Part shown: positions 1 through 64,000 of the stretch, one piece after another
Position numbering within the stretch: position 1 is the first letter of the stretch
Layout: each line of letters starts with the position of its first letter
Assembly: GCA_003116995.1 (NCBI GenBank)
Contig: BDSL01000120.1
Location: 1-64,000 of the forward strand
Direction of reading: 5' to 3'
Origin: Yamagishiella unicocca
Lineage: Eukaryota; Chlorophyta; Chlorophyceae; Chlamydomonadales; Volvocaceae
Length of the DNA: 64,000 nucleotides
The notes under the pieces: model-generated
Databases searched by the model: none
Seen by the model: only the letters and a program-made list of their open reading frames with translations
Told to the model about the DNA's origin: nothing
Program-made: the position numbers and the translations under genes

Positions 1-477
1 GGTGGGTGGCGGGTGGTGGGTGGTGGGTGGTGGGTGGGGGTGGGGGGTGGGTGGGGGTGGTGGGTGGGGTGGTGGTGGCGGGTGGCGGGTGGCGGGTGGC
101 GGGTGGGGTGGTGGTGGCGGGTGGCGGGTGGTGGGTGGGTGGTGGGTGGCGGGTGGCGGGTGGCGGGTGGCGGGTGGCGGGTGGCGGGTGGCGGTGGCGG
201 GTGGTGGGGGCGGGTAGCGGGTGGTGGGTGGTGGGTGGTGGGGGCGGGGGGCGTGGGGCGGGGGATGGGTGGCGGGTGGTGGGTGGCGGGTGGCGGCACG
301 AGGCCTCGGAAGGGGGATATGAGAGGAAACCCCGAAAAGGGGTGTGTGTGACCCACTGAACCGACGGAGAGGAAGAAGGGGTGTTATGAGAAAGGGCGGG
401 GAGACAGTCAAGTAGCAGCAGCGGCCATCAACCGCCGTGTGTTTTCGCTGCCCCCCCCCCCAACCCCCCTCCCGCAG
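1..477 (+). repeat. G-rich GGGTGGC-type minisatellite inside an intron of the glucan water dikinase gene
   Basis: Positions 1 to about 297 are degenerate tandem repeats of GGTGGC, GGGTGGT and GGGTGGC, almost all G and T with a few C on the plus strand. The rest, to the splice acceptor at 476-477, is intron sequence with a copy of the widespread motif GAGAGGAAACCCC near 322. The apparent Gly/Trp/Val-rich reading frames here are by-products of the repeat. No gene is visible besides the intron of the gene that enters from the left. Confidence 0.85.
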
Positions 478-3400
478 GTCCAGCCCCACGCCGAGTCCTT
501 CGGCACCGCCTGCCGGCTGGACCAGGTGCACATCGCCAACTTCGGGGAGGAGGTGGTGCGCGGGCAGCCGCTGTTCCTCGCCAGCCTGCTGCTGCAGAAG
601 CTGGAGCCGCAGCTGAGGGCGGCGGCCGGAGGGGCGCCGTGGCAGGTGCGGGGGGGGGAGGGGCGCCGTGGCAGGTGGGGGGGGGGTGTTGGGGGCGCTA
701 AGGCGCGGGTGGCGGGGGTCGGAGAGGGTGGGTGGGGGAGTTGGAGGGGTTTGGAGGGGCTCCCCGCCCCTCTCCCCCGTACACACACACACGCAAAAAC
801 ACACCTGATCCTGCCCCTCCCCCCCTCCCGGCTCCCCCACCCACCCCGCACGCTCCTAGGTGGTCAGCCAGGCCGCCGGCGGCGCGGCTGTTGGTGACGT
901 GGTGGCAGTAGCCGCCCTGGCTGACGTCCAAGGCACCAACTACAGCCGGCCCACTGTGCTGCTGGCTGCCGGGCTGACGGGTGTGGAGGACATCCCCGCC
1001 GGGGTGGTGGCGGTGCTCACACGCAGCAGCACGGACGTCCTGTCGCACCTGGCCATTCGGGCGCGGAGGTAAGGCTCCAGGGAGGAGACCTAGGGGGGAG
1101 GTGCGGCTCCAGGGAGGGCACCTAAAGGAGGAGGAGATGGGGGGAGGAGGCCTGGTTACACGACATGGGAGGCCTGGGGGGCCCTGGGGGGGTTCCTGGG
1201 GTGAGGGTCAGGGGCGTGCGGGAGCCTGGGAGGTAGCGGGGGAGGGGGTTTCGAGGAGGACCTGTGGATGCCAGAAAAACCGTTTAGAACAGACGTTTCG
1301 AGATGCATGCTGGAGGACTTAAAATTCGAGGCGCGAATCCAATACAGCTACTAGGAAAGCGACAAGCGGTCGGTGATCGCTGCAGAAAAAACACCACAAC
1401 CCCTAACCCAAACAAACCCGACAAACCCAACGCGCAACCCCCAACGGCCTCCACCAACCGCCCCAACCACCGCTTTTCCGCCCCAACCGCAGCCAGCGCG
1501 TGCTGCTGGCCACGTGCTTCGACGACGGCGCCTGGAGTGAGTGGCAGGCCCTGGCGGCGGCTGGTGCCCGCGCCTCCGCCGTCGTAGACCCGGCCATCGG
1601 CGCCGTCATGCCCGCCGAAGCGCCCGTCGAGGTCGCCGGCGGCGCCGCCGGCGGCGCCGCCGCCGGCGCCGCGGGGCCCAAGGTCACCCTTCAAGCCCCG
1701 GAACGCACCCCAGCCTGGGCCGTGGGTGAGGCCGCCTTCAAGGCGGGCCTGGTCGGCGCTAAGGCCCTCAACCTGGCGTCGCTGCGGCAGCGGCTGGCGG
1801 CCGGCGACGGCGCCATCGGCGTGCCGTCGTCGGTGGCGCTGCCGTACGGCACCTTCGAGCGCGTGCTGGCGGAGGAGCCGCGCAACGCCGCCGTGGCGGC
1901 GGAGGTGGAGCGCCTGGCGGCGGCGGCGACGGCGGCGGCGGCGGCGGGGGCGCTGCCTCGGGAGGAGCTGGAGCAGCTGCGGAGGGTGGTTTCGGAGGGT
2001 GAGCGGGCTCGCACGCGTCTGCGTGTTTTGTGTTTTTTCCGTGTGTGTGTGTGACTGTCTCTTTTGCGCCGCGGATGTGTGGGTGTCGTGAGGAGGCGGC
2101 GGGGGTGGGGCGCGTGTGGACTCGAGGTATAGGTGTTGGTGCCCCCTGCCCCCACACCCCTTCCCCCCACGCACACATCCTGCCCCTCCCTCCCCCCCCA
2201 ACCCCGACCCAAACCCAAACCCAAACCCAAACCCAAACCCGCTGCATCGCCGCGCAGAGCTGGTCGCCCCGCCAGAGCTCGTACGGCAGCTGGCGGCCGT
2301 GGCGGCGGAGCAGGGCCTTATCCCCTCCGCCGACCACTGGTCGCCAGAGGCCGTTGCGGCCGCCGCCGCCGCCGCTGCCGAGGACGAGGGCGACGACGAG
2401 GACGCCGCCGCCATCAGCGGCGGCGGTCCCACCGGGTGGCCCGCTGTGTGGGCTGCCGTGTGTCGCGTGTGGGCGTCCAAGTGGACGGACCGGGCGTGGC
2501 TCAGTCGCCGGGCGCTGGGCATCCCGGAGAAGGACCTGTTCATGTCGGTGCTGCTGCAGCAGGTGTGTGTGTGTGTGTGTGCGTGTGTGGGCGCGTGTGT
2601 TTTAGAGGGTGTGTGGGGTGCAAGGAAAACCCGTGCACAATAAAACACGAAACCCTGTAAGGACATACGTTCTTGGAGTTGCATGCTGGAGGACTTGGGT
2701 GAGGGTGTGAGGGAAAGCGGGGGGGCGCGTTCAAATGGCGGTAGCTGGGGCGGGGGGGTGGCCAGGGGACGAGGCAGGGGGACTGGGGGATGGAGGGGTT
2801 TCGGAGCACCTAGTGGGGGAAGGATGCCAGGTCTCGTCCTGTGAAGCCACGCCGGACATCTGGCGCACTGCACGCCCTCGTGTCATTCAGGCCTTGTTCA
2901 CGTCCTCTCTCGCTCGCTCGCCGCCGCCAGCACCACCGGCTCCCCCTCCGGTCACCGCATCTCGCCCCTGGTGCTGCCCCTTCCCCCCCCCATCCCCCAT
3001 GAAACCGCGGATTCTCTTATCAAACCCCCATGAAACCCCCCCACCTCCCCCGACGCCCCATACTCGCAGGTGGTACCCTTCCAGTACGCCTTCGTGCTGC
3101 ACACGTCTAACCCCGTAACGCATACACCAGGTGGGGGGGGGGGCGAGGGGGGGGGAGAAGACCCGGGTCGGGGGGGGTGGGAGATACGAGAAGACCCGGT
3201 TACACGACATAGGAGACGGAGATCAGAAGTGAACTGGCGAATAGGGGGCCGGGGTGATGAGGACACGCTTCTAGACGGGCGGGCAGTTAAGAGGGTGGTG
3301 TCGGGACTGCAGTGGCAGCAGGCGCCGTGTGCGTTTCTCTCTGTACGAGCAGGCGGCGCCGCAACCCTGCTGGCCGCGTCGACGAACGCCAAACCGGTCC

Positions 3401-5983
3401 TGGGGCCCCCCTCACCTCCTCACTCCAGCCTCCCCCCCTCTACAAGTGCTCCAGCATGCGCCCACAACAAAGGTGTCCGACGATATGCCCCAGCTATTCC
3501 ACCCATGTCGTGTAACCCGGTCTTCATGCCCCCCCTCCTCCCCCCTTGGGTCCTCGTCCCTACCTCTCCCGCCCCCCCCCCTCTCTCCCAGGCGAGCTGC
3601 TGGGTGAGGTCGTTGTGGGGATGGGCGAGACGCTTGTGGGCAACTATCCAGGGAGGGCGCTGGGCTTCACAGCCGCGCAGAACGAGACCGCGGCGCAGGT
3701 GGGTGACGGGGGGGAGTGGTTGGGGGGAGGGGGGAGTGGCTTGGGGGGAGGGGGAAGTGGCTTGGAGGGGTTCGAGGGAAACCCGTGGGTGTCCCCCTCC
3801 CCCGGCTTCCAAGCCTCCAAGCCGGGGGAGGGGGAAGTGGCTTGGGGGGGGCGGGGGGGAGTATGTGTTGGGCACGTGATTATAAGATATCTAAATCGGG
3901 GCAGCTGATGAACTGCTCCAGCAGGCAGGGTGAAGGGGAGGGAGGCGGGAGGGAGGGAGGGAGGGAGGGTTTCACCCCGTCATCCGCCGCATCAGTACCA
4001 CCCAACCCCTCCTGCTCCCCAACCCCTCCTCCCCCCCCCCCCAGCTGATCTCCCTGCCCTCCAAGCGCCTGGCGCTTCACGCCCCCACGGGCCCCGCCGC
4101 CACACTCATCGCCAGGTCGGACGCCAACGCGGAGGACCTGGAGCAGTACGCGGCGGCAGGCCTGTACGACAGGTACGACACGGCTGCCGAGCTGCCTTAC
4201 CTATGCCGTATAACAATGTGGCCCCGCTCCCTACCCCCTTGCGCCCTAGCGCGCCCCAGCATGCATCTCAAAACTTCTGTTTTAAACGTTTTTTCGGACA
4301 TCCACGGGTTTCCCTCGAACCCCCTTGCGCCCTAGCGGGCCAACGGACGTGCCCCCCTCCACTTGCAACACCCCTCCCTCCCCCCCCCTCAATCCCGCAT
4401 CTTCACGCCCCATATTTTCTCACTTCCTCCTTCCGTCATACAGGCCTCCGCCGTACAACGCCGTACCAGCCCGCGTCCCCGTCTCCCCGTATATCCGTCC
4501 TCCCCTTTCCTGCCTCCGCCTCTTTCGCCGCGCCGCTGGGGCCTCTTCGTTGCTTTGACCCCTGTCCACCCGCTCCGCGCCTGGATGTTGTTCCTAACGC
4601 CCCCTGCTGCCCCTTGCCCGCATGCTTCGCGTCGACCGCCTTCCCCACCCGCTCTGGGCCCTGGTCAGGTGAGTTCCGCCGCTGGGTTGGGCCTCTGTTC
4701 TGGTAGTTTTTTGCTAGTCGTTGCGTTCTTGTCTGCGGGCGTCGGGACCTGCGTCTGGGCTTTCGCGTCCCCCATGGCGGCGCGGCGCGGCTTCGGCCTC
4801 CTCTCCTGGACGACCGCGGACCTTCTCTGGTAATGACCGGCTTCCTCACGCATCTGGTCGGTATTCGGGCGGGTCGGGACTGGGACTCCGACTAGGACTG
4901 GGACTGGGACCGGACCGCGATGTCCGCTCTCCCATAGCGCACCAACTCCCACAGTTCTCCTGCTAGCGCCCAAAACCGATTCTGCGAAAAGTTTACGTGC
5001 GTCGCGCGGGGTCCTCGCTTCCTTTCGTCTCGCCGTAGCCGATATAGCTTAGCCGCCAAAGGTCATATTACGACCTTCGGCTTTCGTATCCCCAACCCAG
5101 TTCTCCCGCATGCATCTCAAAACTTCTGTTTTAAACGATTTTTTCGGACATCCACGGGTTTCCCTCGAACCCCTCAATCCCCGTCCCCTCTGTGATCCCT
5201 TCCCCCCAAACCCCCCAACCCCTCCAAACCCCCAACCCCTCCCAACCCCTCCAACCCCCAAACCCCTCCAACCCCCCCAACCCCCCAACCCCTCCAACCC
5301 CCACCCCACCCAAAACACACACACACACACCCGCAGTGTGACGCTGCAGCCGCTGCTGTCCCGCTCCGTGGACTATGCCTCCGAGCCCCTGCTGGGTGAC
5401 CCGGCCTTCCGCGGCGCGCTGCTGGGGCGCCTGGCGGGGCTAGGCCGCACGGTGGCGACCGCGTTCGGCGGCCGCGACCAGGACGTGGAGGGGGGCGTGC
5501 TGGAGGGGAAGCTGTACGTGGTGCAGGCCCGGCCGCAGGTGGGGGGGAGGCGAGGGGGGGGGCAGCGGTTTGTGAGGAGAGCCCGAGGGGAGGGGGAGGG
5601 GTTTGTGAGGAGAGCCCGAGGGGAGGGGGAGGGGAGGGGGGTTACAAGTAGTAAGAACCGGTAACTCGACTGGGGTAATGTAGTTGGGAGGGGAGGGGGG
5701 AGAGGGGTTAGTGGAAAGCCTGCAGATCTGTCTGTCTCCCAGGGTGGGGAAAGCCCGAGGGGAGGCGGGGAGGAGGGAGCTCGATCAGGAAACGGTTTGG
5801 TACACGCGGGGGAGGGGGGGAGAGAGGGGGGAGGGGGGGAGGAAGAGATGGTGTGTGTTTTGGGGGAGGCGTGGGAGCCGGCGGGTGGGGTTGGCCAGTC
5901 TTCCCCTCATTGCGATAATCACCTAATGGCCTGCTTCGCGCCTGTCGTGCCCACAGGTCGAGCTGAACCACACCCCGAACTGA
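478..5983 (+). CDS. GWD: Alpha-glucan water dikinase, C-terminal part (5' end outside the window)
   Basis: This enzyme phosphorylates starch glucosyl residues using ATP and water, through a phosphohistidine, and starts starch breakdown in the plastid. Exons: 478-645, 860-1068, 1493-1998, 2258-2562, 3070-3130, 3592-3698, 4045-4172, 5337-5538, 5957-5983. The junctions keep phase (1,713 nt, 570 residues plus TGA). The catalytic histidine motif DVLSHLAIRAR closes exon 2 and runs across the splice into SQRVLLATCFDDG, as in plant GWD. The C-terminal nucleotide-binding domain follows, with VGAKALNLASL, GIPEKDLFMSVLLQQ, VVPFQYAFVLHTSNP, GMGETLVGNYPGRAL, ARSDANAEDLEQYAAAGLYD and DVEGGVLEGKLYVVQARPQ. 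The YPGRAL and EDLEQYAAAGLYD segments resemble GWD rather than phosphoglucan water dikinase. Unlike plant GWD it has Ala/Gly-rich insertions, for example after the catalytic segment. The N-terminal starch-binding part must lie left of position 1. Confidence 0.93.
1248..1320 (-). repeat. Interspersed intronic repeat R1, copy a
   Basis: Reverse-oriented, diverged copy in the dikinase intron. It keeps the order GTTTCGAGG, ACCTGTGGATG, AAAAACCGTTTAGAACAGAC, TTTCGAGATGCATGC. A similar tail (TGCATGCTGGAGGACTT) recurs near 2680 in the next intron. Confidence 0.6.
3446..3532 (-). repeat. Interspersed repeat R2, long copy in reverse orientation
   Basis: Read on the minus strand this contains, in order, ACCGGGTTACACGACATGGG, TAGCTGGGGCATATC, GTCGGACACC and GGGCGCATGCTGGAGCACTT. 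The same order occurs at 23390-23540 and 58264-58365 in unrelated contexts, which defines an element of about 90-150 bp. It lies in a dikinase intron. Confidence 0.6.
4260..4324 (+). repeat. Interspersed intronic repeat R1, copy b
   Basis: Forward copy: GCATCTCAAAACTTCTG, TTTTAAACG, TTTTTTCGGACATCC, ACGGGTTTCCCTCGAACCCC. It is nearly identical to the copies at 5109 and 10731 although they lie in different introns and genes, which points to recent spread. Confidence 0.75.
5109..5173 (+). repeat. Interspersed intronic repeat R1, copy c
   Basis: Forward copy in the same large dikinase intron as copy b, about 850 bp away, with essentially one difference (AAACGATTTT for AAACGTTTT). A CCCCAACCCCTCC-type minisatellite follows up to the splice acceptor at 5335-5336. 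Confidence 0.75.
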
Positions 5984-7993
5984 TGCCAGCGCTTAGTCTG
6001 AGCCAGAGTTGTTTTAAGTCTGAGCCAGAGTCGTTTGGGTCTGAGCCTGAGTCGTTTGGGACTATGGCGAAGGCTGCTACGAGCAGCCAACGCAAGCTAG
6101 CCGGGAAGCAACTGCGGCTGGCCGCCCCTGCCCTCGCCCCGATTTTCTCCCCCCCTCCCGGCGATATGGACCCCCCCGGCGATATGGCGCTCCAGGGAGG
6201 AGGTTGCGGAGGTCCAGGGTGATAACTTGCAAACAGGGTTTGTGCCCTGGCGTGTGGCTTCTTGTCGTACACGCGGGCAGTGTAGTGGGCGATGGAGGAG
6301 GCAGGGAGAGAGGGATGGGTTGCCCGATTCACCCTGTCCCCCCACCCACCCACCCTGGGCGAAGGGTGGGGGGAGGGCGGCTCCTGGGCGGTGGTAATAA
6401 GCGCTGAGCGCACAGCACCACAATTGCAGCAGCGTATGCCGGATTGGTGGCGGATGCTGGGAGTTCGTAGCGGCGGATGCTGGGGGTTCGTAGCGGCGGA
6501 TGCTGGGGGTCGTGGCCGCTGTGGCCGCAGTGGCGCAGTGTCTGAGATGATCAGGGCGGGTGAGGGGCACAAGCGGGGCCTCACATGTCGTACTCTTTAC
6601 TACAAGTCGCGTAAGGTGACGTGACGTCACCGCTTATCAGTACCACGCCGCGTCTCGGGCGAGGGATTTTTCGTTCCCGTTTTTCGTCGGGAAGCCACGA
6701 ACAGGACAGACCACGGTATTGAGCCGTACGACACGTTCAAGTACGGCGTCTCCGGAGCAGGGTGTTTGGTGGTTGGCGGTTGGTTGGTTCGTGGTGTTGC
6801 GCACGATGTCGATCTGGCTTTGGTTGCCCAGTTGTCAGCCGCACGCTCCTCACCGCGCAAACCTGTCACCTTGCAATGTCGAAAACAAGTGTGGAGCGCA
6901 AGTGGTTGCGCCCTAGCGTTGGTCGTTAAGGTTGTTGGCCGCTTCGCGCGTTCTCGGCGTAGGCGTCCACCTAAAAGGATTCGGTATCTACAATCGTACT
7001 GCCTCACCTGTAAGCGGAGGGGTGGGGTGTACGGCGCAAACCCCGCACTAAGGACCTGGACCAGGTGCAAAATGTACGACCAAATGTTCATCCAAGTCCC
7101 TTTTGGGGGGGGAGGGTGTTGTCGCTTTCAGAAAGTACACGTGAGGGTCCCCATATGAATGCCCGCAGCTAGACCCGGCTACATGTTGATCGCTGTCGGT
7201 GATCGCTGAAGTTCGTTGTCAGTTATTTTAGGTTCGGCACTGGCATGTAGTAGTGCTTGTTACAAGTGGGCTCCAGGACAGGCATGTGTTCGTTGTTGCA
7301 CATCCATCGGAAGGATTGGCGCTGTAATGTCATGGTATGCGACCCAGCGTGTCGGCTGTTCAAACATGTACCCTTTGCTGGCTCAACCCAGACGAATCAA
7401 TCCCAACGACTATTCCCCTTGTGCCGAATTGTGGAAGTTCGTTACACGACGTTCCGTCCCACCACGCAAAGGGCGGGGTGCAGTGCAGGCGCGTGAGGGC
7501 AGAGGTCCTGCTCGGCCTGGTTGGCTCCTCGCCTGTCGAGCGAGCAGCAGCAGCAGCACCACCGCCACCACCGCCACCACCCACCATCACCATCACGCAT
7601 TCACGCTGGGCCCCACCATCCTCCTTCTCATCCTCCACATCCTCCTCATCATCCTGTGGCGCAATCATTCATTCGTTCCTTCACATTAGACATGACATAC
7701 AAGTAGCGGCGCTCCCACACGCACACCGCCGACGTACAGATGTCCCTGGTCCCTGGTCGCAGCAGCCACCCAGATACCACGGCTCCGAAACCGCCTCGGC
7801 CAGAAGGTCGCCGGTATCCTCATCGTCGTATCGTCGTACGCATCAGCCACGCCAGCGAACAGCGAGCAAGCTGAGTCCTACCTCCAGGGGCAGAACCACC
7901 GCGACACCACATCTTACTTACGGGGGGGTTCGAGGGAGACCTTACGGGGGGGGGGTAAAGGATAATCCGCGTTGCGAGCTGAGCCAAGCTTTC
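5984..7993. other. Convergent 3' region between the dikinase and the intramembrane protease genes
   Basis: No convincing coding exon is seen here. It should hold the 3' untranslated regions of both flanking genes. Candidate TGTAA polyadenylation motifs are at 7009-7013 and 7324-7328 on the plus strand, and as TTACA at 7442-7446 and 7261-7265 for the minus-strand gene. A short run of repeats built on GAGCCAGAGTCGTTTGGG is at about 6000-6062. Three tandem copies resembling GGCGGATGCTGGG are at about 6445-6510. CACCAC and CATC runs lie near 7555-7655. Confidence 0.6.
7442..7446 (-). terminator. Candidate polyadenylation signal TGTAA for the intramembrane protease gene
   Basis: TTACA on the plus strand reads TGTAA on the minus strand, about 550 bp past the TAA stop at 7994-7996. 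TGTAA is the usual poly(A) motif of chlamydomonadalean nuclear genes. Assignment is by position only. Confidence 0.4.
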
Positions 7994-10900
7994 TTACGTG
8001 CTGCCTCTTGGCGGCGGCGGCAACAGCCGCGCCCGCTCCCCATCACTCCCACTATACTGCTGCTGCTGCGCCTGTGCCGAAGCGCCGGCTTTGCCTCCGC
8101 CGGCGGAATAATGCCCACTGCCCGCCGCCTCACCTCCCAGCCCCAGTCGCTGCCCCAAACCCGCCCCCCCGCTCCGCCCTCTCCCTCCAACCGCCCCCGC
8201 CTCCACATCGCCACCATCCGCCCCCGCCCCATCGCCCAGTGCCGGTGCAAGAAAACACGTCCCCCCACCCCCACCCGCGCCCTCCCCCGCGTCTGAGTCA
8301 TGATCAGCCACCAGCCGCAACCCCAACCCTAGCATCTCCCCCCGCCACATCGCCGCCACCTGCCCCCGCGCCGCCGCCAGTCCCAGCACCGTTAGTAAGG
8401 TGCACGGCACCAGGTACAGCAGCGCCGGCTGGCCTTGGTCGCCAAACCAACTGAGCGCCAGCGCCGCGTACGTCAGGCACAGCCCGGCGCCGTACGCAAA
8501 TACAGTGTACGGAAAGTACGAGCGCAGGAGGTACGACGGCGCGTGCCGTAGGAGGTCCAGGCCGAGGTCCAGGTCCACGCGCCGTGTGAGCGCCACCAGC
8601 AGGCCGGGCAGGATGACGTCACCGAAGCCGAGGAGCGAGTAGCCCGCCAGGCCGCCGTAGCCGAAGTGGGGCACTCTAAGAAGCATCGGGATGAACTCCC
8701 CGCTCGTGCCGCCTTGCGCCACCTGCAGGCGCCGGTGATAGCAGGTCGGGGGAGGAGGAGGGGGAGGGCCGTGTAAGCGCGTACCCGTGTACGGAGGGGG
8801 AGGGGGAGGGGCCAGTGAGGGCCGAGGCGTGGTTGTGCAGGGGGGGGGTTGTGCCAGTGCGTGTGGAAAGGCAGGGCGGAGGTTGAATGGAAGCCAGTAT
8901 GCCGGAGCTTTGGTGAGGCAGGGTACCTTGCCGACTACATACGACGTTTGGGATACTGGATTGGAACCTTGCATGCACCTTGCGTGCATCTGTGCATGCT
9001 CGACAACAACCTGGTGCAGACATCCAAAGCCTAGGGTCGAGTGCCGCCCCACGCTGCTGTGCCTAATCGAACAATGACCGTGGACCTCAAACTGTGTAGC
9101 GAAGCGTTTTGACAGCGTTTTTGGGGAGCATGGTGGCGAACCTGACGAAGGCAGAGAGGGGATTGCGAGGGAAACCCGTATACCGGTACGCGTAGAGAAC
9201 TCGGTTTTCATTGCCATCTCCCGACGGGAGATGACAATGAAAACTCGGTTATGAAGGGCGGGGAGGGGTGGGTGATTGGGTGGGTGGGGGTGCTAGCTGG
9301 CGGGTGGCGGCGATGCCGACTGGTCTTTAGCGTCAGCAGAGAGCGCTGTGGGTATGGGCCGACGATATGGGTTTGGGCCAAGGCAACGCAGCACAGCACA
9401 GCACGCCATGCAACTCAGCACGTCATGCCGCACAGCACGTCATGCAGTACGGCACAGCACGTCATGCCGCACAGCACAGCATGTCAAGCCCCACATCACA
9501 GCACATCACGTCACAGCGCCACGGCTGCGCACCTGCACCATGACGCTCTCGCCGCCGCCGAACAGCATCGGCTGGATGAAGACCCAGAACACGTCGTACA
9601 GCAGGCAGGCGGGCAGCAGGATGCACGCCACCTTGAGGGTCGGCACGCGCAGGGTGCGCAACACCAGCAGCATCAGCGCCACACCCTGATGGGGGGTTAG
9701 GGGGGGTTGGGGGTGTTGGGGCGGGAAGGCCCGGTTACATAACACAGGAAACGGGGGTTGAGGGGGGTAGAGGGGTTTGGGGGGGCCGGGGGGGGCGTGT
9801 ATGAGAGGAAACCCATGGGTCGGCATTGAAAGTAAAACCGACCGATTAGGAAACGTTGGGGGAAGGGGGGCAGGCAGGGGCAAACCCTGTACCCCTAAAC
9901 ACCCCCATCTACGGGCTTCTTCGCTCCCAAACCCCGACCTGCTACATTCCTCATGTCGTGTAACCGGGTTTCTTCGCCCCCCCCCATCTGCCCTTGTCGA
10001 GTAACCGGAACTTTTCTGTAATCCCCCCACCTGCAGGTCCTGCAGCAGCCAGGCCCAGTCCTCGTTCCGCTCCACCGCCCACACCACCGCCACCACCACC
10101 GCCACGGGCAGTGAGGCCACCACCGCCAGGGGGCAGGGGCCCAGCCAGGGCACCTGAGGGGGTCGGTGGGGGGAGGGCGGGGTGGGAGGAGGGCGGGGTT
10201 CAAGGGAGACCCGTGGATGCCCGAAAAAACCGTTTAAAAACAGACGTTTTGAGGGCGGGGTGGGGGGAGGGTGGGGTGGAATGGAGGGGGGACGGCAGGG
10301 CGGGGTGGGTGGAATCGGACGATGGAGGGGGGCGAGGGAGCCATGAGGTGGGCAGGCAGGTGGACCAGCCCTAGGAGGGGGCCGCTGGTCGTGAAGGGCA
10401 TGGCGGAGTGCCCCGCCCCAAGGCACCGGAGTGTTGCGCCACTAGCGTCCGTGACAGCTGAAGACTGCTGCGGGGCATGGCGGAGGACTAGCAGCTGGTG
10501 GCAGTGGTGTGTATACGGGGCAGGGGCAGGGGCAGGGGGCAGGTTTGTGGAAGGGACGCGTACACACCCAGGCGCTCTGGATGAACAGCTCCCTGGACGG
10601 AGTCCTCCCTGGATGAATCCCTCCCTGGACGGAGTCCTCCCTGGATGAATCCCTCCCTGGACGGAGTCCTCCCTGGACGGAGCCCCCCCTGGACGGGCCC
10701 CCCCCGGACGGACCCCCCCCCATCTCAAAACTTCTGTTTTAAACGTTTTTTCGGACATCCACGGGTTTCCCTCGAACCCCCCCTGGACGGACCCCTCCCT
10801 GGACGGACCCCCCCCTGGACGGACCCCCCCCTGGACGGACCCCTCCCTGGACGGACCCCTCCCTGGACGGGTGGCTCACCGGCACCACCGTGTTGCGGCG

Positions 10901-13576
10901 GCCTGGTGGCATCAGCGCCTGCAGCCCCGCCGAGTAGAGCGCCGTCTGCGACTGTATGGACGCCAGGCAGAAGAGCGCCAGCTGGGAGAGGGCGGGGTTG
11001 CAAGGAAACGGGGGGATACAATAAAAGACAAGGCAAAGGGGGGAGGGTGGGGTTGCAAGGAAAAGGGGGGAGGGTGGGGTGGGGCGTGTGAGTGAACCCG
11101 GTGGTGCCCGGTGGAGCCCGAGTGCAAGGAAGAGCCACACCCGTTGGATAGAGTCCCATCCTCTCTACCACGGGTTTTTTTCCTAACCCCCCTTTTTTTC
11201 CTTCGTGCACGGGTTTTCCTTGCAAGCCCTCTTTCTACCGCCACCCACCCATCTACGCACACGCACATACACGCACACACACGCATACCCAGACCCACAC
11301 CCACCCACGACCCGCTCACCAGCACGAAGAAGAAGACCCTGTTGAGCAGGAAGTACAGCAGCAGCAGCATGCAGGAGGCCACCCCCACGAACGCCAGGGC
11401 GGCGCGGGGGGTGAGGTCAAGCACGTCGCCGCCGGCAGGGCCCTTGGCGGGCTGCTGGGAGCGGCCGGAAGCGGGGTCCTGGTCGGGGGGAAGACCCCGG
11501 GGGGGGGCATAAAAACCGTTCGCGCGACAGGGACAGGATGGTGGGCGCATGGCCGGCGGATAGCTCTTTTGTGGGCGCATGGCCGGCGGACAGCGAGGAT
11601 GTGGGCGCATGCTGGAGCGCTGGTTGGGGGGTGGGGAGGTGGGAGTACAAAAATGAGCCGGTTACTCGACGTGGGCAGTGTAGCTGGGGGGTGGGGGGTG
11701 GAGGCGAGAGACGATGGGGGGGGGCAAGGGAGGGAGGGAGGGACGGCTCGGGCAGTTGGTAGTTTGGTTGGTTGGTGAGTTAGTGAGAGTAAATTTTGGT
11801 CGGTTGGCCTTTCGTGCGAAGCGTCAAGTCATCAGCGATGACGCGGCTCCTGCCCCAAAAGCCTGCGTGCCGCATGCCCCTACCCGCCGCTCGTCACTCG
11901 CCACCTGCCAGCTCCCCGCTGCCGCTCTTCGCCCCGCCGCCCTTCCCTCACTTACCCCGTCCACTCGTCCCCCGCCTCCCACCCCGCTCCCCCGCCTCCC
12001 AACCCCGCTCCCCCGCCTTCCTTCTCCTCTAACCGGGTCTCCTCGGCCCAACCTCCTCCCTCCCCATCAGCTGTCCTAAACGGTCTGCCCTACCTACCCT
12101 AAACGGTTTTCCTTTCGTACACGGCTTTCCCTTTCATCTTTTTTCCTTGCATCTCCCCATCCGCTGCCCCCCCCCCCGCTATTCCACTCACGTCGTGTAA
12201 CCGGTCCTTATGCCACCCCCCCGCCACCCGCCCCGCTACACTTCCCATGTCGGGTTACCGGTTCTTTTTCTTATGTAACCCCTGCGCCCCCCTCCTCTCC
12301 CCCCATCGCGGATTCGCGGATTTTTCTTCTCAAACCCCCCATCAGCCGCCCCCCCCCTGTCCCGTTGCGTAATACAGTCTTTATACCACCCCCCCGCCCC
12401 CACCTGGTCGTCCGCTCCCCCCCTGCGCCCCGCCTGGTGGTCCGCCCCACTCCACCAGCTGCCCGCCACCAGCGTCCCCACAGCCAGCAGCCACAGCAGC
12501 ACCGCCCCGGAGTCCACCAGCGGCACGGATACACGCCGCGCAGATAAAGCGTAGCCGCCGCCGCCGCCGCCGTCGCCGCCGCTGCCGCCGCCAGCGGCCG
12601 CCGCCGCCATCGCGGCCAGCTGCGGCCCCAGGTCATGTGCGATGCTGATCAGCGGCAGCCACACGTCGTCGGCGGTGGTGTTGGGGTCGGCGCCCAGGGT
12701 GACGCAACCCGGCTGGTTGTCGTACAGGATCATGGCGGCGGCGCCGGCCGACTGGGCGGCCAGCGCCTTCTGCGTGAAGGTGCAGTTGCCCCGGACCACC
12801 AGCAGCGCAGCGCCTGGGGGGGAGGGGAGGGGAGGGGTATGAGGTGTGGGGTGGGTGGGTTTCGAGGAAGACCCGTGGATGCGAGGAAAAAAACCGTTTA
12901 GAACAGACGGGGTGGGTGGGTGGGTGGGTAGGTGGGGCTGGGCGGGGGACTGGACAGCCCCGAGACATGGCCCTGAGGAAGCCAGCGGAGCAGTAGGGCC
13001 TTATGTGGTAGCGGCTAGGAGGTGCTTGCTGGGGCCGTAAACAGTGGGTCCTTCGCCCACAGTGTACCGTTTGGGGGAGGGGCAGCGGTGCAGACAAACG
13101 TATGATTGACAGAGGCCCGCTTTTGGAGGAGTAGTGAGAGAGGTGCGATGACTTCTATAACTGCCGTCGAATCCGAGGGGCGCGGTTTGGTGGCAGGGGG
13201 GATGTTCGCCACAAATGGGGGTATGTAACATTGCAACCTTGCAATGGGGGCCTGCAACGCCCCTAGGACGAAACCAGCGCCAGACGGAGACCCAAGGCAG
13301 CTGGTGCGCACCTGCCGCCGACTTCGCATCGACTGGTCCGCAGGCGTCAATTGGCTCCGCGGTCGCAATACGGAGCGAAGTCAACGGATCCGACAGGTTG
13401 CCGCCGAACCCCGCAAGCACGCCATACTTGACGAGCGCGGACGTCTTGGAGCTGCCCGCTAGGTCCCCCGTCAATGTGAGCTCCACGATCGGCCCGTAGC
13501 AGTTGTCACGGGCCTGCGACACCTGTCCGAACGTGGCCGCGAGGAGCAGGACCAGGGCAAAGCGCGGCATGGGCAT
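7994..13576 (-). CDS. SPPL: Signal peptide peptidase-like intramembrane aspartyl protease with PA domain
   Basis: A presenilin-family GxGD protease that cleaves membrane-spanning segments inside endomembranes. Exons in transcript order: 13576-13312, 12813-12404, 11478-11320, 10981-10880, 10153-10031, 9685-9533, 8722-7994. All junctions are in phase; 646 residues. An N-terminal signal peptide (MPMPRFALVLLLAATFG) is followed by a protease-associated (PA) lumenal domain at about 90-160 (VVRGNCTFTQKALAAQSAGA, ILYDNQPGC). The first membrane span is near 190-207. Several hydrophobic exons follow. The first catalytic motif YD is at 383-384 (ACLLYDVFWVF), the second is GFGD with Asp 439 (LLGFGDVILPGLL), and the PAL motif is at 503-505 (QPALLYLVP). 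This architecture matches SPPL2-type rather than SPP proper. The C-terminal tail is Gly/Ala-rich low complexity. The start chosen is the first ATG before the hydrophobic leader. Introns carry minisatellites and the R1 and R2 repeats. Confidence 0.94.
9204..9244. repeat. Near-perfect 20-bp inverted repeat
   Basis: Arms GTTTTCATTGCCATCTCCCG and CGGGAGATGACAATGAAAAC are separated by one base and differ at one position. It lies in the intron before the last exon of the protease gene and could form a tight hairpin. Confidence 0.8.
9388..9530. repeat. GCACAGCACGTCATGC-type minisatellite
   Basis: Degenerate repeats of CACAGCACGTCATGCC fill the intron next to the exon ending at 9533. No coding content is evident. 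Confidence 0.7.
10199..10253 (-). repeat. Interspersed intronic repeat R1, copy d
   Basis: Reverse copy in a protease-gene intron, with GACCCGTGGATGCCCG, AAAAAACCGTTTAAAAACAG and ACGTTTTGAG in the family order. Confidence 0.65.
10577..10871. repeat. Minisatellite of 15-bp type units interrupted by repeat R1
   Basis: Units such as TCCCTGGACGGAGTCC, TCCCTGGATGAATCC and CTGGACGGACCCC repeat on both sides of a complete R1 copy at 10731-10780. The array abuts the exon ending at 10880. The interruption indicates that R1 arrived in, or was captured by, an existing array. Confidence 0.75.
10731..10780 (+). repeat. Interspersed intronic repeat R1, copy e, inside a minisatellite
   Basis: The sequence follows the family order CATCTCAAAACTTCTG, TTTTAAACG, TTTTTTCGGACATCC, ACGGGTTTCCCTCGAACCCC and is almost identical to the copies at 4260 and 5109 in the neighbouring gene. 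It sits between GGACGGACCCC repeats. Confidence 0.75.
12859..12910 (-). repeat. Interspersed intronic repeat R1, copy f
   Basis: Reverse copy in the first intron of the protease gene: GTTTCGAGGAAGACCCGTGG, ATGCGAGG, AAACCGTTTAGAACAGAC. Its spelling is closer to copy a than to copies b, c and e, suggesting at least two subfamilies. Confidence 0.6.
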
Positions 13577-13978
13577 GCTGACCGGGGTTCGCTTGCCTGT
13601 TGGGCTAAACTAGCGCAAACTTTACTAAGCCATGTATAATGTACATTGCTAAATATCCCCTCTTGCGTTTCACCGATGGTATCCAAGGGACAGATGCTTC
13701 AGTTCCGCCATCGGGCCCTCCTATGCATGAAGGCAGGCATGCCTGCACTTAATAGATCAGCTACGATAATGGTTAATCACTTCCATGCTCGCAAATATAA
13801 TTTTGGCATACGGATACCCGGAATGGGTGCAAGGTTCGCCAAACCAGTAATTGTATAAGAAGGCTACTCTTACATGGGCTTCCTTGACAATCTGTGAGGT
13901 TATCACTTCAACATATCCAACATGTGCTGTGCAACAACTGTCTCCTAAGGAGACGCATCAGACAAGGACGCATCACGG
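13577..13978. promoter_or_regulatory. Divergent promoter region between the protease and NOL6/UTP22 genes
   Basis: The two start codons are 402 bp apart on opposite strands, so both promoters and 5' untranslated regions must fit here. The segment is clearly less GC-rich than its surroundings. AT-rich patches at about 13634 (TGTATAATGTACATT) and 13795 (AATATAATTTTGG) could serve as TATA-like elements, but no motif is decisive. Confidence 0.5.
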
Positions 13979-16900
13979 ATGGCGCCCAAGAAGCTCGGCG
14001 CCGCCACTGGGCGTGCGCCAGCCGCTCCCGAGCTGTTCGATGACGACGTCGAGGCGTCTGATGATGATGCCCAGAGCATGTCGGACGACGAAATGGCGGA
14101 GCTCGTCGCGAGTCCTGACGCCGACGGCGACGGCGAAGACGAAGAGGACGAGGGCGAGATGGACGACGGGGATGACGAAGATAACGGCGATGAGCAAGTT
14201 AACGCGCGACTGAAGGAGGCTGCTCGGCGGCAGGTGCCTGCGGGGCCAGGGCCGATGAGCGCCGCCGCCGCCGCCGACAAGCTTGGCGGTCTGGTTGCCG
14301 ACACGCACCACCTGCTACAAACGGATACATCCGACGCGGCTATTCTCCAAATTGAGGCGAGTAGCTGTCCTCGACGAGCGGCATTGCATGCCTTCGCGTT
14401 GCTGTAGGTTTCGGATGCGTGCGGCTTCGTCATCTCTCATGCTGGACCGCTGTTTCGCTGCTCGACGCAGGCAGATGAGCTACTTTCAGAAACCCGTGTG
14501 CTCTACTCGAAGAGCTCGGGCGTGGAAGCTGTCCTGTCTCGCCTCACGGAGGCCCTGCTAGCGATGCCGGAACATCAGGTGAGGTACTATCTTTCTGCTT
14601 ACATCGATGCGCCAACCAAAGCGTTTGCATTATCGTCATAGGAGAACTTTGCAGCAAAGCTCAATGGAACAAGGGACAGGGTTGGCATAGCTGCCGCCGC
14701 CGCCTAGATGTGTGGGTCAGTGTCTGGTCGACATCGTCTTCAGCGTGTCGGTTTTGAACTTTTTGTGTACTCCGCCGGACTGCTGTTGCTTGCTCACAGG
14801 TATCAATGAGCATCGCCAAGGGATTCGTGGAGGCTTTGGGCTTGTCAGCCGGCAAGGTGAGAAGCCCTGCGGGCGTCGATGGTTCGGCTTCGGTACCTGC
14901 CTTCAATGTATCCGGCTGCTGGCATTCCCGCGCAAGCGACAGTCATAAGAACCAACGTTCTAAGGAACAATTCGAATTCAAAACAATATGAATCCACGCC
15001 ACGTAACCCGCACACTCACACCCTCCTCCCCTCCTCCCCCGCGCCACCAGGACAGCCTGACCATCAAACCCCCCGCGGCAGTCACCATCGTCGGCAGCTA
15101 CGCCGCCCAATCGGTCGCTCGTCCTGACGCCACCGTCGACATTGCCGTACAACTACCCGCCGACTTCCTCGCCCCCAAGGCCCACCTCAACTACCGCTAC
15201 CACGCCAACCGCGCCGTGTACCTCCTGGCAGTAGCTCGCCACCTGCGTGACGTCAGCTACAGCCTGTTTGGCGAACAGCGCCTGGAGGCGCTCCACGGCG
15301 ACCCGACCCGACCCGTGCTGGTGCTACAGCCGCCCAAGGCGGAGGGCTTCAGCCTCCGGCTACTGCCGTCGATCACCACCTCCACCTTTGCCATGCCGCG
15401 GCTTGCCGCGGACCGCAACGGCGTCCGCGCGCACTGCAAGCAGGCGGCGACCAAGCCGGCGGCGGCGGCGGCGGGGACGGGGTCTGCCGGTCGTGACGAC
15501 GGCGACGCCGCTGCGGCAGCCCAGCTGCAGCAGCAGCTCCCAACGCCGCACTATAACGCGGGCATCCTGGCGGACATGCTACTGCCGGTCCACGCAGCCC
15601 GACTCAAGGTGAGGCGGGCCATGTGGCGGCAGGAAGACTCAAAAGGGTACCGTATGTGTACCGAATGCGTACCGGATGTGCACCGGATGCTTACCGGATG
15701 CGTAATCTGACAACCTCGTTCCCGCATCCCGAGACGATACCCGTACCTCCCGTCGTACGCCCCCTTCTAACCCAATCCCTACGCCCCCCACCTCTCCTCG
15801 CCCCCAGTCGGTTATGTCCTCCGCGCCACGCCTCCTAGACGGGCTCCTGCTGCTCAAGGTATGGGCCCGCCGGCATGGCCTCATGGCGGCCCCTCCCAGG
15901 AGCGACAGCAGCGCCCCGGCCCCCGCGGCCGCACCCGCCGCTGCCGGTTTCGGAGCGGTTGGGGGCGGCTGCCTGGACGGCTGCGTGCTGTCCATGTTGG
16001 TGCTGCTGCTGTCGGAGCGCAATAAGATGGTGAGGGTGCGGACTCTGGGGGGTATTGGGAGGAGAAGACACACATGGGGTCCCACTGGGACTAGTCCTAT
16101 GGGCGTTAGGTTGGGCGTTACACTGGGGAAAGGCGCCGAGTGCGTTCCGTCGTTATCATTTTGTATTTGCAGTGCTGGTGGGCGGCAGGGCGGAAGTATG
16201 TTTTCACCTGAGCGCACTGCGGGACGCCGTCATTCCACCATTCGACCGCTACAACCGCCAACCGTTACCCGTTCTTTAACCGCCAACCGTGACTGGCCCA
16301 TCTTGCGCCGCACAGGCGTGCGCCATGACGGCCCTGCAAGTCTTCCGGGCGTCGCTGCAGCTGCTAGCGGACGGCCCGGCCTGGTCCAAGGGACTAGTGC
16401 TGGCGCGGCAAGAGGGTGGGCTGACCCATGGGTCGTCGCCCGCGATCACGCCGCCTCCACTGGTGGGTAGCAGCTTACTCGCGGGCGCCGTCGCGGAAGG
16501 CTGCGACGTCACTAGTTTCGAAGTGTGACATTTTGAAACTTGCGACGTCACTAGTTTCAAAATGTCAATGGCACAAAAGACGCCAATTATGATGCTGTTA
16601 AATTGCGTGCTGGTTTGTGACTTTCCGATCCTTCAGTTGTGCCGACGTCGTAAACCCCACCTCCCCGCCCCCCCCCCGCCCCCGAACAAAACACAGCAAA
16701 CCTTCAAGGCGCACCACCAGGTGGTGTTCGTGGACTTCACCGGCTGGCTCAACGTGGCGGCCCACATGACCCGCGGGTCGCTCGCCCACGCGCAGCTCAT
16801 CGCGCGCCGCACCCTCGACCTTCTCACCGCCCCTTCCGACCCGGAGGAGTCGTTTGCCGCGGCCCTGCTGACGACCTCCCATCCCGCCGCCGCCTTCGAC

Positions 16901-19900
16901 TACCACTGGCGCATCAGCTTGCCGAGGGGCACGAACTGGCCGGCTACAAGGTCAGACGCGGGTCCGCAACAGCAGCAACAAGATGGCGTGCGAGGAGGGG
17001 AGCAGGCCGGCGGCGGCGGCGGCGGTGGCTGCTTGTGTCGAGACCGCGTCCTATGGAGGTGGGCGAATAAAAACACTGGAATGAAAACATAGCGCAAAGA
17101 GGCGAAGTAATCAAGAGCTCGGTGGCGGTGCAGGGCGTGCCCGGTGATTATAAAAATGCAGCCGACCCATACATGGGGGTTTTCTTTTCCGCTTAATGCC
17201 TGAGGGCCGCCCTGCCCTGCGCTACACCCAGCCCGCAATTGGATCAATCACGCACCGAATGCAAGAACCTAGCAGCGCTTCATTGCTTCGTCGTGATTCG
17301 TCGTGGATGTCCAGCCACATGGCTGTACCCAAGCATTATTACCGAGCCTCAACGACACGCACAACGCAATGATGTGCGCATTGCACCATGCCTCCGCCGC
17401 CTCCGCCCGACGAACCCGGTGATTATAAAAATGCAGCCGACCCATACATGGGGGTTTTCTTTTCCGCTTAATGCCTGAGGGTTGTCGAAGGGCCTCTGCC
17501 GACCGGCACCACTTTCATCCACATCCAAAACACACAAAATACGAAATGCACCCAAACGACGCTTCCCGAAGGGTCAATCCGAACTTGGCTAACCCCCTTG
17601 GCCTTGCGCCTGTTTCCCCGTTGCCCCGTTGTACAGGGACCAAGAAGCGCAGATCGAACAGATTGTACGGCAAGCGCTGTCGGATCGCGCCAAGGTCGTA
17701 CGAGTCCTGCGGCGACCGCTGGCGGCCGCCGCCGTTCCTGACGACCTGGCCCGCGGCCTGGTGCCGCTGGGCGCCGCTGACAGCGACGCCGCCGCCGCGG
17801 CGGCGGCGACGGTGTGGGTGGGTGCCGTACTGGATCCCCTGACGGCGTGCCGGCTGGTGGACATAGGGCCCGCGGCCGATGACGGGCCAGCGGCTGCTCG
17901 CTTCCGTCGCTTCTGGGGCGAGAAGTCGGAGCTGCGGCGGTGGCAGGACGGCAAGATTACGGAGACGGCGGTGTGGGAGGTGTCCCCCCATCAACGCCAC
18001 GTCATCCCCGACCTCATCCTGGACCACGTCGCCAGCCGCCACCTGCCGCCAGGCGCCGCGGTGGTGGGCGCCGCAGGGTGCTTGGACTGGACCTTGTCGT
18101 GCCGCTCGTCGCCCCCAGGCGCTGACATAGCGGCGGCACGGGCGGCGGAGGCGGCGGCGGAGAAGCTGGGCAAGCAGCTGCGGGCGCTAGACGGCCTGCC
18201 TCTGAAGGTGATCAGCGTACAACCGCTCTCCGCGGTATCGAGAGGTACGGCACCTCTGCCGCCGCAGCCGCACCCCCTGGCGGGGGGCTCGGCGGCGGCG
18301 GCGGCGTCTGCTGGCGGCGCTGGCGGTCCTGGCGGCGGCGGCGGACTGCCCCGCTGCCTGGATCCTCTGGAGGTGCTGGTGACGTTGGAGAACTCGGGTA
18401 GGCCGGGGCTTCGGGGACCCTCAAGTCAGGGTTGGAGAGGGGGGGTTGGGTTTGGCGGGAAACACAACGCCGGATTTGGCGGGAAGCACAACGGCAGGTT
18501 TGGCGGGAAAGTAATTTGCGGCTTGGCGGGAGGTGACGGTGGACGACTGGGAATGGGAATCTGCAAGGGCACGCATGCGATTGGCTGGCACAGCAGCCTT
18601 CGAAAGGGACGGACTGGCGGCGATGATTATAACTTTGCTTGAAGAGACCGGGCAGCTCCTCTCACAAGGACGCCTACCATGGTCGTCAAGGTGAACAATC
18701 AATGAGCCACACAGTGCGTAGAGCCACGGGGTGGGGAGAGGGGGAGGGGACCCACATCGCCTGACGTTCATTTATTCTATGTCCCATCCACAACCACGCA
18801 ATGGTCAGCAGGTGCACATCAGCAGCGTGTATTGAATCGAAACCTGTGGCCATACGTTTAGAGGTGCACACGTCAATGCGTTCGACGCTTAGCGCAGGAC
18901 ATCATCATTCAGAGCATGGACGTCTGCACCGCTGTTGAGCAGCAGCTCCACTATGGAGCTAAATTTGCATGTAATATGTAATTTATATATATGGTGAAAT
19001 GGTACATATGTATGGTGAAATAGTACATATGCCCGCGGTGAAACACGTCGCCATATCACCATTCATCACCACCATCACCCCCAGCTCGGCCACTTGCCGG
19101 GGGGACCTGTACGACGTCATCTGTGCATTAATACCATGATGACTAATGACCCCGCCGCGCTCCGCCGTCCGCCGTCCGTTCCACACCCACCCCTCGCCCT
19201 TTGCAGGTCGCTGGCCGGAGGACCCCGCCGCCTTCAGCAAGATGAAGGCCGCGCTGGGGCTGCAGCTGGCTGGCGCCATGGCCTCGTCGTACGGCCACCA
19301 CGTATCCGCCAGTGAGGAGGCGGTGGACGTGCTGCTGGACGGCTTTGCCTTCCGCCTGTTGCTCTACTCCGGCCGGGACGAGGCCATGCTGACACGGGCG
19401 GCGACGGCTGCCGCCGCCGCCGCGCCGTTGCCGCCGCCGCCTACGGCGGCGGCGGCGGCGGCTGCCGCCGCCGCGGCCCCCGCCGCTGCACTCGGCTCTG
19501 GGCTGTTGAGCCCCGAAGAGAGCCCGCTGCTGCTGTCTTGGCATCACGGGCTGGTCTCGCTGGTGGGCGGCGCCAACGCCGCCTTTGCGCCGGCGGCACG
19601 GCTGGCGGGGCGCTGGGTGGCGGCGCACCTGATGTCGAACCACGTGGCGCCTCAGGTGGTGGAGCTGCTGGTGGCGGCGGCGTTTGGCGGCGCGGGAGCG
19701 CCGGCGGCGCCGCCGCCGGGATCCCGAGTGACGGGTAGGTGGTGGTTGTTTTCTGTTGTCTCTAGGCTGCTGTCTAGGCGTTGCGAGGTATCGGCGGTAC
19801 TTGTTCACAGTGGTTGACTGAAGCGTTGCCAGGCATGGGATGCCGTGTGTGGTTAGTACCCCCCAGGCCGCCCAGTGTTACCCCGCCGCCGAGCAATAAA

Positions 19901-22100
19901 CCACCAGCGGTGCCAGGGTGTCAATGGCGGCCGAGAGAAACACCCAGTGGGCAAATCAAGCCGCCGGCGTAGGGCCCGTCCCCGTGACGCTGGCGGAGAC
20001 ACGTCCCTCACACCACCAACCACCACCAACCACCACCAACCAACACCAACCGCCACCAACCAACACCATCCGCCGCTGACCACCACAACCCCTCGATACG
20101 TTGCACCACCACTGCCAACAACAGCAACGACCACCACCACCACCGCACCAGCCACCACCATCCGTAAAGCCCCAAGAGACGCAAGCGCCTGTCCGCATCA
20201 TCTTGCCCATTGCCCCAGCTCCCGGTCTCAACCGTGCTTCCTCGGCTGCCCCCCCTTCTCCCGCCCACTGTACGGGCAGGCTTTCTCCGCTTCTTGCAGC
20301 TGCTGGCCCGGTGGCCGTGGCATCTGAAGCCCCTGGTGGTTGACCCGGCGGGGGAGCTGCGGGAGGCGGACCGACGGGCGCTGCGGGCTGGCTTCGAGGC
20401 GCGGCGTAAGACCGGCGAGGCCCCCGCCATGTACATTTGCACGCCGAGGGACCTGGAGTCACGGCACTGGTGGGTGGCGTAGAACCGCGCGTCTGTCACG
20501 TCTCACGGTGCTCTTCAGAAACAGCTGTTGATGATAATGATGGGGTGGTGGTGTGTCACTCTCCCATGTGGGCTCGTTGTCGGTTTTGGGGTTCGTTGTC
20601 GGTTTTGGGATTGCTAAGAGATGGTGAGCAGCAACACGCATGTGTGGGTGGATTGATGGATGGGTGCCTCGCACGGGGTGTCACACCCGCACACAGCGCA
20701 AAAAACAAAGCTCCAACTAGGACTGCTGGGCCTTATTACCATGGCCCTGACAGTTTCCTGAGTGAGCGACAACACTTATGCCGGCCGTCTTGCATGCCGG
20801 GGCCCGCGAGGGCTCTGGGCGCCCAGACTCGTGCGCGCGCGCGGCGCACCACAGAAAGTGCCGCGCGTGCCGCTGGGCGTGGGCCGGCACATGTAGAAAA
20901 TGGAAACGGAAACGAGGACCTATTTAAAGAACATCGCTTGCGTTTGAAAGCGACTAAGCAGGTAGTCCGGACAACATTTGTTTAGGTCGGTACTCGACAC
21001 CTGTAGAAATGTATGTTGCTACTGCGAGTGCATTTGTGCTCGCGGCCGTCTCTTGCCTTCAGCTGGTTTATCCTGGTGGACGAACCCAGTGGCGGCCGCG
21101 TGGGCCCTCTGTGTTGCACCTCCCTGTGACGGGGGCCCTATGTGTTGCACCTCCCCGACTGCGACGCACCTCGCTTGACTGCGTCCTCTTGTGTCGTACC
21201 ACTCGCAGGACGCACCGGGGGCCTGGCACCGCGGCGCTGCAGCGGCTGACAGTCCTGGCGGCCAGGTCGGCGGCCCTGCTACAGCTGCTGCTGCAGCCGC
21301 CCGCGACGCCGTTGCTCCACGTCGACGCGGCGCCCGAGATGACGCCCTCGGGCTATCCGTCCGAGTGGCAGGGCGTCTTCGCCACCCCCGCCTCGGACTT
21401 TGACGCGTTCATCCTGCTGCGCAAGGAAGCCCTGCCACACGCAGACATGGCGCTACTGCTGCCGCCGCCGTCCCACGCCGGGCGCCGTCACGCCACTGCC
21501 GCCGCCGCCAGCGACCTGAGGGCGCTGCTACTGCCGCCTGGCGCCGCCGTGCGAGACCTGCTGCACTCGCTGCACGACCCGCCAGCCTCTGGGCCCGACG
21601 CGCTGTCTGACGCGCTGGAAGGGGCCCCCCTGGAGCCGCCGCCCAAACGCGCGCGCGCCTTTTTGCGTTGCTTCCCGGACAAGGTGGTGGCGGCCAAGGG
21701 CGCGGCGCGGCTGCAGCCGGAGCTGTTGGTGGGATTCGAACCGGTGACCCGGCTGCTGGCGGAGCTTACGGCGAATTACGGCCACCTGGCCACGTTTTGC
21801 GTGGATGGCCTGGGCGGCCGGCTGGTGGGCGTGCGTTGGGTGCCTGACGCCTTCTTGCCGCAGCCGCTGCGCCTTAATAGTGCGCACACGGCGTTGCCGC
21901 TGGTGCTGACGGCGGCAGCGCCCGCGGAAGGGGCGGAGGCGGGAGCCAAGGGGGGGGCGAATGGGAAGCATGATGGTGGCGTGGGGCTATGTGTGCCAAA
22001 CGTGTTTGCGGTGCTACGGGAGGTCAAGGAGCTAGGGCTGGGGCTGGTTGAGGACTGGGTGATGCCGCCGTCGAGCGCAAAGGCGCGTGCGGCGTGGTGA
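13979..22100 (+). CDS. UTP22: NOL6/UTP22 (Nrap) nucleolar small-subunit processome protein
   Basis: Nrap-family proteins act in the nucleolar small-subunit processome during 18S rRNA maturation. Exons: 13979-14356 (or 14360), 14471 (or 14475)-14578, 14642-14680, 14800-14856, 15051-15608, 15808-16029, 16316-16462, 16697-16950, 17637-18397, 19207-19734, 20280-20469, 21209-22100. The total is 4,134 nt (1,377 residues plus TGA) and all phases close. An acidic N-terminus (about 20-80, DDDVEASDDDAQSMSDDEMA) precedes the conserved body: PPAAVTIVGSYAAQSVARPD, LNYRYHANRAVYLLAVARHL, LLKVWARRHGL, VVFVDFTGWLN, RFRRFWGEKSELRRWQDG, GFLRFLQLLARWPW, YICTPRDLESRHW, and near the end TANYGHLATFCVDGLGG with VGVRWVPDAF. 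These segments match NOL6 in order and spacing. Ala/Gly-rich insertions are alga-specific. The 39-nt third exon is the least certain, with donor GTTGGC. Intron 1 has two equally in-phase solutions. Confidence 0.95.
16526..16567. repeat. 15-bp inverted repeat beside an 18-bp direct repeat
   Basis: TGACATTTTGAAACT (16526-16540) and its exact reverse complement (16553-16567) flank one of two copies of TGCGACGTCACTAGTTTC. It lies in the NOL6/UTP22 intron between 16462 and 16697. Confidence 0.8.
17140..17481. repeat. 67-bp direct repeats flanking 208 bp within an intron
   Basis: The segments 17140-17206 and 17415-17481 are identical: both run from CCCGGTGATTATAAAAATGC to CCGCTTAATGCCTGAGGG. The interior has no coding potential. 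The form resembles a very small LTR-type (TRIM-like) element or a duplicated fragment. No target duplication is obvious. It lies in the NOL6/UTP22 intron before 17637. Confidence 0.6.
18451..18532 (+). repeat. 24-bp minisatellite carrying E2F-like TTTGGCGGGAA motifs
   Basis: TTTGGCGGGAA(A) occurs at 18451, 18475 and 18499, exactly 24 bp apart, and a fourth, CTTGGCGGGA, is at 18522. The motif matches the classical E2F/DP consensus. It sits just inside a NOL6/UTP22 intron (donor at 18398). Confidence 0.7.
19990..20165. repeat. CACCAACCAC-type simple repeat
   Basis: Runs of ACCACCAACC and CAACACCAACC followed by CCACCACCACC fill part of the intron before the exon at 20280. No coding signal is seen. 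Confidence 0.7.
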
Positions 22101-22212
22101 GCTAGGGGTCGGTGGGCCGCTGAAATGCGATGTTCTGCTACTTCACACCTTGACTAATATGTTCGTGCTGACTACTGCAAGCGGCTTTGCTGGTCGTAAA
22201 AAGTGAGGTTGT

Positions 22213-22217
22213 TGTAA
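22213..22217 (+). terminator. Candidate polyadenylation signal TGTAA of the NOL6/UTP22 gene
   Basis: TGTAA lies 113 bp past the TGA stop at 22098-22100, in sequence that is clearly less GC-rich than the coding exon, as expected for a short 3' untranslated region. Confidence 0.55.
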
Positions 22218-23389
22218 TACACCTCTGACAAAATGATATGTCGGGTTATTGCTCATTACTGCCGTATAGTGTTACAGCAGAAGAAGAAGGGGTCGAATGG
22301 CCAGCACTCAGCTCCCAGCCCAGGGTTAAGATGGTATGTCGCGTTAGTGCCCCAAGCACACGATCTTCAAGGAGAGGCACAACAACATGCTGCAACGCGG
22401 GTCAAGAGCTGGTGCTGATAGTATGCGATCTACTTGAGGAAGGGCAGCGGTTATAACATCGGATCTGAGCTTGGTAGCCTGAGCATGGCAAGAACCCGAA
22501 TACCAAACGCATTTGGAGGACCTTACATCAGCAACAGTCAATCCAGGATCCCGACAGCGGCACATAACCAAGCTGGCGAGGTTTTGACGTTTGCGCGTAG
22601 CACGACAGAAACATAACGTAGCTAACAGGTTTCCACAGAAACTTAACGTAACCTACAGGCTTTCTGCAGACCTACACGTGTGCACTTAATCCGCGGAGTG
22701 ATCACAACGGTTTTACTAATCCCGGCATCTGCGCCAAACAAGTTATACCAACAGATGCGAACCTAAAACCCACGGAATCACGTGGCCACGTGTCAGCTTC
22801 CACGCCGCAGCAGGTGCAAGCAATGGAGGCAACGCAACATAAGTGGTGTTCGTCAAGCAGGTCGTGTCCACGCACGCGAATACTGTCAGCACCATCCAAC
22901 GACCCAGCGATCAGGCCGCAGAGCGCAAGGTCAATCGAACAGCGGTTCGGTCTTGTATCGTCACGGCAAGGCACATGACGACATCAGCCTCCTTCGCAAT
23001 CATCCACGCGGCGGCAAGCCCGAGCAGCATATCAGCCGCCCGGTCACAATCAACCACGGGACGTAGCGGAAGGCCTGGATAGGCCCTCTGATGACTAACG
23101 GCATCGGTTCCTATCCTTTAATGAGACCTGCGCATACCCCGCCATATCCAGAACCCCCTCCTAGCCTGGATGGCCGCGCACGCCTTCGACCCCAAGTCAC
23201 GAGCCTCTTCTCATCCATCGCGGCTGCATACGGGCTGTGTCCGTGGACGCAAGCGAACCGCTGGCCGCTGTGCTGGGTTCGGGTCCGGGGTCCGCGGATT
23301 TGGACGCCCCGGCCGTCATGACGCACCAGCGGCCAGGGTGCAGCTGCAGGGGGGGCAGGGGAGGGGTAGGGCAGAGAGGGGGTAGGGCA
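22218..23389. other. Intergenic stretch without a recognisable gene
   Basis: Only short unrelated reading frames are present and none shows a known motif or good splice partners. Composition is mixed and less repetitive than the introns. Confidence 0.5.
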
Positions 23390-23540
23390 GAAAAGAACCG
23401 GTTACTCGACACGGGAAGTGTAGCTGGTGCAGAGGGGGCGTGCATAAAGACCGGTTACGCGACATAAGAGGTATAATCGCTGGCGCATTGCCTTCGGACA
23501 CACAGTTGTGGCCGCATGCTGGAGCACTTATATTAGCTGA
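23390..23540 (+). repeat. Interspersed repeat R2, intergenic long copy
   Basis: Contains GAACCGGTTACTCGACACGG, GAAGTGTAGCTGGTGCA, then a second head, AAAGACCGGTTACGCGACAT, followed by TTCGGACACAC and CCGCATGCTGGAGCACTTAT. It is the only long copy outside a gene, so the family is not restricted to introns. Confidence 0.6.
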
Positions 23541-23726
23541 GGGGTGGGCGAGGAAACCCGGATACACGGTAGGAAACAGAGGGCAGAGGGAGGCGAGGAA
23601 ACCCGTGGGCAGGGGTGGGAGTGGAACGACAGCGGTGATGGTGACAGGGGGGATGCATGCAGGCAAGGCCAGTAACACGTAACTCAAAGGATGCATGATG
23701 AAGTCGGCAACTGTCATTGCCCATAT

Positions 23727-23848
23727 CAACCTGCTAATTGGCCAGGTGTTGGTCGATGCGCGCGTAAAACTCCGTGATCCGAAAACTCCGTGTCGGATCA
23801 CGGAGTTTTACGCGCGCATCGACCAGCACCTGGCCAACCAGCAGGTTG
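23727..23848. repeat. 56-bp inverted repeat (large hairpin)
   Basis: Arms 23727-23782 and 23793-23848 are complementary with about three non-identical positions and a 10-bp loop. The centre is GTAAAACTCCGTGATCCGA against TCGGATCACGGAGTTTTAC. It stands about 40 bp before the first unit of the 47-bp satellite. Confidence 0.85.
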
Positions 23849-23885
23849 GTGGTTCGGGCATTGGGGGATGCCGTTAACGCGGGAC

Positions 23886-24684
23886 TAGGTTCGGTTGCAA
23901 CACCACCGGTGGGTGGGCTTACTACCCCAGCATAGGTTCGGTTGCAACACCACCGGTGGGTGAGCTTACTACCCCAGCATAGATTCGGTTGCAACACCAC
24001 CGGTGGGTGGGCTTACTACCCCAGCATAGGTTCGGTTGCAACACCACCGGTGGGTGAGCTTACTACCCCAGCATAGATTCGGTTGCAACACCACCGGTGG
24101 GTGAGCTTACTACCCCAGCATAGATTCGGTTGCAACACCACCGGTGGGTGGGCTTACTACCCCAGCATAGGTTCGGTTGCAACACCACCGGTGGGTGGGC
24201 TTACTACCCCAGCATAGATTCGGTTGCAACACCACCGGTGGGTGAGCTTACTACCCCAGCATAGATTCGGTTGCAACACCACCGGTGGGTGGGCTTACTA
24301 CCCCAGCATAGGTTCGGTTGCAACACCACCGGTGGGTGAGCTTACTACCCCAGCATAGGTTCGGTTGCAACACCACCGGTGGGTGAGCTTACTACCCCAG
24401 CATAGATTCGGTTGCAACACCACCGGTGGGTGAGCTTACTACCCCAGCATAGATTCGGTTGCAACACCACCGGTGGGTGGGCTTACTACCCCAGCATAGG
24501 TTCGGTTGCAACACCACCGGTGGGTGAGCTTACTACCCCAGCATAGATTCGGTTGCAACACCACCGGTGGGTGAGCTTACTACCCCAGCATAGATTCGGT
24601 TGCAACACCACCGGTGGGTGGGCTTACTACCCCAGCATAGGTTCGGTTGCAACACCACCGGTGGGTGAGCTTACTACCCCAGCA
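23886..24684 (+). repeat. 47-bp satellite, 17 exact-length copies
   Basis: Seventeen consecutive 47-bp units fill 799 bp with no length change. Each contains TTCGGTTGCAACACCACCGG and TTACTACCCCAGCA. Only two positions vary, both G/A: TAGGTTCGG or TAGATTCGG, and GTGGGCTT or GTGAGCTT. The combinations recur as a trimer (A,A / A,G / G,A), most clearly in units 12-17, so the array has a 141-bp higher-order period. Confidence 0.95.
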
Positions 24685-25855
24685 TACGCCCCCCCTGGCC
24701 TCCGGACCTTCCTCGGGACATTGTATTGAAACGCAAAAGCAAGGGGCCAAGCGAGGGGGGATGTAAGCTGGGGTCCTTACACCTCGTGTCATCCGCGGTT
24801 ACGCCTGTTCATGTTTACAGACGGGTTGGCCCGCACGAGAAGCTAGCAGCAGCTATGGACGCAATGCCGTGCAACCGTGTCACGCGTGTTTCCAGCTTGC
24901 GGAGGATTTGACGGCCACGGTGCAACTCGTTTTGATTTGTAGGAAATACTGTCCGACTGTATTCGGTAGGACTAACTCGTGGTTGACCCGCAAGGATACG
25001 TGGTTGCACGATCGCCGTGCATCAGCTGGAAGTCGTGGCTGTGCAAAGGCGGACCCACATGCACGCAAAAGGCCGATAATATGGCCGACTCGTCCTCGAC
25101 AAAGTGAACGTCGACGCCGGGTACGTATCAGCAGGCTTCTGCCGCAAGTGCTCCAGGGAATAGGTGCAAGCCATGTGCCTGGGTGACCGCCCCGGTGCGT
25201 CTCCGGTGCGTCAATTGCGCGTCTATGAAGACACCTTTGAGCCCGGACCGGACATTCACGACTGAACCCTCCACACCTCCATGACCACCATTAGCCCCAA
25301 ATAGCCGGGACGCACCGACCCCTACCTTGCGTGCCCACAGCCTCAGCACCCGCTTGATGAGCGTAGAGGTATCTAGGAAACCGCCCTGAGCATGCGCCTA
25401 GCCCGACGCCGTCGAGCAGTTGCTTCGCCTGCGGGAATAAGGAACCGTGGGTCGGGCACCCCTCACGACGTGAAGAGAAGTTTTCCGGTCGCTGTTGCTG
25501 AAAATTGGACCTAATGTGGCTTGGAAGTCTACAAAAGGCGAGCGCCCACGCGAACGCCGCGGCATGGCTGTGCGCACCTTGCGTTTTCCGCGTGAAGCCC
25601 TTGCTTTGCACAAGCGTGTGAAGGTCGTTATAAGACAGCTTGTCTACAAACATTCGCTCGACCTGCAGAAGCAGGAAACAGCCTATCGATCCGGGCCGTC
25701 CGTCGGTATCCGCGTCGCAACCCGATGAACGCACCTCTACATTGTTTGCATCGTAGAGCACAAGCTCAGGAACCCTGCCAGGGATGCTGTTCGTTCACGA
25801 AGAATGCAGGGCAAGTTGTCAGTTTGTTCCCATGCTGCAGCCTTTCAGCAGGCAC
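24685..25855. other. Intergenic region with uninformative fragments
   Basis: A minus-strand frame of 156 codons at 25291-25761 and a 73-codon frame at 25128-25349 are the longest. Neither shows a domain I can name and they lie in different frames, as in a decayed element. I see no supported gene here. Confidence 0.4.
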
Positions 25856-26130
25856 CTACAAGTTCACGGTGACACTCTCGTAGGCTCCTTTTTCAATGTC
25901 GCCTCTCAAGAACTTCTTCACCTGCGTTGAAGAAAAGCCCAGAGTCGCAGAGAATACGGACTGACCGATGCCGAATAGAATATTGAACTGACCTCTGGCA
26001 GGTGGTTCAATCGTCAGCCAGGACAGCTGATAAACTCGGCACGAGCAACCTTGCCCGCTTGCCCTAGCACAGTCTGCGCCAGCTGCCCGCACAGAAGTGC
26101 AAGCAACAGCGAGACTGCGACCGTGCGCAT
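25856..26130 (-). CDS. Doubtful small secreted peptide, possibly spliced or broken
   Basis: On the minus strand an ATG at 26130-26128 opens a good signal-peptide-like frame, MRTVAVSLLLALLCGQLAQ followed by TVLGQAGK, but it stops at 26014. In a different frame a plausible hydrophobic-polar segment (FNILFGIGQSVFSATLGFSS, then KKFLRGDIEKGAYESVTVNL) ends at a TAG at 25856-25858. A short GT-AG intron from the GTTGCT after AGK to the AG before TTCAATATTC joins the two in frame, giving a peptide of roughly 70 residues. Equally, it may be a frameshifted relic. No family is recognised. Confidence 0.3.
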
Positions 26131-26801
26131 ATTGCGTTGAGGCTGTACCGATTATCGGTGTTGCCTGCGTCAATTTACTGTCTTCTTACATGAACATAAC
26201 TGTCGGTCATGGCTCTCATATATGAAGCGACCGGTTCTTATTGCGGTACTCCGTTACGGTACGTGGTCACCGTGGTACGTACTACTTCGACCATCGCCGC
26301 AGCGACTGTAGCATAGTGTGCAATATAGATGCCCTTGCGGCATAAAATGAACGCCGCTGGTCGCCACGCACCCAACAGTTAAGGTCATACACGCTCGTCC
26401 AGCACTCTCCCACGATGCACTTGCATGCGCATCCAATCATCCTTGCTTCACGTCATGCATACCCACAATCCCCCTCGCATAAAATAAGATGCATTTACCG
26501 AGGCAGCGCAAAAAAAGGTTGGGGGTCCCTACAACCTGACCACTATGACAGGAACAAGGAGGGAACGTGACCCAGCCGCCTTCAAAACTTGCGTGCTGCA
26601 GTCGTGCCTAGGGCGCGCCGTACATGGGCAGTTTCGCAGACCCGTACAGCCTGTCCTAAGCACCGCTCGGAACCCACATGCCGTGCCTAGCCCCTGTCTT
26701 AGCCCCATGCGCGCTCACTGTACGCGGTGCACCTCAGCCTGTAAGGGCCTGGCAGTCGATGCTGTCATGTGCATATGCCCGCACGAGCCCCTCCGTGACA
26801 G
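26131..26801. other. Intergenic sequence, nothing recognised
   Basis: Low coding potential, no repeats of note, and only short open frames. Confidence 0.5.
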
Positions 26802-26870
26802 TGGGCACCGGAATGGGCACCGGAATGGGCACCGGAATGGGCACCGGAATGGGCACCGGAATGGGCACCG
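26802..26870 (+). repeat. 12-bp tandem repeat GGGCACCGGAAT
   Basis: Nearly six perfect copies. The Met-Gly-Thr-Gly and Pro-Ile-Pro-Val reading frames across it are trivial consequences of a repeat whose length is a multiple of three. Confidence 0.95.
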
Positions 26871-27097
26871 AGTACTGCCCCGCAACAGACACGCTTGACC
26901 CACACGTATTGCCCAAACACTACTAGACACACTCGACAATGCCGACGCAAGAGCTTTCATGCACGTAAGGTCAGCAGCAGGACCCTCTCACATGCCAATT
27001 CACAGTCCCAAACAAGTACTAACAAGTTCGATTTTGCGAGAAGCAGCAGGCCGCCTGATGCCACAGCTCGCTCTGTCCATGGGCCGGAACCTATCAT

Positions 27098-27535
27098 AGC
27101 CGGCCCGGGCCGGCCCGGGCCGGCCCGGCCCGGCCCGGCCCAGCTCTAATGGGCTCGGCTCTGCTATGCTGGCCCGGCTCGTCTCGGCCCGTCCCAGCAG
27201 CCTTGGTTCGGCTCGGCTCGGGCCGGCTCGGCATGCGGCATCATGACATCGTTGCGCCTCCCCGCCCCAACGCCTCTCCCCTTCGAGACGGATGGCTCCA
27301 TTGGGCTCCCCTGGGCGCTGCTGGGCGCTGCTGGGCGCCGTACCGTTGGGTTTTAGCCCTGCGCGTCCGCTCTGGCGGTCTGCCATCCGGGATGGAGCCA
27401 CAAGTCCCACCGCCGTTCGCCGGCTACGTCCCCCTTGCACCCCATCTTTTGGCGCGCGTCGGACGACGGTGCGTCCCGTCAACTGCCAACTGCCAACTGC
27501 CAACTGTCCACTGCCAACTGCCAGGACATCGTGGC
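27098..27535. repeat. Cluster of short GC-rich repeats
   Basis: GGCCCGGGCC and GGCCC runs lie at about 27100-27140, CGGCTCGG runs near 27207-27230, and CAACTGC 7-bp repeats at about 27481-27525. All are simple-sequence tracts in an intergenic setting. Confidence 0.7.
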
Positions 27536-29004
27536 GGGTCTTGGGACCCCCAGACCCCACCCGCCCTGTCCTGCACTTCGTGCCCGGGTTTACCTAGCAA
27601 CCCGCCCTGCACGTCCCCGGCATGTGCACCGGGACGCGTCGCACAGCGGGAAAGACGACGTGCCATTTGGCACAGGTAGGTGACAGGGCGCCATCGCGGA
27701 CACACACACGCACACATATGCATACACACAGGCACACATAGCCAGTCACAATAGGCAACCAGCCCCCGTGGCCGTCGGCTTCTTCATAGGACAGGACACT
27801 ACGCGACAGGACAGGACAGGGCGGGGCACGACAGGACAGGGCGGGGCACGATGCGGCACAATGCGCCTGCAGGAGAGCCCGGGCGTCAACCACATCACAA
27901 ACATACCGTAACAGGAACACCACAACAGAACACCGCAACAGAAACACCACAAGAGAAACACCACAAAGAAACACCCACATCCGGAGGTCCGCCCAGTATG
28001 TACACTGGCAGCTTGCGCATGTCGGCGCCCGTCTGTAAGTAAGCCGCGAGCCCCAACGCCCTGTGGGTGAGGCCGCGTCGCGCCAGTGATGCCACTGCGG
28101 CAGACAAGAGCGCCCCTGGGGGCCCAAACACCCCTCTCTCTCTATCTCTCTCTCTGTCCCTCTCTGACCGCACAGCCGCAAGTGCGACATAGCAAAACGC
28201 AAACCGCCTATTGCGCAACGCACACCTGCCTCCTCTGCAGAAATGGGCTCCTGTGGCGCGGATGGCGGCACGCCGTCGGCGCCCGCGGCGCCCATCCAAC
28301 AGGTGCTAGGCCAGGCGGCCGAGGGTAAATAGCTAAACCCGGTCGTGTCCTTACGTACCATATCCCGTCCAAGTGAGTCAACCCCGTTCGTCCATCGAAG
28401 AGGTCAACCCCGTCATGATACCCCCTGCGCTGCAGAGATCGCGTCATCGATCCAGGTCGATGCAACTTGCTGGTCCCATCGACCCCAACACGGGCAAGAA
28501 AACAACACACATAAAAACAACACACATAGGGTCGACCCCATCGCGGGCCAACCCCCGAATACGTCCCTGCACAACGTCCGGGGAGCAGCCCCTGATAACG
28601 TACATTGCCCAGTTGCGGACAGGTCATGGTTGGCCTCGCGCTTGACATGCACCGACCTCAAGAGTCAGGCTTTTGTCTACGGGCAGTGATTATTCTCCCG
28701 CCCGTGGAGGACACCCCCCCCCCCCGCCGCGTCGCCTGGATGGGTTGTACGAAGCATCGATCCGGTCATCCCCACGCGACAACTATTAGGTTAGGTCATC
28801 CTCCAGATGTTGGCACAAGCAATGCACGGGTCGCCTCCTAACCACGTCTACTGCGCTCTCCTCAGACAGCCAACTCCACTTCCTCGTCAGCCAGACCCAT
28901 CATCACGTCTACTGCCCTCTCCTCAGACAGCCAACTCCACTTCCTCGTCACCCCCGTCAGCCCCATACATCATCACGTCTGCTGCCTCGTCAGCTGGCCC
29001 GCGT
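27536..29004. other. 3' flank of the giant pherophorin-like gene with simple repeats
   Basis: Contains GACAGGGCGGGGCAC repeats (27800-27850), ACACCACAAGAGAA-type runs (27905-27970), a CTCT tract (28137-28165), and a duplicated block of about 60 bp around CAGACAGCCAACTCCACTTC (28864 and 28924). The 3' untranslated region of the minus-strand gene should be here, but no TGTAA motif on that strand was found close to the stop at 29005-29007. Confidence 0.5.
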
Positions 29005-32000
29005 TTACGCTCTAATGGTGGCGCGCTGACGACGCTGCACTCTTGTCCGTTTGGCGGTGGTCGTCTTTACGAAGTCGCAGCCCAGCTCCGGCGTGTTGGC
29101 GGCGCTGAAGAAGCGCGGGCTGACGGGGGCGTTGATGGTGAAGAGGACGGCGCTGATGTCGCAGGGGAGGCCCAGGGCGGTGCGCAGTGTGCCGGCGGTA
29201 GTCGCCACGGCCATCTGGGCAGTGTGTGTGGGGGGGGGGTGAGAGGAGGGGTGAGAAGACCCGGTTACTCGGCAGTTGAGACGGAGGGCCGAAACCACCC
29301 GTTCCGGACACGCGTTTGATCTGGTTACACGACATAGCAGAAGGAGGATGGCAGCAGTGAAGGGGGTAGGAGTACAGAAGCCCGGCAGGGGGCAGGGGGT
29401 GCACCGTCGTGAAGTCAGCTGGGAGGGTTGCAGGTGTGGGGGTTGGGAGGGGGTGCGCAGACATGGTGGGGTTTTGGGTTTTGGGGAATTCTAGTTGCTG
29501 GCTTCCTGGGGCAGGGAAAGAGTTAGAGGAGGGGACGGTACCGTTTGTACGACGCACGTGACGGCCAGGTGACGGCTCACCTGGTCAAAGTACGACATGG
29601 CATCCTCGGGGCTGCCGAACAGCCCCGTCACGGAGAGCCCCGTGGTGGGCGGCGAGGCTATGGTGCAGTTGAAGCCGGGCGCCAGCAGGGACAAGTTGCC
29701 CACGCCGTTCAGGGCGATCAGCACGAAGGACCTGTCAAGGCGGGGGACGTGGGGGGAGGGGGGAGGTGGAGGCGCTGGCAACCTAAGCGTCGTGCCAAGA
29801 GAGACGTGCGGGGGCCGTCTGGAGGCCTAAGACTGTGTTTCGTGTGTGACACAGAGACAACCACAAACCGCACAATCCCTGCCTCCGTGGATGGGGTACG
29901 ACAAAACAGTTGAAGCGATTGAAGCGGTTGAAACGATTGAAGCGGTTGAAACGGTTGAAGCGGTTTGGGATTGGGAGGGCGCGGTGGGGTAGCGTCCCAG
30001 GGCATCCCAGAGCCGGGGTCAGGACAGGTCAGGGTGGTGCTGCTGCTGCTGCTGCTACTGCTGCTGCCCGGCTCATACCTGCAGTCGTTTGAGCCAAAGC
30101 TTTCAGCCCTGTTGGTGTTGATTGCCATCCTGACGCGCTGGCCCAGAGACGTGTCATCGCTCGGCGGCGGGGGCGGCGATGGTGGAGCAGACGGGGCGCT
30201 GAAGTCACATCGGAGCTCCGGCGTGTTGGCGGCGCTGAAGAAGCGCGGGCTGACGGGGCCGTTGATGGTGAAGAGGACGGCGCTGATGTCGCAGGGGAGG
30301 CCCAGGGCGGTGCGCAGTGTGCCGGCGGTCGTCGCCACGGCCATCTGGGCAGTGTGGGGGGGGGCGGGGGCGAGAGGGGAGACGCGGTTACTCGACGTGG
30401 GAAGTGTAGGGGGAACGGGGAAGGATGGGCGAGAAGACCCGGTTACACGGCATAGGAGGCGGAGGGCGGCAACGATGAAAGGGGGGGTAGGGCTACAGAA
30501 CACTCGGCAGGTGGCGGGGTGGTGTGTCACCATGAAGTTGGTGACACTCCATGATTAGGTGGGAGGATTGCACGTGCGGGGGTTGGGAGGGGATGCGCAG
30601 ACATGGTAGGGATTTGGGGTTTGGGGAATTCTAGTTGCTGGCTTCCTGGGGCAGGGAAAGAGCTAGGCGAGGAGACGGTACCGTTTGTACGACGCACGTG
30701 ACGGCCAGGTGACGGCTCACCCCGTCAAAGTACGACATGGCATCCTCGGGACTGCCGAACAGCCCCGTCAGTGAGAGCCCCGTGGTGGGCGGCGAGGCTA
30801 TGGTGCAGTTGAAGCCGGGCGCCAGCAGAGTCAAGCTGCCCACGCCGTTCAGGGCGATCAGCACGAAGGACCTGTCAAGGCGGGGGGCGGAGGGCGGAGG
30901 GGGCGGAGGGGGGATGGCATAAAAAACGGTTACACGACATGGGTATCGTAGCTGAGCGACGGGGAGGGGTGTAAAACCGTTTTACGCGACGGGGGAGGGG
31001 GAGGAGTGGAGGCGTTGGCAACCTAAGCGTTGTGCCAAGAGAGACACGTGGGGGGGCCAACTGGAGGCCTTGGACTGTGTTTCGTGTGAAACACAACACA
31101 ACCACAAAGAACCACAAACCGCAAAATAACCGCCTCCGTGGAGTGAGTGCGGGGATGTGGAAGTAGAGACGAGCCTCGGGATGAGACGAAACACGAAAAA
31201 CACCTAGGTACGTGTAGGGGGCGTGGCGGGTTTAGGCCTCGCGTGGGAAGCGGTTGAGACAGTTGAGGCGGTTGAGCGGTTGAAGCGGTTTGGGATTGTG
31301 AGGGCGCAGTGGGGCATCGTCCCAGGACATCCCAGAGCCGGGGTCGGTAGAGGGCAGGGTGCTGCTGCTGCTACTGCTGCTGCTGCTACTGCCCGGCTCA
31401 TACCTGCAGTCGTTGGGACCGAAGCTTTCAGCTCTGTCGGTGTCAATTGCCATCCTGACGCGACGGCCCAGAGAGGTATCGTTGCTCGGCGGTTGCGGCG
31501 GCGACGGCGGAGCAGACGGCGCGCTGAAGTCACACCGGAGCTCCGGCGTGTTGGCGGCGCTGAAGAAGCGCGGGCTGACGGGGCCGTTGATGGTGAAGAG
31601 GACGGCGCTGATGTCGCAGGGGAGGCCCAGGGCGGTGCGCAGTGTGCCGGCGGTAGTCGCCACGGCCATCTGGGCAGTGTGCGTGTGTGTGTGTGGGGGG
31701 GGGGAGAGGAGGGGCGAGGATGGGGGGGGGGCATAAAAACCGGTTATACGACATGGCGAGAATTGGGGGGGAAGGGCGAGGGTGGAGAGCAAATCCGGTG
31801 GGAAAGGGACGCGGAGAAGCAACCGCAAAGGTGTTGGGAGGCTTGGGCAGGAAAGGGCGGGGTTGGGAGTGGGGGGTGTTGGGGTGCTAGGGTGTGTTGT
31901 GGTGTTAGGGTGTAGGGAGTTAGAGGGGCCAGGGTTCTTGGCGGCGAGAGGGAGGAAGCGGCGGGAGCGGCATCGTTTGTACGACAAATAGGCGAGCCGC

Positions 32001-32198
32001 ACTGCGTTTCGCGGCATGACCGGCAATTAACGACGACGACGGCTCACCCCGTCAAAGTACGACATGGCATCCTCGGGACTGCCGAACAGCCCCGTCAGTG
32101 AGAGCCCCGTGGTGGGCGGCGAGGCTATGGTGCAGTTGAAGCCGGGCGCCAGCAGAGTCAAGCTGCCCACGCCGTTCAGGGCGATCAGCACGAAGGAC
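29005..32198 (-). repeat. Tandem triplication of a two-exon globular module
   Basis: Exon pairs 32198-32048/31669-31404, 30871-30721/30344-30079 and 29731-29581/29214-29005 encode the same module. The first exon is exactly 151 nt in all three copies. The second is 266 nt in the first two copies, so each full module is 417 nt, or 139 residues. Intron flanks are also shared: TACCGTTTGTACGACGCACG precedes the exon in copies two and three. The last copy diverges after TPELGCDF and ends at the stop, lacking the Pro-rich tail with NDTSLGRR and FGPNDC. Confidence 0.9.
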
Positions 32199-35100
32199 CT
32201 GTCAAGGCGGGGGGCGGAGGGGGGAGGGGGGAGGTGGAGGCGCTGGCAACCTAAGCGTCGTGCCAAGAGACACGTGCGGGGGCCGTCTGGAGGCCTAAGA
32301 CTGTGTTTCGGGGGGCTGGGGTATGAGAGGATAGCCCGTGGTGGGTTTTGAGGCAAGACCCGTGGTGGGGCAGGGTGGGGTGGTGGGGCGGGTGGTGAGG
32401 AGCCGGCGGCCGGGTAGGGTGGGTGGTTGTATTGGGGGCGAGCGTACTCTAGGCGCGTGCGGGTGAACCTGTAGGACGAAGTCGTTTGAGACCCGCAGCT
32501 GGCCGCAACCCCCGGGCGGTCGAGAAACGGAGAGCTGCGCCTTCCAGCCCCCTGCCCCAAACCCTGCTTCCAGCCCCCGGCCCCAACTGCCACCTGCACC
32601 GCCCTCACCACCTTCGCCCCCGGCCCCAGCTTCCATACCCTCCCCAGCCGGAACGTGGTGTTCGTGGGAAGTAGCTACGGGTGTGGGTGCGTTGCGATGT
32701 AGTGGAGAGCAACCGCATTCGACCAGACATCAAGCAAATCGGATGAACTTGTCGATGAACGAACCAAAGGAAGCAACCCCCCCCCCGCAATACATCTCCA
32801 ACCCCACTTGACCCGACGCCAAGCACACCGTTTTGCAACCGGAAGTCAAGCGTGCAGACCCATGGCTCGTATGCAGACCCATGGCTCGTATGCAGGAGTA
32901 TGAGGCTGCGTGTGGAAGGAAAAACCGGTTGAAGCGGCCTGGGTTTGGGATGCGCGACAAACGAGCTTGCTGAGGAAGGGTGTGGTGATGCGGTGTTTGG
33001 GGGTTCCCCTGAGTCGGGTTCCGGATCCCCTGACTCGGGTTCCGGATCCCCTGAGTCGGGTTCCGGATCCCCTGAGTCGGGTTCCGGATCCCCTGAGTCG
33101 GGTTCCGGATCCTCCCTGAGTCGGGTTCCGGATCCCCTCTGAGTCGGGTTCCGGATCCCCTGAGTCGGGTTCCGGATCCCCTGAGTCGGGTTCCGGATCC
33201 CCTCTGAGTCGGGTTCCGGATCCCCTGAGTTGAGGATCCCCTGCGGAACATGGCATGGTTCGAAGCTGCCCGGCTCGTACCTGCAGTCGTTGGGACCGAA
33301 GACATCGACTCTGTTGGTGTTGACTGCTATCTTGACGCGCCGACCATAAGAGGTATCGTTGCCTGGTGGCGGTCGTGGCGGGAGAGGCGGCGACGGAGGC
33401 GATGGGGGTGGCGATGGTGGAGAAGGAGGAGACGGCGGAGGGGATGGCGGCGGTGAGGGAGAGGGCGGCTCTGGCGGCGGCGACGGCGGCGACGGCGGCG
33501 GAGGAGGCGATGGAGGCGGTGATGGTGGTGATGGCGGTGACGGCGGCGGCGATGGTGGTGAGGGCGGTGCAGGTGGCAGCGGAGGCGGTGCCGGCGGCGA
33601 AGGCGGCATCGGGGGCGGCGAGGGTGGTGAGGGAGGTTGAGGAGGTGAAGGAGGCGGCGACGGTGATGGAGGCGGCGACGGCGGCTCTGGCGGCGGCGAG
33701 GGTGGCGATGGCGGCGGTGAAGGAGATGGCGGCGGGGATGGCGGCGGTGAGGGAGAGGGCGGCTCTGGCGGCGGCGACGGCGGCGGAGGAGGCGATGGAG
33801 GCGGTGATGGTGGTGATGGCGGCGATGGTGGCGGCGATGGTGGTGAGGGCGGTGCAGGTGGCAGCGGAGGCGGTGCCGGCGGCGAAGGTGGCATCGGGGG
33901 CGGCGATGGTGGTGAGGGAGGTTGAGGAGGTGAAGGAGGCGGCGACGGTGATGGAGGCGGCGACGGCGGCTCTGGTGGCGGCGAGGGTGGCGACGGCGGC
34001 GGTGAAGGAGACGGCGGCGGGGATGGTGGCGGTGAGGGAGAGGGCGGCTCTGGCGGCGGCGACGGCGGCGACGGCGGCGGAGGAGGCGATGGAGGAGGTG
34101 ATGGTGGTGATGGCGGCGATGGTGGCGGCGATGGTGGTGAGGGCGGTGCAGGTGGCAGCGGAGGCGGTGCCGGCGGCGAAGGTGGCATCGGGGGCGGCGA
34201 TGGTGGTGAGGGAGGTTGAGGAGGTGAAGGAGGCGGCGACGGAGATGGAGGCGGCGACGGCGGCTCTGGCGGCGGCGACGGCGGTGATGGAGGAGGTGGG
34301 GGCGACGGTGGCGGGGATGGCGGCGGTGAGGGAGAGGGCGGCTCTGGCGGCGGCGACGGCGGCGACGGCGGCGGAGGAGGCGATGGAGGCGGTGATGGTG
34401 GTGATGGCGGTGACGGCGGCGGCGATGGTGGTGAAGGCGGTGCAGGTGGCAGCGGAGGCGGTGCCGGCGGCGAAGGTGGCATCGGGGGCGGCGAGGGTGG
34501 TGAAGGAGGTTGAGGAGGTGAAGGAGGCGGCGACGGTGATGGAGGCGGCGACGGCGGCTCTGGTGGCGACGAGGGTGGCGACGGCGGCGGTGAAGGAGAC
34601 GGCGGCGGGGATGGCGGCGGTGAGGGAGAGGGCGGCTCTGGCGGCGGCGACGGCGGCGACGGCGGCGGAGGAGGCGATGGAGGCGGTGATGGTGGTGATG
34701 GCGGTGACGGCGGCGGCGATGGTGGTGAGGGCGGTGCAGGTGGCAGCGGAGGCGGTGCCGGCGGCGAAGGTGGCATCGGGGGCGGCGATGGTGGTGAGGG
34801 AGGTTGAGGAGGTGAAGGAGGCGGCGACGGAGATGGAGGCGGCGACGGCGGCTCTGGCGGCGGCGAGGGTGGCGATGGCGGCGGTGAAGGAGATGGCGGC
34901 GGGGATGGCGGCGGTGAGGGAGAGGGCGGCTCTGGCGGCGGCGACGGCGGCGGAGGAGGCGATGGAGGCGGTGATGGTGGTGATGGCGGCGATGGTGGCG
35001 GCGATGGTGGTGAGGGCGGTGCAGGTGGCAGCGGAGGCGGTGCCGGCGGCGAAGGTGGCATCGGGGGCGGCGATGGTGGTGAGGGAGGTTGAGGAGGTGA

Positions 35101-38100
35101 AGGAGGCGGCGACGGTGATGGAGGCGGCGACGGCGGCTCTGGTGGCGGCGAGGGTGGCGACGGCGGCGGTGAAGGAGACGGCGGCGGGGATGGCGGCGGT
35201 GAGGGAGAGGGCGGCTCTGGCGGCGGCGACGGCGGCGACGGCGGCGGAGGAGGCGATGGAGGCGGTGATGGTGGTGATGGCGGTGACGGCGGCGGCGATG
35301 GTGGTGAGGGCGGTGCAGGTGGCAGCGGAGGCGGTGCCGGCGGCGAAGGTGGCATCGGGGGCGGCGATGGTGGTGAGGGAGGTTGAGGAGGTGAAGGAGG
35401 CGGCGACGGTGATGGAGGCGGCGACGGCGGCTCTGGTGGCGGCGAGGGTGGCGACGGCGGCGGTGAAGGAGACGGCGGCGGGGATGGTGGCGGTGAGGGA
35501 GAGGGCGGCTCTGGCGGCGGCGACGGCGGCGACGGCGGCGGAGGAGGCGATGGAGGCGGTGATGGTGGTGATGGCGGCGATGGTGGCGGCGATGGTGGTG
35601 AGGGCGGTGCAGGTGGCAGCGGAGGCGGTGCCGGCGGCGAAGGTGGCATCGGGGGCGGCGATGGTGGTGAGGGAGGTTGAGGAGGTGAAGGAGGCGGCGA
35701 CGGTGATGGAGGCGGCGACGGCGGCTCTGGTGGCGGCGAGGGTGGCGACGGCGGCGGTGAAGGAGACGGCGGCGGGGATGGCGGCGGTGAGGGAGAGGGC
35801 GGCTCTGGCAGCGGCGACGGCGGCGACGGCGGCGGAGGAGGCGATGGAGGCGGTGATGGTGGTGATGGCGGCGATGGTGGCGGCGATGGTGGTGAGGGCG
35901 GTGCAGGTGGCAGCGGAGGCGGTGCCGGCGGCGAAGGTGGCATGGGGGGCGGCGATGGTGGTGAGGGAGGTTGAGGAGGTGAAGGAGGCGGCGACGGTGA
36001 TGGAGGCGGCGACGGCGGCTCTGGCGGCGGCGAGGGTGGCGACGGCGGCGGTGAAGGAGACGGCGGCGGGGATGGCGGCGGTGGAGGAGATGGCGGCTCT
36101 GGCGGCGGCGACGGGGGCGACGGCGGAGGAGGAGGCGATGGAGGCGGTGATGGTGGTGATGGCGGTGACGGCGGCGGCGATGGTGGTGAAGGCGGTGCAG
36201 GTGGCAGCGGAGGCGGTGCCGGCGGCGAAGGTGGCATCGGGGGCGGCGATGGTGGTGAGGGAGGTTGAGGAGGTGAAGGAGGCGGCGACGGTGATGGAGG
36301 CGGCGACGGCGGCTCTGGTGGCGGCGAGGGTGGCGACGGCGGCGGTGAAGGAGACGGCGGCGGGGATGGCGGCGGTGAGGGAGAGGGCGGCTCTGGCGGC
36401 GGCGACGGCGGCGACGGCGGCGGAGGAGGCGATGGAGGCGGTGATGGTGGTGATGGCGGCGATGGTGGCGGCGATGGTGGTGAGGGCGGTGCAGGTGGCA
36501 GCGGAGGCGGTGCCGGCGGCGAAGGTGGCATGGGGGGCGGCGATGGTGGTGAGGGAGGTTGAGGAGGTGAAGGAGGCGGCGACGGTGATGGAGGCGGCGA
36601 CGGCGGCTCTGGCGGCGGCGAGGGTGGCGACGGCGGCGGTGAAGGAGACGGCGGCAAGGATGGCGGCGGTGGAGGAGATGGCGGCTCTGGCGGCGGCGAC
36701 GGGGGCGACGGCGGAGGAGGAGGCGATGGAGGCGGTGATGGTGGTGATGGCGGTGACGGCGGCGGCGATGGTGGTGAAGGCGGTGCAGGTGGCAGCGGAG
36801 GCGGTGCCGGCGGCGAAGGTGGCATCGGGGGCGGCGATGGTGGTGAGGGAGGTTGAGGAGGTGAAGGAGGCGGCGACGGTGATGGAGGCGGCGACGGCGG
36901 CTCTGGTGGCGGCGAGGGTGGCGACGGCGGCGGTGAAGGAGACGGCGGCGGGGATGGCGGCGGTGAGGGAGAGGGCGGCTCTGGCGGCGGCGACGGCGGC
37001 GACGGCGGCGGAGGAGGCGATGGAGGCGGTGATGGTGGTGATGGCGGCGATGGTGGCGGCGATGGTGGTGAGGGCGGTGCAGGTGGCAGCGGAGGCGGTG
37101 CCGGCGGCGAAGGTGGCATCGGGGGCGGCGATGGTGGTGAGGGAGGTTGAGGAGGTGAAGGAGGCGGCGACGGTGATGGAGGCGGCGACGGCGGCTCTGG
37201 CGGCGGCGAGGGTGGCGACGGCGGCGGTGAAGGAGACGGCGGCGGGGATGGCGGCGGTGAGGGAGAGGGCGGCTCTGGCGGCGGCGACGGGGGCGACGGC
37301 GGAGGAGGAGGCGATGGAGGCGGTGATGGTGGTGATGGCGGTGACGGCGGCGGCGATGGTGGTGAAGGCGGTGCAGGTGGCATCGGAGGCGGTGCCGGCG
37401 GCGAAGGTGGCATCGGGGGCGGCGATGGTGGTGAGGGAGGTTGAGGAGGTGAAGGAGGCGGCGACGGTGATGGAGGCGGCGACGGCGGCTCTGGTGGCGG
37501 CGAGGGTGGCGACGGCGGCGGTGAAGGAGACGGCGGCGGGGATGGTGGCGGTGAGGGAGAGGGCGGCTCTGGCGGCGGCGACGGCGGCGACGGCGGCGGA
37601 GGAGGCGATGGAGGCGGTGATGGTGGTGATGGCGGTGACGGCGGCGGCGATGGTGGTGAGGGCGGTGCAGGTGGCAGCGGAGGCGGTGCCGGCGGCGAAG
37701 GTGGCATGGGGGGCGGCGATGGTGGTGAGGGAGGTTGAGGAGGTGAAGGAGGCGGCGACGGTGATGGAGGCGGCGACGGCGGCTCTGGCGGCGGCGAGGG
37801 TGGCGACGGCGGCGGTGAAGGAGACGGCGGCGGGGATGGCGGCGGTGGAGGAGATGGCGGCTCTGGCGGCGGCGACGGGGGCGACGGCGGAGGAGGAGGC
37901 GATGGAGGCGGTGATGGTGGTGATGGCGGTGACGGCGGCGGCGATGGTGGTGAAGGCGGTGCAGGTGGCAGCGGAGGCGGTGCCGGCGGCGAAGGTGGCA
38001 TCGGGGGCGGCGATGGTGGTGAGGGAGGTTGAGGAGGTGAAGGAGGCGGCGACGGTGATGGAGGCGGCGACGGCGGCTCTGGTGGCGGCGAGGGTGGCGA

Positions 38101-41100
38101 CGGCGGCGGTGAAGGAGACGGCGGCGGGGATGGCGGCGGTGAGGGAGAGGGCGGCTCTGGCGGCGGCGACGGCGGCGACGGCGGCGGAGGAGGCGATGGA
38201 GGCGGTGATGGTGGTGATGGCGGCGATGGTGGCGGCGATGGTGGTGAGGGCGGTGCAGGTGGCAGCGGAGGCGGTGCCGGCGGCGAAGGTGGCATCGGGG
38301 GCGGCGATGCTGGTGAGGGAGGTTGAGGAGGTGAAGGAGGCGGCGACGGTGATGGAGGCGGCGACGGCGGCTCTGGTGGCGGCGAGGGTGGCGACGGCGG
38401 CGGTGAAGGAGACGGCGGCGGGGATGGTGGCGGTGAGGGAGAGGGCGGCTCTGGCGGCGGCGACGGCGGCGACGGCGGAGGAGGAGGCGATGGAGGCGGT
38501 GATGGTGGTGATGGCGGTGACGGCGGCGGCGATGGTGGTGAGGGCGGTGCAGGTGGCATCGGAGGCGGTGCCGGCGGCGAAGGTGGCATCGGGGGCGGCG
38601 ATGGTGGTGAGGGAGGTTGAGGAGGTGAAGGAGGCGGCGACGGTGATGGAGGCGGCGACGGCGGCTCTGGTGGCGGCGAGGGTGGCGACGGCGGCGGTGA
38701 AGGAGACGGCGGCGGGGATGGTGGCGGTGAGGGAGAGGGCGGCTCTGGCGGCGGCGACGACGGGGACGGCGGCGGAGGAGGCGATGGAGGCGGTGATGGT
38801 GGTGATGGCGGCGATGGTGGCGGCGATGGTGGTGAGGGCGGTGCAGGTGGCAGCGGAGGCGGTGCCGGCGGCGAAGGTGGCATCGGGGGCGGCGATGGTG
38901 GTGAGGGAGGTTGAGGAGGTGAAGGAGGCGGCGACGGTGATGGAGGCGGCGACGGCGGCTCTGGTGGCGGCGAGGGTGGCGATGGCGGCGGTGAAGGAGA
39001 CGGCGGCGGGGATGGCGGCGGTGGAGGAGATGGCGGCTCTGGCGGCGGCGACGGGGGCGACGGCGGAGGAGGAGGCGATGGAGGCGGTGATGGTGGTGAT
39101 GGCGGTGACGGCAGCGGCGATGGTGGTGAAGGCGGTGCAGGTGGCAGCGGAGGCGGTGCCGGCGGCGAAGGTGGCATCGGGGGCGGCGATGGTGGTGAGG
39201 GAGGTTGAGGAGGTGAAGGAGGCGGCGACGGTGATGGAGGCGGCGACGGCGGCTCTGGTGGCGGCGAGGGTGGCGACGGCGGCGGTGAAGGAGACGGCGG
39301 CGGGGATGGTGGCGGTGAGGGAGAGGGCGGCTCTGGCGGCGGCGACGGCGGCGACGGCGGCGGAGGAGGCCATGGAGGAGGTGATGGTGGTGATGGCGGC
39401 GATGGTGGCGGCGATGGTGGTGAGGGCGGTGCAGGTGGCAGCGGAGGCGGTGCCGGCGGCGAAGGTGGCATCGGGGGCGGCGAGGGTGGTGAGGGAGGTT
39501 GAGGAGGTGAAGGAGGCGGCGACGGTGATGGAGGCGGCGACGGCGGCTCTGGTGGCGGCGAGGGTGGCGACGGCGGCGGTGAAGGAGACGGCGGCGGGGA
39601 TGGTGGCGGTGAGGGAGAGGGCGGCTCTGGCGGCGGCGACGACGGGGACGGCGGCGGAGGAGGCGATGGAGGCGGTGATGGTGGTGATGGCGGCGATGGT
39701 GGCGGCGATGGTGGTGAGGGCGGTGCAGGTGGCAGCGGAGGCGGTGCCGGCGGCGAAGGTGGCATCGGGGGCGGCGATGGTGGTGAGGGAGGTTGAGGAG
39801 GTGAAGGAGGCGGCGACGGTGATGGAGGCGGCGACGGCGGCTCTGGTGGCGGCGAGGGTGGCGATGGCGGCGGTGAAGGAGACGGCGGCGGGGATGGCGG
39901 CGGTGGAGGAGATGGCGGCTCTGGCGGCGGCGACGGGGGCGACGGCGGAGGAGGAGGCGATGGAGGCGGTGATGGTGGTGATGGCGGTGACGGCAGCGGC
40001 GATGGTGGTGAAGGCGGTGCAGGTGGCAGCGGAGGCGGTGCCGGCGGCGAAGGTGGCATCGGGGGCGGCGATGGTGGTGAGGGAGGTTGAGGAGGTGAAG
40101 GAGGCGGCGACGGTGATGGAGGCGGCGACGGCGGCTCTGGTGGCGGCGAGGGTGGCGACGGCGGCGGTGAAGGAGACGGCGGCGGGGATGGTGGCGGTGA
40201 GGGAGAGGGCGGCTCTGGCGGCGGCGACGGCGGCGACGGCGGCGGAGGAGGCCATGGAGGAGGTGATGGTGGTGATGGCGGCGATGGTGGCGGCGATGGT
40301 GGTGAGGGCGGTGCAGGTGGCAGCGGAGGCGGTGCCGGCGGCGAAGGTGGCATCGGGGGCGGCGATGGTGGTGAGGGAGGTTGAGGAGGTGAAGGAGGCG
40401 GCGACGGTGATGGAGGCGGCGACGGCGGCTCTGGTGGCGGCGACGGCGGTGATGGAGGAGGTGGGGGCGACGGCGGCAGGGATGGCGGCGGTGAGGGAGA
40501 GGGCGGCTCTGGCGGCGGCGACGGCGGCGACGGCGGCAGAGGAGGCGATGGAGGCGGTGATGGTGGTGATGGCGGTGACGGCGGTGGCGATGGTGGTGAA
40601 GGCGGTGCAGGTGGCAGCGGAGGCGGTGCCGGCGGCGAAGGTGGCATCGGGGGCGGCGATGGTGGTGAGGGAGGTTGAGGAGGTGAAGGAGGCGGCGACG
40701 GTGATGGAGGCGGCGACGGCGGCTCTGGTGGCGGCGAGGGTGGCGACGGCGGCGGTGAAGGAGACGGCGGCGGGGATGGCGGCGGTGAGGGAGAGGGCGG
40801 CTCTGGCGGCGGCGACGGCGGCGACGGCGGCGGAGGAGGCGATGGAGGCGGTGATGGTGGTGATGGCGGTGACGGCGGCGGCGATGGTGGTGAAGGCGGT
40901 GCAGGTGGCAGCGGAGGCGGTGCCGGCGGCGAAGGTGGCATCGGGGGCGGCGAGGGTGGTGAAGGAGGTTGAGGAGGTGAAGGAGGCGGCGACGGTGATG
41001 GAGGCGGCGACGGCGGCTCTGGCGGCGGCGAGGGTGGCGATGGCGGTGGTGAAGGAGACGGCGGCGGGGATGGCGGCGGTGAGGGAGAGGGCGGCTCTGG

Positions 41101-44100
41101 CGGCGGCGACGGCGGCGACGGCGGCGGAGGAGGCGATGGAGGCGGTGATGGTGGTGATGGCGGCGACGGCGGCGGCGATGGTGGTGAGGGCGGTGCTGGG
41201 GGCAGCGGAGGCGGTGCCGGTGGCGAAGGCGGCATCGGGGGCGGCGATGGTGGTGAGGGAGGTTGAGGAGGTGAAGGAGGCGGCGACGGTGATGGAGGCG
41301 GCGACGGCGGCTCTGGTGGCGGCGAGGGTGGCGACGGCGGCGGTGAAGGAGACGGCGGCGGGGATGGCGGCGGTGAGGGAGAGGGCGGCTCTGGCGGCGG
41401 CGACGGCGGCGACGGCGGCGGAGGAGGCGATGGAGGCGGTGATGGTGGTGATGGCGGTGACGGCGGCGGCGATGGTGGTGAAGGCGGTGCAGGTGGCAGC
41501 GGAGGCGGTGCCGGCGGCGAAGGTGGCATCGGGGGCGGCGAGGGTGGTGAAGGAGGTTGAGGAGGTGAAGGAGGCGGCGACGGTGATGGAGGCGGCGACG
41601 GCGGCTCTGGCGGCGGCGAGGGTGGCGATGGCGGCGGTGAAGGAGACGGCGGCGGGGATGGCGGCGGTGAGGGAGAGGGCGGCTCTGGCGGCGGCGACGG
41701 CGGCGACGGCGGCGGAGGAGGCGATGGAGGCGGTGATGGTGGTGATGGCGGCGACGGCGGCGGCGATGGTGGTGAGGGCGGTGCTGGGGGCAGCGGAGGC
41801 GGTGCCGGTGGCGAAGGCGGCATCGGGGGCGGCGATGGTGGTGAGGGAGGTTGAGGAGGTGAAGGAGGCGGCGACGGTGATGGAGGCGGCGACGGCGGCT
41901 CTGGTGGCGGCGAGGGTGGCGACGGCGGCGGTGAAGGAGACGGCGGCGGGGATGGTGGCGGTGAGGGAGAGGGCGGCTCTGGCGGCGGCGACGGCGGCGA
42001 CGGCGGCGGAGGAGGCGATGGAGGCGGTGATGGTGGTGATGGCGGCGATGGTGGCGGCGATGGTGGTGAGGGCGGTGCAGGTGGCAGCGGAGGCGGTGCC
42101 GGCGGCGAAGGTGGCATGGGGGCGGCGATGGTGGTGAGGGAGGTTGAGGAGGTGAAGGAGGCGGCGACGGTGATGGAGGCGGCGACGGCGGCTCTGGCGG
42201 CGGCGAGGGTGGCGACGGCGGCGGTGAAGGAGACGGCGGCGGGGATGGCGGCGGTGGAGGAGATGGCGGCTCTGGCGGCGGCGACGGGGGCGACGGCGGA
42301 GGAGGAGGCGATGGAGGCGGTGATGGTGGTGATGGCGGTGACGGCGGCGGCGATGGTGGTGAAGGCGGTGCAGGTGGCAGCGGAGGCGGTGCCGGCGGCG
42401 AAGGTGGCATCGGGGGCGGCGATGGTGGTGAGGGAGGTTGAGGAGGTGAAGGAGGCGGCGACGGTGATGGAGGCGGCGACGGCGGCTCTGGTGGCGGCGA
42501 GGGTGGCGACGGCGGCGGTGAAGGAGACGGCGGCGGGGATGGCGGCGGTGAGGGAGAGGGCGGCTCTGGCGGCGGCGACGGCGGCGACGGCGGCGGAGGA
42601 GGCGATGGAGGCGGTGATGGTGGTGATGGCGGTGACGGCGGCGGCGATGGTGGTGAAGGCGGTGCAGGTGGCAGCGGAGGCGGTGCCGGCGGCGAAGGTG
42701 GCATCGGGGGCGGCGAGGGTGGTGAAGGAGGTTGAGGAGGTGAAGGAGGCGGCGACGGTGATGGAGGCGGCGACGGCGGCTCTGGCGGCGGCGAGGGTGG
42801 CGATGGCGGCGGTGAAGGAGACGGCGGCGGGGATGGCGGCGGTGAGGGAGAGGGCGGCTCTGGCGGCGGCGACGGCGGCGACGGCGGAGGAGGAGGCGAT
42901 GGAGGCGGTGATGGTGGTGATGGCGGTGACGGCGGCGGCGATGGTGGTGAGGGCGGTGCAGGTGGCATCGGAGGCGGTGCCGGCGGCGAAGGTGGCATCG
43001 GGGGCGGCGATGGTGGTGAGGGAGGTTGAGGAGGTGAAGGAGGCGGCGACGGAGATGGAGGCGGCGACGGCGGCTCTGGCGGCGGCGACGGCGGTGATGG
43101 AGGAGGTGGGGGCGACGGTGGCGGGGATGGCGGCGGTGAGGGAGAGGGCGGCTCTGGCGGCGGCGACGGCGGCGACGGCGGCGGAGGAGGCGATGGAGGC
43201 GGTGATGGTGGTGATGGCGGTGACGGCGGCGGCGATGGTGGTGAAGGCGGTGCAGGTGGCAGCGGAGGCGGTGCCGGCGGCGAAGGTGGCATCGGGGGCG
43301 GCGAGGGTGGTGAAGGAGGTTGAGGAGGTGAAGGAGGCGGCGACGGTGATGGAGGCGGCGACGGCGGCTCTGGCGGCGGCGAGGGTGGCGATGGCGGCGG
43401 TGAAGGAGACGGCGGCGGGGATGGCGGCGGTGAGGGAGAGGGCGGCTCTGGCGGCGGCGATGGCGGCGACGGCGGCGGCGGAGGCGATGGAGGCGGTGAT
43501 GGTGGTGATGGCGGCGACGGCGGCGGCGATGGTGGTGAGGGCGGTGCTGGGGGCAGCGGAGGCGGTGCCGGCGGCGAAGGCGGCATCGGGGGCGGAGAGG
43601 GTGGTGAGGGAGGTTGAGGAGGTGAAGGAGGCGGCGACGGTGATGGAGGCGGCGACGGCGGCTCTGGCGGCGGCGAGGGTGGCGACGGCGGGGGTGGAGG
43701 AGACGGTGGCGGGGAGGGCGGGGATGGAGGCGGCGGAGGCGGCGACGGCGGCGGTGGAGGAGATGGCGGTGACGGAGGCGGAGATGGAGGCGACGGCGGA
43801 GGTGGAGGCGACGGGGGCGGTGATGGAGGTGACGGAGGCGAAGGTGGCGGTGATGGGGGCAGCGGCGGGCTTGGAGGCAACGGAGGCGGTGATGGAGGCA
43901 ATGGCGGCGATGGAGGCGCCGGGGGCGGCGCTGGGGGCGACGGCGGCGACGGCGGCGGTGCCGGGGGCAATGGAGGAGACGGAGGCACTGGCGGCGGCGA
44001 CGGCGGTGATGGAGGAGGTGGGGGCGACGGTGGTGGGGATGGAGGGGATGGCGGCGACGGAGGCGGCGATGGAGGAGGTGGGGGAGAAGGCGGTAACGGA

Positions 44101-47100
44101 GGCGGTGACGGCGGCGACGGCGGCGGAGGAGGCGATGGAGGAGGTGATGGTGGTGATGGCGGCGACGGCGGCGGCGATGGTGGTGAGGGCGGTGCTGGGG
44201 GCAGCGGAGGCGGTGCCGGCGGCGAAGGCGGCATCGGGGGCGGAGAGGGTGGTGAGGGAGGTTGAGGAGGTGAAGGAGGCGGCGACGGTGATGGAGGCGG
44301 CGACGGCGGCTCTGGCGGCGGCGAGGGTGGCGACGGCGGCGGTGGAGGAGACGGTGGCGGGGAGGGCGGGGATGGAGGCGGCGGAGGCGGCGACGGCGGC
44401 GGTGGAGGAGATGGCGGTGACGGAGGCGGAGATGGAGGCGACGGCGGAGGTGGAGGCGACGGGGGCGGTGATGGAGGTGACGGAGGCGAAGGTGGCGGTG
44501 ATGGCGGCAGCGGCGGGCTTGGAGGCAACGGAGGCGGTGATGGAGGCAATGGCGGCGATGGAGGTGCCGGGGGCGGCGCTGGGGGCGACGGCGGCGACGG
44601 CGGCGGTGCCGGGGGCAATGGAGGAGACGGAGGCACTGGCGGCGGAGACGGCGGTGATGGAGGAGGTGGGGGCGATGGTGGTGGGGATGGAGGGGATGGC
44701 GGCGACGGAGGCGGCGATGGAGGAGGTGGGGGAGAAGGCGGTAACGGAGGCGGTGATGGCGGCGACGGTGGCGGAGGAGGCGATGGAGGAGGTGATGGTG
44801 GTGATGGCGGCGACGGCGGCGGCGATGGTGGTGAGGGCGGTGCTGGGGGCAGCGGAGGCGGTGCCGGCGGCGAAGGCGGCATCGGGGGCGGAGAGGGTGG
44901 TGAGGGAGGTTGAGGAGGTGAAGGAGGCGGCGACGGTGATGGAGGCGGCGACGGCGGCTCTGGCGGCGGCGAGGGTGGCGACGGCGGCGGTGGAGGAGAC
45001 GGTGGCGGGGAGGGCGGGGAAGGAGGCGGCGGAGGCGGCGACGGCGGCGGTGGAGGAGATGGCGGTGACGGAGGCGGAGATGGAGGCGACGGCGGAGGTG
45101 GAGGCGACGGGGGCGGTGATGGAGGTGACGGAGGCGAAGGTGGCGGTGATGGGGGCAGCGGCGGGCTTGGAGGCAACGGAGGCGGTGATGGAGGCAATGG
45201 CGGCGATGGAGGCGCCGGGGGCGGCGCTGGGGGCGACGGCGGCGACGGCGGCGGTGCCGGGGGCAATGGAGGAGACGGAGGCACTGGCGGCGGCGACGGC
45301 GGTGATGGAGGAGGTGGGGGCGACGGTGGTGGGGATGGAGGGGATGGCGGCGACGGAGGCGGTGATGGAGGGGGTGGGGGAGAAGGCGGTAACGGAGGCG
45401 GTGACGGCGGCGACGGCGGCGGAGGAGGCGATGGAGGAGGTGATGGTGGTGATGGCGGCGACGGCGGCGGCGATGGTGGTGAGGGCGGTGCTGGGGGCAG
45501 CGGAGGCGGTGCCGGCGGCGAAGGCGGCATCGGGGGCGGAGAGGGTGGTGAGGGAGGTTGAGGAGGTGAAGGAGGCGGCGACGGTGATGGAGGCGGCGAT
45601 GGCGGCTCTGGCGGCGGCGAGGGTGGCGACGGCGGCGGTGGAGGAGACGGTGGCGGGGAGGGCGGGGATGGAGGCGGCGGAGGCGGCGACGGCGGCGGTG
45701 GAGGAGATGGCGGTGACGGAGGCGGAGATGGAGGCGACGGCGGAGGTGGAGGCGACGGGGGCGGTGATGGAGGTGACGGAGGCGAAGGTGGCGGTGATGG
45801 CGGCAGCGGCGGGCTTGGAGGCAACGGAGGCGGTGATGGAGGCAATGGCGGCGATGGAGGTGCCGGGGGCGGCGCTGGGGGCGACGGCGGCGACGGCGGC
45901 GGTGCCGGGGGCAATGGAGGAGACGGAGGCACTGGCGGCGGAGACGGCGGTGATGGAGGAGGTGGGGGCGATGGTGGTGGGGATGGAGGGGATGGCGGCG
46001 ACGGAGGCGGCGATGGAGGAGGTGGGGGAGAAGGCGGTAACGGAGGCGGTGATGGCGGCGACGGTGGCGGAGGAGGCGATGGAGGAGGTGATGGTGGTGA
46101 TGGCGGCGACGGCGGCGGCGATGGTGGTGAGGGCGGTGCTGGGGGCAGCGGAGGCGGTGCCGGCGGCGAAGGCGGCATCGGGGGCGGAGAGGGTGGTGAG
46201 GGAGGTTGAGGAGGTGAAGGAGGCGGCGACGGTGATGGAGGCGGCGACGGCGGCTCTGGCGGCGGCGAGGGTGGCGACGGCGGCGGTGGAGGAGACGGTG
46301 GCGGGGAGGGCGGGGAAGGAGGCGGCGGAGGCGGCGACGGCGGCGGTGGAGGAGATGGCGGTGACGGAGGCGGAGATGGAGGCGACGGCGGAGGTGGAGG
46401 CGACGGGGGCGGTGATGGAGGTGACGGAGGCGAAGGTGGCGGTGATGGGGCAGCGGCGGGCTTGGAGGCAACGGAGGCGGTGATGGAGGCAATGGCGGCG
46501 ATGGAGGCGCCGGGGGCGGCGCTGGGGGCGACGGCGGCGACGGCGGCGGTGCCGGGGGCAATGGAGGAGACGGAGGCACTGGCGGCGGCGACGGCGGTGA
46601 TGGAGGAGGTGGGGGCGACGGTGGTGGGGATGGAGGGGATGGCGGCGACGGAGGCGGTGATGGAGGGGGTGGGGGAGAAGGCGGTAACGGAGGCGGTGAT
46701 GGCGGCGACGGCGGCGGAGGAGGCGATGGAGGAGGTGATGGTGGTGATGGCGGCGACGGCGGCGGCGATGGTGGTGAGGGCGGTGCTGGGGGCAGCGGAG
46801 GCGGTGCCGGCGGCGAAGGCGGCATCGGGTACGGAGAGGGTGGTGAGGGAGGTTGAGGAGGTGAAGGAGGCGGCGACGGTGATGGAGGCGGCGATGGTGG
46901 CTCTGGCGGCGGCGAGGGTGGCGACGGCGGCGGTGGAGGAGACGGTGGCGGGGAGGGCGGGGATGGAGGCGGCGGAGGCGGCGACGGCGGCGGTGGAGGA
47001 GATGGCGGTGACGGAGGCGGAGATGGAGGCGACGGCGGAGGTGGAGGCGACGGGGGCGGTGATGGAGGTGACGGACGCGAAGGTGGCGGTGATGGCGGCA

Positions 47101-50100
47101 GCGGCGGGCTTGGAGGCAACGGAGGCGGTGATGGAGGCAATGGCGGCGATGGAGGTGCCGGGGGCGGCGCTGGGGGCGACGGCGGCGACGGCGGCGGTGC
47201 CGGGGGCAATGGAGGAGACGGAGGCACTGGCGGCGGAGACGGCGGTGATGGAGGAGGTGGGGGCGATGGTGGTGGGGATGGAGGGGATGGCGGCGACGGA
47301 GGCGGCGATGGAGGAGGTGGGGGAGAAGGCGGTAACGGAGGCGGTGACGGTGGCGACGGCGGCGGAGGAGGCGATGGAGGCGGTGATGGTGGTGATGGCG
47401 GCGACGGCGGCGGCGATGGTGGTGAGGGCGGTGCTGGGGGCAGCGGAGGCGGTGCCGGCGGCGAAGGCGGCATCGGGGGCGGAGAGGGTGGTGAGGGAGG
47501 TTGAGGAGGTGAAGGAGGCGGCGACGGTGATGGAGGCGGCGACGGCGGCTCTGGCGGCGGAGAGGGTGGCGACGGCGGCGGTGGAGGAGACGGTGGCGGG
47601 GAGGGCGGGGATGGAGGCGGCGGAGGCGGCGACGGCGGCGGTGGAGGAGATGGCGGTGACGGAGGCGGAGATGGAGGCGACGGCGGAGGTGGAGGCGACG
47701 GGGGCGGTGATGGAGGTGACGGAGGCGAAGGTGGCGGTGATGGCGGCAGCGGCGGGCTTGGAGGCAACGGAGGCGGTGATGGAGGCAATGGCGGCGATGG
47801 AGGTGCCGGGGGCGGCGCTGGGGGCGACGGCGGCGACGGCGGCGGTGCCGGGGGCAATGGAGGAGACGGAGGCACTGGCGGCGGCGACGGCGGTGATGGA
47901 GGAGGTGGGGGCGATGGTGGTGGGGATGGAGGGGATGGCGGCGACGGAGGCGGCGATGGAGGAGGTGGGGGAGAAGGCGGTAACGGAGGCGGTGACGGCG
48001 GCGACGGCGGCGGAGGAGGCGATGGAGGAGGTGATGGTGGTGATGGCGGCGACGGCGGCGGCGATGGTGGTGAGGGCGGTGCTGGGGGCAGCGGAGGCGG
48101 TGCCGGCGGCGAAGGCGGCATCGGGGGCGGAGAGGGTGGTGAGGGAGGTTGAGGAGGTGAAGGAGGCGGCGACGGTGATGGAGGCGGCGATGGCGGCTCT
48201 GGCGGCGGCGAGGGTGGCGACGGCGGCGGTGGAGGAGACGGTGGCGGGGAGGGCGGGGATGGAGGCGGCGGAGGCGGCGACGGCGGCGGTGGAGGAGATG
48301 GCGGTGACGGAGGCGGAGATGGAGGCGACGGCGGAGGTGGAGGCGACGGGGGCGGTGATGGAGGTGACGGAGGCGAAGGTGGCGGTGATGGCGGCAGCGG
48401 CGGGCTTGGAGGCAACGGAGGCGGTGATGGAGGCAATGGCGGCGATGGAGGTGCCGGGGGCGGCGCTGGGGGCGACGGCGGCGACGGCGGCGGTGCCGGG
48501 GGCAATGGAGGAGACGGAGGCACTGGCGGCGGAGACGGCGGTGATGGAGGAGGTGGGGGCGATGGTGGTGGGGATGGAGGGGATGGCGGCGACGGAGGCG
48601 GCGATGGAGGAGGTGGGGGAGAAGGCGGTAACGGAGGCGGTGATGGCGGCGACGGTGGCGGAGGAGGCGATGGAGGAGGTGATGGTGGTGATGGCGGCGA
48701 CGGCGGCGGCGATGGTGGTGAGGGCGGTGCTGGGGGCAGCGGAGGCGGTGCCGGCGGCGAAGGCGGCATCGGGGGCGGAGAGGGTGGTGAGGGAGGTTGA
48801 GGAGGTGAAGGAGGCGGCGACGGTGATGGAGGCGGCGACGGCGGCTCTGGCGGCGGCGAGGGTGGCGACGGCGGCGGTGGAGGAGACGGTGGCGGGGAGG
48901 GCGGGGAAGGAGGCGGCGGAGGCGGCGACGGCGGCGGTGGAGGAGATGGCGGTGACGGAGGCGGAGATGGAGGCGACGGCGGAGGTGGAGGCGACGGGGG
49001 CGGTGATGGAGGTGACGGAGGCGAAGGTGGCGGTGATGGGGCAGCGGCGGGCTTGGAGGCAACGGAGGCGGTGATGGAGGCAATGGCGGCGATGGAGGCG
49101 CCGGGGGCGGCGCTGGGGGCGACGGCGGCGACGGCGGCGGTGCCGGGGGCAATGGAGGAGACGGAGGCACTGGCGGCGGCGACGGCGGTGATGGAGGAGG
49201 TGGGGGCGACGGTGGTGGGGATGGAGGGGATGGCGGCGACGGAGGCGGTGATGGAGGGGGTGGGGGAGAAGGCGGTAACGGAGGCGGTGATGGCGGCGAC
49301 GGCGGCGGAGGAGGCGATGGAGGAGGTGATGGTGGTGATGGCGGCGACGGCGGCGGCGATGGTGGTGAGGGCGGTGCTGGGGGCAGCGGAGGCGGTGCCG
49401 GCGGCGAAGGCGGCATCGGGTACGGAGAGGGTGGTGAGGGAGGTTGAGGAGGTGAAGGAGGCGGCGACGGTGATGGAGGCGGCGATGGCGGCTCTGGCGG
49501 CGGCGAGGGTGGCGACGGCGGCGGTGGAGGAGACGGTGGCGGGGAGGGCGGGGATGGAGGCGGCGGAGGCGGCGACGGCGGCGGTGGAGGAGATGGCGGT
49601 GACGGAGGCGGAGATGGAGGCGACGGCGGAGGTGGAGGCGACGGGGGCGGTGATGGAGGTGACGGAGGCGAAGGTGGCGGTGATTGCGGCAGCGGCGGGC
49701 TTGGAGGCAACGGAGGCGGTGATGGAGGCAATGGCGGCGATGGAGGTGCCGGGGGCGGCGCTGGGGGCGACGGCGGCGACGGCGGCGGTGCCGGGGGCAA
49801 TGGAGGAGACGGAGGCACTGGCGGCGGCGACGGCGGTGATGGAGGAGGTGGGGGCGATGGTGGTGGGGATGGAGGGGATGGCGGCGACGGAGGCGGCGAT
49901 GGAGGAGGTGGGGAGAAGGCGGTAACGGAGGCGGTGACGGTGGCGACGGCGGCGGAGGAGGCGATGGAGGCGGTGATGGTGGTGATGGCGGCGACGGCGG
50001 CGGCGATGGTGGTGAGGGCGGTGCTGGGGGCAGCGGAGGCGGTGCCGGCGGCGAAGGCGGCATCGGGGCGGAGAGGGTGGTGAGGGAGGTTGAGGAGGTG

Positions 50101-53100
50101 AAGGAGGCGGCGACGGTGATGGAGGCGGCGACGGCGGCTCTGGCGGCGGAGAGGGTGGCGACGGCGGCGGTGGAGGAGACGGTGGCGGGGAGGGCGGGGA
50201 TGGAGGCGGCGGAGGCGGCGACGGCGGCGGTGGAGGAGATGGCGGTGACGGAGGCGGAGATGGAGGCGACGGCGGAGGTGGAGGCGACGGGGGCGGTGAT
50301 GGAGGTGACGGAGGCGAAGGTGGCGGTGATGGCGGCAGCGGCGGGCTTGGAGGCAACGGAGGCGGTGATGGAGGCAATGGCGGCGATGGAGGTGCCGGGG
50401 GCGGCGCTGGGGGCGACGGCGGCGACGGCGGCGGTGCCGGGGGCAATGGAGGAGACGGAGGCACTGGCGGCGGCGACGGCGGTGATGGAGGAGGTGGGGG
50501 CGATGGTGGTGGGGATGGAGGGGATGGCGGCGACGGAGGCGGCGATGGAGGAGGTGGGGGAGAAGGCGGTAACGGAGGCGGTGACGGCGGCGACGGCGGC
50601 GGAGGAGGCGATGGAGGAGGTGATGGTGGTGATGGCGGCGACGGCGGCGGCGATGGTGGTGAGGGCGGTGCTGGGGGCAGCGGAGGCGGTGCCGGCGGCG
50701 AAGGCGGCATCGGGGGCGGAGAGGGTGGTGAGGGAGGTTGAGGAGGTGAAGGAGGCGGCGACGGTGATGGAGGCGGCGACGGCGGCTCTGGCGGCGGCGA
50801 GGGTGGCGACGGCGGCGGTGGAGGAGACGGTGGCGGGGAGGGCGGGGATGGAGGCGGCGGAGGCGGCGACGGCGGCGGTGGAGGAGATGGCGGTGACGGA
50901 GGCGGAGATGGAGGCGACGGCGGAGGTGGAGGCGACGGGGGCGGTGATGGAGGTGACGGAGGCGAAGGTGGCGGTGATGGCGGCAGCGGCGGGCTTGGAG
51001 GCAACGGAGGCGGTGATGGAGGCAATGGCGGCGATGGAGGTGCCGGGGGCGGCGCTGGGGGCGACGGCGGCGACGGCGGCGGTGCCGGGGGCAATGGAGG
51101 AGACGGAGGCACTGGCGGCGGCGACGGCGGTGATGGAGGAGGTGGGGGCGATGGTGGTGGGGATGGAGGGGATGGCGGCGACGGAGGCGGCGATGGAGGA
51201 GGTGGGGGAGAAGGCGGTAACGGAGGCGGTGACGGCGGCGACGGCGGCGGAGGAGGCGATGGAGGAGGTGATGGTGGTGATGGCGGCGACGGCGGCGGCG
51301 ATGGTGGTGAGGGCGGTGCTGGGGGCAGCGGAGGCGGTGCCGGCGGCGAAGGCGGCATCGGGGGCGGAGGGGTGGTGAGGGAGGTTGAGGAGGTGAAGGA
51401 GGCGGCGACGGTGATGGAGGCGGCGACGGCGGCTCTGGCGGCGGCGAGGGTGGCGACGGCGGCGGTGGAGGAGACGGTGGCGGGGAGGGCGGGGATGGAG
51501 GCGGCGGAGGCGGCGACGGCGGCGGTGGAGGAGATGGCGGTGACGGAGGCGGAGATGGAGGCGACGGCGGAGGTGGAGGCGACGGGGGCGGTGATGGAGG
51601 TGACGGAGGCGAAGGTGGCGGTGATGGCGGCAGCGGCGGGCTTGGAGGCAACGGAGGCGGTGATGGAGGCAATGGCGGCGATGGAGGTGCCGGGGGCGGC
51701 GCTGGGGGCGACGGCGGCGACGGCGGCGGTGCCGGGGGCAATGGAGGAGACGGAGGCACTGGCGGCGGAGACGGCGGTGATGGAGGAGGTGGGGGCGATG
51801 GTGGTGGGGATGGAGGGGATGGCGGCGACGGAGGCGGCGATGGAGGAGGTGGGGGAGAAGGCGGTAACGGAGGCGGTGACGGCGGCGACGGCGGCGGAGG
51901 AGGCGATGGAGGAGGTGATGGTGGTGATGGCGGCGACGGCGGCGGCGATGGTGGTGAGGGCGGTGCTGGGGGCAGCGGAGGCGGTGCCGGCGGCGAAGGC
52001 GGCATCGGGGGCGGAGAGGGTGGTGAGGGAGGTTGAGGAGGTGAAGGAGGCGGCGACGGTGATGGAGGCGGCGACGGCGGCTCTGGCGGCGGCGAGGGTG
52101 GCGACGGCGGCGGTGGAGGAGACGGTGGCGGGGAGGGCGGGGATGGAGGCGGCGGAGGCGGCGACGGCGGCGGTGGAGGAGATGGCGGTGACGGAGGCGG
52201 AGATGGAGGCGACGGCGGAGGTGGAGGCGACGGGGGCGGTGATGGAGGTGACGGAGGCGAAGGTGGCGGTGATGGGGGCAGCGGCGGGCTTGGAGGCAAC
52301 GGAGGCGGTGATGGAGGCAATGGCGGCGATGGAGGTGCCGGGGGCGGCGCTGGGGGCGACGGCGGCGACGGCGGCGGTGCCGGGGGCAATGGAGGAGACG
52401 GAGGCACTGGCGGCGGCGACGGCGGTGATGGAGGAGGTGGGGGCGATGGTGGTGGGGATGGAGGGGATGGCGGCGACGGAGGCGGCGATGGAGGAGGTGG
52501 GGGAGAAGGCGGTAACGGAGGCGGTGACGGCGGCGACGGCGGCGGAGGAGGCGATGGAGGAGGTGATGGTGGTGATGGCGGCGACGGCGGCGGCGATGGT
52601 GGTGAGGGCGGTGCTGGGGGCAGCGGAGGCGGTGCCGGCGGCGAAGGCGGCATCGGGGGCGGAGAGGGTGGTGAGGGAGGTTGAGGAGGTGAAGGAGGCG
52701 GCGACGGTGATGGAGGCGGCGACGGCGGCTCTGGCGGCGGCGAGGGTGGCGACGGCGGCGGTGGAGGAGACGGTGGCGGGGAGGGCGGGGATGGAGGCGG
52801 CGGAGGCGGCGACGGCGGCGGTGGAGGAGATGGCGGTGACGGAGGCGGAGATGGAGGCGACGGCGGAGGTGGAGGCGACGGGGGCGGTGATGGAGGTGAC
52901 GGAGGCGAAGGTGGCGGTGATGGCGGCAGCGGCGGGCTTGGAGGCAACGGAGGCGGTGATGGAGGCAATGGCGGCGATGGAGGTGCCGGGGGCGGCGCTG
53001 GGGGCGACGGCGGCGACGGCGGCGGTGCCGGGGGCAATGGAGGAGACGGAGGCACTGGCGGCGGCGACGGCGGTGATGGAGGAGGTGGGGGCGATGGTGG

Positions 53101-56100
53101 TGGGGATGGAGGGGATGGCGGCGACGGAGGCGGCGATGGAGGAGGTGGGGGAGAAGGCGGTAACGGAGGCGGTGACGGCGGCGACGGCGGCGGAGGAGGC
53201 GATGGAGGAGGTGATGGTGGTGATGGCGGCGACGGCGGCGGCGATGGTGGTGAGGGCGGTGCTGGGGGCAGCGGAGGCGGTGCCGGCGGCGAAGGCGGCA
53301 TCGGGGGCGGAGGGGTGGTGAGGGAGGTTGAGGAGGTGAAGGAGGCGGCGACGGTGATGGAGGCGGCGACGGCGGCTCTGGCGGCGGCGAGGGTGGCGAC
53401 GGCGGCGGTGGAGGAGACGGTGGCGGGGAGGGCGGGGATGGAGGCGGCGGAGGCGGCGACGGCGGCGGTGGAGGAGATGGCGGTGACGGAGGCGGAGATG
53501 GAGGCGACGGCGGAGGTGGAGGCGACGGGGGCGGTGATGGAGGTGACGGAGGCGAAGGTGGCGGTGATGGCGGCAGCGGCGGGCTTGGAGGCAACGGAGG
53601 CGGTGATGGAGGCAATGGCGGCGATGGAGGTGCCGGGGGCGGCGCTGGGGGCGACGGCGGCGACGGCGGCGGTGCCGGGGGCAATGGAGGAGACGGAGGC
53701 ACTGGCGGCGGCGATGGCGGTGATGGAGGAGGTGGGGGCGATGGTGGTGGGGATGGAGGGGATGGCGGCGACGGAGGCGGCGATGGAGGAGGTGGGGGAG
53801 AAGGCGGTAACGGAGGCGGTGACGGCGGCGACGGCGGCGGAGGAGGCGATGGAGGAGGTGATGGTGGTGATGGCGGCGACGGCGGCGGCGATGGTGGTGA
53901 GGGCGGTGCTGGGGGCAGCGGAGGCGGTGCCGGCGGCGAAGGCGGCATCGGGGGCGGAGAGGGTGGTGAGGGAGGTTGAGGAGGTGAAGGAGGCGGCGAC
54001 GGTGATGGAGGCGGCGACGGCGGCTCTGGCGGCGGCGAGGGTGGCGACGGCGGCGGTGGAGGAGACGGTGGCGGGGAGGGCGGGGATGGAGGCGGCGGAG
54101 GCGGCGACGGCGGCGGTGGAGGAGATGGCGGTGACGGAGGCGGAGATGGAGGCGACGGCGGAGGTGGAGGCGACGGGGGCGGTGATGGAGGTGACGGAGG
54201 CGAAGGTGGCGGTGATGGCGGCAGCGGCGGGCTTGGAGGCAACGGAGGCGGTGATGGAGGCAATGGCGGCGATGGAGGTGCCGGGGGCGGCGCGGGGGGC
54301 GACGGCGGCGGTGGTGGTGGCCGCGGTGGCAAAGGTGGCGGTGGCAGCGGTGGCGACGACGGTTGTGACCGCGGCGGCGATGGCGGCGGTGGGGGCGGCC
54401 GCGGCGGCCATGGGGGAGGCGGCGATGGTGTCGTAGGGTTGTATGAATCATCTGGGGGGGGCATGTAGTCTGCTGCGGGCGCTTCTGGTTGGCAGGGCGG
54501 GGGCGGCAGCTTCTTCGGCGGACGGGGTGTCCGTCGTGGAGGGGGACGGGGTGGCGGAATGGGCGGCAGGGGCGGCGGTGGTGGAGGCGATTGATATCCA
54601 CCTTGTGGCCGGGGGGGCCGGGGCGGCCGGGGCGGCGGCGGCGGCGGCCGATCCATCTGCGGCGCCAGCGGCCTGTGTGGCAACCGAGTTTGGTGGAGGG
54701 GGCAGCGGACGGGGGGCAGGGGAAGGGAGAGAGAGAGTCAAGTGGTGGATGCATAAAGGGGGAAGGTAGCTGGAGCGAGGGCAGGGCCGGGGTGGGGGGC
54801 CCAATTGGGGCTGAAACAAGGGCAAAGCACCTCTCCCAAGGCCAGGGGGGTGGAAAGGCTGAAGGGCGGGTGGCAGGGCGGGGGCGGGAGCCTATGAGCC
54901 GAGCCCCGCCCCCAGTTGCCGTGTGGGCTTAAGAAGGTGCGCAAAGACTCGTGTACTCGTGTGTGTTTTGTGTTACACGGTGGCTTGCATGTCAGCCCTC
55001 ATGTCCACCACACACGACGAGCCCCCACGAGCCCAAGGCTCAAGAGCAGCCAGCAGCTGTCAGCAAAACGATCTCCAGGAAACAAAAAAGCGTGTGAAAA
55101 AGTAAGACGGAGCTGCGCGCCTAACGATCGTCCAACTGCCAGAACGAACTCGAGCTCGTCCAACCCTCAGAGCGGCGGCCTCCCTCATTGCTCGTGCCGC
55201 CGTACAGGGAAACCGTTGCAACAACTGTCGCCGTACGGTATTCGTGCCCCGGCGCCAATAACGCGGCTCCGATACAATCACGCCACCGCCTTCCCAACGC
55301 CGTTGGAACGGTTTCACAGAGTACCGACCCAACCGACATGTGTCACCCCTCCGCCCATGGGCTGCTGCAACCGCGGCATACACGCTCGCGCCCGTACGCC
55401 TGCAGCACACATAACCCCTCACCACACACGGAAAAACACACGTTCAACCCATGACAAGCGCCGTACATCGGTACGGCGGAAGGTGACGCGCGCAGATCCT
55501 GCTTGCTCATCTAACTTTACATATTTCATGCACGATCTTGACGCGTCATGTACGACATGTCAGGAACACGTGACCTTGTACGGGCTACGTCACGCGCACC
55601 CCGCCTTGCCCGCCGACGCACCCTTCCCCGCCACCACCTACAAGTCAGGCGGCGGCGGCGGCATCTCCTCCGGGGGGTGAGCGCATGGCTCGGACGGCGG
55701 CGGCGGCGGCGGCGGCGCCTGCATCTCCTCCGGGGGATGGGCGGATGGCTCGGACGGCGGCGGCGGCGGCGGCGGCGGCTTGCGCGGCCTCGGTGGCTTG
55801 TGGCCCCTCGGCGGCGGCGGCGCATCGGGCCCTGCAGGACACCAAGGGTGGACCCGTAGTGCGAGGGCGGTGGGGGCTGGGTGAGGATGGATTCGAAGGA
55901 GGAGGAGGAGGAGGAGGGGAGGTGGATTCGAAAGAAGAGGTGGTCTCCGCCGGGTAGTTGTGTTTTGCGGCGGAGGCGCCGATGGCTCGCACCGCCGGCA
56001 ACACTACACCTAGGGCCGCCGCTGACGATATGTACGGCATGTACGACCGATTCCCAGCAGGGCACACGCCGTCTCCGCACCACGTCCCGCGGTTTGGGAC

Positions 56101-59100
56101 CACCTCCCCCGCTGCCGCCCCGCGCACCCCTCCGTTCGACGGCACGACGATACGAACCGTACGGCCGGCCCGGCCCGCTCACCTTGATCGGACGGCGGGG
56201 CTGGCAGCGACGGCGAGGCCGGCCGCTGCGGTGGCGGCGAGTACGGCCGTGACGACCACGGCGACGGCGGCGGCGGCGGGGCGCAGCTGAGGTACGGCAT
56301 AACACGGCTGTCCACGAAGTTGACGTGGCCCATGTCGTCCCGGATGAGGTACCTCGAGCCGCAGGGCAGCTGCAGGCGCCGAGTGAGGACCTCCAGGTTG
56401 TAGGGGTTGAAGACTGCGGAGGCGGCGGAGGCGGAGGGGGCGGCGGAGGCGGCGGAGGCGGCGGAGGCGGCGGAGAACAGTGGGCGGTCGGGAGCGGGTG
56501 GAGGTTTGGGGTTAGGGGTCGGTTGGGAGTTGGCAATAATGGCTTCTGTTAATAATTTGTTTATTTAATGAACGATCATGAGAGAGCATGCAAGAAGGCC
56601 CGCCTGCCTGCCGGGCTGCACGCAATCATGGGTTGTTGGGTTGTTGGGTTGTTGGGTCGTTGGATTCCCTTGTCCCGGGCCCCTCCGCCAGGCGGAGTCC
56701 GCCTGCAGCCGAAGACGACGACCTTCAGGCACCACCGCAGGTCCCCCGCCGCTTGGCCCGGTCAACCTGCAGTCCTCTCCCGCCTCGGCCCCCCCTCCCG
56801 TTTCCAATCTCCGTAACCGGGTCTGTTTGCCAGCCCTCAATCTTCTCCCCCCGCTTAATCCTTAGGCTCTTCATTGCCCTGTACCTGCCGGCCCACGGGC
56901 CTCTTCTGACCGGCTCCCATGCCGCCACCCAGGCTGGTGCCAGCGTCGTTCCCCACCGTGGCGCTGGGGTAATCCTCTGAGCTGCCGCCGTGGCTGCTGT
57001 TATCGGCGGGGCCGGGTGCTCCGTTTGAAGCCACTCCGGCTTGGAACCGTAAATACGCCCGTTGCGCCACGGTGGGGCCCACGGGCCTCCTCTGTGTACA
57101 TGTCGGCTCACGGGCCTCCTCTGATCCCCCAGCTCCCGTCCTGACCCTTTCTCCCCTTTCCTTCCTTCCCTCCCCTCCTCCTCCCCCGCCCTCATAACCG
57201 GTTCTCTTCTGTAACCCACCCCCCTTGCTTGTCCCGTCCACTCCCGTCCACTCCCGTCCACTCACAGAAGACCATGGTGGTGGTGTCCGAGGGCCCGCCG
57301 GACACGAACAGCACGGTGGCCTCCAGGGAGGGCCCCGTGTTGATGCCGCCCGTGAGCACGGTGCATTGCACTCGGCTCATGTTACGCGAGAACAACGACC
57401 TGCGGCAGCGGCGACAGCAGCAGCAGCAGCAGCAGCGGCGGCAGCAGCAGGAGTGGTGGCATGAACAACAGCAGTAGCAGCAGCGGCGGCAGCAGCAGCA
57501 GGAGTGGTGGCAGGAACAACAGCAGCAGCAGCAGCGGCAGCAGCAGCAGGAGTGGTGGCGACACCAGCAGCAGCAGCAGCAGCAGCGGCAGCAGCAGCAG
57601 GAGTGGTGGCAGGAACAACAGCAGCAGCAGTAGCGGCGGCAGCAGCAGCAGGAGTGGTGGCAGGAACAACAGCAGCAGCAGCGGCGGCAGCAGCAGCAGG
57701 AGTGGTGGCAGGAACAACAGCAGCAGCAGCAGCGGCGGCAGCAGCAGCAGGAGTGGTGGCAGGAACAACAGCAGCAGCAGCAGCGGCGGCGACAGCAGCA
57801 GGAGTGGTGGCAGGAACAACAGCAGCAGCAGCAGCGGCAGCAGCAGCAGGAGTGGTGGCAGGAACAACAGCAGCAGCAGCAGCGGCGGCAGCAGCAGGAG
57901 TGGTGGCGACGGCAGGGGCAGGTGTGTTAGACGGAGGGGTGGAGGGCGGGAAGTAGCGTGCGCCGGGGGTTGCGACCAGAGCACCTCCCGAATGTCATTT
58001 ACGATGGGGTGATCTAAAGGGGTGCATGTGGGTGAGGGGGCCGCGAGAGACTGGAAGACCGTGAAACAACCGTGGAACCGTGGAACCGGAAGGGAAACCC
58101 GTAAGCCAGCCGCGCTACCGGTGTAAACGGGTGGTTAAAATGACTAATGGTTGTGTTCGAAGCTGCTGGTTGTGTGGGGTGGGAAGGGTTGCGGTGTCGA
58201 CGAGTGCACACGCGGGTTGTTCCGGAGTCGTGAGGCACCAGGGGGGTAGCATGTGCGGGAGGGGGGTTACAATAAAAGAACCGGTAGCGCGACTGGGGAA
58301 ATGTAGTGGGCGCATAGCTTTCGGACACCGGGACGCGCGCGCATGCTACTGGACTACGGTGGCCGGCCACACACAGGGACGGGAGGGAGGGGTTGAGAGG
58401 ACTGGCGCGCACGCAGCGCTGAAAAGTTAAACCGAGTAGGAGACGTTTGGTACAGCAGCCAGCGATGAAGCGGATGAACCCGAACGAGCAAGAACGAGCG
58501 AGGCCGGCAAAGATGGTCGCCTTGACCACGCAAGCAGCCACTGCTGGCGCCCACCCGCACGCGAACCTCTCCCCCCTCCCCCCTCCTTCGCTCCGCTGGA
58601 CCGTCACCTTCACCACCCTCGGTTTGTCGGCCGTGGATTCGCGGATTCTCTTACCAAACCCCCTCCACCCTCCCCCCGGGGGCAGCCGCCTGGTCCCTCC
58701 TGGCCCAGTGCCTCCTGCCCCACTGCTGGCACCCACCCGTACGTGAACTCCAGGATGTAGTTCGTCTCGCCGCATGCGTACGTCAGTGTGGTCTGAGGGC
58801 TGCTGGCGTAGATGATGGTGAACCTGCGGAGGGGGGTCACAGAAAATAACCGGTTACTCGACATGGGAAGTGTAGCTGATGCATAGGAGATGAGACCCCT
58901 GAGTCGACACTGAATAGGAAAACCGAAACCAGGACAAGGGGGGAGAGGAAGACCGAGGGACGGGGAGGAGGGGGCCGGGCTGGGATGTGTGTGCCGGTGC
59001 TGCTCCTCACGAAGTTTAAAGACGAGGTGGAATGAGGGGTGGGGGTGGGGGGTTGGGGGGGTGGGGGGGTTTTGGGGGATGAGCCTAGACAACGAAGACG

Positions 59101-62100
59101 CCCTGGGATGGCGACATACACAAACCCTGATCCTCCCTGGAGCCCCGCTCGTCGAGCGCCGCCTCCCCGCTTACTTGAACGGCATGCCCGGCGGCGGCGG
59201 CGGCCGCGGCGACGGCGGCTTCGGCGTCGGCGGCAGCATCGGCGGACTGGGCGGCGGCGGCGGCGGTGGCCGCGGCGGCGGCGGCGGCGGGCTGGGCGGC
59301 GGGCTGGGCGGCGCCGACGGGTGCGGGCTCGGCGGCGCCGGCGGCTTCGACGGCGGCGCCGGCGGCGGGCTGCATACCAGCTCCGACCACGTGCCCGGTG
59401 GATTCGTGTCGGGTATTGCACCCGCCACGAGCCCACAGCTTGACACGAGCATCCGGGCACCGCACGGCACCTTGCACGTGTACAACAGGATCAGCTCCGA
59501 AGCCCGGCTTCGGCCGTTGGTGCCGCCACCAATGCCCCATCCGGTGCTGTTGCCCATGCCCAACAGCACTTCCTCAAAGTACTTGGCCGCATCCTCAAAG
59601 AAGAAGGCCAGCTCCATGAGCACGAAGGCGCTGGGCGGCTTGGGGGAGTTGGAGACCTGGCAGACGGAGAGGGGGATGTGGGTGCCCAGCAGCTGCGGGT
59701 CGCTGAGCAGGAAGTTCAGGGTGTCGTTCAGCGGGCGGCAGAGGAGCTCCGGGAGGAAGCCGGGGGTGTCGATTGTGATGGCGAAGGAGCAGGGAGGTGG
59801 GAAGGGCGGCGGCGGCGAGGGCTGGGGCGGAAGCGGCGGGGGGCCCGGCGGGGGCGGGGGCGGCGGTCGGGGGGGCGGCGGCGGGGGGGAGGGGGAGTAG
59901 CTGCGGGGTGGGGCGGGGAGGAGAGAGGGGGGGAGGGGAGGGGAATGTAAGGGACAGGAGAGTGGTGGTTGGTGGTTGGATGACGAAGTCATACCGTAGA
60001 CACACACACCTGGTCCGGTCAGGGGGCCCATCCATCCCACAGTCCTCCGACCGCCCAACCACCAAGTCCTCCTGCATTTGCTTGTGGACACAGGAATGCG
60101 TCCAAAACAGGTCTATCGGGTCATACGCTGCTAGCCTATCGGTCGCTTCGCCTCATCATCACCGTCATCACCATCACCGTCATCATCACCGTCATCATCA
60201 TCACCGCCGTCATCATCCTTCATCACCCAGTGACACACGCACGTGCGTCTCCCCGCAACTCACTTGCAGTCAGGCATGCGGAACTCTTGCACGCCGGTGG
60301 CCTTGCTGGTCCGGTCCTGGAGCAGGAAGCTCTGAGCGGCGGCAGCGAGTGGCAGCGGGGTTTGGTGGCGGAGGGTGGGGCGGAGGCAGCGGGAGGGGCG
60401 GCAGCGTGTGGGACGGAGGGGTTGGATGAGGTTGCAATACCTGTACAATTTGTACGACGAAGTATACGACGTACGGCGGGGCTTACAGAAGCTGTGGGCG
60501 CGGCGGGTGTGGGGCCTCAAGGAGGTCAGCGAGGCAGCACGGCACACCACCTCGGCCTCCCTGTAGCTAGGCACCCATCCAACGATACCTCGAGCCCCGC
60601 CACGGCCTCTCATCACCACAACCCTGAAACCCTGAAACCCTGTAACCCTGTAACCCTAAGACCCTAAGACCCTAAGACCCTAAACTCCTGTCCATGCCCC
60701 GGGGGGGGGAGCCGAGGTGGAGGGGTGAGGCTCAAGATAGGCAGCCGAGGTGGAGGGGTGAGGCCCAAGAGCCATGGCGCTCTTCCTTTCCCTCCGGCGT
60801 CATCGATGCTCCCGTGTCAAAGGGGACATCCTGGCCGCACCTGGACCTTGCCGTTGGCGCAGGAGCCGTTGTTGGGGGTGCCGCTAGCCATCTGGTAGCC
60901 GGAGAAGAAGGCCAGGTTAACCTGGGTGGGGAGGAGGGATGTGAGAGGAAACCGGGGGGGGGGAGGAGGGGTATGAGAGGAGACCCCGGGGGGGGAGGGG
61001 TATGAGTATGAGAGGAAACCCCAGAGGGGGGGGAGAGGGGTATGAGAGGAAATCGGTGTAGCTCAATTGGGAGAGCCCGAAAAATCCAATCCTTGTGGCC
61101 TGGGAGATCCCTGGTTCAAATCCCACAAGGTGCGGCACAGGAGATGCAGGTTCGAATCCTGCCGCCGATCCCGATGGTGCGGGCAGCCAATAGCCATCGG
61201 TGTGGTTAGGGAGGACTAACTCTAGTATGAAGTGTTGGGGCTTAGGCCAGAGACGGGAGCGTGTGCGTCCTACGGGTGGCTCAACCATCAAGTACACTCA
61301 AGTACACCAAGCATGGCGGCATGCTGGACATGGAGCTGGCGGAAGACCGGTTTCCGGAGAGCGCTTGAATCTCAAAAAATTGATACAAATATGAGTTAGG
61401 GATGTGGCAGGAGCACCAGCCTCCGGCGAGTTGCACTAACTGGTCGTGTTCCACAGCGATAATGTGGCGTGGGCCTTAGCGATATGAGGTGGATTGGTAC
61501 TGGTGGCGCGAGCGTATAGGGTGTACTGATGCCCTCACCGCCCCGCCCCCTTAACAACATGCCAGGCCTAGTGCCGGCGTAATGTAATAATAAATAATAA
61601 TAATAATAATATGAGAGGAAACCCGGGGGGGGGGGGCAGCAGGTTATAACCCGGTTATGACACGTAGGAAACGGAGGGCAGAAGCTGGCTGGCGATGAGT
61701 ATTCGGAAACGCGGGTTCGAGTACGCATGCCGGGGAAATAACTTGGTCCGGCTATCCGGTGAAACCTGTGGGTGTCGGCTGCAGGTTGGAGGAAAAGAAA
61801 CAAACTGTGCTGCGCTAGCGTTTGGGGCGCGTATGGGAGGGGGTTGCAAGGACAAGGAAAATTCGTGATACGAAGGATGTGTGTGTGTGGAGGGGAGAGC
61901 GTCGGTGGGTGGTGGTGGTGGTGGTGGTGCAGGAGGGTGTGCGACTGTGTGGGCAAGATGGTAGGTACCGGTGTATCGAGGTGGCATGGGGGGATACTGG
62001 CAGGGGGACCGTAGGTGGGGCCCATGACAGCCCCCCCTGCGCGGGCAGCCAGGCGGACCCTCCCCCCGCCCTCATGAACCACCAGGCTCCATCTACTCGC

Positions 62101-64000
62101 CTCCCGCCTCTTCTGGACCGCCATCTTCACCGCCTTGGTTTGTCGGCTGTGGATTCGCGGATTATCCTTTACCCCTGGATTCGCGGGTTATCGCTTACCC
62201 TCCCTCCCGGAGGGGACGCGTCCATCCTCGGGCTTTGCCTCCCAGTGCCGACCCACGGGTCTCCGCCCAGCCCTCTCCCCCGCCCAACCCCACACCTTGA
62301 CGCCCACATACACAGACGCCGATCCGGACAGGTCCACCGGCGCGCAAGGCTGCAGCCCGCTGCCGCCCCCGCCGCCCCCCGCCCCTGCCGGGCAGTTGCA
62401 CTCCGACAGCGTGGGATCGTTGGGGCTGGGGTTGTAGAGCGCCTGGCGGCTGGCGTCGCACACTCGAGCCAGGTCCACCGACAGAGTGTAGCAGCTGTAG
62501 TAGCCGGAGGCGTACAACACATCCACGTAGGCGGGGGTGGCTTCAGCGCTAGGGGTGTTCCAGAGGAAGATGGAGACCAGCAGGCGGTTGGCGGCGGCGA
62601 GGAAGGCGTCGTCGGTGGAGAGCAGCACGCCGCACTGTAGCTGCAGGGTGACGTAGAGGCGGCCGTTGCGGGCGAGGAAGACGTAGGCGCTGCCGACTGG
62701 GTCGGCAGTCACGTTGGAGGCGTTGACTAACGCGTAGGAGCGCACGCCCTGGTGGGGGGGGCGGGGGGTAGGGGGGGTTGATAAGAGAACCCGCGAATCC
62801 ACGGCCGACAAGGGGGGGAGGGATGTGTAGATGGCTCGGTTACACGACATAGGAGACGGAGGGCAGGAACGAGCGCGCGAAGGTGGCGGCCAGTTCAGCT
62901 GGTGGAGTGGCGGCCGGGCGGCATCGTGAGCAGGGGGTGGGGGGTGCAGGGGGTGGGGGGCGCGGGGGGGATAAATTAGTACCAGGCCCGGCAGCAGGGG
63001 GCGATCGAGCGGTCCGGTTTGGGCCGATGCGTCCAACGGCACGTTGGCGTTACCGCTGTGTTTCCCAACCCCCCCCCCCGAGTCTCCCCCCAGCCCCCGC
63101 CGTTTTGCCTTCCTCTCAAGTGCCGACCAACGGGTTTCTTCCCAACCCCCCGCGTCGCCAGGACCATGTACGACCATGTACGACCATGTACGGCCACGTA
63201 CGACCGATATGCGTTTCTCGGCTCGTCCCCCGGGGCCTCTGACGGCGCCCCTTGCTGCTCGTCCCCCTTGCTGCTCGTCCCCCTTGCTGCTCGTCCCCCT
63301 TGCTGCTCCCTCCGAGACAGACCGGACTGACTCAGTTGGGTGGGGGACTTCCCGAGCGAGCAGGGCGCGGGGGATCCCGACAGGCCCCACCACGGCGGCT
63401 CTCCCTGGGTGTGTGGTGAAGTTAGTTCCTGCCCTCCGTTTGCCATATCGCGCCACCGGGCCTTCTGGCCCCCCCCTACCACCCGCAAATCACGCGGTCT
63501 ACTCCTAACCCGAGATTACCGGCAGCGCAACTTGCCGTGTCCCTCCCCTATACCCTCCCCTGCCTTCCCCACGTCCCGTCCCCCGCCCCCTCCCCTGTTC
63601 CCCCCCGCCCGGGTTTTTACACCACCCCTCCTCCGGGGTTACCAAACGTGTGTACGAAACGTTTTCGACTCGGTTTTACTTAACAGTGCCGACCCGCGGG
63701 ATTCCTCTCAACCCTCCCCTACACACACGGGTAGCTCATTCTCTCAATTTCCGATGTCGTGCCCAACGATTTCCTCGCCCTCTCCTACGAACCCCCCGCT
63801 TCGGATCTTTGTGCCCCCCCTTTCCCGTGCCCCGCTCCCCCCGGGTGCCCTCCCCAGTCCCCTCCTTCCCCCCTACCTGCTGGGCCCCACAAATGGACGA
63901 CACTTCCAGCTTGCGCACGAGCAGGTCCGCAGTTGCCGCCACATCCGGCAGGGTGCACAGCCGGGTGTTGGAGTAAAACAGATCGGCGAAGGCGCTGTCT
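29005..64000 (-). CDS. Giant pherophorin-like hydroxyproline-rich extracellular matrix protein (5' end outside the window)
   Basis: Exons in transcript order: beyond 64000-63877, 62748-62296, 60921-60841, 60331-60264, 59900-59175, 58823-58737, 57399-57266, 56413-56183, 55831-55642, 54672-33281, 32198-32048, 31669-31404, 30871-30721, 30344-30079, 29731-29581, 29214-29005. All introns are GT-AG. Counting back seven one-base deletions in the rod exon, the phase closes over 24,687 nt, or 8,228 residues plus TAA. The first exons encode a Cys-bearing globular region (GVRSYALVNASNVTADP, SGYYSCYTLSVDLARVC). Then come Pro-rich linkers around a second module (CSFAITIDTPGFLPELLC) and a third (FTIIYASSPQTTLTYACGET). 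A Pro/Ser rod of about 7,100 residues follows, then three repeated modules (SFVLIALNGVGSLTLLAPGF). PPSPPP rods between Cys-containing globules are typical of volvocine pherophorins, secreted wall glycoproteins rich in hydroxyproline. An alternative is two genes, the first ending at the TAG at 55638-55640. Confidence 0.78.
33008..33240. repeat. 21-bp minisatellite GAGTCGGGTTCCGGATCCCCT
   Basis: About eleven copies with small length changes (21-24 bp), each with a GGATCC. They lie in the intron immediately downstream of the rod exon, 41 bp from its donor. Confidence 0.9.
33634..43610 (-). repeat. Rod array A: 34 units of 294 bp (98 codons)
   Basis: Counting the landmark AGGTTGAGGAGG gives 34 units: 31 of 294 bp, two of 285 bp (near 33634-33918 and 34801-35085) and one of 293 bp containing the single-base loss near 42116. 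In the Pro frame the unit contains PPPEPPSPSPPPSPPPSPS and PPQPPSPPSPPPMPPSPPAP, so Glu, Gln and Met recur at fixed places in an otherwise Pro/Ser/Ala/Leu rod. Two unit variants tend to alternate. Confidence 0.92.
43611..54300 (-). repeat. Rod array B: about 16.5 units of 648 bp (216 codons)
   Basis: The landmark AGGTTGAGGAGG recurs at 43611, 44259, 44907, 45555, 46203, 46850, 47498, 48146, 48794, 49441, 50087, 50735, 51382, 52030, 52678, 53325 and 53973. Each interval is 648 bp except where single bases are missing. A half unit follows to about 54300, where the sequence becomes unique. The unit shares its start and end with array A but contains an extra Pro-rich middle with PPPVPPSPPLPPAPP and SPPLPPSPPPLPPSPPLP. 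Confidence 0.93.
54673..55641 (-). other. Intron or possible intergenic gap before the rod exon
   Basis: The donor GTAGGT at 55641-55636 leaves two bases of a codon, and the acceptor CACACAG ending at 54673 supplies the third in the Pro frame, giving PPPPPDL-PLAPQMDRPPPP. The segment 54940-55560 is less repetitive than the rest of the gene and holds TTACA at 55518-55522 and 54973-54977 (TGTAA on the minus strand). It could therefore also be the 3' end of a separate upstream gene. No signal-peptide exon for a second gene was found in it. Confidence 0.55.
57401..57925. repeat. AGC-rich minisatellite next to a splice acceptor
   Basis: About ten units of 45-51 bp, each GGAGTGGTGGCAGGAACAAC followed by AGCAGC and GGCGGC runs. 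All changes are multiples of three, which creates Ser/Gly/Asn and Leu/Pro frames with no gene behind them. The array begins directly at the acceptor of the exon ending at 57399, so its CTG-rich minus strand serves as the pyrimidine tract. Confidence 0.88.
58264..58365 (+). repeat. Interspersed repeat R2, intronic long copy
   Basis: Reads ACAATAAAAGAACCGGTAGC, GCGACTGGGGAAATGTAGTG, GGCGCATAGCTTTCGGACAC and GCGCGCATGCTACTGGACTA. It is in an intron of the pherophorin-like gene, antisense to it. Shorter R2 heads are at 58846, 62836, 30915, 30380, 30437, 31732, 11655 and 12190. Confidence 0.6.
58620..58665 (+). repeat. Interspersed repeat R3
   Basis: GTTTGTCGGCCGTGGATTCG followed by CGGATTCTCTTACCAAACCC. 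Related copies lie at 62135-62185 (one and a half units), 62775-62815 (reverse), 12303-12345 and 3003-3033, all in introns. Confidence 0.6.
60621..60687. repeat. Interstitial telomere-like tract
   Basis: Consecutive ACCCTGAA, ACCCTGTA and ACCCTAAG units ending in ACCCTAAA resemble the complement of green-algal and plant telomere repeats (TTTTAGGG, TTTAGGG). It lies in an intron of the pherophorin-like gene between 60331 and 60841. Confidence 0.6.
60948..61040. repeat. GAGAGGAAACCCC-type G-rich repeats
   Basis: Several copies of TATGAGAGGAAACCCC separated by G runs. One further copy is split by the SINE insertion that follows. The same motif occurs near 318, 9790 and 61610. Confidence 0.6.
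61041..61621 (+). mobile_element. tRNA-derived SINE with AAT-repeat tail and 12-bp flanking repeats
   Basis: The body is about 61053-61609. Its head has an acceptor stem (ATCGGTG with CGCCGAT), a D arm (GCTCAATTGGGAGAGC), an A box (TAGCTCAATTGG at 61059), a perfect T arm (GCAGGTTCGAATCCTGC) and a B box (GGTTCGAATCC at 61149). The anticodon region is far too long and includes a second B-box-like GGTTCAAATCC at 61113. A unique body of about 400 bp follows, then AATAATAAATAATAATAAT. TATGAGAGGAAA occurs directly before (61041-61052) and after (61610-61621), as expected for a target-site duplication. It lies antisense in an intron of the pherophorin-like gene. Confidence 0.7.
62248..62275 (+). repeat. 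Interspersed repeat R4
   Basis: AGTGCCGACCCACGGGTCTC. Similar copies are at 63116 and 63686 (forward) and 9797 (reverse, GAGAGGAAACCCATGGGTCG). All lie in introns. Confidence 0.5.

Follow-up and report, generated by a model that had tools for sequence, protein, structure and literature searches.

A 21-kb Pro/Ser rod exon in a predicted dumbbell-shaped matrix glycoprotein gene of Yamagishiella unicocca

Is the long Pro/Ser repeat array on a contig of the colonial alga Yamagishiella unicocca the rod of a single, extremely long protein? The window, i.e. the whole stretch of 64,000 nucleotides of contig BDSL01000120.1 that was analysed, holds one exon of 21,392 nt on the minus strand (54672-33281) that codes for a Pro/Ser rod and is bordered by the acceptor ACACAG and the donor GTACGA. 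A preliminary description had named it a single uninterrupted rod exon with Cys-containing globular exons and splice sites on both sides, and both points were borne out. We consider it probable (about 0.78) that the locus is one gene for a secreted, dumbbell-shaped, Hyp-rich matrix glycoprotein of ~8,660 residues, orthologous to CHLRE_07g332901v5 of C. reinhardtii, with a rod that has grown by unit duplication. Such a gene would strain the usual limits, as its coding sequence of ~26 kb consists mostly of proline codons.

The rod exon opens with an irregular 5' part, continues through two arrays and ends within tail domain 1, of which it encodes the beginning (NDTSYGRR...GPNDCR). The first array (53948-43587, minus strand) has a 648-nt unit (216 codons) that is present 16 times, in six cases with a one-base loss. 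The second (43586-33610, minus strand) repeats a 294-nt unit (98 codons) 34 times; one copy has a one-base loss, and two are 9 nt shorter and in frame. Together, 51 array anchors delimit 50 intervals, of which the 16 long ones measure 647/648 nt and the 34 short ones 293/294/285 nt. Both periods are multiples of three. The arrays encode 6,855 residues with 4,896 Pro (71%) and 1,457 Ser (21%) and no Cys; 97% of the prolines stand in blocks of at least two. With seven one-base losses counted back, the rod has a length of ~7,100 residues. Open frames were dropped as proof of coding, since all three minus frames of the array are stop-free, which makes the openness an effect of composition; the plus strand has long open frames as well. 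Better evidence comes from the orthologues, the frame of a paralogue, synonymous variants and the contractions of C runs.

In tblastn, the C. reinhardtii protein CHLRE_07g332901v5 (P0011; 1,428 aa), C. schloesseri HYH02_009757 (P0009) and C. incerta HXX76_003564 (P0013) matched the contig colinearly on either side of the rod, between ~64008 and 29053, each with its head as well as its tail. The head aligned to all three with 54-56% identity over 449-456 aa and with 56% over another 113 aa. The order head - Pro rod - tail of this orthogroup recurs in the window gene; judged by these alignments, the gene is the orthologue of CHLRE_07g332901v5. It has the head, the domain order, the position of the rod and the tail domain in common with the three Chlamydomonas proteins. 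They differ in the rod, which has 314 (P0011), 274 (P0009) and 152 (P0013) irregular residues compared to ~7,100 regular ones in Yamagishiella, i.e. a more than 20-fold difference, and in the tail, with one domain in Chlamydomonas and three tandem copies in the window gene.

The head comprises 1,130 stop-free codons in ten exons with 54-56% identity to the three orthologues. Exon 1 lies outside the window (contig 66322-65027) and holds the N-terminus and a hydrophobic segment, which precedes the head but stands behind a long N-terminal extension. Exon 2 (63877..64000, minus strand like all the following exons) extends past the window to contig position 64008 and was placed by translation and by tblastn with P0011 (52% identity, 64008-63877). 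Exon 3 (62296..62748) encodes domain 1 (NGRLYVTL...YYSCYTLSVDL) with 55-56% identity to the three orthologues. Exon 4 (60847..60921) had no tblastn match of its own; it is open through its splices, with the acceptor ACCCAG and a weak donor GTCCAG. Exon 5 (60264..60331; TGVQEFRMPDC) was matched by eye to TGNVGVQEFILPDC of P0011. Exon 6 (59175..59900) codes for a short Pro linker, domain 2 and a second Pro linker, at 56-58% identity to the orthologues. Domain 3 begins in exon 7 (58737..58823; 52-55%), continues in exon 8 (57266..57399; 45-50%) and ends with RRLQLPCGSR in exon 9 (56183..56413; 68-70%).

The last exon before the rod, an irregular Pro-rich one at 55642..55831 with no tblastn match of its own, is the point at which the locus could be split in two. 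Its donor, GTAGGT after CTT, is weak, and if it were left unspliced, the TAG at 55640-55638 directly behind it would end the protein. The head would then be a gene of its own, ending just after 55642, and rod and tail would form a separate, possibly untranslated unit, which could begin at an ATG (MDRPPPPPP) that lies early in the rod exon. A rod begun at this ATG has no evident signal peptide, however, and the GTAGGT donor has exactly the phase that the rod exon needs. Furthermore, three Chlamydomonas species have head, rod and tail in a single predicted protein, and a paralogue has them in a single frame. The division into two genes is thus very improbable, and a single gene is preferred; in the window gene itself, the joining of head, rod and tail rests on splice sites and phase.

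The tail begins in the rod exon, where the first 27 residues of its first domain are encoded downstream of the array. The middle exon of domain 1 (32048..32198) shows 50-56% identity to the orthologues. It is followed by the exon for the end of domain 1 and the start of domain 2 (31404..31669), the middle exon of domain 2 (30721..30871), the exon joining domains 2 and 3 (30079..30344), the middle exon of domain 3 (29581..29731) and a last exon with the end of domain 3 and the stop codon TAA (29005..29214; TAA at 29007-29005). Four cysteines of the tail domain (C26, C49, C95 and C123) are invariant in all nine aligned sequences. With the seven bases counted back, the exon chain within the window amounts to 24,684 nt or 8,228 codons, the total originally given, and to ~8,227 once the last exon is trimmed to the stop codon.

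A paralogous group shares this layout. It comprises the C101 ORF of the same genome, CHLRE_16g680790v5, Pleodorina PLESTB_000708000, Astrephomene Agub_g9628 and Edaphochlamys HYH03_007403, with rods of 276-337 aa in its five members; across nine family members, rods measure 152-337 aa. The C101 ORF carries head, rod and tail in one frame of 1,279 aa. Its head domain 1 and tail were recognised by tblastn, head domain 3 by alignment and head domain 2 by position only. It has two tail domains, and its tail domain shares 29-31% identity with the window gene. Head domain 1 of the window gene is 41% identical to that of C101 and 37% to that of the C. reinhardtii paralogue. Among proteins of ~749-2,383 aa, no close orthologue was found in a colonial species.

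The array could also be a non-coding minisatellite in an intron that was spread by a mobile repeat and is skipped by the true transcript. Its openness is compositional, and numerous contigs besides this one carry the rod unit as part of a dispersed repeat family; one flank of that family has matches at 40 places. Nevertheless, the orthologues carry a Pro-rich rod at exactly this position, the tail domain's first 27 residues share the exon downstream of the array and both periods keep the frame. Variation between the units likewise argues for the Pro frame, in which 50 of 65 variants are synonymous: 34 against 11 non-synonymous in the 294-nt units (n = 32) and 16 against 4 in the 648-nt units (n = 16), in a count that excludes the two units of 95 codons and the incomplete unit at the end. 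Relative to codon opportunity, this excess has a binomial p of 3e-13. In NCG codons, with the majority codon taken as the older state, silent G>A changes at position 3 (18) outnumber replacing C>T changes at position 2 (4; p 0.004). An intronic minisatellite is therefore very unlikely, even slightly more so than a division into two genes, and the array is best read as the coding rod of one gene.

The dispersed copies failed as a neutral control. Their synonymous bias is equal in kind to that of the rod units, with 154 synonymous against 26 other variants in 13 distinct units (reduced from 15 by removal of repeated identical units). Thus, the rod gene shares this bias with other copies of the unit and may owe part of it to inheritance. 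When ~231-nt cores were placed in a midpoint-rooted tree, one dispersed subfamily (L037-L040, L009) came to lie among the 294-nt units of the rod. These rod units are closer to each dispersed locus than the loci of the other subfamily (L036, L041, L042) are. This topology leans tentatively towards an exchange from the rod to the dispersed repeat.

The Pro-frame parse yielded the seven one-base losses that had been described before, near 53315, 51372, 50068, 49916, 49044, 46453 and 42116; additional 'shifts' at 33363 and 33296 arose artificially where the parse ran into the non-Pro tail. Four losses are C5->C4 and one is C6->C5, while two are identical within CCCTCT, which reads CCCCT and may have lost a T instead. 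Read literally, with no bases restored, the frame runs into a stop at 33329; it then spans 8,245 aa and leaves out the tail domains. If the losses were real, the gene would have decayed recently or would code for a frame-shifted protein of ~8,245 aa without tail domains; such a chain would still be made, as all three frames are stop-free. Two pairs of losses recur at matching positions of separate units, a pattern expected of inheritance, and if real and inherited, these pairs would break the frame. On the other hand, each of the seven removes a single base from a C-rich stretch, and shortened C runs are a typical error in unpolished PacBio repeats. At each of the five plain contractions, units of the same or near-same haplotype keep the full C run, and the 50 aligned units contain no insertion or other non-triplet indel. 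The exons of both head and tail have open frames, and the synonymous bias lies in the Pro frame. The array contains 196 long C runs, 7 of which carry a loss (5 of 194 if both CCCTCT cases are set aside), and the unique exons of the family contain 46 long runs of C or G, none with a loss; this difference is not significant (p 0.35). We infer that the seven losses are sequencing errors; real losses are unlikely, albeit less so than the two alternatives above, and the gene is taken as intact.

The number of units could still be an artefact of the assembly. The assembly was made with PacBio RS II/HGAP3 and corrected with 150-bp reads, and its mean subread of ~6.9 kb (17.2 Gb / 2.5 M) has to be compared to an array of 21 kb, for which the unit number could be too high or too low. 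Identity between units reaches 100% beyond the length of one unit, e.g. in the pairs starting at 49416 and 46825, so that duplicated or collapsed units could hide a real rod that is much shorter or longer. This reading, which overlaps with the preferred one, is the less probable one but carries the most weight among the alternatives; many distinct unit haplotypes in a definite order argue against it. Both flanks of the array are coding exons of the rod gene, and a chimera is thus not evident.

If one intact gene is spliced and expressed as predicted, its product would consist of a Cys-rich head of three domains, the rod of ~7,100 residues and three tandem Cys tail domains. The repeat unit would have arisen or arrived within the rod in the Yamagishiella lineage, and the rod would then have grown through duplication of whole units. 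Its prolines would probably be hydroxylated and arabinosylated, and the chain would form a stiff polyproline-II rod whose head and tail ends may bind partners in the matrix of the colony or cross-link them. With a rise of 0.31 nm per residue, 7,106 residues would extend over 2.2 µm; the micrometre scale suggested earlier thus holds as arithmetic, not as a measurement. A single molecule, if made, could extend for ~2 µm, and its production would involve a heavy demand on polyproline translation and the secretion of a micrometre-long rigid chain. More tentatively, and at somewhat less than even odds, a polypeptide of >8,000 residues would be made whose stiff ~2 µm Hyp rod could bridge matrix compartments or neighbouring cells of the colony, its length varying by whole 98-/216-residue units and the unit being exchanged with a dispersed mobile-like repeat. 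Since rods within one orthogroup range from 152-314 residues in three unicellular algae to ~7,100 residues in a colonial species, a single gene would allow the effect of rod length to be tested.

The label 'pherophorin-like' given in the preliminary description suits the dumbbell layout, but not a membership in the pherophorin family. PF12499 was found in none of seven proteins or pieces in a Pfam scan (window head with domains 2 and 3, window tail, P0001, P0011, P0009, P0004 and P0002; head domain 1 was covered within full-length relatives), whereas it has 161 matches in the Yamagishiella genome. Profile comparison (hhalign) with the genome's own pherophorin domains covered three of the four domain types and gave probabilities of 0.35% for the tail, 0.42% for head domain 1 and 0.11% for head domain 3. 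In predicted models, the secondary structure of a paralogue's tail domain also differs from that of the pherophorin domain. As far as these profiles and models go, the globular parts compared appear unrelated to pherophorin domains. UniProt labels several of the relatives as 'Pherophorin domain-containing'.

A published study of pherophorins (PMC9818292) describes rod length as a feature that clearly distinguishes family members and gives a mean length of the Hyp-rich domain of 89 aa for Volvox carteri and of 181 aa for C. reinhardtii; the rod described here lies far beyond this range, as had been supposed. In the literature searched, which did not extend to supplements and most subscription papers, no report of a volvocine rod of such length was found. 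The window protein resembles the pherophorins of Volvox and Chlamydomonas in its two globular regions around a Pro-rich, predictably Hyp-rich rod of varying length and in the expected role in the extracellular matrix, while its globular domains are unrelated by Pfam and profile comparison and have another predicted secondary structure. Long polyproline-II shafts with globular ends are also known from the sexual agglutinins SAG1/SAD1 and the wall protein GP1 of Chlamydomonas, where the shafts are not known to exceed a few hundred nanometres. The window protein would be like them in general build, with its shaft and globular ends.

The rod exon of the window gene spans 54672-33281 on the minus strand (21,392 nt) and is a single Pro/Ser repeat exon, as the preliminary description had proposed. 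It begins irregularly (RPPRPPRPQGGYQSPP...) and continues with 16 units of 216 codons followed by 34 units of approx. 98 codons. The 6,855 positions of the array comprise 4,896 Pro and 1,457 Ser, no Cys, 85 acidic residues and one basic residue; 97% of the prolines have at least one proline as neighbour. The array is free of stop triplets in every frame, and all three minus-strand frames are open for more than 7,100 codons. Thus, the open frame of the rod alone is not evidence of coding. Other repeats in the window are a 21-bp tandem repeat with 10.5 copies in the intron just past the rod exon (33005-33230) and a minisatellite at 23886-24686 (47-bp unit, 17 copies, 97% matches).

Upstream of the rod, ten exons with 1,130 codons are stop-free, and the phase at the end of the last one is that required by the rod exon. 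Exon 1 is located beyond the window at contig positions 66322-65027 (minus strand). The exons downstream encode three tandem tail domains and then a stop. Head and tail exons were both matched, and colinearly, in tblastn searches with three Chlamydomonas orthologues, and the head shares 54-56% identity over approx. 450 residues with CHLRE_07g332901v5 (C. reinhardtii), HYH02_009757 (C. schloesseri) and HXX76_003564 (C. incerta). With the seven lost bases added back, the whole protein amounts to approx. 8,661 residues by arithmetic, the first ATG being a guess. If the intron after exon 55831-55642 were left unspliced, a TAG at 55640-55638 (minus strand) is predicted to yield a head-only form of approx. 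1,131 aa. The intron between two head exons at 57,420-57,900 (minus strand) carries a long stretch of imperfect CTG/CCG-type repeats.

The seven one-base losses noticed earlier were found again, and the frame changes at seven places. Four of them shorten C5 to C4 and one C6 to C5, while the remaining two are identical to each other (CCCTCT to CCCCT). Among the 50 aligned array units there were no insertions, and the sole other length change was a 9-nt deletion in two units. The plus-strain assembly was built from PacBio RS II data (17.2 Gb, 2.5 M subreads) with HGAP3 and corrected with mapped 150-bp Illumina reads, according to PMC6123790. The pattern of losses is the one expected of a repeat that could not be polished in an assembly of this type, which favours errors. 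They could instead be genuine: two pairs recur, each in different units, and the loss rate is not clearly raised, with 7/196 long C runs in the array and 0/46 long C or G runs in the unique exons of the window gene and its paralogue (non-significant). Against this stand the lack of insertions and, for all five C-run contractions, the existence of units of identical or near-identical haplotype in which the run is complete.

Single-base variant codons were synonymous in 34/45 cases in the 294-nt units (n = 32) and in 16/20 cases in the 648-nt units (n = 16), compared to about one third expected from opportunity (pooled p 3e-13). Of the four non-synonymous variants among the 648-nt units, one sits at a loss site; excluding it leaves 16 vs 3. 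In NCG codons, silent G>A changes outnumbered replacing C>T changes (18 vs 4, p 0.004). When multi-base variants were taken in, 9/18 non-synonymous but 8/50 synonymous variant codons were private to one unit (p 0.009). However, this test of the Pro frame is limited by the same bias in 13 distinct dispersed copies compared with the rod unit (154 synonymous, 26 non-synonymous) and by unit-to-unit exchange, which makes the variants non-independent.

These copies belong to a dispersed repeat family (loci L036-L042 and L009), which holds blocks of the 98-codon unit in the loci read. The 294-nt unit was found at seven loci elsewhere in the genome (133,378,104 bases, 1,415 contigs) with 86-95% identity. 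Their match to the rod is confined to the Pro-rich part; outside the rod, they match the window only briefly and at other repeats. Long flanks are common to the dispersed loci; a 901-nt flank of one locus, counted by flank alone, matched 40 places including itself (86-100% identity). An ORF at L036:9381-9998 may resemble a tyrosine recombinase; it had no match in a Pfam scan. For each dispersed locus, the rod units are closer relatives than the loci of the other subfamily, and we therefore lean towards capture of the unit from the rod by the dispersed repeat.

The label "pherophorin-like" holds for the general outline, but not for family membership. None of the seven proteins or pieces of the family scanned against Pfam matched the pherophorin domain PF12499, which has 161 matches genome-wide. 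In hhalign, three family domain types gave probabilities of 0.35%, 0.42% and 0.11% against the genome's pherophorin domains. By the same method, the family's tail domain is related to its head domain 3 (95.3%, E 2e-8). The models differ as well: the tail domain of a paralogue on contig C101 is modelled as mixed alpha/beta (pLDDT 91.8) and that of a pherophorin domain mostly strands (pLDDT 80.8). Thus, by sequence and predicted structure the protein seems to belong to a separate family of volvocine matrix glycoproteins. The UniProt label 'Pherophorin domain-containing' on several relatives finds no support in these tests.

The C101 paralogue was the sole additional gene in a tail-domain search of the genome (2/11 matches). 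Among proteins of approx. 749-2,383 aa, a range that would miss any longer orthologue of a colonial species, no close orthologue was found beyond the three Chlamydomonas species, and a more distant relative, P0012, reached 37%. In its public gene model (eukprot gene31387-6545_t), a related head is seemingly fused to a PF01145 domain, possibly a merged prediction.

The micrometre scale suggested for the extended rod stands as a calculation, with 2.2 µm resulting from a rise of 0.31 nm per residue. Judged from its sequence, the product would most likely be a hydroxyproline rod of micrometre scale that is secreted. Contig C50 carries another Pro-rich frame of great length (342494-332160, minus strand), with 3,445 aa, 30% Pro and a PF12499 match inside, and an additional one of at least 2,129 aa there runs past 352899. 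That usual pherophorin rods are far shorter was upheld by mean Hyp-rich lengths of 89 residues in V. carteri and 181 in C. reinhardtii, as given in PMC9818292. The orthologues have rods of 314 (C. reinhardtii), 274 (C. schloesseri) and 152 residues (C. incerta) and one tail domain each. The C101 paralogue shows the same layout as the window gene in a single unbroken frame of 1,279 aa, where the rod measures 282 residues and the tail domain occurs twice; in the window gene this domain is triplicated (29005-33360, minus strand), with copies 87-93% identical to the first. The window gene is a real, extreme expansion of this known architecture.
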